This document shows positions 1-40,399 of a stretch of DNA of 40,399 bases, in pieces. Origin of the DNA: a virus. Position numbers and translations under genes: made by a program. The first letter of the stretch is position 1; every line of letters starts with the position of its first letter. The stretch spans positions 1 through 40,399 of the IMG/VR virus record IMGVR_UViG_3300030451_005542; one strand, written 5' to 3'. The notes under the pieces are model-generated. The model saw nothing but the letters and a program-made list of their open reading frames with translations. It searched no databases and was not told the DNA's origin.

Positions 1-144
1 AAAACAAAAGATAAACTATATGACTTACGTCAAACAATAAATGATTTAGTTGAGATTGGACCAGACTACGAACACTTTCAAAATGCAAAAATCTCTCATA
101 CAAATCTAAAAAAAATTAAAAAACTTTTGCAAGCGGTTGGTTAA
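1..144 (+). CDS. Partial hypothetical protein (C-terminal 47 residues)
   Basis: An open frame runs from the left edge to a TAA at 142-144 and leaves 47 residues ending LLQAVG. It is Lys-rich, probably alpha-helical, and has no motif I recognise. The start lies outside the window, so this is the tail of a gene in the same plus-strand run as those that follow. After the stop, the same frame continues for ten codons (NYKPNTIAIG) to another TAA, and this stretch resembles the C-terminus of the 54-residue protein at 1005-1169. The present stop may therefore be recent. Function is unknown. Confidence 0.6.
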   Translation, partial: KTKDKLYDLRQTINDLVEIGPDYEHFQNAKISHTNLKKIKKLLQAVG

Positions 145-208
145 AATTACAAACCTAACACGATAGCAATCGGATAATAAATATGAATAACAATTAAAAT
201 TAAATATT

Positions 209-463
209 ATGAACACAAACATACAAACATACTTAGACATACAATCAAAAGTAACAAGAATTGATAACCTTACAAATGCTGACTGGGATTTAGAATATGC
301 ATTTGAAAAATTTGTCCCTAAAATGTGGGAAGACGGCTACGACGTTGAAGACATAATTGAATACATGACCGTAAAGCTTCACAAGTATATTGATAAAGCT
401 GAACTAGATGGAAAATTAATACCAGCTAATATAGGTAAACAAGAAACAATAAAAACTAAATAA
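209..463 (+). CDS. Hypothetical small protein, 84 aa
   Basis: A small acidic protein that I do not recognise. The central part, with WEDGYDVEDIIEYM, looks helical, and there are no membrane segments or Cys pairs. The ATG follows an A/T-rich leader with no Shine-Dalgarno sequence, as for most genes here. The next gene starts one base after its stop, so the two are probably cotranscribed. It heads a cluster of tiny early genes of the kind that often encode host-takeover proteins in phages; that role is only inferred from position. Confidence 0.7.
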   Translation: MNTNIQTYLDIQSKVTRIDNLTNADWDLEYAFEKFVPKMWEDGYDVEDIIEYMTVKLHKYIDKAELDGKLIPANIGKQETIKTK

Positions 464-464
464 A

Positions 465-662
465 ATGAAATTAGACAGATACAAACAAAACCTAAGAATA
501 ATTGGCAACGACGTTATATCGTATGACACACACGTTGCTGAAATAAAAGACGGCAAACTATACAGATTAAACTGGTACGTGCCGGGCGTAGGATCACACA
601 GCGTGACAACTACAAGACATATTAATTATGTAGCACAAGAACTTAACTTAGAAATTGTATAA
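465..662 (+). CDS. Conserved phage small protein, 65 aa (SVTTTRHINYVA motif)
   Basis: A 65-residue protein. Its C-terminal half has the pattern S-V-T-T-T-R-H-I-N-Y-V-A-x-E-L, which I know as a recurring small-protein signature in marine phages; no function is established for that family to my knowledge. The N-terminal half looks like a short beta meander (ISYDTHVAEIKDGKLYRLNW). It lies one base after the previous gene and two bases before the next, so it belongs to a tight cotranscribed run. No catalytic residues or membrane segments are seen. Confidence 0.75.
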   Translation: MKLDRYKQNLRIIGNDVISYDTHVAEIKDGKLYRLNWYVPGVGSHSVTTTRHINYVAQELNLEIV

Positions 663-664
663 AA

Positions 665-1015
665 ATGGATAATATAACTAAACTAGAAAAATTATTAAAG
701 TGCAAGATTACTGAAAGCTTTACTTCGAACGAAGTAGATTTAGAGATTGGCACTTGGAATACAGCTGACGGCTATGATGTACACGTAATAACAAGTAACC
801 CTCATAATCTTGATTGGGAATACGACGTGTACTATTACGAACCTTCGTTCAATGTAGTCATAGACCGCATAAAAGAAACCGTCGCAGATGTAGGTGAAGA
901 CTTTGCTATAATATATATGCATGATATTGAAACCTATTTAAACGACTACGAGCTAGATGAATATTTAGCAGAACACGATGAAGAATTAACTGAAATATTA
1001 AATAATGAAAATTAA
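665..1015 (+). CDS. Hypothetical acidic protein, 116 aa
   Basis: A strongly acidic protein, with a C-terminus rich in Asp and Glu (YELDEYLAEHDEELTE) and many Tyr and Trp residues. I do not recognise a family. Small acidic phage proteins can act as DNA mimics or bind basic host proteins, but nothing in the sequence proves this. Its stop overlaps the ATG of the next small gene at 1005, which indicates translational coupling. Confidence 0.7.
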   Translation: MDNITKLEKLLKCKITESFTSNEVDLEIGTWNTADGYDVHVITSNPHNLDWEYDVYYYEPSFNVVIDRIKETVADVGEDFAIIYMHDIETYLNDYELDEYLAEHDEELTEILNNEN

Positions 1016-1169
1016 AAAAGATGATATACCTTGGGATTTTTGGAATCATAACATCAATCCTATATTAGGTTATAGATATGCACCACCTCAAACCAAGCGA
1101 GGCAGTCGCGATAAGTTTGAGTTTCCTCCTGAAGACGATTACAACCCTAACACGGAGGATAACGGATAA
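1005..1169 (+). CDS. Hypothetical very small protein, 54 aa
   Basis: A frame beginning with ATG at 1005, inside the last codons of the preceding gene, and ending with TAA at 1167-1169. It is rich in Pro, Asp, Trp and Tyr, and ends in the tail DYNPNTEDNG. Overlap with the upstream gene and sensible amino-acid content support it as real. The DNA coding for the tail resembles the segment after the first partial gene (about 144-180). No family is recognised. It is the last protein gene before the noncoding RNA segment. Confidence 0.6.
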   Translation: MKIKKDDIPWDFWNHNINPILGYRYAPPQTKRGSRDKFEFPPEDDYNPNTEDNG

Positions 1170-1178
1170 TAAAATAAA

Positions 1179-1370
1179 ACAGCATCACAATTTTTCCATA
1201 ATAAGAACTTTTTTGTTGTGTTGTTGTGTTCGCCCGGTAGTCGAGGTTTTTTAGAATTTCCCTCGTATTAGTTGTCATAATTAATGGCTATCGGGCACCT
1301 TATAGGGCCAAAAAACTAACGTACCTCTTGCAAGGGTAAAGGAAAACCGTTAGTGAGGTCCTTAACTTTT
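1179..1370 (+). ncRNA. Predicted structured noncoding segment before the tRNA
   Basis: No protein gene lies between 1170 and 1463. In an AT-rich genome this part has G/C-rich complementary arms. First fold: 1232-1240 (GCCCGGTAG) pairs with 1288-1296 (CTATCGGGC) with one G-U, enclosing 1242-1246 with 1261-1265 and 1267-1273 with 1279-1285, which gives a compact three-way junction. Second fold: 1305-1309 with 1357-1361, then 1315-1321 (ACTAACG) with 1348-1354 (CGTTAGT). A tandem TTGTTGTG lies at 1213-1228. The strand is assumed from the neighbours. It could be a noncoding RNA or a processed tRNA leader; I match it to no known family. Folds were worked out by eye. Confidence 0.45.
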
Positions 1371-1443
1371 AGCGCGGTAGAGCAGTGGCCAGCTCGCAGG
1401 GCTCATAACCCTGAGGTCGCAGGTTCGAATCCTGCCCGCGCAA
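1371..1443 (+). tRNA. tRNA-Met(CAT), initiator (fMet) type
   Basis: A full 73-nt cloverleaf. The acceptor stem is 1371-1377 with 1436-1442, the D stem GAGC/GCTC (1380-1383, 1392-1395), the anticodon stem CAGGG/CCCTG (1397-1401, 1409-1413) around loop CTCATAA with anticodon CAT at 1404-1406, the variable loop AGGTC, and the T stem GCAGG/CCTGC with loop TTCGAAT. Three initiator marks are present: an unpaired 1-72 position (A-A), three consecutive G-C pairs at the base of the anticodon stem, and an A11-U24 pair. CCA is not encoded (CTA follows), so the host would have to add it. Confidence 0.95.
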
Positions 1444-1463
1444 CTAATTTTAAATTAAATACA

Positions 1464-1730
1464 ATGACAGAAATAAAAGAAACATACCTTGATGTTCGTA
1501 TTGAACAAATGTTAATAGCTAAAATAGCTCATTACCGTTTGAATATACGAGAAGGGTTTAGAGAAAGACACAAAGGTTTGTGGCCTGAATTAAATTATAA
1601 AAGAATTATGGGCGACATTAGAGACCTAAAAGTATGGATGCATATGGCTAAGCTAATTGAAAAAGCTTATGATGGATATGTTCCAGCTGAACCATACACA
1701 GTTTATAAAGCTAAAAAATTATCTAAATGA
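1464..1730 (+). CDS. Hypothetical protein, 88 aa
   Basis: The start at 1464 is preferred because the same frame upstream runs through the tRNA. It begins MTEIKETYLDVRIEQM and is a mixed-charge, probably all-helical protein with several Tyr and Trp residues and no recognised motif. Its last codons overlap the start of the next gene (ATGA at 1727), so the two are coupled. It is the first protein gene after the tRNA. Function is unknown. Confidence 0.7.
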   Translation: MTEIKETYLDVRIEQMLIAKIAHYRLNIREGFRERHKGLWPELNYKRIMGDIRDLKVWMHMAKLIEKAYDGYVPAEPYTVYKAKKLSK

Positions 1731-1930
1731 CAATACAAGATTTAAAAAAATATATAACTAATAAAAGAAAAGCCAAAGCTAAAGAGTGGGCTAAACAAAA
1801 AGCTGAATACGGTCCTTGTGAACCATTTACATTTAAAGAATATATAAAGCACAGGGATATTATTATAGCTGGTAAACGTTCGTACAAAACGAAATTTGTA
1901 CACAACAAATTATGGACAATTACAAAGTAA
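1727..1930 (+). CDS. Hypothetical basic protein, 67 aa
   Basis: A Lys/Arg-rich small protein. The N-terminal third is a highly basic helix (KKYITNKRKAKAKEWAKQK), followed by a more compact part with aromatic residues. The strong positive charge suggests nucleic-acid contact, but no known domain is visible. The ATG overlaps the stop of the gene before it by four bases. It lies directly upstream of the DnaA-C-like gene. Confidence 0.65.
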   Translation: MTIQDLKKYITNKRKAKAKEWAKQKAEYGPCEPFTFKEYIKHRDIIIAGKRSYKTKFVHNKLWTITK

Positions 1931-1942
1931 ACACGAATATAT

Positions 1943-2371
1943 ATGGATAATACAAATATGAAAACAAAAAGAAAAGTTGCAAGACCAATTGATATACTCA
2001 AAATGGTTGAGCTAGAATTAGATTTATATAATCTTAAAACTAAAAAGCGTACGCGTGAATTAACGCAAGCTAGATTTATATATTTTAGATTAGCACGTAA
2101 GTTCTGTAATTACGCAAGCTTAGCAGCTATAGGCCGAGAAGTTAATAGAGATCACGCTACTGTACTTAACGGTTTAAAAAAGTATCGTATAGAAGCTATG
2201 CATGACGATTATATGAATGTAGTATATGATAAAATATATAGCGAATTAGATAAGAATTATATACCGCCCGCGCCTACACCTAGATTTAAAGATGTTATGG
2301 CACGCATTGAAAGATTAGAAAAACAATTAAATAATATTTTAAAATATGGGAGTAAGAGTATTGGGTCCTAA
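1943..2371 (+). CDS. Stand-alone DnaA domain IV-like DNA-binding protein, 142 aa
   Basis: Residues about 43-82 read like the C-terminal DNA-binding domain of the replication initiator DnaA: an Ala-Arg-rich helix (ARFIYFRLARKF), then LAAIGREVNRDHATVLNGL. In DnaA the equivalent signature G-R-D-H-T-T-V contacts the DnaA box; here it is N-R-D-H-A-T-V. There is no AAA+ ATPase domain, so it cannot be a full initiator. The tail (residues about 110-142) looks like a short coiled coil. A role in binding phage or host DnaA boxes, in replication control, is inferred. A nearby in-frame ATG at codon 6 is an alternative start. Confidence 0.75.
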   Translation: MDNTNMKTKRKVARPIDILKMVELELDLYNLKTKKRTRELTQARFIYFRLARKFCNYASLAAIGREVNRDHATVLNGLKKYRIEAMHDDYMNVVYDKIYSELDKNYIPPAPTPRFKDVMARIERLEKQLNNILKYGSKSIGS

Positions 2372-2552
2372 AGAAGTATATACAATTGTTAAAACAATGT
2401 ATGACGACGGCTATCGCGTTGGTGTTGATGTTATTGATCCACGACACTATACTAAGCATAAACTATTACAAGATAAAACAATTGAATACTGGGACAAACA
2501 CAGAATAAGAATGAAATTAATTAAATATCAAAAATCAAAACATTATGATTAA
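2346..2552 (+). CDS. Hypothetical protein, 68 aa
   Basis: A small basic protein with the stretch MYDDGYRVGVDVIDPRHY near the middle. It starts inside the end of the DnaA-C-like gene (26-base overlap) and overlaps the next start by eight bases, so it is embedded in a coupled run. No family is recognised. The overlapping start is the only plausible one, since no later ATG would leave a sizeable protein. Confidence 0.6.
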   Translation: MGVRVLGPKEVYTIVKTMYDDGYRVGVDVIDPRHYTKHKLLQDKTIEYWDKHRIRMKLIKYQKSKHYD

Positions 2553-2778
2553 ATTAAATAAAGAAGTAGTACACGTAAATTCAATGGCTATAACAAAAGC
2601 TAAATATGATTTTGCTAATGAAATATTAGATTTGAAATTTAATAATGGAAAAACTTATAGTTATATTGGTGTAGAACCGTTTATTTTTGAAGGTATGCGT
2701 AATTCTAAATCAATTGGTAAGTTTATTAATAAACACATTATAAAAGCGAACAAATATGAATATGCATATAAAAAGTAA
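2545..2778 (+). CDS. KTSC domain protein, 77 aa
   Basis: Matches the pattern of the KTSC domain: VNSMAITKAKYDFANEIL, then LDLKFNNGKTYSYIGV, then NSKSIGKFINKHII. Such domains are about 60 residues, occur alone in many phages and bacteria, and have been suggested to bind nucleic acid or RNA-related partners; the biochemical role is not settled. Here the domain fills nearly the whole protein. It overlaps both neighbours, which suggests cotranscription. Confidence 0.75.
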   Translation: MIKLNKEVVHVNSMAITKAKYDFANEILDLKFNNGKTYSYIGVEPFIFEGMRNSKSIGKFINKHIIKANKYEYAYKK

Positions 2779-2956
2779 TATAACTCAAACAGCAACTAAC
2801 CTGTGGGAATTTGTAAATGATTTTGAAGTTGGTAATATAGCTGAATTAGAATTAGATATGGACGAGATCAATGCTATACACAGCATTATCGAAGCATCTA
2901 AAGCTATAGTAAATAATAGTATTAATATATATAAATTTTTAAATAACACTGATTAA
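2756..2956 (+). CDS. Hypothetical acidic protein, 66 aa
   Basis: A small acidic, probably helical protein (ELELDMDEINAIHSIIEAS). No membrane segment or known motif is seen. The start overlaps the end of the KTSC gene by 23 bases; the later ATG codons in the frame would remove half of the protein. Function is unknown. Confidence 0.6.
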   Translation: MNMHIKSNITQTATNLWEFVNDFEVGNIAELELDMDEINAIHSIIEASKAIVNNSINIYKFLNNTD

Positions 2957-2975
2957 CGAGTAATATATAATTTCT

Positions 2976-3251
2976 ATGGCTTTAACTGAACAGGAAATTG
3001 AAAAAATTGCTGAGTTGTTATTTCAAAAGTTAATTAAGTATCAAGAAAAGTTTGAAAAAAATACACGAACATTTATGGTATCTGATGAATTTGGAAATAA
3101 TACTCAAGTCTCGGAAATTGAATATTATGGTTATGAATTACATAAACTTGAAAAATTACTTGAAGAATATGTATATAACGAAGAATATGAAAAAGCTGAT
3201 ATAATTAAAAATAAAATTAGATTGTTGAGAATCAAAATAAAAAAATTATGA
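2976..3251 (+). CDS. Small helical protein with UVR-like motif, 91 aa
   Basis: The C-terminal 40 residues (LEKLLEEYVYNEEYEKADIIKNKIRLL, read in two parts) follow the UVR motif pattern L-x3-L-x-n-E-x-Y-E-x-A-x3-[RK]-x2-I-x-x-L, found in UvrB, UvrC and ClpATPase adaptor proteins, where it forms a helical hairpin for protein-protein contact. The rest is charged and helical. A role as an adaptor for a host complex is speculative. It is separated from its neighbours by short A/T-rich gaps. Confidence 0.6.
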   Translation: MALTEQEIEKIAELLFQKLIKYQEKFEKNTRTFMVSDEFGNNTQVSEIEYYGYELHKLEKLLEEYVYNEEYEKADIIKNKIRLLRIKIKKL

Positions 3252-3318
3252 GTGAAGGCAATTAAATTATATAAGCATTTTATTTCAACTAATTATTTTA
3301 ACATAAAAACAAAAATAA

Positions 3319-3528
3319 ATGATTTTAGGAAAGTTAAAAAGCAGGAAAAGCAAACACATAACCGTAGTTCGAAATCACATATTTGATCTACATAAAAAGT
3401 TAGCTAAAGAATCTCTTAAACTATCTGAGCTTGAAGGCAAAGAATTAAAATTAAAAGTTAAACAAATAAAATCTATTGGCTCACGTATGAAACAATACAG
3501 AAAATATTTAAATTTGGTATTGTTATAA
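3319..3528 (+). CDS. Hypothetical basic protein, 69 aa
   Basis: A Lys-rich small protein, probably two helices (LHKKLAKESLKLSELEGKEL and LKVKQIKSIGSRMKQY). No recognised domain. It lies between the UVR-like gene and the HTH gene with short A/T-rich spacers on both sides. Charge suggests binding to nucleic acid, but this is not shown. Confidence 0.6.
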   Translation: MILGKLKSRKSKHITVVRNHIFDLHKKLAKESLKLSELEGKELKLKVKQIKSIGSRMKQYRKYLNLVLL

Positions 3529-3569
3529 TATGTGACGATAGCAAATTAATTATATATAATAATAAGCTA

Positions 3570-4187
3570 ATGTCGCATAAAAAACTCGAGTATTTACATC
3601 GAAGACGTATCGTATATCGACGCGGACCAATAACTGATACCCCTTCTGAAACTTTTAGTTGGGGTAATTTTTATGAGAACGGAACATACCAGTGCTATGA
3701 ATTATTTAGAACTAAAGCTAAAATAACATCATATAAATCATTTAAATGGCATTTATTAGTAATATGGTATTTAAATAAAAATTTAACATATGATAAGATT
3801 TTAGAATTAACACACTATCTTGCAGATAAGAATAACGGATTCGTAAGTATTAAATTAAGTAAAGCGAGTCTTAAAAATTTAGTAGATGATGTTTTTAATA
3901 GTGATTTAGAATCACCACCTAAAAACAAAATGCGTAAGATTATATTTAAAGAAAGCTCTGGACTTAATGCTATTGAAAAATTAAAAATAGTAGGCCATAT
4001 AATTGGTAAAAGAAAAAAAGCTGAACCTCCAGATATTTATGAGGCAATGCTTAATATACATAGTAATAATAATAAAATAACAATATCAAAAATTGCAAAT
4101 GTATTAAATGTATCTACGCGGACTGTTTATAGAAACATTACACATGAAATTAAGCAGGAAAAGATATTATTAAATGAAGAAGTATAA
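3570..4187 (+). CDS. Putative HTH DNA-binding regulatory protein, 205 aa
   Basis: The C-terminal part (residues about 168-196) reads as a helix-turn-helix: KITISKIANVLNVSTRTVYR, the usual A-x3-L-N-V-S-x-R-T-V-Y pattern of a recognition helix. The N-terminal 130 residues are not recognised; they are rich in aromatic and basic residues. The gene overlaps the start of the sigma factor by 14 bases, so the two are coupled, and a shared role in transcription timing is a reasonable inference. It could also be a replication accessory protein, since the replication genes follow. Confidence 0.65.
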   Translation: MSHKKLEYLHRRRIVYRRGPITDTPSETFSWGNFYENGTYQCYELFRTKAKITSYKSFKWHLLVIWYLNKNLTYDKILELTHYLADKNNGFVSIKLSKASLKNLVDDVFNSDLESPPKNKMRKIIFKESSGLNAIEKLKIVGHIIGKRKKAEPPDIYEAMLNIHSNNNKITISKIANVLNVSTRTVYRNITHEIKQEKILLNEEV

Positions 4188-4917
4188 CATAGAGAACTAT
4201 GTTAGATTTAAAAACGATTTAGCAAGTTACGGTGATAACCCTAACACAGGAGACGGAAGAAAAGATTTAATTATTACACACGTTGGTTTAGTTGAAACTA
4301 TCGCAAGAAAGTTTTCAACCTCACAACAAGCATCAGGTGTAATGACTATTAATGATTTAATACAAGAAGGAATAATAGGATTGATAGCAGCAGTAGATAA
4401 AATAGATTGGAATCAAATTACAGATTCAATAGACCCTCAGCGTACACTTAATAGTTTTTTAAGTAAACGTATTAAAGGAGCCATAAGAAGAGCTATTGAT
4501 ATTAATAGAGGTAATATACGTATACCTGAGCATAAGCTTAATGAAATGCGTAAAAACTCTGATGCTGAAAAGAAAACTGTTCAGATGTTTTTTAATAGTA
4601 TATTTTATTCATTAGATGAAACTGATCAAGATGAAAATACTTTTTTTGAAATGCCTGACAATACAAAAGAATACAATATAGATATAATGAATAAATATTT
4701 ATTATCTATAATGGAAGCTCATTTAAGTATAAAAGAATACGATGTACTAAGAATGAGTTATGGCCTGGATTGCGACAAAATGTCCGCAAAAGAAATAGCA
4801 GATAAATTAAATATTAAAGGGTCTGCTTCGTATGTAAGAATTTCACAAATAAAACGTGATGCTATTGATAAGTTAATTGATACTGTTGATCCATCACAAG
4901 TTGTTGACTTTCTTTAA
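4174..4917 (+). CDS. Phage-encoded sigma-70 family RNA polymerase sigma factor, 247 aa
   Basis: Region 2 begins at about residue 36 (VGLVETIARKF), includes DLIQEG at 61-66, and continues through LNSFLSKRIKGAIRRAI at 92-108, which resembles the alternative (FliA/SigB-like) version rather than the housekeeping WW type. IRIPEH at 115-120 fits region 3, and region 4 spans about 189-233 with a helix-turn-helix (MSAKEIADKLNI, then YVRISQIKRDAIDKL). It would direct host RNA polymerase to phage promoters, probably those of the late minus-strand arm. The gene overlaps the HTH gene before it. Confidence 0.9.
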   Translation: MKKYNIENYVRFKNDLASYGDNPNTGDGRKDLIITHVGLVETIARKFSTSQQASGVMTINDLIQEGIIGLIAAVDKIDWNQITDSIDPQRTLNSFLSKRIKGAIRRAIDINRGNIRIPEHKLNEMRKNSDAEKKTVQMFFNSIFYSLDETDQDENTFFEMPDNTKEYNIDIMNKYLLSIMEAHLSIKEYDVLRMSYGLDCDKMSAKEIADKLNIKGSASYVRISQIKRDAIDKLIDTVDPSQVVDFL

Positions 4918-4938
4918 TTTAAATTTTAATATAATAAT

Positions 4939-5481
4939 ATGACTATTCACGAAAAATTAAGTTTAATTCAACAAGAATTTAAAGCAAAAAAATCACGCTT
5001 TAATTCTTTTGGTAAATATAATTTTAGATCTGCTGAAGACATTCTTGAAGCTCTTAAACCATTTAACAAAAAGTATAATGTATACTTTACTGTTAATGAA
5101 AAATATTTAGGAGATGGCGTTATAGAATCTACAGCAACTATCTTCGATTCTGAAGGTGCTAATTTTATAGCTGCCGCCGCTTTAGTTGGTGTAGACTTTA
5201 ATCAAAAAGGTATGCAGGTGCCTCAGCAATTTGGTTCTGCTTCATCTTATGGTAAAAAGTATGCACTAGGAAATCTATTATTAATAGATGATACAGCAGA
5301 TGCTGATGCAACTAATACGCATAATAAATCTTCATCAAAACCTAAACTAATTAAAGGTTCAGAAAACTGGACAAAAGCAATTAGTTTTGTTGAATCAGGT
5401 GGGGCTTTGAGTGCAATACTTAGTAAATATGATGTAACGAGCGATGATATGTTAACATTAAAAGTGCATGAGCCAAGATGA
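4939..5481 (+). CDS. ERF family single-strand annealing protein, 180 aa
   Basis: Carries the hallmarks of the ERF recombinases: YNFRSAEDILEALKPF near residues 28-43 and QFGSASSYGKKYALGNLLLI near 94-113. ERF proteins anneal complementary single strands in phage recombination and genome repair and can help concatemer formation. The C-terminus after residue 120 is a linker plus a short acidic/helical part. The gene overlaps the start of the PD-(D/E)XK exonuclease by 14 bases; an annealing protein next to an exonuclease is the classic Red-like pair. Confidence 0.88.
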   Translation: MTIHEKLSLIQQEFKAKKSRFNSFGKYNFRSAEDILEALKPFNKKYNVYFTVNEKYLGDGVIESTATIFDSEGANFIAAAALVGVDFNQKGMQVPQQFGSASSYGKKYALGNLLLIDDTADADATNTHNKSSSKPKLIKGSENWTKAISFVESGGALSAILSKYDVTSDDMLTLKVHEPR

Positions 5482-6196
5482 AATAGTTGAAAAGCTTAGA
5501 ATTGATGAACATTACTACGGTAAATTTGGAAATCAATTTTTAAGTAATTCAGATATTTCCGTATTACTTTCAAATCCGCTTAACTTTAAAAAACCCAGTA
5601 AATCATCACCCGCTTTTTTAGTCGGAGGATATTTTCACACCTGTATACTTGAGCCTGATAAACTTAAAAAATATAAGATTATAGAAAGCTCTTCAAGAAA
5701 TACAAAAGTATATAAAGAAATGTCAGGTGGGGAGTTGTGTTTATTACAGCACGAAGTTGATCAAATAGAAGTAATGCGAGACAAAATGCTTAACAATGAA
5801 ATTATAAGTAAATTAATTACAGGCAATGTTGAGTATGAAGTTCCAGGTGTTATTGAAATTGAAAATAATATGTGGAAAGGCAAAGCGGATATTATAAACC
5901 ATGACGAGAGATTAATTATTGATCTCAAGACTACAAATGATATTCAATCATTTAGATATAGTGCAAAGCGTTATAATTATGACAGTCAAGCATATATTTA
6001 TAATAAGTTATTTAATTATGACTTTTTGTTTATTGTTGTAGATAAGAATACTCATCAGTTAGGTTTATTTGATGTGTCTGATAAATTTTATCAAACAGGA
6101 TTAGATAAAGTACAAAAAGCTACTGATGTTTATGAGCTGTTTTACAAAACAGAAAATTTTAAACCAGAAAATTATTTTATTAACCAAACATTATAA
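5468..6196 (+). CDS. PD-(D/E)XK exonuclease, exodeoxyribonuclease VIII-like, 242 aa
   Basis: The N-terminal part has FLSNSDISVLLSNPLNF and VGGYFHTCILEPDKL, as in RecE/exoVIII-type phage nucleases. The catalytic core is GKADIINHD followed by LIIDLKTT, giving Asp, Asp-x-Lys, with QAYIYNKL as the conserved Q-x-x-x-Y helix. It probably degrades one strand from duplex ends to give substrate for the ERF annealing protein whose gene it overlaps. It is followed three bases later by the SSB-like gene, so the three form a recombination module. Confidence 0.85.
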   Translation: MSQDEIVEKLRIDEHYYGKFGNQFLSNSDISVLLSNPLNFKKPSKSSPAFLVGGYFHTCILEPDKLKKYKIIESSSRNTKVYKEMSGGELCLLQHEVDQIEVMRDKMLNNEIISKLITGNVEYEVPGVIEIENNMWKGKADIINHDERLIIDLKTTNDIQSFRYSAKRYNYDSQAYIYNKLFNYDFLFIVVDKNTHQLGLFDVSDKFYQTGLDKVQKATDVYELFYKTENFKPENYFINQTL

Positions 6197-6198
6197 AA

Positions 6199-6522
6199 AT
6201 GGCAGGAATTATAAAAACCAGTATTAATTTAAGTAACATACCAAAAGATAAAATCATTATGGGTAAAAAAGGTAAATACTTACCTATAACAATTACCGTT
6301 AATGATGAGATCGACCAATTTGGAAACCAAGGTCCAGTAATAGTTTCACAAACTAAAGAAGAACGTGATGCTAAAATGGATAAAACATATTTAGGTAACG
6401 TACAAGTTGCGTGGACTAACGGTGAATTTCCTTCACCTCCACCGAGAGAAGAAAAATCTAATGTTGAAATGCTACAAAATATAGCTAATACAGAAGCAAA
6501 GGAAGACGACTTACCATTTTAA
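6199..6522 (+). CDS. Probable single-stranded DNA-binding protein, 107 aa
   Basis: Not a full OB-fold SSB by eye, but the C-terminus ends KEDDLPF, the acidic tip with terminal Phe that bacterial SSBs use to recruit replication and repair enzymes. The body has short beta-like segments (YLPITITVNDEID, GPVIVSQ, YLGNVQVAW), and a Pro-rich linker (SPPPREE) precedes the tail. It is located between exonuclease and primase-helicase, where an SSB is expected. The family is common in flavobacterial phages in my recollection. Alternative: another replisome accessory protein. Confidence 0.7.
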   Translation: MAGIIKTSINLSNIPKDKIIMGKKGKYLPITITVNDEIDQFGNQGPVIVSQTKEERDAKMDKTYLGNVQVAWTNGEFPSPPPREEKSNVEMLQNIANTEAKEDDLPF

Positions 6523-6523
6523 T

Positions 6524-8239
6524 ATGAGCATAAGCAATACGGAGATCAATGGATTTTTGATTGATAAATTCAATCAATATGGTCTACCAGAAGGAAAACG
6601 AGAGGGTACATGCCCTCTTTGTTCTTCTAGTAGAAAACCCGAAAATAGGAAGAAAAAATGTGCTTCTTATGATTGGGAAAGAGGTCTTGGTACTTGTCAT
6701 AATTGTAATTCAACTTTTCAATTACATACATATCAGCGTAAAAGCAATGCAAATAAAATATACGTTAAACCAGAAGTTACTAATGAGGATTTAGGAAGTA
6801 AGATTATTAATTGGTTTAACGGTCGTGGTATATCTCAGGAAACTTTAGAAGCCTTAAAAGTTTCTGAAGGTCCTGAGTATATGCCTCAGACTAATAAAAA
6901 AGAAAATGCTATACACTTTAATTATTATGCTGGTAATCAATTAGTTAACATTAAATATAGAGATGGCCGCAAAAATTTTAAACTATATAAAGGAGCAGAA
7001 AAAATATTTTACAATATTGATAATATTGTTGGGTATGAATATTGCGTTATTGTGGAAGGTGAGATTGATGTTCTTAGCTTTTATGAATCTGGTATTCCTA
7101 ACGTGGTATCTGTCCCAAATGGTGCAACATTAAATTCTAATAATTTAGAATATTTAGATAATTGTATAGATTATTTTATTGATAAAGAAAAAATAATTAT
7201 AGCAGTTGATCAAGATGAACCAGGATTAGCATTACAAAATGAATTAATTAGAAGATTAGGCGCGGAAGTTTGTTACATTGCTAATTTTGATGATTGTAAA
7301 GACGCAAACGAATATTTATTAAAATATGGAAAAGAAAAACTGGCGCAGTGTATTTCAAAAGCAAAACCAGTACCGCTTGAAAACGTTACAACATTCAAGG
7401 ACATTGAAGGGGAGGTTACAGATTTTGTTGAAAATGGATTCAAAAAAGGCTATCAAGTTGGCCTGGAAAATTTTGATCAAATATTTTCAACATATACCGG
7501 ACAGTTTATTACTGTTACTGGTATACCTTCTAGCGGTAAGTCTGATTTCGTTGATCAAATGGTAATAGGATATAATTCAAATTATGGTTGGAAAACTGCT
7601 TTTGCATCACCGGAAAATGCACCAACATTTTTACATGCGCATAAACTATTAAGAAAGGTATGGAAAGACATGCCTAGAAAAGCTGATATTGGTGGAATTA
7701 AATGGAAGTCAATAGCCGAACACGTAAATGATAACTTCTTTTTTATAGACATGGAACGGTATACATTAGAGTCTGTATTAAAGAAAGGCGCTGAGCTTGT
7801 TAAGCGGAAAGGGATTAAGTGTTTGGTTATTGATCCATTTAATAAAATTAGAGATATTGATAATAAAACAGAGGATGTGAATAAATACACTATGGAATAT
7901 CTAACTAAAATTGAAATATTTGCTAAAAAATATGATGTTTTGGTTATCATAGTAGCTCATCCTACTAAAATGTATAAAGATGGAAATGGAAAAATTGAAG
8001 AACCAACTATGTATAATATTAAAGGAGGCGGTGAGTGGTATGATGCTTCTTATCATGGCCTGCTTGTACACAGGGATTACGATAATAAAACAGTTAAAGC
8101 AAAAGTTTTAAAAGTTAAGTTTCAAAATTTAGGTGAAAACGGTGCTGAAGCTTATTTTAAATGGGAACCTAAATCAGGTTGTTTTATACCTCATTATGAA
8201 ACAGCAGTAAATGAAGTTATGCCATGGGAAGCGGATTAA
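6524..8239 (+). CDS. Bifunctional DNA primase-helicase, T7 gp4-like, 571 aa
   Basis: The zinc-binding domain has Cys30, Cys33, Cys58 and Cys61. The TOPRIM primase domain has Glu178 in VIVEGEIDVL and the Asp pair at 229 and 231 (DQD). The RecA-like DnaB-type helicase domain starts near 305, with the Walker A motif GIPSSGKS at 333-340, a Walker B-like CLVIDPFN, and a later HPTKMYKD. It would unwind the phage fork and lay primers. It starts one base after the SSB-like gene. No DNA polymerase gene is visible in the window, so the polymerase must lie elsewhere or come from the host. Confidence 0.92.
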   Translation: MSISNTEINGFLIDKFNQYGLPEGKREGTCPLCSSSRKPENRKKKCASYDWERGLGTCHNCNSTFQLHTYQRKSNANKIYVKPEVTNEDLGSKIINWFNGRGISQETLEALKVSEGPEYMPQTNKKENAIHFNYYAGNQLVNIKYRDGRKNFKLYKGAEKIFYNIDNIVGYEYCVIVEGEIDVLSFYESGIPNVVSVPNGATLNSNNLEYLDNCIDYFIDKEKIIIAVDQDEPGLALQNELIRRLGAEVCYIANFDDCKDANEYLLKYGKEKLAQCISKAKPVPLENVTTFKDIEGEVTDFVENGFKKGYQVGLENFDQIFSTYTGQFITVTGIPSSGKSDFVDQMVIGYNSNYGWKTAFASPENAPTFLHAHKLLRKVWKDMPRKADIGGIKWKSIAEHVNDNFFFIDMERYTLESVLKKGAELVKRKGIKCLVIDPFNKIRDIDNKTEDVNKYTMEYLTKIEIFAKKYDVLVIIVAHPTKMYKDGNGKIEEPTMYNIKGGGEWYDASYHGLLVHRDYDNKTVKAKVLKVKFQNLGENGAEAYFKWEPKSGCFIPHYETAVNEVMPWEAD

Positions 8240-8505
8240 AAAGCAGAAAAAAAAATAAATCAATGCCTAATTATTTTCCTAATGAAGAGGAAAACAAATG
8301 GCGTAACTTTTGTGTCAATAAAAATATAAGAATATCACCGCTAGGTATTTATAATGAAGAAAAAAAATGGCGTATAGGTATTGCTATTGGGCCATATAAA
8401 AAAAATGAAACAATACATATTGCTCCTAGTATTTATGATCAGCATACAATATGGATTGAGTATTATAAAATGTGTAAATATTATTATGATAAATATAGAG
8501 GATGA
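8224..8505 (+). CDS. Hypothetical protein, 93 aa (or 80 aa)
   Basis: An unrecognised basic and aromatic protein. The ATG at 8224 overlaps the primase-helicase stop by 16 bases. A second ATG at 8263 (MPNYFPNEEENKWRNF) starts past that overlap and would drop a basic leader of 13 residues, so it may be the true start. Trp and Tyr are frequent (WIEYYKMCKYYYDKYRG at the end). The last codons overlap the thymidylate synthase start at 8486, so the genes are coupled. Confidence 0.6.
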   Translation: MGSGLKSRKKNKSMPNYFPNEEENKWRNFCVNKNIRISPLGIYNEEKKWRIGIAIGPYKKNETIHIAPSIYDQHTIWIEYYKMCKYYYDKYRG

Positions 8506-9298
8506 ATATATAGGATTGCTATCAGGTATATTATATGGTGGTAAAGAAAAGCAAGACAGAACAGGAACAGGAACAAGAGCTGTATTTGGAAGAATGTTAA
8601 GACACGATATGAGTCTAGGTTTTCCAATTTTAACTACAAAAAAAATATATTTTAAAAATGCAGTTACAGAATTATTATGGATTTTATCGGGTCGTACTGA
8701 TATTAAGTACCTTAATGATAACGGTGTTAGGTATTGGGATAGCGATTACGCAAGATCTGGAAGGACCGACGGAACTTTGGGCCCTATTTATGGGCATCAG
8801 TGGCGTAACTTCGGTGGTGTTGATCAGCTACGAAGCTTACTGTCAGAAATTAAAAAAACACCATATTCTCGAAGGCTTATGGTTTCAGCTTGGAACCCCG
8901 CTGATATACCTGATATGGTATTACCTCCATGCCACTATAGTTTTCAAATATATATTAATGATACACGAATGAGTTTAATGTGGCAACAAAGATCTGCAGA
9001 TGTTTTTTTAGGTTTGCCGTATGATATAGTTATGTACGGTTTGCTTTTAGAACTTCTTTGTTATGAAACTGAATATAAGCCTGGTCAGCTAATAGCTAGC
9101 TTAGGTGATTGTCATTTATATAATAATCATATAAATCAGGCTAAAATTCAAATAAAAAGATCTAAATTTGAATTACCTAAATTAAAATTAGCTTTTGGAT
9201 TAACTATAGATAACTTACATATACCTTCTAAAAGTGACATTAGTTTAAAAAATTATAAGCACCATGACGCAATCAAAGCAGATCTTTCAGTCGGATAA
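8486..9298 (+). CDS. thyA: Thymidylate synthase, 270 aa
   Basis: Makes dTMP from dUMP with methylene-tetrahydrofolate. Motifs visible: RTGTGT near the N-terminus, WGRTD-like segment SGRTDIKYL, LGPIYGHQWR, the catalytic LPPCHYSFQ with the active Cys, MWQQRSADVFLGLPYDI and SLGDCHLYNNH. Start chosen at 8486 because it gives the family's usual length (about 264), whereas a longer frame would add 35 non-homologous residues within the preceding gene. It sits with MazG-like and ribonucleotide reductase genes in a nucleotide-supply block. Confidence 0.93.
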   Translation: MINIEDEYIGLLSGILYGGKEKQDRTGTGTRAVFGRMLRHDMSLGFPILTTKKIYFKNAVTELLWILSGRTDIKYLNDNGVRYWDSDYARSGRTDGTLGPIYGHQWRNFGGVDQLRSLLSEIKKTPYSRRLMVSAWNPADIPDMVLPPCHYSFQIYINDTRMSLMWQQRSADVFLGLPYDIVMYGLLLELLCYETEYKPGQLIASLGDCHLYNNHINQAKIQIKRSKFELPKLKLAFGLTIDNLHIPSKSDISLKNYKHHDAIKADLSVG

Positions 9299-10061
9299 AA
9301 AAACTTATTATATTTATCATATTCCGGGTCAAAAAATTGGCATGACGTGTAATTTAAATAAGCGCGTTGAACTTGAACAGGGATATAAAAAAAATGAATA
9401 TGATGTGCTTTTTTCATCAAGAGACATGAATAAGACATCATGGATGGAAAGACAGTTGCAAAAATTTTATGGATATAAAGTTGACAGGCAATTATATAGT
9501 AATTTAATAAAAATAAAATCAATGAAAGTTAACCCTACAGAACAAACTTCTACGTTTAATTGCGATAGAAAAGATCTAGAAAAAGTATTAGATCAGAATG
9601 ATGGACTTAAATGGCAAACAAGTCTTGGCACGTTTGAAATAAATAACGAAACAAAAAAATGGATATTAGCTAATATTAAGCCATCTATGTATAACAACGA
9701 CCGTTGTTTTATATATAATAAAGCTTATTATGAAGCTTTTTTAGCAAAGCCTACATATAATAATGTTGAAATATTTGATCTTATTAGAAGCTGGGCAGAT
9801 GAACGAGGCATATATAAAGAAGGTGATCCTAAAACACAATTAATTAAATTATATGAAGAAACCGGAGAACTCGCCAAAGCATTACTTGAAGGCGATAAAA
9901 ATGGTATTATTGACGCTATTGGTGATAGTGTTGTTGTACTTACAAATCTCTCAAAATTGGTCGGATATGACATTGAAAGCTGTATTCAATCTGCTTATGA
10001 TGAAATTTTTAATAGAACTGGCAGAATGGTAGATGGAACATTTGTAAAAGATACATTATGA
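9264..10061 (+). CDS. GIY-YIG-like / MazG fusion protein, 265 aa
   Basis: The N-terminal part (residues 14-80) looks like a GIY-YIG nuclease fold: YYIYHIPGQKIGMTCNLNKR with Arg34, then a Glu at 62 (WMERQL). The C-terminal part (about 170-260) is a MazG-type NTP pyrophosphohydrolase: LYEETGELAKALLEG with Glu198, Glu199 and Glu202, then Asp217-Ala-Ile-Gly-Asp221. MazG enzymes cleave (d)NTPs and related nucleotides to monophosphates. About 80 residues in between are unassigned. It overlaps ThyA by 35 bases. The GIY-YIG half is short and may be degenerate, so nuclease activity is less sure than the MazG part. Confidence 0.75.
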   Translation: MTQSKQIFQSDKKTYYIYHIPGQKIGMTCNLNKRVELEQGYKKNEYDVLFSSRDMNKTSWMERQLQKFYGYKVDRQLYSNLIKIKSMKVNPTEQTSTFNCDRKDLEKVLDQNDGLKWQTSLGTFEINNETKKWILANIKPSMYNNDRCFIYNKAYYEAFLAKPTYNNVEIFDLIRSWADERGIYKEGDPKTQLIKLYEETGELAKALLEGDKNGIIDAIGDSVVVLTNLSKLVGYDIESCIQSAYDEIFNRTGRMVDGTFVKDTL

Positions 10062-10285
10062 GAGATAAAATAATTGAACAAGTAATTAATAAAATTAAAT
10101 CGCGTTCTGACGTTGGCTTTAAAAAATACGGTGTTACACTTTCAGATGATGAACAATCATTAGATACTTGGTTAAAACATATACAAGAAGAATTAATGGA
10201 TGCTGTTAATTATATTGAAAAAGCAAGATCTGTATTACGTGAAGAAATTGAAGAATGTTACGTAAGAGATGCGCAGGAATTATAA
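10058..10285 (+). CDS. MazG-like small protein, 75 aa
   Basis: Has the compact pattern of phage MazG-like proteins: SDVGFKKYGVTL, then TWLKHIQEELMDAVNYIEKA, where the Glu-Glu-x-x-Asp stretch matches metal-binding residues of the all-alpha NTP pyrophosphohydrolases. It overlaps the GIY-YIG/MazG fusion by four bases, so the phage encodes two MazG-type products in a row. At 75 residues it would probably need to dimerise to form an active site. The next gene starts within its last codons. Confidence 0.7.
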   Translation: MRDKIIEQVINKIKSRSDVGFKKYGVTLSDDEQSLDTWLKHIQEELMDAVNYIEKARSVLREEIEECYVRDAQEL

Positions 10286-10718
10286 AAGAAAAAAAGGTCC
10301 GGTACAATCAAAAAGAATAACTTATGATGGAATAAATTTTGCATCAGGTTTAGAAAGATATATGTATATGGCCTTAAAAAAAAATAAGATAAAAGCTACG
10401 TATGAAGGAGAAACGTTTATGCTTATAAATGGTTTTCATTTATCAAATGAATCTTATGAAAGACAAGCAAATGCAAAAGGAGAATTTGTAAATAGAGGTG
10501 GTAAAAGAATATTACCTATAAAGTATACACCAGATTTTATAGGTAAGGATTTTATTATTGAAACTAAAGGAAGAGCAAATGAATCTTTTCCTATTAGATG
10601 GAAGTTATTTAAAAAATTAGTTTCAGAACAATTTCCTAATTATATTTTATTTAAACCTCAAAATCAAAAAGAATGCGACAGAGTAATAAGTATAATAAAG
10701 GAGATGCGAAAGAAATAG
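10269..10718 (+). CDS. PD-(D/E)XK endonuclease, Holliday-junction/T7 endonuclease I-like, 149 aa
   Basis: Catalytic pattern visible: a Glu in SGLERYMYMAL (about residue 29), then YTPDFIGKDFIIETKGRA, giving Asp and Glu-x-Lys of the PD-(D/E)XK nucleases. The order and size match phage endonucleases that resolve branched DNA, such as T7 endonuclease I, though I cannot assign the subfamily by eye. A basic N-terminus (RRNYKRKKGPVQSKR) could bind DNA. It overlaps the MazG-like gene by 17 bases and lies between nucleotide-supply genes. Confidence 0.75.
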   Translation: MRRNYKRKKGPVQSKRITYDGINFASGLERYMYMALKKNKIKATYEGETFMLINGFHLSNESYERQANAKGEFVNRGGKRILPIKYTPDFIGKDFIIETKGRANESFPIRWKLFKKLVSEQFPNYILFKPQNQKECDRVISIIKEMRKK

Positions 10719-10846
10719 CTAGAAGGCATTACGCATCTAGACAGGTTGAAAAATGGATTAAATGGTCTATTGAAAACCGTGGTTTTATAAAGTATAAAGA
10801 AATAGTTGAAATACATAATAAATACGACATAAAATGTTATGGCTAA
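10673..10846 (+). CDS. Hypothetical small protein, 57 aa
   Basis: Frame from ATG at 10673 to TAA at 10844-10846, overlapping the end of the endonuclease by 46 bases. It is basic and helical (DAKEIARRHYASRQVEKWIK), and ends KYDIKCYG. No recognised family. Its stop overlaps the start of the next small gene, supporting a coupled chain of tiny genes between the endonuclease and nrdB. Confidence 0.5.
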   Translation: MRQSNKYNKGDAKEIARRHYASRQVEKWIKWSIENRGFIKYKEIVEIHNKYDIKCYG

Positions 10847-10973
10847 AAATATTCAATCAAATTATATATTTAAACACAAAGTAAAAAGAAAAGGTGTGCA
10901 CGCAAAAAGCAAAGCATCAAAATTAAAATCATCTAAAAATTATGTTAAACGTTATAAAGGACAAGGCCGATGA
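10839..10973 (+). CDS. Conserved small basic phage protein, 44 aa
   Basis: A very basic protein ending NYVKRYKGQGR, with KGVHAKSKASKLKSSKNY before it. I know this Lys/Ser-rich pattern with a terminal Y-x-G-Q-G-R as a recurring small protein in marine phages; function is not established. It overlaps the preceding stop by eight bases, and its own TGA is shared with the next ATG (ATGA at 10970). Confidence 0.7.
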   Translation: MAKNIQSNYIFKHKVKRKGVHAKSKASKLKSSKNYVKRYKGQGR

Positions 10974-11119
10974 GATTAGTACCTAATAATTGGGAAATAA
11001 CACTAGGATTATATCCAGGAATACTTTTGGGTATGAGATCTTATATAGAAAAAGAATATGTACAACATGTGTTTTATCTACCTTTTGTAGATATTTGCAT
11101 AGAAATAGATAAACAATAA
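10970..11119 (+). CDS. Hypothetical small protein, 49 aa
   Basis: Starts within the TGA of the previous gene and ends with TAA at 11117-11119, one base before the nrdB start. Partly hydrophobic (EITLGLYPGILLGMRSYI), with an amphipathic C-terminal half (VFYLPFVDICIEID). No known motif. Its place and tight spacing argue that it is translated as part of the nrd block. Confidence 0.55.
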   Translation: MRLVPNNWEITLGLYPGILLGMRSYIEKEYVQHVFYLPFVDICIEIDKQ

Positions 11120-11120
11120 T

Positions 11121-12089
11121 ATGGGATTATTTGATGAAAGAATACCGTACAAGCCGTTTGAATATCCAGAATACTATACTGAGGGATGGCTTAAACAAGC
11201 TCAAGCATTCTGGTTACATACCGAAATACCAATGTCAGGCGACGTTAAGGATTGGAACGAAAAACTTACACCCTCAGAAAAAAACCTGGTTGGAAATATT
11301 CTTTTGGGATTTGCTCAAACAGAGTGTGCTGTATCTGATTACTGGACACAAAAAGTAGTTGGGTGGTTTCCAAAACATGAAATACAACAAATGGCCATGA
11401 TGTTTGGTTCACAAGAAACTATTCATGCCGTAGCTTATAGTTATTTAAATGAAACATTAGGATTAGAAAACTTTGAAGCGTTTTTACAAGATGAAGCAAC
11501 TATGGAACGCTTTGATAATTTAGTTAGTTATGATGGAAATAATACTACAGGAATTGCTAAAAGCCTTGCAATATTTAGTGCATTCGCAGAAGGAGTTAGC
11601 TTGTATTCTGCTTTTGCTGTGCTTTATAGCTTTCAGTTACGCAACCTCCTCAAAGGGATTGGGCAACAAATGAAATGGTCAGTAAGAGATGAATCGTTGC
11701 ACAGTAAAATGGGATGTCAATTATTTAGACATATGTGTGGAGAAGATAATAAGTTATTAGAAAATTGTAAAAAAGATGTTGTCAATGCAGCAGAAGCAAT
11801 GCTTACCGCAGAAGAAAAATATATCGATAAAATGTTTGAACAAGGAGATATTGAAAACCTTAAATCTTACGACCTCAAACAATTTATTAGAAAAAGACTT
11901 AATGAAAAATTATCTGAGCTTGGTTACGTCGACCTCGGGAAATACTTTAGTTATGATGAAGAAGCCTCAAACAATCTTGACTGGTTTTACCATCTTACAG
12001 GTGGGCATACTCACACCGACTTTTTTGCTGTTAGGCCTACTGATTATTCTAAAGCTAACGAAGGTGAAGATTTTGAAGATATATGGTAA
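11121..12089 (+). CDS. nrdB: Class I ribonucleotide reductase small subunit, 322 aa
   Basis: Houses the di-iron centre that generates the radical for reducing ribonucleotides. The ligands are visible at family spacing: Glu68 in the position of the first Asp/Glu, Glu99 and His102 (QETIHAVAY), Glu157 (AEGVSLYSAF), Glu191 and His194 (DESLH). The radical Tyr is Tyr106, seven residues after Glu99. The C-terminus ends EDFEDIW, the kind of tail that docks into the large subunit. It acts with the NrdA at 12542. Confidence 0.92.
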   Translation: MGLFDERIPYKPFEYPEYYTEGWLKQAQAFWLHTEIPMSGDVKDWNEKLTPSEKNLVGNILLGFAQTECAVSDYWTQKVVGWFPKHEIQQMAMMFGSQETIHAVAYSYLNETLGLENFEAFLQDEATMERFDNLVSYDGNNTTGIAKSLAIFSAFAEGVSLYSAFAVLYSFQLRNLLKGIGQQMKWSVRDESLHSKMGCQLFRHMCGEDNKLLENCKKDVVNAAEAMLTAEEKYIDKMFEQGDIENLKSYDLKQFIRKRLNEKLSELGYVDLGKYFSYDEEASNNLDWFYHLTGGHTHTDFFAVRPTDYSKANEGEDFEDIW

Positions 12090-12349
12090 CAAAATCAATA
12101 TTAAGATTCATGGTGAAACAAAGAAGGCTTTCACCACAAGAAAGAATAGCTAATAGACTTGGATACATGGGTGCTGGATTTATAATGCTTTCCCCTTATT
12201 TATTATCTTACGGTACTATAGGTGCTGTAACTTATGTAATAGGGGGACTATTAGCTTTACCACAAGTTTGGGTAGCAAAACAATGGAACCTAGTGTTAGT
12301 TAATGCTAATGTAGTTATAGGTTATTTAATTTATTTATATACGTCATGA
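12083..12349 (+). CDS. Small multi-pass membrane protein, 88 aa
   Basis: Three hydrophobic segments are seen at about residues 26-42, 45-62 and 69-86, after a basic N-terminus (MVKQRRLSPQERIANR). It is probably an inner-membrane protein with unknown role. The start at 12083 overlaps the nrdB stop by seven bases; an in-frame ATG at 12110 is a reasonable alternative. It lies between nrdB and nrdA with one more small gene, so it may simply be a passenger in this cotranscribed block. Confidence 0.65.
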   Translation: MVTKSILRFMVKQRRLSPQERIANRLGYMGAGFIMLSPYLLSYGTIGAVTYVIGGLLALPQVWVAKQWNLVLVNANVVIGYLIYLYTS

Positions 12350-12552
12350 AAGAAAGTAAACTATTAGAAATGTGGAATAGAATAGAAATTCTAGGCCAAA
12401 ATGTACAACAAATAATACAGGAGCTTAATAATCTTAGAGATTTATCTGTAGGCACAATGAGCTTAATTAAAAAGTTTCCTGATTATGAAAAAGGTATAGA
12501 AGCTTTAACTAAAGATTTAAAAAAAGAAAAAGAAAAAAAAGATGTGGAATAG
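12346..12552 (+). CDS. Small coiled-coil protein, 68 aa
   Basis: A helical protein with heptad-like spacing (IEILGQNVQQIIQELNNL) and a Lys/Glu-rich end (LTKDLKKEKEKKDVE). No known family. It overlaps the membrane-protein stop by four bases and the nrdA start by 11 bases, so it is translationally linked to both. Function is unknown. Confidence 0.65.
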   Translation: MKESKLLEMWNRIEILGQNVQQIIQELNNLRDLSVGTMSLIKKFPDYEKGIEALTKDLKKEKEKKDVE

Positions 12553-14284
12553 CGATTGGAAAAAAGGTGAAGACTATCCTGTATGGGGAGACAATGATGT
12601 ATATAAAAAAACAATATCTGGTGGCTATTTGTATAACGGTGAATCGCCTAAAGATGCATATATGCGCGTTGCAAAAACAGTTGCAAGGCGTTTATATAAA
12701 CCTGAGTTAGCAGATAAGTTTTTTCAATATATATGGGATGGCTGGTTATGTTTAGCTTCACCTGTTTTATCTAATACAGGCACAGATAGAGGATTACCAA
12801 TTAGTTGTTTTGGTATTGATGTCGCAGATAGTATTCAAGATATTGGACAAAAGAATTTAGAAATGATGCTTTTAGCCAAGCATGGTGGCGGTGTTGGCTT
12901 AGGCGTAAATATGATTAGACCCGCCGGCGCTAAAATTACAGGAAATGGAACAAGTGACGGGGTGGTACCTTTTTGCAAAATATATGATTCAACAATACTT
13001 GCCACTAATCAAGGATCTGTCAGACGTGGAGCGGCATCAGTTAATATTAATATTGATCACCCCGACTTTGAAGAGTGGCTGGAAATTAGAGAACCAAAAG
13101 GTGATGTTAACAGACAATCCCTTAATCTCCACCAGTGCGCTGTGGTCGGTGACAAGTTTATGCGAAAGCTTGAAAGCGGAGATAGTGAAGCACGAAAAAA
13201 ATGGAGTAAGCTATTACAAAAGCGTAAAGCAACTGGAGAACCTTATATCTTATTTAAGGGAAATACAAACAAGGCTAATCCAAAAGCGTATAAATCAAAC
13301 GGACTTAAGGTCCATATGACAAATATATGTAGTGAAATAACATTACATACCGACGAGTCACATTCGTTTGTTTGTTGCTTGTCATCAGTTAATCTAGATA
13401 AATATAATGAATGGAAGAATACGAATTTAATATACGACGCAACTTGGTTCCTGGACGGTGTGCTCGAAGAATTTATTCAACGAGCAAAGAATATGAAGGG
13501 ATTCGAGAACTCTGTACGCAGTGCGGAGAAAGGAAGGGCGCTTGGATTAGGTGTCCTTGGATGGCACAGCCTGTTACAAAAAAATGGGATAAGCTTCGAG
13601 AGTTTGTTAGCTCAATTCAAAACGCGAGAAATATTTTCAAAAATAAAAATTGAAACTGAACGGGCTTCAAGAGCCTTAGCTGAAGTATATGGTGAACCTT
13701 TATGGTGCAGAGAAACAGGATTTAGAAATACACACTTAAGAGCAATAGCTCCAACTGTTTCTAATAGTAAACTTAGTGGAAATGTTTCACCTGGTATTGA
13801 ACCTTGGGCAGCAAATGTTTTTACAGAACAATCCGCTAAAGGCACATTTATAAGGAAAAATAAAGAACTTAAAAAAGTATTAAGAAAAATTGGAATCGAT
13901 AATAAAGAAACTTGGGACAAAATTTTGGAAGATGGTGGATCCGTTCAAGGAATTAAAGAACTCGATGGATGGTTTTACGATCACGCAGGAAGACTTAATG
14001 AAAAAGAAGGAGAGCCGGTAAAAAATGTATATAAAACATTTAAAGAGATTAATCAATTAGAATTAGTTAATCAAGCCGGAATAAGACAGGATTATATAGA
14101 TCAATCAGTAAGTTTAAATTTAGCATTCCCTTCAGTAGCCGAACCTAAATGGATAAACAGAGTTCATTTAGAAGCATGGAAGAAAGGAATAAAAACGTTG
14201 TACTATATGAGAACTGAATCTGTTTTAAGAGGGGATATTGCAGCAGCAGCGATGAATCCTGAGTGTTTAAGCTGCGACGGATAA
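12542..14284 (+). CDS. nrdA: Class I ribonucleotide reductase large subunit, 580 aa, no ATP-cone
   Basis: Reduces ribonucleoside diphosphates using the radical from NrdB. Visible catalytic parts: Cys89 (LPISCFG) with Cys278 as the redox pair, Asn261-x-Cys263-x-Glu265 (NICSEI) as the substrate-radical site, the Tyr554-Tyr555 pair (TLYYMRTES) for radical transfer, and a C-terminal Cys575-x-x-Cys578 for re-reduction. It starts directly at the catalytic domain with no ATP-cone, so dATP inhibition should be absent, as in several phage enzymes. At 580 residues it is on the short side for the family. Confidence 0.92.
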   Translation: MWNSDWKKGEDYPVWGDNDVYKKTISGGYLYNGESPKDAYMRVAKTVARRLYKPELADKFFQYIWDGWLCLASPVLSNTGTDRGLPISCFGIDVADSIQDIGQKNLEMMLLAKHGGGVGLGVNMIRPAGAKITGNGTSDGVVPFCKIYDSTILATNQGSVRRGAASVNINIDHPDFEEWLEIREPKGDVNRQSLNLHQCAVVGDKFMRKLESGDSEARKKWSKLLQKRKATGEPYILFKGNTNKANPKAYKSNGLKVHMTNICSEITLHTDESHSFVCCLSSVNLDKYNEWKNTNLIYDATWFLDGVLEEFIQRAKNMKGFENSVRSAEKGRALGLGVLGWHSLLQKNGISFESLLAQFKTREIFSKIKIETERASRALAEVYGEPLWCRETGFRNTHLRAIAPTVSNSKLSGNVSPGIEPWAANVFTEQSAKGTFIRKNKELKKVLRKIGIDNKETWDKILEDGGSVQGIKELDGWFYDHAGRLNEKEGEPVKNVYKTFKEINQLELVNQAGIRQDYIDQSVSLNLAFPSVAEPKWINRVHLEAWKKGIKTLYYMRTESVLRGDIAAAAMNPECLSCDG

Positions 14285-14299
14285 TTTAAATTTTATATT

Positions 14300-14488
14300 A
14301 TGACTTTAAAAGAAAAAGTAAAGAAGCTTGAATCTGAATTAGAGGAAGCAAAAAGAAAAGCCGCTAATCTAATATTAAATACAGAAGATAATGTATTTAC
14401 TAAAGACGAATTGAAAAAAATAAAGCTTTTAGAAGCTTGGGCGTTTTTAGGGCCGTGTGTTGGTATTGGATTAGGTCTGTTGTTTTAA
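14300..14488 (+). CDS. Hypothetical protein with coiled coil and C-terminal membrane segment, 62 aa
   Basis: Residues 1-28 form a charged coiled coil (LKEKVKKLESELEEAKRK), and the last 18 residues are hydrophobic (LLEAWAFLGPCVGIGLGLLF), suggesting a tail-anchored membrane protein. It is the last plus-strand gene, six to seven bases before the terminator hairpin. A spanin-like or holin-like role is possible but unsupported; it lies opposite the lysis-like genes on the other strand. Confidence 0.6.
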   Translation: MTLKEKVKKLESELEEAKRKAANLILNTEDNVFTKDELKKIKLLEAWAFLGPCVGIGLGLLF

Positions 14489-14495
14489 AATAATT

Positions 14496-14520
14496 AAGGG
14501 GCCGCAAAGCCCCTTTTTTT
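14496..14520 (+). terminator. Intrinsic terminator between the convergent arms
   Basis: AAGGGGC at 14496-14502 pairs with GCCCCTT at 14509-14515 across a six-base loop (CGCAAA), followed by a T run through 14520. This ends the plus-strand early/middle transcript. Read from the minus strand, the hairpin is followed by a weaker T-rich tract (TTAATTATTTT), so it may also stop the late transcript coming the other way. Confidence 0.88.
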
Positions 14521-14926
14521 ATTTTCCTTTTGGTGGATTATGTTTATCATCAAAATCAATAGCAGCTTTTAATATAATCTTATCCATAACATTATCTTGA
14601 TTATCTAACATTTGCTTTTGCAAATCTATTACCATCTGCTCTAATCTATCTTTTGCCTCAACCAGCATTTCTATTTGGTTATTTTTCTTTTCAACTTCAT
14701 TTTTAAGTGCAGTTACATCATCTGGTTTAGCACCAGTAATAGTTGACACTACAATACCAATACTTGCCGATATTGTTCCTATCAACATCATTACAACTTC
14801 TTTATTTGTATCTAATACAGGAAACTGTATAAGAGCTACAATAATTCCTATAACAAATAAAAATATAAATAATGATCCTACGTAATGTCTTATTTCGCGC
14901 GCCACGCCGTTTCTGGGAATGCTCAT
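14519..14926 (-). CDS. Membrane protein with coiled-coil tail, holin candidate, 135 aa
   Basis: Two hydrophobic segments at about residues 17-37 and 44-63 are followed by TGAKPDD and a coiled coil at about 73-107 (VEKKNNQIEMLVEAKDRLEQ). Two transmembrane segments and a charged C-terminus match holins, which make pores for lysis, but there is no endolysin next to it. It is the last late gene before the terminator. Its ATG overlaps the stop of the 50-residue membrane protein. Alternative: a superinfection-exclusion or other inner-membrane protein. Confidence 0.65.
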   Translation of the reverse strand: MSIPRNGVAREIRHYVGSLFIFLFVIGIIVALIQFPVLDTNKEVVMMLIGTISASIGIVVSTITGAKPDDVTALKNEVEKKNNQIEMLVEAKDRLEQMVIDLQKQMLDNQDNVMDKIILKAAIDFDDKHNPPKGK

Positions 14927-15075
14927 TTATTTTCTTTTTTTAATCGTTTATAAATACCTATTACTGTATAAATAATACTTAATAATAATACAAGAGTTTG
15001 TAAAACCGGTGTAACAGAAGTCATACTAGTAGCTAAGGCTATAAAATTTATACTATATATTTTCAAATCTTCCAC
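14923..15075 (-). CDS. Small one-segment membrane protein, 50 aa, GTG start
   Basis: The frame runs from GTG at 15075 to TGA at 14923-14925, the stop being shared with the ATG of the next gene. One hydrophobic segment covers residues about 23-43 (VLQTLVLLLSIIYTVIGIYK), followed by a basic tail (KRLKKENK). The pattern resembles short holin-like proteins of marine phages. GTG is chosen because no in-frame ATG precedes it and the upstream codons overlap the neighbouring gene; an internal ATG would leave only 33 residues. Confidence 0.6.
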   Translation of the reverse strand: MEDLKIYSINFIALATSMTSVTPVLQTLVLLLSIIYTVIGIYKRLKKENK

Positions 15076-15079
15076 GAGT

Positions 15080-15433
15080 TTAAAATTTACGGGCTATTCT
15101 CATTGTAACTGGACTTACTCTTCTTGGTGATCCTGCCGGTTGTCCTAGTCTTGTTTTTTCTCTAATCTTACTTCTTTTTTCTGAAGCAGACATTTCTCCT
15201 GCTGTTTTACCTGTTTTACTAGATATTTTTTTACTGGGCCTACAATACGGTACTCCGCGCTTTTCGCCTTTTCGTCTACCACATGGTTTACCTGTACGAA
15301 CGTCAACCCATTTTTCTTTAAACCATCTTTTAAGATTAGCACCTTGTTCTGTTTTTCTTACTTTTTTTAAAGCAGCTCTTTCATTTTTGCTGGCCCATAC
15401 AGCTTTTCTTTGGGCATCACTTACATAAGGCAT
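15080..15433 (-). CDS. DUF5872-like basic protein, 117 aa
   Basis: The segment LKRWFKEKWVDVRTGKPCGR followed by KGEKRGVPYCRPSKKISSKT is a pattern I recognise from a family of unknown function (DUF5872) seen in marine phages and some bacteria. Two Cys residues, in PCGR and YCRP, are kept. The protein is strongly basic throughout, so binding to DNA or RNA is likely, but the role is unknown. It sits with three other small basic genes at the end of the late run. Its start overlaps the stop of the next gene upstream by one base. Confidence 0.78.
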   Translation of the reverse strand: MPYVSDAQRKAVWASKNERAALKKVRKTEQGANLKRWFKEKWVDVRTGKPCGRRKGEKRGVPYCRPSKKISSKTGKTAGEMSASEKRSKIREKTRLGQPAGSPRRVSPVTMRIARKF

Positions 15434-15552
15434 TATTTTTTATATCCTTTTTGCATAGCTTTTAAATGCTTCTCAATTTTTTTAGCTTGCATTGCGTGCA
15501 TGCGCGAAGCTTTTTTTAATTGTGATATAACTGCTTTTAAATTTTTATCCAT
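15433..15552 (-). CDS. Small basic helical phage protein, 39 aa
   Basis: Frame from ATG at 15552 to TAA at 15433-15435. The whole protein is one or two basic helices (LKAVISQLKKASRMHAMQAK, then KIEKHLKAMQKGYKK). The repeated K-A-S-R-x-H-A-x-Q-A-K pattern is one I associate with small proteins of marine phages. No function is known. It lies between two other basic genes and overlaps both. Confidence 0.6.
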   Translation of the reverse strand: MDKNLKAVISQLKKASRMHAMQAKKIEKHLKAMQKGYKK

Positions 15553-15841
15553 TTTTCTTTTTATTAGATCTTCTTATTGCTTCTTTACCTTTTTTAAATA
15601 TAGACACCACTTGAGTTTTACCCATAACTTTTGCTCTTTGTTCTCCAACAGTTAATATTTGAATTTTACGAGCGTAAGGTTTACTAATGCGTTTTACTTT
15701 AGCTACAGTAGCTCTTGCGTCAGCAGGAGTTTTAAATTTTATACTAACTGTATCTTTAGGATTTTCATCAGTATATAATCTTCTTCCTGAACCTTTAGGT
15801 TTTTTACCCGTACCTTTTTTAGGGTCTTTTCTTTTAGGCAT
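15545..15841 (-). CDS. Conserved basic phage protein, 98 aa
   Basis: The N-terminus (KRKDPKKGTGKKPKGSGRRL, then YTDENPKDTVSIKF) and the middle PYARKIQILTVGEQRAKVMG are recognised from a protein family repeated across marine podovirus-like phages. It is very basic. The first 20 residues look unstructured and the rest a small mixed fold. Function is unknown; a virion-associated or DNA-packing role would fit the charge and the place in the late run but is inferred. It overlaps the 39-residue gene by eight bases. Confidence 0.75.
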   Translation of the reverse strand: MPKRKDPKKGTGKKPKGSGRRLYTDENPKDTVSIKFKTPADARATVAKVKRISKPYARKIQILTVGEQRAKVMGKTQVVSIFKKGKEAIRRSNKKKNG

Positions 15842-15842
15842 T

Positions 15843-15974
15843 TTATTTTATATTACCGCCGCGTTTACGACATTTAGCTATATAACCTGATGCATATGCA
15901 GAAGGAAATACTCTATATTTTGCTTTTGCTTTATAATAGCAACGGTCTTTTTTTGTTAACGGTGATGCTTTCAT
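15843..15974 (-). CDS. Conserved small basic phage protein, 43 aa (PSAYASGYIAKCRKRG)
   Basis: Frame from ATG at 15974 to TAA at 15843-15845. It contains SPLTKKDRCYYKAKAKYRVF and PSAYASGYIAKCRKRGG, a very recurrent small-protein signature in marine phages, with two Cys residues at the same places as in the family. The function is unknown. The ATG overlaps the stop of the 2093-residue gene (ATGA), so translation is probably coupled to it. Confidence 0.75.
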   Translation of the reverse strand: MKASPLTKKDRCYYKAKAKYRVFPSAYASGYIAKCRKRGGNIK

Positions 15975-18900
15975 TTTCTAATTCTTTTAATATCTCTTTG
16001 TATTTTTTTTAATTCTTTTAATGGATCTTTTGATTTTTTAGTTTGTTTTTCTATCATACCTAATTCCCATTCACCCCAGCCAAGCGATAAAGCTATACCT
16101 TGCCATAATTCTGTTTCAGGCTGCATTGCTGTATATATGTGATCCATTTTTAATACTAAACGATCAGCAGGCAAATTTGTTCCAGCGGAGATTACTTTTC
16201 CAGCTGCTAAAAAAGCAGGGTTATCTAAACTAAATCCTTCTGTAAACACTTTTTCTTTTGATTGTTTATATGTAAATGTTTTACCAGCTGAAACAAGTTT
16301 TCTTAGTTTAGAATTTATAGGTGGTGATATTGCTGTTGCTTCTATTGCAACTTTAGTATAATCAGATCTAGACTTTTTAGCTTCTTCTATAGTTTTAAGA
16401 ATCATGTTTTTTACCGTAGCCGCTGCTGCTCCATATACACCTGCGCCTCTTAATAAAGTATCAACGCTACTATTACCTATTCTAAAGAATCTAGATTTTT
16501 TATCTTCATCTTCTTCATCGTCAAATAGTAAAGCAAATAATCCTTGTTGTAAAGCAGAGAATATTATATTTTGTATTACGCTATAATAAGCAATTTTACT
16601 AATATTTGTCTTCCAATCTCCGCGCCCATTAATTAAATCTAACGTAGCTTTTTTAGTTAAACGAGCATATTGCATAGGAGTGTTACCAAAAGCTAATATA
16701 AGACGTCCTAATGAGCCCGCTTGTTGCATAGATATTCTATCAGGCCTAGCAGATTGTTGTGTTTCTTCAGCTATTTCTTGAAAATCTGTAAATGCTCTTT
16801 GTTCTGCTTCTTGTTGACTTAATCCTTCTTTTTTATATTTATTAATTCTATTACGATAAAACGTAGCACCACCCGATGCAATAGCAAATGAATCAGCTAT
16901 TTGCGTTGGTGTAAATCCAAATTTAAGTATTGCCGCTAGCATTGCCTGCACTTGATTTTTAGATGTGGCGGCTGCTTTTGCAATTTCATCAGCATTTACA
17001 TCAGTCTGTAAACCAGAACGTCTTTGTTTTAAAAAGTCTGAATTAAATAATGTTGAAAAATCTTTTACATACTGCGGAAAATTAGCTAATGCTATACCCG
17101 CTGCAATAGGATTGTTATCGCTAAAGTTTATAAAGTTAACAGCTGATAATGTTTGAAGCACAGCAGATCTAGCATTAAAAAACATAATAGCACCTACAGA
17201 ATTGTTTGTCCAGGTTTGAAACTTTCTTTCTATATCGCTAGCATCTTTAAATTTATTTCTGCCTTTTTCCATACGATAAAGCATATTATCTAATGCTTTA
17301 ACATATCCTTCCCCATATAAAGCTTTTAATTTATTTTTATTTTGATCATTAAATATTTGATCAACATTTTCTTTCCATTGTGTTAAATATTCAGCTCGCT
17401 TTACGTCATTTATATAAGAAACTAAGTCTGTAGTAATATCACCGGCTATCCATTCAACAGATGGCGCGGGATAGCCTTCAGGATTTAATGCCATTAATTT
17501 TTCAGCAAAAGCTTTTAATTTAGAATTATTTTGAACTATTTGAACATTTTCTCTTATTTCTTTTGCCGCTATACCAGGTATATCGCTATTTTTTATACCT
17601 TGTTTTTTCCACATATAAACTCTTAATGAATTTTGATTTGTAAATCCAGCTTCATTAATTTTATTTAAACCACCAGGCACATCTTTTTTAGCTTCTTTTT
17701 TAAGGTTTTGCCAATTACGTAAAGCAACTTGTTTTGCTGTTTCATATTGTTGTATACCGCGAGAAAACGGCCTAAGCAAATTTTCTTCATACCATCTCAT
17801 TTGTTCATTACCACCTTGCTTTTTGGTGCCTAAAGTTGCATATAATAAACCTACAAAATCATCTGCTGAGTATGGTATAAAGAATTTTTTACCTTTTCCT
17901 TTACCCATTATTGTAGCTTTAACAGGTGAAAACTTTTCATAAAATGGAACGCCTGTAGTTTGTTCTAATAATTTATTAAATTCTTTACTTAATGATTTAG
18001 ATTCTTTTATAATAGACTGTCCGCTTGGGGATCCTATATTAAATAAATCAGCGGCGGTTTTATTTTCATTAAACGGAAATATAATATTTTTAGGATCAAT
18101 TCCTCCATCAATTTTAGCAACTTTTTCATTAAAATATCTTTGCCACCAATTTGTCCATTTATCTAAAAATTTTTTACTAAAACCTGCTTTTTCTAATTTT
18201 GAATTACTTGATGTATCAACAGCAATTATTTTATAATTTTCTTTTATTTCTGCTTTTTTCTTTTCAAAATTTTCTCTTTTTAGTATTGTGTTGATCAAAG
18301 CTCTATATGCGTTAGTTGATTGCATAGCATGCTCGTAATGTATTTTTTCTGCACCTATTTCATATGCTTCTAAAGGAGCCCACATTCTATGCGGATTTGT
18401 AACTTCATTGATTGAATTAGATAAAAAATACATAATAGGTACAGCTAAGCTTCTATCATTATCTATTGCTTTTTTAATATCATCCCAAAGTTTATCTCCT
18501 ACTGCTGTGTGTTTTTCATTCCATTTTTTAACTCTTCCATCTTCAAAAGCTTTTCCTAATTCTTTTAAATTTCTACCAAATGCTTGCGTTATTTTATTTC
18601 TACCTATAGTAACACGAGAAGCTAATACCCCCTCTTTTACTAACTTATTTAATTGTTTAGTTAATTCTTTTCTTGCATTACTATCAGGAAGAGCTTTTGC
18701 TGTAAATTGTAAAACAGATTTATTTAATACTTTATAATCTTCAGTATTAAATATTTTAGCCATTTTTCTAATATCATTTATAAAATTAGGAATATCATCA
18801 ATAGTTTCTAATTTATACGGAATTATATTATTATCTTCTAATATTTTTGAATCTTCAACTGGCAGTGAAAATTTAAAACCGATCGGTCTATCAATTATTT

Positions 18901-21900
18901 CGCTTAATTTATTTACAAAATTTTCAGGTAATTTTTTACCTTGTAATTCAGCTATATCTTTAGCTTTTTGTAAAATTGTAGGATCAGATAGAACTTCCAT
19001 AGTAGCATCAAACGCGAATGCTTCTGCAACAGCTTCTACTATTGCTGTTTTTCTTGTGCCCTGTGTAGATCTTCCTACGTCACTACCTAAAAAATATTTT
19101 ATAAATTCAGCTTTAGATATTTTTTTCTTAGTAAATATTTTATTACCCTCAGCTGTTTTTTCTCTTTTTTGCTTTCCATCTTTATCTAATACAGGCTCAG
19201 CAAATTCTTTTAATCTTTTATTAAATATAGACTGAGGTAATGAATTATATATTGTTTCAAAATTATCGCGTAAAAAAGATTCATATGCTTCTCCTTTACC
19301 AAATAATTTAGAAATAGGTTTTTTAAGTTCTGTTCTATATCTTTTTTCTAATTCCTTTTTAAAAGTTTTTTCATTAATATTAGGTAGCTTAGTACCAAAA
19401 GTTTTTTGAACAGCTGCAAAAACAACAGGTATTATTTCATCACCAATACCCATTTTTTTACGTAAACTTTTTAATTCTTCAGATGTTTCCTGTTCTTGTA
19501 TTTCTGTAGCCTCTTCTGTTGTTGTATCAGTAACGCTTTTAGCTTCTGTAACATCAAGTTTAAATTCAGTATCTAATATACGATTTGCCGCCTCAATTGC
19601 TCTTTTTGGTAATAAGCTATTTATGTAAGCAGCTAATGGAGCACCTTTTGCTTTTTCAGGGGTATAATCCATTATCATGTCAAGTATACCTCTTTTACCT
19701 GTTTCTATTTCATCTCTTAATAATTCAAATTCAAAACCAGGTACATCTTTATATCTGTTTACTATTTTATTTGTTATAGGTTTAAACTGATCTATTATAT
19801 CTAAAGCATTAGCCGCACCTTGAGATTCATATATTTCTTGTACTTTATCAGAAGATATTTTACGAGATTCTTTTCTTATTATACCTTTTACTTGTTCTTC
19901 TTTATTACCTATTAATTCTTCACTAATAATACGTCCTTCAAGCTTATCAAATCCTTGTGCTATTCTTATTTGCTCTTTAGTTAATGTGCCTTTATCTACA
20001 CTTTTATTTATATCTTTTATAAAGTTAATTACATCTTTTCCTGAATTAAATTTTGTTTTTACACCAAAAGCTTGTGTTAAAGATCTTATACCGTCTGATA
20101 TTTTATTACTTTTTAATGTAATATCGCCTGATCTTAATGCATCTGAAAATAAAGTTAAAGCCTCTTCAGCAGCTGTATTACTATCTATTTTAGGATCTTT
20201 TAAATATTCTTTTAATCTTTTTTTGTATTGAGAATTTTTTATATTATCAATATTTAAATTATTTAATTCTTCATTTAATGCAGAAGCTAGATTTTTAGCT
20301 AAAGTGGGATTTGATTTTAAAGATTTAAATAGTAAGGCGTGCATAAACTCATGGTTCGCTACATTGATGCCTTCACCTGTTTTAAATGCCTCATCAGAGT
20401 TTATTATTATTGTTTGTTTATTTGTATCTGGATTTTGTATTATAAATCCATAACTATTAGATCTTTTTTTATATTGATTTTTATTTTCTTGGCTTATATC
20501 ATTTTGATTATTTATAAATTCATTTATTTGCTCTTGATTATCAAATTTTTGTATTTCTAAATTATCAACATATTTAGCTGCTCTTTTTACTTTTTCTGTT
20601 TGTTTAGTTAATTCTTCTGCTCTTGCTCTTATATTAAATATTGTTTTTTCCGCATCAGATACTTCGGTTTCAAATTCAATTAATATTTTTGTTTTTGTTT
20701 CATTATCTAAAGACCTATCTTGATTAATTATTTTAGCTTTTTCACCTGCTATTTTTATTATTTCAGCTTGAGAATTTATTTCTTTAATCTGATTTTCTGT
20801 TAAAGAAAATAATATTTCATTATTTTTTTCAACATTTGCTTTTACTTCTTCTATTAATTTATTTTGTTTTTCAGAAATAACATTAATAGATTCTTGTGAA
20901 ATACCTTTTTTAAGTTTTGCTCTTTCTAAATTACCTATTTCTCCAACTATTTTTCTTAAAGAATCATATTCATCTTTATTTCTTAAATTAGCAGCTGTTC
21001 TTAATCCTCTAGCTCCTAAAACAATACCTGTTGATCCAAAAGCTCCTTGTAAAAAACTTTCGTATCCTTCTTTAGATGTCATAAATTTCCAAGCGTCCTC
21101 TTCTGCTTGTGTTTGACTTTTGCCTTCTGCTAATGATTTATTTATAGTTTCTAAACCAACATCAACCCATTCTTGTGTACCATTAAAACCTGTAGTAAAA
21201 GTAAGATCAACTATATTTTTAGTAAGTGAAGGACTTGATCCTAAAATAGATTTAGAAAGCTTATCTAATCCAATTTTTTCTAATTTATATCTAAGAGCAC
21301 CTATTGTTAAAGGAGTTGTTACTTCAAACATACCGCTTTCTTGTAACTGCTCTAAATTCATTCCTTTTACTTGGGCTAATGTTCTATTATGCTCTGCAAT
21401 AGTTTGTCCTATTATTTCAATACCTAATCCTACACCTGCTGTTGATGCAGATAAAATAGCACTAGAACCAACATTCATTATAGCATTAATAGCCCCACCA
21501 GCTCCATATATTATATTTTTACCAATACTTTTATCTTTTGAAATATCAGTAAATGCAAACGCAGGTTTTGTCAATGTAGCATACCTTTTAAGCTTAGCCT
21601 CTTGTTTACCTAACTCAGTTCTATTATGTTTTAAAACTTTATTTCCAAATTCTTCTCCAAATATATTATAAGCTATATCTGTATCAGATAAAATCATATG
21701 ATATAAATATTGCCCATAATCGTCTATTTGGGCAAATCTATTCATAGCTTGTCCAGTGCTATTAGCAATAGACTGTCTTAAAGTTTTAGGTTTTTCAGGA
21801 ATTTTTTTTCTTTGTTCTATTTCAGCTTTTGATATTCTTTGAGTTTCTTCGAAAGCGGTTATAGGCTTTAATTCACCCATATCTCTTTTTTCAATTTCTG

Positions 21901-22252
21901 GTATACCAAAATCAAGCAATACGTTTCTAGCAACTTCTGATTCTCTTTTATAATATTGATCAGCTGTAACTACAACTTCTTCTAATGGAACACTTGTTAT
22001 AGCCCATCCACCTTCTTCAAAAGGTTGACCGGTTAAAAGTATTTCACCTTCTTTTGTAAAACCCGAAGAAGTAACGCCCGGCTTGGAATCCGTATCGGGT
22101 GCTGCAGGATCCTTCACATCCGCACCCGTTGATGTGAGATTTGTCTTTCCCGGCTTTTCAGTTTCAGTTGCGCCGGGATTATCTTTTTTAAATTGATCTA
22201 CAATACTATCTGGAATATTATAAATCTCTTCATTTAATTTAAATATAGGCAT
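15971..22252 (-). CDS. Giant internal virion/ejection protein with HExxH motif, 2093 aa
   Basis: Begins MPIFKLNEEIYNIPDSIVDQ, a leader I associate with large ejected proteins of marine podovirus-like phages. After a Pro/Thr-rich linker, long helical and coiled-coil tracts follow (about 430-600). A zinc-metalloprotease-like motif HEFMH lies at 634-638, with a Glu pair at 696-697 (AAEEALTLFSD) as a possible third ligand. The C-terminal part has a hydrophobic stretch at about 1885-1908 and an acidic patch DDEEDED. It is probably packaged and ejected with the DNA. It is the longest-range candidate for a peptidoglycan or host-protein attack function, but no lysozyme domain is recognised. Confidence 0.7.
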   Translation of the reverse strand: MPIFKLNEEIYNIPDSIVDQFKKDNPGATETEKPGKTNLTSTGADVKDPAAPDTDSKPGVTSSGFTKEGEILLTGQPFEEGGWAITSVPLEEVVVTADQYYKRESEVARNVLLDFGIPEIEKRDMGELKPITAFEETQRISKAEIEQRKKIPEKPKTLRQSIANSTGQAMNRFAQIDDYGQYLYHMILSDTDIAYNIFGEEFGNKVLKHNRTELGKQEAKLKRYATLTKPAFAFTDISKDKSIGKNIIYGAGGAINAIMNVGSSAILSASTAGVGLGIEIIGQTIAEHNRTLAQVKGMNLEQLQESGMFEVTTPLTIGALRYKLEKIGLDKLSKSILGSSPSLTKNIVDLTFTTGFNGTQEWVDVGLETINKSLAEGKSQTQAEEDAWKFMTSKEGYESFLQGAFGSTGIVLGARGLRTAANLRNKDEYDSLRKIVGEIGNLERAKLKKGISQESINVISEKQNKLIEEVKANVEKNNEILFSLTENQIKEINSQAEIIKIAGEKAKIINQDRSLDNETKTKILIEFETEVSDAEKTIFNIRARAEELTKQTEKVKRAAKYVDNLEIQKFDNQEQINEFINNQNDISQENKNQYKKRSNSYGFIIQNPDTNKQTIIINSDEAFKTGEGINVANHEFMHALLFKSLKSNPTLAKNLASALNEELNNLNIDNIKNSQYKKRLKEYLKDPKIDSNTAAEEALTLFSDALRSGDITLKSNKISDGIRSLTQAFGVKTKFNSGKDVINFIKDINKSVDKGTLTKEQIRIAQGFDKLEGRIISEELIGNKEEQVKGIIRKESRKISSDKVQEIYESQGAANALDIIDQFKPITNKIVNRYKDVPGFEFELLRDEIETGKRGILDMIMDYTPEKAKGAPLAAYINSLLPKRAIEAANRILDTEFKLDVTEAKSVTDTTTEEATEIQEQETSEELKSLRKKMGIGDEIIPVVFAAVQKTFGTKLPNINEKTFKKELEKRYRTELKKPISKLFGKGEAYESFLRDNFETIYNSLPQSIFNKRLKEFAEPVLDKDGKQKREKTAEGNKIFTKKKISKAEFIKYFLGSDVGRSTQGTRKTAIVEAVAEAFAFDATMEVLSDPTILQKAKDIAELQGKKLPENFVNKLSEIIDRPIGFKFSLPVEDSKILEDNNIIPYKLETIDDIPNFINDIRKMAKIFNTEDYKVLNKSVLQFTAKALPDSNARKELTKQLNKLVKEGVLASRVTIGRNKITQAFGRNLKELGKAFEDGRVKKWNEKHTAVGDKLWDDIKKAIDNDRSLAVPIMYFLSNSINEVTNPHRMWAPLEAYEIGAEKIHYEHAMQSTNAYRALINTILKRENFEKKKAEIKENYKIIAVDTSSNSKLEKAGFSKKFLDKWTNWWQRYFNEKVAKIDGGIDPKNIIFPFNENKTAADLFNIGSPSGQSIIKESKSLSKEFNKLLEQTTGVPFYEKFSPVKATIMGKGKGKKFFIPYSADDFVGLLYATLGTKKQGGNEQMRWYEENLLRPFSRGIQQYETAKQVALRNWQNLKKEAKKDVPGGLNKINEAGFTNQNSLRVYMWKKQGIKNSDIPGIAAKEIRENVQIVQNNSKLKAFAEKLMALNPEGYPAPSVEWIAGDITTDLVSYINDVKRAEYLTQWKENVDQIFNDQNKNKLKALYGEGYVKALDNMLYRMEKGRNKFKDASDIERKFQTWTNNSVGAIMFFNARSAVLQTLSAVNFINFSDNNPIAAGIALANFPQYVKDFSTLFNSDFLKQRRSGLQTDVNADEIAKAAATSKNQVQAMLAAILKFGFTPTQIADSFAIASGGATFYRNRINKYKKEGLSQQEAEQRAFTDFQEIAEETQQSARPDRISMQQAGSLGRLILAFGNTPMQYARLTKKATLDLINGRGDWKTNISKIAYYSVIQNIIFSALQQGLFALLFDDEEDEDKKSRFFRIGNSSVDTLLRGAGVYGAAAATVKNMILKTIEEAKKSRSDYTKVAIEATAISPPINSKLRKLVSAGKTFTYKQSKEKVFTEGFSLDNPAFLAAGKVISAGTNLPADRLVLKMDHIYTAMQPETELWQGIALSLGWGEWELGMIEKQTKKSKDPLKELKKIQRDIKRIRK

Positions 22253-23736
22253 TATTGTTGTATTTTAAATTGTCTGTAATCTATAGGAGCTAAAGGCTCA
22301 AAATTAATAGGATATGTTCTTTTAAATTGACCTCTAAATAATTCTCTTCCTTCTGGTTCTAAGTCATTAAATAAATCATTAAAATCTGAAAATTTTAATT
22401 GATTTGATTTTGTATAATTATTTTGATTGTAATAATTTAATAAATCAGAAAAGTTTGAAATTGGTGTGGATTTTAAAAATACAACAGCATTTTTACCATC
22501 AGCATCTTCAACAGCCTTTTTAGCAACTTCATCACTATAACCTTTTTCTTTAAGAGCAGCAATTTGCGCTTGCTTTTCACCTTCAACAAGAGTAATATCT
22601 TTACCTCCTCCAAATGTTGCGCCTATTGATTCACTTTTTAAAGCTTCTAATACTCCATTTTCATAAGGTGCATATTTAGTCAACTCATGCGCAAGGTCAA
22701 GCATATCATTAAATCTTTTTGAACCGCGGCCAGTACCCTTTTCGTCTAACTCTTCTGCATATTTATCGGCATATTGTCCATATGCATTCATTCCTGCTTC
22801 AACTAACTGTTCTTTTATCCATGCATTTAATTCTCCTGCATCAACATCCCCATCATTATTTGAATCTAATATATCTGAGTTAGCATCAATCCATGCTTCT
22901 GAATCACCTTCATATGTCATTATATTTTTCATTTCAGGTTTTTCTAAATTTATAAATCCAGGTTGTTCTTTACCAAAAAAATCAAAAGTAATAGATATTG
23001 CTTCTTCTCTAGTTAAATTTAAATCACCTAATTCTCTAAAAATTTCTTGTCTTGCTTTTGCCGGAGAAGTTTTATTTTTTGCAATACCATCAAGTATTGT
23101 ATCTAGCTGAGTTGCTTTTTCGCCAAATTTTTCTGTAGCTACTGGTATATAATCAATTTGACCAAATTTTGAAACCGGTATAGATTCTAACTCTTTATCA
23201 TTAAAATTAATCATACCTTTATCATCAATAGAAAATTCACCTTTTAATTGTGCATTAATTAATTTAGCAGCCTTTGGACTATTTGCAACACTAACTTTTT
23301 GAGGATCTAATGATAACATCCTTTGGGGTATATCCTTTATTAATGCAATTGTGTTACTTTGTTTTCCTTTTATTTTTTGATGTTCAATTGATCTTTCAGT
23401 ATTACTATAAGCGGGACTTTGATATTCTCTAAAATTTTTTTTGGTATCATCAAACTCTTTTAAAAAATATTCTTGTAATGGTCCCTCGGGCAGTTTTGCT
23501 AACTCATTAGGAGCATTTTGAATTCTATCATTATAGCTTATCCAATTATTATTTGCTGCTTTAACTTGTTCTTCCCATTCTTTAGCTTTTGCTTTTTTAG
23601 CTTCAATTTGAGCATTTTGCATACGCTCAATTCTTTTCATACCTCTTTCTACACCAGCAGATGCGCTAACATAAGGTTCTACATAAGCTGCTCCTAAAGA
23701 GCGTGCAACTTGAGGATTATAATATTTTGATGCCAT
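22252..23736 (-). CDS. Internal virion protein with EF-hand-like loop, 494 aa
   Basis: A large helical protein with a basic, Lys/Glu-rich N-terminal coiled coil (about 33-60, MQNAQIEAKKAKAKEWEEQV). A canonical EF-hand loop DSNNDGDVDAGE is at 291-302, with Asp at 1, Asn 3, Asp 5, Asp 9 and Glu 12, flanked by helices. Such loops bind Ca2+. It lies between the Gln/Ala-rich protein and the 2093-residue protein, the same order as the internal core proteins of podoviruses, so an ejected core role is inferred. Its stop touches the next start. Confidence 0.65.
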   Translation of the reverse strand: MASKYYNPQVARSLGAAYVEPYVSASAGVERGMKRIERMQNAQIEAKKAKAKEWEEQVKAANNNWISYNDRIQNAPNELAKLPEGPLQEYFLKEFDDTKKNFREYQSPAYSNTERSIEHQKIKGKQSNTIALIKDIPQRMLSLDPQKVSVANSPKAAKLINAQLKGEFSIDDKGMINFNDKELESIPVSKFGQIDYIPVATEKFGEKATQLDTILDGIAKNKTSPAKARQEIFRELGDLNLTREEAISITFDFFGKEQPGFINLEKPEMKNIMTYEGDSEAWIDANSDILDSNNDGDVDAGELNAWIKEQLVEAGMNAYGQYADKYAEELDEKGTGRGSKRFNDMLDLAHELTKYAPYENGVLEALKSESIGATFGGGKDITLVEGEKQAQIAALKEKGYSDEVAKKAVEDADGKNAVVFLKSTPISNFSDLLNYYNQNNYTKSNQLKFSDFNDLFNDLEPEGRELFRGQFKRTYPINFEPLAPIDYRQFKIQQ

Positions 23737-23738
23737 AA

Positions 23739-24494
23739 TTAAAGTTTTATTTTTGCCATTTGCCCAAATAGCTTTGCATAGTCTTTTCCTTGTCTTCTAT
23801 TGTCTATTGCTTGTTTCATTAAACTATCGCTGCCATCGCTTCCGGGTATGAATGTTTGAGCAACACCCCCTGCCGCTTCACCTAACCCACCAGCTAGGTC
23901 TTGTCTTGCTCTTGCTCTTTCAGCTGTAGCTCTAATTTTTCTTTGTGCTGCAGCATCCATTAATGTTTCTATTCTACCTAATTCAAATTGTTGAACTTCT
24001 GCTGCACCAGCCGCTCTTGCTCGTTCTAAACTTTGTTGGCCTTGAGCTCTTGCTAATTGATTTGCAGCTTCTTGTTGGCCTATATTAGCTGCAGAAGCTT
24101 GTAAATTAGCAGCTTGTTGTTGAGCTAAACTTTGTGCTAATGCTGCAATACCTGAACCTCCTGCTGATCCTTGTAATTGATTTAATGTTGTTGCTAATCC
24201 TTGTTGTTGCTGTTGTGCTAAAAATTGAGATTGTTGTTGATTAACCGTTAAATCTTCAAAAGGATTAGTTAAATTTCTTGATGGATCTTGAAATTGAAAT
24301 TGTTCATAAGCTTGTGTTCTATTTGCTAAATTAGCAGCAGCAGCTCTTTCTTCTCTTCTACGCCCAGAGCTACCAAACATAGAGCCAACGCTTTTAATAA
24401 CACCAGGTGCAGCGGCTATAGCGGCTAAAGCTAATGGTGCTATAGCTTTTTGAATTTCTGGGTTTCCGAATAAAAATTGATTTAATATTTCCAT
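23739..24494 (-). CDS. Gln/Ala-rich internal virion protein, 251 aa
   Basis: The N-terminus has a hydrophobic Ala-rich segment (IAPLALAAIAAAPGVIKSVG, about 18-37). The middle (about 84-165) is dominated by Gln and Ala (LAQQQQQGLATTLNQLQG; LAQSLAQQQAANLQ), then a basic helix (ATAERARARQ) and a Gly-rich segment. Size, Ala-rich N-terminal segment and position resemble the smallest internal core protein of T7-like phages (gp14), which helps make a channel in the envelope. This is analogy, not sequence proof. It has one gene on each side with three-base gaps. Confidence 0.6.
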   Translation of the reverse strand: MEILNQFLFGNPEIQKAIAPLALAAIAAAPGVIKSVGSMFGSSGRRREERAAAANLANRTQAYEQFQFQDPSRNLTNPFEDLTVNQQQSQFLAQQQQQGLATTLNQLQGSAGGSGIAALAQSLAQQQAANLQASAANIGQQEAANQLARAQGQQSLERARAAGAAEVQQFELGRIETLMDAAAQRKIRATAERARARQDLAGGLGEAAGGVAQTFIPGSDGSDSLMKQAIDNRRQGKDYAKLFGQMAKIKL

Positions 24495-24496
24495 AA

Positions 24497-24820
24497 TTAG
24501 TTACTACTTATATTTACTTCAGAATTAACAGCAAATAATTCTGATGTGTCTGTTGACGTGTTTTCTAAAGTTACAGTGGCATGATAACCAAGTAATCCAC
24601 TAGTATTTATTACGTTATTTTTAGCAAACATAAAGAAGCTATTACTAGTGGGCCTTATGTTTGTATCTGGTATATCAGCTACTAATGATAATCTATCTGA
24701 CGCAATGCTTTTGCATTCGCCTAATTCTGCTATATCACCATCTTTTTCAAAATAAACTATATCGCCTATTTGTAAAGATTGGTTTATTGTGTTTCCAAAT
24801 GTTATTGTTATATCTGCCAT
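24497..24820 (-). CDS. Hypothetical structural protein, 107 aa
   Basis: A small, mostly beta-strand acidic protein (ITITFGNTINQSLQIGDIVYF, then AELGECKSIASDRLSLVADI), ending in a Ser/Asn-rich tail. No family is recognised. It lies between the 395-residue Ig-like protein and the Gln/Ala-rich internal protein, with a two-base gap on each side, so it is probably made with virion parts. Confidence 0.6.
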   Translation of the reverse strand: MADITITFGNTINQSLQIGDIVYFEKDGDIAELGECKSIASDRLSLVADIPDTNIRPTSNSFFMFAKNNVINTSGLLGYHATVTLENTSTDTSELFAVNSEVNISSN

Positions 24821-24822
24821 AA

Positions 24823-26010
24823 TTATCCTGATCCTCCGGGTCTTAACATGTTTCTAATATTATTTAAATTTTGATTAGCACAAGAAACTGCAGCTTCCCA
24901 GTTTGTGTTGTCTAATGGAGCATAAATATATAAATATGCTTTTGTTTCGGTGCTAGTTTTATTCCATTGATGAAAAAGTCCTTCATTACCTGTTCCGTAT
25001 ATTTGATCACTTACTACCGTTGAAGCTGGTAAACCTTTTCGCGCTAAAGCAGTATTTACTTGTGTTTGGTAAGTTGATGGAGATCCTGCTGTTACATAAC
25101 CTGTATCAATTTTAACTTCATTACCATGAACTAAAACAAACCTATCGGGTATATTAATTGCATTCGCATAAAGTTCTGCGGATCCTGTAGCTGAACCAAT
25201 TTCAACTTCAATTTTATGTGGAAAAATTTGGCCACCAGTAAAATAAGCAACTGAAGAGCAAGCTCCAAATGTTTGGTCAGGAGTTGCAGCATCAGGAACA
25301 GAAGTGCCGTCAGATAATGATGTTATTGGTTTTACTGTATTTTGTTTTATTTTTTCTTTAGTAGTTATTAAAAATTTACCTTTATAATAATAATCTATAT
25401 AAACATCAGCAACTCTATCGCTTCCTGTATTATTTTCAGCTACATTAAAAGGAGCTTGTGTACCTTTTACAACAACCTTTTTAACTCCATCACTATCTTT
25501 TTCAAGTTCAACAACACTTGCTGCTGTTAAGTTAAGCGTAATCCAGCTTGCGTCAGTTCGTGCTTTCCACGTAATATTAGCATCCCATCCTATAGGTGAA
25601 GCGTCTAATTCAGGTGTAATATAACCAGAACCTGCAGTACCGTAAAATTCATCTAATTGGCCATTATTTTTCTTTTTATACATAACTGTTCCCCATGAAT
25701 CTGTATCAAAGCTAAATTGTGAGGGGCTAAATATTCTATTATCATCAATAACAAAATCATCGGGATCAAGCACCCCATCACCGTCAGTGTCAGGAATTGG
25801 AGGCGGTTTTAAAATTACTATTGCTTTTTCAACAAATACTTTTAATATAGCTTTTGCTTCATTAAAATTTGAAGTAGCAGCTTGAGTAACTTCTATTTCA
25901 CCTGTACCTACACCATTAATACTTATCGTATTTCCTGTTACAGAAACAATATTATTATTTAGTGATTTAAATGTGAAAGATCCGGGACTATTTGATGATA
26001 TTATTGCCAT
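24823..26010 (-). CDS. Virion protein starting with the rest of a split Ig-like domain, 395 aa
   Basis: Residues 1-65 (SPGSFTFKSLNNNIVSVTGN, then ISINGVGTGEIEVTQAA) are the remaining strands of an MBG/Big-type Ig-like domain whose first strands end the preceding 2296-residue protein. Residues 74-85 (DTDGDGVLDPDD) match a thrombospondin-type-3 Ca2+-binding repeat. The rest is beta-rich with two long strand-like segments and ends RNMLRPGGSG. Separated from the 2296-residue gene by only five bases. A role in tail/appendage assembly or receptor contact is inferred. Confidence 0.65.
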   Translation of the reverse strand: MAIISSNSPGSFTFKSLNNNIVSVTGNTISINGVGTGEIEVTQAATSNFNEAKAILKVFVEKAIVILKPPPIPDTDGDGVLDPDDFVIDDNRIFSPSQFSFDTDSWGTVMYKKKNNGQLDEFYGTAGSGYITPELDASPIGWDANITWKARTDASWITLNLTAASVVELEKDSDGVKKVVVKGTQAPFNVAENNTGSDRVADVYIDYYYKGKFLITTKEKIKQNTVKPITSLSDGTSVPDAATPDQTFGACSSVAYFTGGQIFPHKIEVEIGSATGSAELYANAINIPDRFVLVHGNEVKIDTGYVTAGSPSTYQTQVNTALARKGLPASTVVSDQIYGTGNEGLFHQWNKTSTETKAYLYIYAPLDNTNWEAAVSCANQNLNNIRNMLRPGGSG

Positions 26011-26015
26011 TTTAT

Positions 26016-29000
26016 TTAAGATGTTGTTATTGTAAAATCAGGATCATCTGAAAATTTATTTTGATCTGTTATTGTTAAAACAGGATCTGCTTTTCTAACT
26101 TTTAGCTTTGCTGTTTGTAATCCAGCATTAAACTTACCGGGTACTTCAGGTGTTGAAGCGGTTATTATAGTATCTCCAGCGCCAACTATTGTAACTATAT
26201 TTCCAGAAATTGTAGCTATAGATGAATTGGCTATACTAATTGAAACTGCTGCACTACTATTTGATGTAATATTTAAAGCAAAATTAGGGTCACCAAAGGT
26301 TTTTACTATATCATTCATATTAAATGTTACATCTTTAGGAGGAGGGCATTGTTCAACGCTTTTAATTCTTTCTATACCTCTTCTACGATCTGTACTATTA
26401 CTAACTAATGTTATAACTAAATTAGCTCCGTTAACTTTATATGTATTTTCTAAAAGATGCGATCCTATTGAAAATCTTTGAAAGCCAAGTCTATCTGTTA
26501 CATAATCTCCAACAGCTGGTGTTTTTCTAAGCGGGTCTATTGGATATAATCGGCCAGCTATTGCTCTTCCTGTAGTATCGCATCCACCTTTTGTTAAACT
26601 TATAAAATATCGACCAAAATATCCTGTACCAAAATATTGTGTTTTTAAATCAACTTCTATTTTACCTAATTGTTTAGCAGGTACAGAATTTATATTTGCT
26701 AAAGTATTTACAGTTAGTTCAGTTCTTGCATCGTTTAATTCAATTTGCCCTGCAACAGTTACACTATTACCATTAATATCAGTATATGTACCAGCAGTTG
26801 CAGCACTAAGCTCAGCATCTTTTAAATTAATAACATGACCTGTTGTGGTAAATATATATTGATAACAGTTTATATCGTTTCTATCTAATATAAAAGTTTT
26901 TTGAAATAAAAAGTTTTGATTAGCGCTATTAGTTAAAGTACCTTGCAATTTAGATGTAGTAAATTTTTCATCACTTGGATCTGTAAATTCATATAGTATA
27001 CTATAATTTGGTACTATATTTACTGATTGTGCTATTTGTTTTTTAGGCCTAACACTTATTGTTTTATTAGCAACAGGTAAATTAAAATCTTTAGATAAAA
27101 AACCAACTTTTAATAAATTATTATCTAAAACAACTTTTATTTTATCATTCAAAGCATATGTTGATGTTACAACATTACTTCCGTCTGTTATTTCAAAATC
27201 TGCTCCGTTTACAGTTGGTATAAATTCAAAACCCGATGAAGGCGTTAAAGTAAATAAATATTCTTTTAATGCTGGTGCTAATAAACCAGCAGCACCTGTT
27301 ATTGTAAAGTCGGCCGAATCTGTATAATTTGTTGTAGCTGCACCACCTAAAATAGTATTATTATATTCTATTGTTAAAACAACTTGATTATTTATTATTT
27401 TATCAAGTATTAAAACAATTTTATTATCTGTAGTTATATCATCAATGGCAATATCTCCTGTTAGCGTTACAGTATGATTACCTTGATTAAATACCATTTT
27501 TAAATTAGATAATACAGTTGAATCTAAAGTATTATCAAATATAAAATCACTAGGTGTTGGTTGTCTTAAAACTGTATATGTTGCCGTAGGTAAAGTAATT
27601 ACTTGTGTAAAAGAATTTGCAACATTAGAATTTAAAAAAGCTTGCGCTTTAACTTTATTACTTACAGTTGAACCAAACTGTGAAAATAGTGTAACCGTTT
27701 TTGTAACTACTGCAGGTCTTGCAATTGCTGTAGACCCTGTACTTATTGCAGGTGCTAATTCACTTTCATTGCCTGGTGATATATTTATATTAAAAGTTTC
27801 TGATGTGTCAGCTAAAGGAAATTCAATATCTTTTTCATAAAGACCGGTTGGAGGTATTTCAATATTTCTTTCGCTTTCAATTTCAGCAGATGTATCTGAT
27901 AGTTTATAGCTAAATGTTGCGCCAGGATCACCATATACTGATAAAATCCTATCAAAGTTTTTTGCAGTTATGTTAGATTTATCAATTGATATTGAAGAAA
28001 TTGATTTCTTTTGTATAGGTTTTTCAACTGCAAAAGCACTTATTTCATAATTAGCAACAGTAGTTGTGCTTGGTATAGATATTTTTTCAGTTAATGTTAT
28101 ACTACCGTCAGAATTTTTTGATTTAGTTAATCTAATTAAAGGATTATTTACGCTAATATAAGCAGGAACAATTTGCCATCCGTCATCAGGTGTTATAACT
28201 CTAGTTACAATAGTTTTTATTACCTTTTCATTACCTGAAAAAGAATAAGAACCGTTATTTACTGTCGATGTTACATTAGTTAAATTTACTGTATAATTAC
28301 CAGATATTGTAATATCTTTTTTAGCAGCAAAATCAATTTTACAAAGTTCAATTAATTTAGACGTATTTCTAGTAGGTTGCGTTTTTATACCATGTGTATA
28401 TGCTAGCTTTACATTATCACCGTCTTGTGTAGCCACAACATTTTTTAAATTAAAATTATTAGCATTTAAAGAATAACCGCTTTTAGCAAAAACTTTTAAT
28501 TCAACTGTGTCATTTAATTTAGACCCAGGTGCGCCCGTTACAGATATTCTATTAGAATTATATTTATCTGTTTCAATAGGTGATAATTCAAAAGTAAGTG
28601 TTGTATTTGATATAGCAGATACAGAAGATATAGATGTTGCAGTACCAATACCTTGAAAATTAAAGTTTTTAGGGTCTATATTATCTACACTTTTTGCTTC
28701 GCCATTTACAAAAGCAAAATATTTATTTTCTTTTTCTTTAAAAGTTATAGTGCTCGATTTTTGTTGATCTGTTACTATATTAGCTGTCCATCCCGTAGTG
28801 CCTTCATAACCTAAAGTTTTATAGCTTTTAATAACTGAAGGATCATCATTTATTTCAAGTATAATTTTAGAATTATATTGCTGACCATAAAAGTTATTAT
28901 ACGGAACAGTATCATTATCGTGTAGCCACATTTCACCCGTGTTATATGTATAATATCTATTATTAAGAGATATACCAAATTGTGGAATAAATGATTTTCT

Positions 29001-32000
29001 AGTTGGCCAGCCGTTTGCGGCTTCATCAAAACATACTGTATCTCTTCCTATAAACGATAAATTATATAAACTATTATAATCATCATATGAGCCTATAAAA
29101 TAACTATTATCAACAGTTGAATTAAAACAACCCGTATCAAAAAATCTATCATTAAAAAAGTCGGCCATTAATATTTTATTAATAGGCGTTAGTCCATCTT
29201 TTGAAAGCCTTAATACAGCACCTCTAGTTTTATCTGCAAAATAACATCTAAAACCATAAGATGCAAAAGATTCTGGGTTTTGTGATATACCATATTCTCC
29301 ATTATAAGGCTGCGTTGCACCAATAACTTTATTTGTTGCAACAATATTTGGATTGCCGTCAGCATTAAATAATATATCTTTATCAGCAAGAGCTCTTATA
29401 ATTTTATCTTCACAAAGAATTACAATACTATCATCCCATGCATGTAATTTTTGTATGCTGCCATAAGAAGGTAATAAATCTTTTGTTATTGGATTTGCTA
29501 CATTAAATTCATTTGATCTATTTATTCCGCTTCTTGAATTAATAATACCAGACCAAATTAATCCATTAAACCTATGCTCTTCTTTAAATTGCTCAGATAT
29601 TACAGAAGAAGCTTTTACACCAACATCTATAAACGGTGCGTTAAAATCATCTCTTATTCTATTAGATTCAACACCATTACCAAAGCTAAAACAATTAAAC
29701 CATTTTAAAGTTTTAGCATTACCGTGATCAGCTATATCAAATGCTTTTTCCGTTTCATAATACAAATCTAAATCCGTAATATTTTCAACAGGTTCAGTTT
29801 CAAATATAGCAGGATTAGAAGGAGATAAAACCTCATTATCATTAATTTCTTGTAAAAAACTTATTGTTAAGGTTTTTTCTTTGTCACCTGGCTTAGGAAT
29901 TAAAAAGCTTGCTATGGTGTATTTATTATCGTCTAAAGTTCTAAAACCTACAGATTTTTGAGTTATATTACCTTTTCTTTTATTAGTTGGTTTTACATTA
30001 TCTAATAATCTTTCATTACCAACAAGTAATTTTACAGGAGTATCAATATCATTAATTTTAACTACAGCACCCGTTTTAAATAAATCTATAAATTCATTAC
30101 TTTGTGTATTAGACGTTTCTTCTATATCAAATGCATACTTAGTAGCATCAAAATTTTTACTAGGCTGTGTTATAAATATTGGTTCTTTTGGACTATCTAA
30201 TGCTTTATTTCTAAATCTTAATCCTTTTCTGATACCAGGAGAACCATCTAATTCTAATACTTCTTTAATAGCATAATTTTTGCCACCAACTAATTGCTTG
30301 CTATTGTCTTTTAATAATTCGTTATCTTCAACTTTAACAAAAAACTTTCCATCAAATTCTTTATCACCTTTGCTGCCCTCTGTTTTATATACTTCCATGC
30401 CAATATTAGGCTTAAGCGTTTTATTAGAGTCAGTATCATACAAAGCATTTACGTCATCTGTAAAAGAAGTTTTAAATACTATTTCACCTGTAGTTAAATT
30501 ACCAGGTGAATTTGTTTTAAATCTAACTGAAGCTATTTCATAAAATTGAGTTTTATCAATATCTACTGTAAATTTTATATAGTTACCTGGCTTTAAAAAT
30601 GCTTTAGCTTCATCTGAAATACCCGCAGTATTATTATCTAATTTTTCTATTAATATTTTTAAATTATCTTTTACAGGTGTTTTTCCTTCTGTAGCACCAG
30701 TAATAGTACCACCATCATCAGTAGTTCCGTCACCTAAAGCTTCATCAAATTTAATGTCTTGAAATGTAGTTTGTAAATTTTTTCTAAAAGCTACAAAATC
30801 AGGTGCTTCATTAAATATTTCAATTACTTTATACCTGTTTCTTATATCAATTACAGGTTCATCGCTTCCATGCTCTTTTTTAAGAACTAAATAAGTTTCA
30901 TTAGTTATTTTATTTCTTTCCGAAGATGGAAAAGCAATATAAGAAAAGCCATTTTCTTTATCTGTATATATTCTATCAGCAGCTAAATTGTAATATTCTT
31001 TTGAAATATCTTTAATATAATATTTATAATATTTAGCCCAAGCCGGTGGTGTACTAGTTACAGCTATATTAAACGCACTTTCATTAGCACATTTATCTTT
31101 ATTTACTTTTATAGATCCTGATTGACTTGATATAACTGGTGAATGTCTATTATATTCATCAATATATACTACACCTATTTGATAAGTTCTATCTGATTTT
31201 ATAGAATGCTTTGATTTATCATTTCTTTGATTTAATTTTATATCAAATGTAGGGTCATTATATATATCATAATTTTGTGTATAATTACCATATATAATTC
31301 TGTTAGCTGTTATTTCTTGTGCCTTAGCTTTTTTAGGCACGTTATCCCAAGCTCTTAATAATTGGTCATTAGGTAATACAGAATGTATTTGTTTTTTTGT
31401 TATTTCATATGTACCTGCAAAATCTATTTTCTTTTCGGATTTAAGTGTATATACATTTTGATTTCTTGTTTCTTTAAATAATATTTCAATTTCTTCAACA
31501 TTATCAGTTCCTAAATCAAAATCAGATAAAATAATTTTTCTTAAATTATTTTCCATTGCTGTATTAAATCCTTTTTTACCATCATATTCAAACCCATCAT
31601 TAGGAATAAAAGCAACTTCAGAAAAAGGCGCTATTGTAGAATACTCGCCATCTCTATATTTCCATCTATAAGAAAATCTAACAAAAGTTAATTCATATAT
31701 AGGTTTACTTTCAAGTAATGTTATTGTTACATCATAATTACGAGATGTTTCAAATATTATGTTTTTAGATTTTAAAGTTAATGTTATTGAATTAGTAGTT
31801 TTTGATTTAACAAATGCAACTACATCTAAATCCTCTTTTGTATTATCAGGATTATTATTTTCTTCAATAGTAACTTCAGCGTTTAGCTCCCAGGGTATTT
31901 CAGAAGTAACTGAAATAGTTATATCGTCTCCTATATCTAATGGCTGTCCATTTAAAGCAAAACTTAGTGCAGGTTCATTTATTTCAGAAACGCCATCAAT

Positions 32001-32906
32001 CAACGTTTCTGATAAAGCTAATGTAGGAGCATACATAGGCGCTTTCTTTGCAACCGATAAATCTTCTTCTGTAAAATCTCTTTCTTTTTTTATTATGTTG
32101 CCATTAGAATCTTTTTCTGAAAAAGTAACTTTTGTTTGAGCATTAAAAATTTTATTGCTAAACTTTTTAAAATTTGCAATATTTATTTTTCTAGGAGCAT
32201 TTAAATTATCTGTCCAAAAAAGTAAGTCATCAATTATATTAATGCCTGTTATAAGATTATTTTTTGAAAAATTTAGTATACCACCTGAAGTATATGTAAA
32301 TGGTAAAGTAACGTTGCCTAAGTCTTGGCCGTTATATTCTATATTTTTAAATACAAATTTATTTTCTTCTTTTCTAAGTGTTGTATTTTTTGGTATAGTT
32401 ACTTTTATAAAAGGATTTGAAGATGATAAGCTTAAATTATTATTTATTAAAACTTCATCATTATTATTTAAAGGAACATTACCACATAATGCTTTTAATT
32501 CATCTGCATTAACATCATCTAAAGTTAATTCATTTTCATTATTAGCTTCTACAGTAACTCCTTTTAAAGTTGTATTTCCAACTACTTTTGTATCTATTAT
32601 AATTGGTAATACAACATTTTGTTTTTCATCATATTCATATATACCGTCTATATTATCAGAAGTTACAATCCAATATATTTTATCTTTTAAAGTATATGCA
32701 ATACTACCTAATACAACAGCATTTTTTAAATTTAAATCTGATATTTTTTTATTTCCTAATAAATTTTCAACAGCACCTACATCAGAGCCTTCTGATGAAG
32801 ATACTTGAATATTTAAAGCATCTCGATACGAACCATTTTCTACTAATCTTTCGTCTCGGTCTTTATCCATCCTTCCGGATACAAAAGTATGCTTTAGTTC
32901 TGCCAT
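26016..32906 (-). CDS. P22 gp10-like stabilisation protein with Ig-like C-terminus, 2296 aa
   Basis: The N-terminus (AELKHTFVSGRMDKDRDERL, ENGSYRDALNIQVSSSEGSD, VGAVENLLGN) is typical of the packaged-DNA stabilisation/tail protein family related to P22 gp10. The middle (about 1050-1300) has the same beta-propeller-like pattern (RFNGLIWSGIIN, SYGSIQKLHAWDDSIVIL). Many beta-sandwich-like repeats follow. Residues about 2199-2279 form a full MBG/Big-type Ig domain (FGDPNFALNITSNSS; SIATISGNIVTIVGAGDTII). A second copy begins at about 2273 (DQNKFSDDPDFTITTS) and is cut by the stop; the remainder starts the next gene. It probably closes the portal and carries host-binding domains. Confidence 0.68.
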   Translation of the reverse strand: MAELKHTFVSGRMDKDRDERLVENGSYRDALNIQVSSSEGSDVGAVENLLGNKKISDLNLKNAVVLGSIAYTLKDKIYWIVTSDNIDGIYEYDEKQNVVLPIIIDTKVVGNTTLKGVTVEANNENELTLDDVNADELKALCGNVPLNNNDEVLINNNLSLSSSNPFIKVTIPKNTTLRKEENKFVFKNIEYNGQDLGNVTLPFTYTSGGILNFSKNNLITGINIIDDLLFWTDNLNAPRKINIANFKKFSNKIFNAQTKVTFSEKDSNGNIIKKERDFTEEDLSVAKKAPMYAPTLALSETLIDGVSEINEPALSFALNGQPLDIGDDITISVTSEIPWELNAEVTIEENNNPDNTKEDLDVVAFVKSKTTNSITLTLKSKNIIFETSRNYDVTITLLESKPIYELTFVRFSYRWKYRDGEYSTIAPFSEVAFIPNDGFEYDGKKGFNTAMENNLRKIILSDFDLGTDNVEEIEILFKETRNQNVYTLKSEKKIDFAGTYEITKKQIHSVLPNDQLLRAWDNVPKKAKAQEITANRIIYGNYTQNYDIYNDPTFDIKLNQRNDKSKHSIKSDRTYQIGVVYIDEYNRHSPVISSQSGSIKVNKDKCANESAFNIAVTSTPPAWAKYYKYYIKDISKEYYNLAADRIYTDKENGFSYIAFPSSERNKITNETYLVLKKEHGSDEPVIDIRNRYKVIEIFNEAPDFVAFRKNLQTTFQDIKFDEALGDGTTDDGGTITGATEGKTPVKDNLKILIEKLDNNTAGISDEAKAFLKPGNYIKFTVDIDKTQFYEIASVRFKTNSPGNLTTGEIVFKTSFTDDVNALYDTDSNKTLKPNIGMEVYKTEGSKGDKEFDGKFFVKVEDNELLKDNSKQLVGGKNYAIKEVLELDGSPGIRKGLRFRNKALDSPKEPIFITQPSKNFDATKYAFDIEETSNTQSNEFIDLFKTGAVVKINDIDTPVKLLVGNERLLDNVKPTNKRKGNITQKSVGFRTLDDNKYTIASFLIPKPGDKEKTLTISFLQEINDNEVLSPSNPAIFETEPVENITDLDLYYETEKAFDIADHGNAKTLKWFNCFSFGNGVESNRIRDDFNAPFIDVGVKASSVISEQFKEEHRFNGLIWSGIINSRSGINRSNEFNVANPITKDLLPSYGSIQKLHAWDDSIVILCEDKIIRALADKDILFNADGNPNIVATNKVIGATQPYNGEYGISQNPESFASYGFRCYFADKTRGAVLRLSKDGLTPINKILMADFFNDRFFDTGCFNSTVDNSYFIGSYDDYNSLYNLSFIGRDTVCFDEAANGWPTRKSFIPQFGISLNNRYYTYNTGEMWLHDNDTVPYNNFYGQQYNSKIILEINDDPSVIKSYKTLGYEGTTGWTANIVTDQQKSSTITFKEKENKYFAFVNGEAKSVDNIDPKNFNFQGIGTATSISSVSAISNTTLTFELSPIETDKYNSNRISVTGAPGSKLNDTVELKVFAKSGYSLNANNFNLKNVVATQDGDNVKLAYTHGIKTQPTRNTSKLIELCKIDFAAKKDITISGNYTVNLTNVTSTVNNGSYSFSGNEKVIKTIVTRVITPDDGWQIVPAYISVNNPLIRLTKSKNSDGSITLTEKISIPSTTTVANYEISAFAVEKPIQKKSISSISIDKSNITAKNFDRILSVYGDPGATFSYKLSDTSAEIESERNIEIPPTGLYEKDIEFPLADTSETFNINISPGNESELAPAISTGSTAIARPAVVTKTVTLFSQFGSTVSNKVKAQAFLNSNVANSFTQVITLPTATYTVLRQPTPSDFIFDNTLDSTVLSNLKMVFNQGNHTVTLTGDIAIDDITTDNKIVLILDKIINNQVVLTIEYNNTILGGAATTNYTDSADFTITGAAGLLAPALKEYLFTLTPSSGFEFIPTVNGADFEITDGSNVVTSTYALNDKIKVVLDNNLLKVGFLSKDFNLPVANKTISVRPKKQIAQSVNIVPNYSILYEFTDPSDEKFTTSKLQGTLTNSANQNFLFQKTFILDRNDINCYQYIFTTTGHVINLKDAELSAATAGTYTDINGNSVTVAGQIELNDARTELTVNTLANINSVPAKQLGKIEVDLKTQYFGTGYFGRYFISLTKGGCDTTGRAIAGRLYPIDPLRKTPAVGDYVTDRLGFQRFSIGSHLLENTYKVNGANLVITLVSNSTDRRRGIERIKSVEQCPPPKDVTFNMNDIVKTFGDPNFALNITSNSSAAVSISIANSSIATISGNIVTIVGAGDTIITASTPEVPGKFNAGLQTAKLKVRKADPVLTITDQNKFSDDPDFTITTS

Positions 32907-32909
32907 GAA

Positions 32910-33797
32910 TTAGTGTTTGATTTGTTTAGATTTACCTCTAAGCGTTTGAATAATTTCTTCAGGACTAAGTTGTGCTAATCTAAGTTTTGCATTTCGTATA
33001 GCGGCTCTTCTTTCTTTTTTAATTCTATTTATTTGATATTCAGGTATATTTGATTTAGCAGCCGCTAAACCATACATTATACATTTATATAATGCTTCTT
33101 CTGCAAATTTATGTACCTTCATATCGTCGTCAGCATGTAGCCCATCTGATATATATTTTAAAACTATAAACTTATCTTTTAAGCTACTAGTAAAATTTAT
33201 TGTACCAGTTAATTCATTTATTGTATAAAACCCGTTTCGTGTTGCATGCTGTGGATCTAAACCATATCTTCTTCCATAATCAACATTATAACCATAGCCT
33301 TCTTCTAAAAAGTCTGTATTAGCATCGTCTTGTATATCAGGTTCAGTGCTTTCTTTAAATCTTGTTCTTGATTCAGATGTTGAAGCATATAAAGGAAAAC
33401 CTTCATTATCAGTTAAATAATTATAATTACTGTCTTGCAAAATAGCAAAAGGTTCATCTGTTAATCTAGCTGGTTTTATAATTTGGTGTAATCCTGTATC
33501 ATCAACAAAACTTACTTCAACCATTTTTACGTAATCATGTGGTAATGACATTGATAAAGATGGTGGTAATTCTATTTCTTGACTTTTAATATTACCTAAA
33601 GTATCATAATTAAGTTCAGCTATACCTCTTTGAGCATGATATAAAACTTCTGCTCTTTTAGCTTTTTTAATTATTTTATCATCTCCTACATGAGAAACAA
33701 TAAAGTTATTTATTATATCTCCCATAGATATAAATTGGTAAATGCCTTTATCACTAGATGTGTAATGTACTGAAGGAATAACTTTAGCTAATGCCAT
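32910..33797 (-). CDS. Head-tail adaptor/connector-type structural protein, 295 aa
   Basis: Family not recognised for certain. The N-terminal half has IYQFISMGDIINNFIVSHVG and LPHDYVKMVEVSF, and the C-terminal half a helical segment (KFAEEALYKCIMYGLAAAKS, INRIKKERRAAIRNAK). Such mixed beta/helix proteins between the capsid genes and a gp10-like protein often form the connector ring or tail adaptor. This is inferred from order: MCP, two unknowns, this gene, gp10-like. It ends RGKSKQIKH. Confidence 0.6.
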   Translation of the reverse strand: MALAKVIPSVHYTSSDKGIYQFISMGDIINNFIVSHVGDDKIIKKAKRAEVLYHAQRGIAELNYDTLGNIKSQEIELPPSLSMSLPHDYVKMVEVSFVDDTGLHQIIKPARLTDEPFAILQDSNYNYLTDNEGFPLYASTSESRTRFKESTEPDIQDDANTDFLEEGYGYNVDYGRRYGLDPQHATRNGFYTINELTGTINFTSSLKDKFIVLKYISDGLHADDDMKVHKFAEEALYKCIMYGLAAAKSNIPEYQINRIKKERRAAIRNAKLRLAQLSPEEIIQTLRGKSKQIKH

Positions 33798-33800
33798 TTA

Positions 33801-34532
33801 TTATGATTTTTCTTGAGTTATTTTTTTATTTTCTTTAGCATCAGCAACTTGAATTATTTCAGGCTGCTTGATTACTAATCCAGCATATGTTAATATTTTA
33901 TTAACCAATGCGGTTTCTTCTGATGGATGTAGCTCGTAATCTTGATAATCTGCTGCAGCAGGATTATATAATGCAACACCATTAACTTCAAAAGATGTCC
34001 AATTAACTTCAGCGGGTTTTTTAACATATGAACACTGAATAGTATCAACTATAGAACTAGGATAAACAGTTAATGAATTACCGTCTCTAAGATATATAGG
34101 ATAACTTGTTGATGGACTTGTAAGTGGAGAATTATTTATATAAATAAATTCATTTGTTGATACTGGTTCAATTTCACAAGTTTCTGTTGTTGTACTTCCT
34201 GTATAAGTTGAAGTACCTGATTTAGTATATTGTACAGTACCTAATCTATATAAATTATTTGGTAAAGTATATTTACCTGAAGAAATAGTTAAATTAAAAT
34301 TTACAATTTTAAATAAATCAATTTTTTCTTTTATGTTTTTTACAATATTTGCGTATTCATTATTTATTTCGCCTCTACGATTATATTGATTTAAATCATA
34401 AAAATATTGTTCAAATATTTCAAGTTGTGCTTGATTAGCTAATAAATTATATTCTTGTGGCGTCATATAACCTCTATTCTCTTTATTGAGAATGGCTAAT
34501 ACTCTTTGATAAACTTTATCTACGCTAACCAT
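33801..34532 (-). CDS. Putative connector/ring structural protein, 243 aa
   Basis: The N-terminal helix (VYQRVLAILNKENRGYMTPQ, EYNLLANQAQLEIFEQYFYD) resembles head-completion and adaptor proteins, followed by beta-rich sequence with a Thr/Ser-rich loop (KSGTSTYTGSTTTETCE) and SYVKKPAEVNW. These features fit a ring protein below the portal. The C-terminus has the helix LHPSEETALVNKILTYAGLV. Its gene is preceded by the hairpin at 34549-34583 and followed by the adaptor gene with a three-base gap. Confidence 0.6.
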   Translation of the reverse strand: MVSVDKVYQRVLAILNKENRGYMTPQEYNLLANQAQLEIFEQYFYDLNQYNRRGEINNEYANIVKNIKEKIDLFKIVNFNLTISSGKYTLPNNLYRLGTVQYTKSGTSTYTGSTTTETCEIEPVSTNEFIYINNSPLTSPSTSYPIYLRDGNSLTVYPSSIVDTIQCSYVKKPAEVNWTSFEVNGVALYNPAAADYQDYELHPSEETALVNKILTYAGLVIKQPEIIQVADAKENKKITQEKS

Positions 34533-34548
34533 ATGTTTTTATTATTTA

Positions 34549-34583
34549 TAGTAATAGGGCCACTCTTAGCGACCCCATCACTA
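34549..34583 (-). terminator. Minus-strand RNA hairpin between the 258- and 243-residue genes
   Basis: On the minus strand, a 16-bp stem with a three-base loop (TAGTGATGGGGTCGCT, AAG, AGTGGCCCTATTACTA) forms with four G-U pairs. The G-U pairs would be A-C mismatches on the other strand, so the fold belongs to the minus-strand RNA. No T run follows it (TATAAATAATAAAAAC), so it may act as a processing or stabilising element rather than a plain terminator. It begins eight bases after the upstream gene's stop. Confidence 0.6.
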
Positions 34584-34591
34584 TAGAATGA

Positions 34592-35368
34592 CTATTTTAG
34601 TTTCTTTTCAATTGTTTTATAAACTTCGGTTCCTTCATCAGTTTTAAACCATGCCGCTAATGCAGAATAAGGATTTTCATCAAATGGTATTGTAAATAGT
34701 TTTCTATTATTAGTACCCCAATGCCACGATCTTTGATCTTCTGACAATAAAATTATAGCTTCTTCTGTTGCTTTAATTCCGAAGTTTCTTAATTGCACAT
34801 TATCATCTTCTGCTAGTTGTAGAAAAAGATCTGGATTGTTTTTTGCAAATAATAATATATCTCTTTTAATTTCTTGAGAAGACATATTAGAAACTTTATT
34901 TCCTTGATCAACTCTTAATACAGCTTCTGCATGATCTATATCCATTTGCTTAGCCATATTTAAAGCTTGTATTTCTAATTCTAAATCAAATAAATCATCT
35001 TTAGCTTCTTCTACTGCATCTAGTTCTTCATAGAATACATTTTTGCCTGGATGATATAATGATAATAATTTTTGTAATGATTGATTTGTTTTTGGCACGA
35101 ATAAAACACCGTCCCTAAAAACAATATGCCCTAATGTTGCTCTACCTTTTTGTTCATCAACAAATGGTGATTTTTGATTAGTAGCATATCTTAATTCTCT
35201 TGAATAACCTTTTTCTTCATCCCACCACATTAAAGGTGTTCTTGAATGATGCCTTGAAGCTAATCTAAAAGTTATAGGCTCTTTATTTCCTTTAAGAGCG
35301 TAAGATCTATCTTTTAATACCCATGATTTTTGGGCTTGTGGCTTTTTAGCCGTAGTTTTTGTTGCCAT
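34592..35368 (-). CDS. Hypothetical capsid-region protein, 258 aa
   Basis: An unrecognised protein starting with a basic Lys/Thr/Ala-rich tail (ATKTTAKKPQAQKSW) and ending with aromatic and Lys-rich segments. The middle has a helical, acidic part (FYEELDAVEEAKDDLFDLEL). No membrane segment. It sits directly after the MCP and its terminator-like hairpin, and before the ring-type gene, so it is likely a minor virion protein or a head-completion factor. Function is inferred from position only. Confidence 0.6.
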   Translation of the reverse strand: MATKTTAKKPQAQKSWVLKDRSYALKGNKEPITFRLASRHHSRTPLMWWDEEKGYSRELRYATNQKSPFVDEQKGRATLGHIVFRDGVLFVPKTNQSLQKLLSLYHPGKNVFYEELDAVEEAKDDLFDLELEIQALNMAKQMDIDHAEAVLRVDQGNKVSNMSSQEIKRDILLFAKNNPDLFLQLAEDDNVQLRNFGIKATEEAIILLSEDQRSWHWGTNNRKLFTIPFDENPYSALAAWFKTDEGTEVYKTIEKKLK

Positions 35369-35395
35369 AATATAATATAATAAAAATGATTAAAA

Positions 35396-35432
35396 GTAAA
35401 GGTAGGAGTACCCGAAGGTACCCCATCTTTAC
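35396..35432 (-). terminator. UUCG hairpin after the major capsid gene
   Basis: In the minus-strand RNA, GTAAAG ... CTTTAC forms an outer stem and GGGGTACC pairs with GGTACTCC around a UUCG tetraloop closed by C-G (loop at 35413-35416). A T-rich tract (TTTTAATCATTTTTATT) follows. It lies eight bases after the MCP stop. A terminator just after the capsid gene, with leak-through to later genes, is well known from T7 (T-phi); here it is a likely analogue. Confidence 0.7.
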
Positions 35433-35440
35433 ATTAAGTA

Positions 35441-36913
35441 TTAAGCTACTTGAGAAGCAGTCTTAAATAATACGAAGTTGTTAGCTCCTTGAACACACAG
35501 ACATCTTTCAGATAAGAAGTGTACATTCATTTCATCAACGTCAGAAGTATAAACTCCACCTACAGATCCAGTGATCCAAGATTTCATTTTTCTATCATCA
35601 GCTTCAGAAGCACGATAACGCACGTGTAAGAATGGTCGCTTAATATTTTTACCAAGCTGTTGATCGTATACTGTTGAAGTACCAGCAGGTACAAGCACAC
35701 CATCAATGTTACCACCTAAACCACGAGTTGTTGCATCGTTTAAGTATTTCCAGTCAGTTTTATAAAAGTCATAAGAACCTCTTCTAAAACCACTAAATCC
35801 TAAATTAAGTGCCATATCCTCACTATTATTAAATACACCAAAAGATGTACCACCATTATAATGAGCATTAACAGCTCCTAACATATCATCAAAAGTTAAA
35901 GCAGTAGCTCTATTTAAGAAAAGCATATTTTCCTCAATAGCACCTTGCTTATCTAAATTCTTAAGAATCTCATCAAAATCTTGTAATCCAGATCTTGCAG
36001 AACCGTCAGAGTTATCTAATGCATCTTCACCTGAGTTGAAGTTTTGATAGATGTTTCCTCTTGACTCAATAGCTGCAAACATACCTTCAGTACCTTTAAA
36101 GTTATCTCCTATAGCACCAGATCCAGTAGCAGCAAGCTCACCTTCAACCATTGCCATTTCAAGATAGTCTTCAAATCTTAATCTTGTTTCATGCTCTGAT
36201 TTTAAATACCATAAATATCCTGAAGCTCCATTTTCAGTTGTTACCTCAACCCAGCCAATTTGCGCAGTATCAGAACCAGAGATAGAATATTTATCTTTTA
36301 GAATGATAGGCGAATTGCTAAATTTTTGGAATCCAGCATCAATAGAACCAGCCATACCCGCAGTTCCTTTTAAAAATTCAGAACCATAAACGAATACTTT
36401 AACAGTAACAGCACTACCTGAAGTAAGTCCAGCAGCAGTTAATGTAGCACCACCATAAGCTTTTACAGTAAATGTATTAGTAGCTACAGCAGTAACGACA
36501 CCTTTAACTACTTTATCAGCAGTCCAAGTAACACCATCATTAGGATGTGTACCAGCTTCAATAATAGCAACAGTCTGTCCAATTCTAACTGCGTGACCGT
36601 TTTCAGTAATCACACCAGATGTTGTATTAGCAGATGCACTATCATAAGCTATATGTAATCTTCCTTGTTCAGACCAAATAATTTGATCAGAAGCAGAAGG
36701 AATCTCAGCACCAACCATACGAAGGAAAGAACCTATAGATCTGTTTCCATATCTTTCAACTTCTTTTTCGTATACGTCGGGTAAAAATTGTTGTGCAAAC
36801 GTTCCACCTCCTGAGGCAGAATCAAATGTTAGGTAGTTTGTACCAAACAACGTTTTAGTTGGGGCAGGCGTTAATCCAGCTGGAAACGCACCACCCGTTG
36901 AAAATAATCCCAT
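35441..36913 (-). CDS. Major capsid protein, HK97-fold type, 490 aa
   Basis: Long beta and helical composition with Gly-rich loops; the N-terminal region has LPDVYEKEVERYGNRSIGSF, and the C-terminal SDVDEMNVHFLSERCLCVQG, both of which I associate with capsid proteins of podovirus-like marine phages. A low-charge, Ala/Gly/Thr-rich composition with no membrane segment fits an assembled coat. The gene follows the acidic scaffold-like gene and the portal, the usual order. It is the likely most abundant late product, consistent with the strong hairpin after it. The fold is inferred, not shown. Confidence 0.75.
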   Translation of the reverse strand: MGLFSTGGAFPAGLTPAPTKTLFGTNYLTFDSASGGGTFAQQFLPDVYEKEVERYGNRSIGSFLRMVGAEIPSASDQIIWSEQGRLHIAYDSASANTTSGVITENGHAVRIGQTVAIIEAGTHPNDGVTWTADKVVKGVVTAVATNTFTVKAYGGATLTAAGLTSGSAVTVKVFVYGSEFLKGTAGMAGSIDAGFQKFSNSPIILKDKYSISGSDTAQIGWVEVTTENGASGYLWYLKSEHETRLRFEDYLEMAMVEGELAATGSGAIGDNFKGTEGMFAAIESRGNIYQNFNSGEDALDNSDGSARSGLQDFDEILKNLDKQGAIEENMLFLNRATALTFDDMLGAVNAHYNGGTSFGVFNNSEDMALNLGFSGFRRGSYDFYKTDWKYLNDATTRGLGGNIDGVLVPAGTSTVYDQQLGKNIKRPFLHVRYRASEADDRKMKSWITGSVGGVYTSDVDEMNVHFLSERCLCVQGANNFVLFKTASQVA

Positions 36914-36935
36914 TTGTAATTAATTTTAAAGATTG

Positions 36936-38216
36936 TTATTGTCTCATTTTAATTCTTAAACGATCAATATCATCTCCACTAACTGCTTTGACTTGCATTC
37001 CGCTATTTGTAGTTACATTTTCATGCGAGCCTCTCGGATCCATACTAATATTTTTTGAACTTTTCATTTGTTCTTTTATAGCATCAGATTTTCCTTGCTC
37101 ATAAAAATGATTCGCAATAGCATCTGCGTTCATTGCTGTAAACAATGCTTTATGATACCCTTTAGCATCTGACATTTCATTATTTTCATTAACATATTTG
37201 CTAACTAAACTATTAATATCAGATTGAGTATTTTTAACATTATCTATATCTTTAACATTGTATCTGTATCTTGAATTACCAACTTTGTATTCAAAACCTT
37301 TGAATTCATTATTAAATAATTCATTTGTAGTTTTTTCAAATACAGCACGCTGCTGTTGTGTAGATTTTGTTGTCGTTTTGTAATCATCGTAAAACTTAAC
37401 CGCCTCTTTTTGCTCAGGAGTCAAACGGGAACTTAACTTAAGTTCTTCGTAGTACTTACTCTTAAGGTTAGTTAGATTTGATTTAGCTTCTGCAATTGAT
37501 TCTTTGAAAGCAAGTTTTTTACGCTTGATTTCCCTTTCCTCATCACTTTCTTCATCATAAGAAAAATTATCATCAATTAAAAAATCTATTTCATCTGATG
37601 ATAGATGAGGTTTAGTTTGTCTATAGTATTCGCGAAGTAATTGCATATCGTCCATACCATTATAATCTCTGTTTAGATTTACATAATCTTCAACAGTTCC
37701 GCCAGTGTCTTCCATAAACTGTACTAACTTTTCTACATTCTCTGGTAACTCCCTGGCTTCTTGATTATTATTTACATCTTCTTGTTCTTCTTTAAGCTTA
37801 TTTGGTATATCTTTTATTTTATCAACTAAGCTTTTTTCTTCTTCTTTTGTTTCTTCATCTGTAACTAATTCTATAGGTGAATTTATTTCTTCCCCCTGTT
37901 CCTTTTCGTTACTTTGATTGTTTTCTTCTTGTTTAATTTTTCCGGTAGGCTCTTTAGACTCCTCTTTGTTTTCTTCTTGAACCTCTTCGCTAGTTTCGGA
38001 TCCGTCGCGTACAGGTACCTCATTTGTGCTTTGCTCTTGAACGGCATCTTTTTCTTCTTTTAAATTACGTAAATCTATTTTAATAACACCATCATCTTCT
38101 TTAGGTGTTTCAACTTTTTGTTTAGGTGTTTCAACCTTTTGTTCAGGTTGCTTTTTTTCTTGTTGTTCAACTGTTTCTTTTACAGCTTCTTCAACTTTAA
38201 CTGTTTCTTCTGCCAT
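36936..38216 (-). CDS. Acidic scaffolding-type protein, 426 aa
   Basis: The first about 150 residues are extremely rich in Glu, Lys and Gln (EEAVKETVEQQEKKQPEQKV; ETKEEEKSLVDKIKDIPNKL), with a near-exact short repeat (EQKVETPKQKVETPK). Coiled-coil helices follow (about 225-275), and the C-terminus is basic (DIDRLRIKMRQ). An acidic, coiled-coil protein placed between portal and MCP matches internal scaffolds, which have acidic bodies and a basic helix-loop-helix tail. It could also be a head-maturation factor; no protease motif is visible. Confidence 0.65.
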   Translation of the reverse strand: MAEETVKVEEAVKETVEQQEKKQPEQKVETPKQKVETPKEDDGVIKIDLRNLKEEKDAVQEQSTNEVPVRDGSETSEEVQEENKEESKEPTGKIKQEENNQSNEKEQGEEINSPIELVTDEETKEEEKSLVDKIKDIPNKLKEEQEDVNNNQEARELPENVEKLVQFMEDTGGTVEDYVNLNRDYNGMDDMQLLREYYRQTKPHLSSDEIDFLIDDNFSYDEESDEEREIKRKKLAFKESIAEAKSNLTNLKSKYYEELKLSSRLTPEQKEAVKFYDDYKTTTKSTQQQRAVFEKTTNELFNNEFKGFEYKVGNSRYRYNVKDIDNVKNTQSDINSLVSKYVNENNEMSDAKGYHKALFTAMNADAIANHFYEQGKSDAIKEQMKSSKNISMDPRGSHENVTTNSGMQVKAVSGDDIDRLRIKMRQ

Positions 38217-38247
38217 GATATAATATTATAAAATTAGTATGATTGGG

Positions 38248-40399
38248 TTATCTCGGTTCAAATACTTCTAAATTAAATCCGCTACCCATAGTATCATTAC
38301 CAGCAGATTCAAATTCTTGTTCTCCTTTATTATCTTTTCTTTGCTCTATAAGCTTAGATTGTTGAGAAGCTTGTATTCGAGTTCTTTCGTCTTTTCTATC
38401 TTCTTTATATTTTTCTCGACTAGTAAAGACTTCGCTCTCTTTATCTTTGAGAGCTATATTAAGATCAAACTCATATTTCATAAGTTCTTTCTTAAGTTCT
38501 TTTTCTTGTTGCATTTTTTGCATTTCCAGATTTGCTTCAACTTGTGCTAACTCTGCTTTTTGTTGTGAGATAGCTTGATTTTTTTGCATTTCCATTTGTG
38601 CTGAAGCTTGCGTAACTTGTGTATTAGCTTGCGCTTGTGCTTGAATATTTGCTTGCTGTCTTTGTCCGTCTTGTTCTAATTTTTTACGTCTACGAACTTT
38701 TAATAGTTGATTAGCAAGTTTTATATTTTTTATTTCTCTAATATCAATAGCATCTTCTAAATATATTTGATCTTTAGCTAATGCTTGTTGAATATTATTT
38801 TCTAGCATTTGTTTTTCTTCTTCATCTGGTGATAGTTCAATAAAAATTCCGAAGTCATGCAAATGCATATTTTTAATGTCCTCTAATGTTGCTACATTAA
38901 ATCTTCCTATACTAGATATAAATGCATCTTTAGTTGGTGAATACTCTAATATATCTGATATTCTTAAACTAATAGCTTCAGCTGTTCTAGCTGTAAGATA
39001 TAAACTAGATTGTAATATATGTCTTGTAGCAGTATTTGAATTAGCCGCCGCTAACTTTTGTATACCAACCAAAGCATTTTTATCTGGCAACGAACCGTCT
39101 CTTGCTTCATTTAATCCGGTAACGTCGCGTATCATTTGTAAATAATAATTGTATGTACTTATTAATGAAGCTATTTTATTATTACCACCGTTTGATGTTA
39201 ATTCTTGTATTGGCACTCTTCCAGCATTCATATCACCATCCGTTGTCATTGATCTACCAATAACTGAACCGGTTTGAAAAAACATATTTAACGCTTCTTG
39301 CGGATTATAATTTGTGCCATTACCTAAATCTATTTCAGCTAATCCATCTGCATCTAAATAAACTCCATCTGGTATCATTCTTGATAAAACTTGTTGTAGT
39401 TTTAAATGCGTTAATTGAACCATATCTGCAAATGTTGTTATTCTGCTAACTAATGATTCTATACGGCCTTTATATAATCTTGGTGCAACAACATTATAAT
39501 TCATCATTACTTTTGTTGTATCACTTTTGGGCCTTACCATATTTTTAGATATTCCCCATTTTAATAATTTACGAGTACCAAGTACAAACGCACCGTCATA
39601 TACAACTTCAATAGATCTTGATTGTTTAGAAAATCTTGATCTGTCATCTTTAGGTGGATTAAATTGATCATCTTTTTTAATAGCTTTATCTGCACCTGTT
39701 GCTGTTTTCTTTATTTTAAATACTTCATTATTATAAGTTTTATAATTAAAATATAAAACCTGTATTGTATTTGCATCTAATACTGCATCTTCATTTATAT
39801 ATCTATTATGTGATGCTCCAGTTTGTACTCCTTGTTTTGTTAACTCTTCTAATTCTTCGTCTGTTAAATCTGGAAATTGTTGCTTTAACTCGTTAATAGT
39901 CATTGCTTTAACTTCTCCTATATAATATATATCATCAAAGTAAGGTGAATATGTATAAGAATAAACAACGTCAGCAGGGTCTACATATTTTATTTTTATT
40001 CCCTGTGACGTATTAAACTCATTCTTAATACAACCTATACCAATTACAGCTAAATCATAATTGATTCTTCTTTGTATTAGATCATAATTATTAGAATTAA
40101 ATACTGTATTAATTGCTTGTTCTTCAGCTATTTCAATTGATTGCTTATATTCAAGCTGCATATGTAAAGAAAGCTCTTCTTCATTTTCCGGCAATGTTTC
40201 TCGATCATTGCTATACACATTAACCCCAAGCTGCGCCATTATATTATCAGATATTTCTTTTGTTTGCATATCTTCTAATATAGATTCAACATAATCAGTT
40301 CTTTGCTTCATTGAAGCAGGATCTTGTGAAAATGCTTTTATATCATATAATCTATCTGACATTCCGTTTACAACGATGTCCACAAACTTTGGAATAATA
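38248..40399 (-). CDS. Portal protein, 5' end cut by window edge
   Basis: The frame is open through the right edge: upstream of the GTG at 40383, the codons read IIPKF without a stop, so the true start lies outside the window. Motifs: FVDIVVNGMSDRLYDIKAF at the visible N-terminus, VIGIGCIKNEF, VYSYTYSPYFDDI, and helices near ITTFADMVQLTHLKLQQVLS and MIRDVTGLNEARDG, as expected of podovirus-like portals (12-subunit DNA gate). The last about 140 residues are a Gln-rich coiled coil (ANIQAQAQANTQVTQASAQ; EMQKNQAISQQKAELAQVEA). Next in transcription come scaffold and MCP genes. Confidence 0.8.
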   Translation of the reverse strand, partial: IIPKFVDIVVNGMSDRLYDIKAFSQDPASMKQRTDYVESILEDMQTKEISDNIMAQLGVNVYSNDRETLPENEEELSLHMQLEYKQSIEIAEEQAINTVFNSNNYDLIQRRINYDLAVIGIGCIKNEFNTSQGIKIKYVDPADVVYSYTYSPYFDDIYYIGEVKAMTINELKQQFPDLTDEELEELTKQGVQTGASHNRYINEDAVLDANTIQVLYFNYKTYNNEVFKIKKTATGADKAIKKDDQFNPPKDDRSRFSKQSRSIEVVYDGAFVLGTRKLLKWGISKNMVRPKSDTTKVMMNYNVVAPRLYKGRIESLVSRITTFADMVQLTHLKLQQVLSRMIPDGVYLDADGLAEIDLGNGTNYNPQEALNMFFQTGSVIGRSMTTDGDMNAGRVPIQELTSNGGNNKIASLISTYNYYLQMIRDVTGLNEARDGSLPDKNALVGIQKLAAANSNTATRHILQSSLYLTARTAEAISLRISDILEYSPTKDAFISSIGRFNVATLEDIKNMHLHDFGIFIELSPDEEEKQMLENNIQQALAKDQIYLEDAIDIREIKNIKLANQLLKVRRRKKLEQDGQRQQANIQAQAQANTQVTQASAQMEMQKNQAISQQKAELAQVEANLEMQKMQQEKELKKELMKYEFDLNIALKDKESEVFTSREKYKEDRKDERTRIQASQQSKLIEQRKDNKGEQEFESAGNDTMGSGFNLEVFEPR

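Follow-up and report, generated by a model that had tools for sequence, protein, structure and literature searches.

We analyzed the window, a 40,399-nucleotide stretch that constitutes one metagenomic contig (IMG/VR virus record IMGVR_UViG_3300030451_005542), with a focus on two neighboring minus-strand genes, P0001 and P0002. Residues 1335-1400 of P0001 matched the Pfam family PF25729 (crAss_MUZ_C; 2.1e-9, 38.1 bits), which exceeds the curated cutoff of 27, and the protein matched phrog_14478 at 1.7e-135. In tblastn searches, residues 1-1421 matched virion proteins of Cellulophaga phage phi38:1, Flavobacterium phage elemo and Maribacter phage Panino. The portal gene (phrog_6547) and virion protein genes lie at 32910-40383, followed by the muzzle gene and then by P0005, P0004 and P0003, as in phi38:1, and the window thus follows the order of portal, capsid, ring-type genes, muzzle and cargo. 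The family match, the matches to the three cultured phages and the gene order together place the P0001/P0002 junction at the C terminus of a giant muzzle protein. The adhesin extension of P0001 had no tblastn match in cultured phages. Searched by sequence against the PDB, neither of the two proteins nor the muzzle alignment gave a useful match, so that no solved homologue was detectable by sequence against which to set the hexameric tail tip, a propeller plus a crass fold, that characterizes crAss-like muzzles. The features of the region are as follows:

26016-32906, minus strand: P0001, giant crAss-like muzzle protein with a C-terminal adhesin extension, 2296 aa (open reading frame, PF25729, phrog_14478, tblastn)
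28647-32906, minus strand: muzzle core, P0001 residues 1-1420 (alignment with the muzzle proteins of phi38:1 and elemo; matched by profile in about 80 loci)
28590-28679, minus strand: first piece of the muzzle terminal domain, P0001 residues 1410-1439, positions 1-33 of the fused-type profile (profile match)
26337-28589, minus strand: adhesin extension, P0001 residues 1440-2190 (absent from phi38:1-type muzzles)
26091-26327, minus strand: MBG1, a complete MBG/Big_2-type Ig-like domain (MBG profile positions 2-79, 76 bits; AlphaFold2; Foldseek)
26022-26081, minus strand: first part of MBG2, C terminus of P0001 (MBG profile positions 2-21; modeled as extended and unpaired)
26011-26018, minus strand: stop codon TAA (26018-26016) and the 5 nt that separate it from the ATG (identical in L002; TAATATG in L006 and G001)
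24823-26010, minus strand: P0002, 395-aa tip protein whose start lies in the middle of a domain (open reading frame)
25993-26007, minus strand: AIISS, second occurrence of a strand, over profile positions 18-21 (MBG profile alignment)
25825-25998, minus strand: remainder of MBG2, N terminus of P0002 (MBG profile positions 22-79)
25390-25572, minus strand: BACON-like domain of P0002 (weak match in the window, 0.034; above the Pfam cutoff in the G001 orthologue, 1.3e-5)
24880-25263, minus strand: C-terminal domain of P0002 (common to Xanthomonas phage XacN1 and the fused muzzle of L009)
24497-24820, minus strand: P0006 ("END"), 107-aa protein with the remainder of the terminal domain of the muzzle, fused-type profile positions 29-133 (profile match)

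Elsewhere in the window, a 2093-aa cargo-type protein (15971-22252) contains HEFMH, an HExxH motif of the kind typically found in zinc metallopeptidases. The left arm encodes a tRNA-Met (1371-1444), a Sigma-70-like protein (4174-4917), a primase/helicase (6524-8239) and the small and large subunits of ribonucleotide reductase (11121-12089 and 12542-14284).

P0001 ends in FSDDPDFTITTS, followed by TAA, a 5-nt gap and, at 26010, the ATG of P0002, whose N terminus reads MAIISSNSPGSFTF. To place these ends within a domain, we used an MBG profile of 79 positions built from 202 repeats in 33 loci of the genome collection, nearly all from Bacteroidota. The P0001 tail covered profile positions 2-21 and the P0002 head positions 22-79, and the same division was found in the relatives L006 and G001. 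Joined, the two halves of the window scored 61.5 bits over positions 2-79; apart, the P0002 head scored 51.0 bits and the P0001 tail a weak 6.9 bits. MBG2 was therefore not complete within one polypeptide; MBG1 gave a full-length match. In the repeat alignment, all host repeats carry on past the point at which P0001 stops. An AlphaFold2 model of P0001 residues 2184-2296 (mean pLDDT, 90.5) showed MBG1 as a confident beta fold and the half-domain tail as extended and unpaired. The best Foldseek matches of MBG1 were Big_2-type and SraP (adhesin) domains, with E values of only about 2e-3. The P0002 model was weak (pLDDT, 59.7), and its detail was not interpretable. Judged by the profile, the split between P0001 and P0002 cuts through a single Ig-like domain.

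The first-pass annotation, made from the letters alone, had described this anatomy (a stop in the middle of an MBG domain, a 5-nt gap and a next open reading frame carrying the remaining strands), and it is confirmed at 26016/26010; its proposal of a gene split through one Ig-like domain is borne out by the profile halves and by the four contigs described below. It had also claimed that a strand is repeated at the break, and this held in part. The two 15-mers lie where they had been placed and are identical at 11 of 15 positions, and the first residues of P0002 (MAII; MSII in relatives) lie over profile positions 18-21, a stretch that is also part of the P0001 match. In the operon, however, 11.8% of randomly chosen places had a best 15-mer match of at least 11, so a duplication of the strand as DNA, which the annotation had suggested from this match, is not supported, the match being no better than chance. 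The residue similarity of FTITTS and AIISS was unremarkable in our contig (44% of windows were equally good) and high in L006 (0.8%); across muzzle/END boundaries, residue-level strand duplication had a median rank of 17% and was unconvincing as a general rule. On the profile alignment, the repeat holds only positionally, as an overlap.

The terminal domain of the muzzle is divided as well. A domain of about 100 residues is intact at the muzzle end in phi38:1, in elemo and in seven IMG/VR relatives. In the window, its two pieces are separated by 857 residues of P0001 and the whole of P0002, and PHROG family 18548 independently spans both pieces. In the window and the 15 genomes tested, muzzle tails matched the first 18-38 positions of the fused-type profile, and END open reading frames matched from about position 27 to position 133. 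By these profile matches, the muzzle terminal domain is also cut, with its pieces in P0001 and P0006. Among the 57 loci of the tree described below, 48 were of kinds with a separate END open reading frame (the L006 contig ends before END) and 9 were fused. The adhesin formed one or more separate open reading frames in 32 of the 48, where the muzzle usually ends with the first piece of its terminal domain; no locus combined muzzle, adhesin and END as one chain. In L027 (14290-14450), the muzzle/ORF2 boundary falls inside a Big_9 Ig-like domain, the muzzle tail LDPNTEF being followed by a 1-nt gap and MALTYILVED; ORF2 matched positions 35-89 of 89 and the joined sequence positions 3-89, with a modest gain of 4 bits. 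At the level of profile matches, this is a further independent case of a split Ig-like domain.

Several other arrangements were observed among the relatives. The muzzle core lies in two open reading frames in L158 (13361-17318) and L163 (17956-22123), broken at profile positions 815/844 with a 10-nt gap, and in Panino (L004) the annotated muzzle consists of two parts, 946 aa and 320 aa, that lie 110 nt apart. L053 and L063 have an open reading frame of unknown kind (301/302 aa) between the adhesin open reading frames and END, and L063 also has a 348-aa open reading frame that, by eye, resembles radical-SAM proteins in having a cysteine cluster (NAACWFCP).

We then considered how the P0001/P0002 boundary is read. 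The window is one metagenomic contig, and a sequencing or assembly error could have created a false stop and start, an artefact that the first-pass annotation had kept as an alternative. The split is, however, common to the window, L002, L006 and G001, four contigs from independent assemblies whose muzzles are only about 76% alike at the extremes. The L002 junction is identical to that of the window over 54 nt, and the junction DNA differs in the other two: L006 has GDPNFTITINQP, TAATATG and MSIITSNSPG, and G001 has GDPDFTITINQP, TAATATG and MSIIKSDSPG. Because four independent contigs carry the same split, an error is excluded as its source, and we regard this explanation as extremely improbable. 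Further viral scans aimed at additional split relatives yielded these contigs and no others. A fused protein could also arise by programmed frameshifting, readthrough or hopping, and phage tail genes offer a precedent: Ig-like domains of tail tube proteins are often gained by programmed frameshift, as in SPP1 (PMC9022992). Relative to P0001, however, the start of P0002 is in frame -1 for the window and L002 and in frame +1 for L006 and G001; open stretches overlapping around the P0001 stop span only 4-9 codons; and no slippery heptamer was found at the junction. In 39 relatives, the muzzle/ORF2 boundary was mostly stop-N-ATG, yet its offsets took all three phases. Since relative frames differ even among close relatives, a single conserved programmed frameshift is excluded, and a fused product made by any of these routes appears very improbable. 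The frameshift that the annotation had entertained is refuted on the same grounds, and the simplest reading is that a coupled stop and start yields two separate chains. Compared with the SPP1 type, the likeness is an Ig-like domain at a change of reading frame in a tail gene; the differences are that here the domain itself is cut, rather than the sequence ahead of it, and that the frame relation is not conserved (PMC9022992).

Fused versions in related phages, which the first-pass annotation had suggested looking for, are present in L009, L010 and L015. In L009 and L010 (54% identical in the muzzle), a single open reading frame of 2676 aa continues through TSP3 repeats into BACON-like and C-terminal domains of the P0002 type, and L015 has a fused muzzle of 2832 aa. 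In a quick LG+G4 tree of the muzzle core (57 rows), the four split genomes formed one starred clade (100) within a starred group (99) that also held L015 and L009, and this group sat among other fused giants. As the nearest outgroups are fused, the split is a derived gene fission. With fused outgroups and complementary halves in the derived clade, the genome comparison establishes gene fission into complementary polypeptides.

The half-domains were then compared among the split genomes. The ratio of nonsynonymous to synonymous change was below 1 in both halves where it was computable (P0002 head, 0.15-0.80; P0001 tail, 0.26-0.64), with few substitutions; between the window and L002, the P0001 tail had 4 nonsynonymous changes and 0 synonymous changes. 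Both half-domains diverge faster than the muzzle core between subclades. The P0001 tail, 23-25 residues after a KA linker, keeps a DPxFTIT motif in 4 of 4 split genomes, and the adhesin is strongly diverged between subclades (dN, 0.3). In P0002, the first 64 residues are near-alike between the window and L002 (dS, 0.10) and the residues beyond are far apart (dS, 0.59), with 97% identity between the muzzle genes; a recombination boundary thus likely lies directly after the half Ig-like domain. Further along P0002, the BACON match (PF13004) scored 14.6 bits in the window against a cutoff of 25 and 25.5 bits in the G001 orthologue, and residues 250-377 are 36.6% identical to a protein of the jumbo Xanthomonas phage XacN1.

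These observations can be arranged into a candidate mechanism. An ancestral fused muzzle-adhesin gene would have split inside its last Ig-like (MBG) domain. P0001, P0002 and P0006 would be made side by side, P0001 and P0002 from the coupled stop and start, and the products would rejoin noncovalently on the virion by fold complementation, through a strand swap or a donor strand. The muzzle chain would keep the first two strands of MBG2 (A-B), and the other strands, at the N terminus of P0002, would be completed by strands A-B of P0001. The P0002 copy of strand B may let its half fold before docking, and the tip (P0002, with its BACON-like and C-terminal domains) would be a plug-in module on the muzzle. 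In chaperone-usher pilins, donor-strand complementation fills an incomplete Ig-like domain with a strand supplied by another chain. Donor-strand-style completion would fit the anatomy of the break, with the differences that P0001 and P0002 have no chaperone, that another part of the fold is concerned (strands A/B, not G) and that complementation here is inferred.

The fission itself is established by the complementary halves in four genomes, the fused outgroups, the lack of a conserved frameshift and the second mid-domain cut, all read from sequence. On balance, we lean slightly toward the muzzle adhesin and the tip being separate, translationally coupled chains rejoined by fold complementation, the binding being the inferred part. 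In favor of complementation, MBG1 folds confidently and the half-domain tail is modeled as extended without a partner (AlphaFold2, single chain); against it, the strand B that P0002 itself carries might allow it to fold independently of P0001. The main rival takes up the latter point: fission without complementation, in which P0002 folds alone by means of its own strand B and docks elsewhere or loosely, leaving the P0001 tail as a vestige. The coverage of positions 18-21 by P0002, besides 22-79, and the faster evolution of both half-domains speak for it. A vestige would, however, be expected to decay or shorten, and DPxFTIT is kept in all four genomes despite the divergence of the adhesin; we consider this rival rather unlikely. 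Alternatively, P0002 could have nothing to do with the muzzle and be a diffusible or cargo protein, its half-domain likeness having arisen by recombination at the gene boundary. Adhesin cassettes of this operon are clearly exchanged, and open reading frames vary widely in size and number, as such a history would have it; but the P0002 tail belongs to the muzzle polypeptide in L009, and the MBG2 halves are complementary to within one residue, which makes this explanation improbable. Beyond the preferred reading of coupled chains rejoined by complementation, we propose tentatively that marine crAss-like phages could have a tail tip of several chains with joints inside beta domains (Ig-like between muzzle and tip, terminal between muzzle and END), the split domains serving as noncovalent sockets that would accept adhesin cassettes of any size and leave the muzzle core undisturbed.

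Among known proteins, gp44 of phi-crAss001 (PMC10172136) resembles P0001 in its Pfam family (PF25729), in its place between the ring genes and the cargo genes and in collinear profile matches at both ends. It is one chain of 1371 aa, whereas P0001 has an adhesin extension of about 860 aa, a terminal domain finished by a 107-aa open reading frame and a last Ig-like domain finished by another. The fused-type profile gave no significant terminal-domain match to gp44; by eye only, the last ~30 residues of gp44 resemble the END tail. The muzzles of Callevirus phi38:1 and of Elemovirus share a homologous core and terminal domain with P0001 but are single chains of 1324 and 1470 aa without the adhesin insert and with the terminal domain intact. 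The closest evolutionary mode appears to be insertional gene fission into complementary polypeptides, as for cox2 in Campsomeris, where inserted DNA lies between the two complementary genes and the products are thought to form a heterodimer (PMC5374615). That case concerns a mitochondrial enzyme; here, a single phage operon contains two such cuts, both within beta domains, and the DNA inserted at the second cut codes for an adhesin. The open-licence literature that we searched does not describe a split muzzle, and virion mass spectrometry data for the clade were likewise not found.

The identity of P0001 as a crAss-like muzzle, the existence of fused versions and the cut terminal domain all go beyond the first-pass annotation. 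In phage tail operons, gene boundaries are usually assumed to match protein folds, and here two conserved boundaries cut beta domains. The open reading frames of about 107 aa with no known function that follow the adhesins are accounted for as missing muzzle pieces. If the halves bind, the split domain would be a natural exchangeable joint for receptor-binding modules, which would bear on how tips diversify in crAss-like phages and might offer a natural split-Ig tag.
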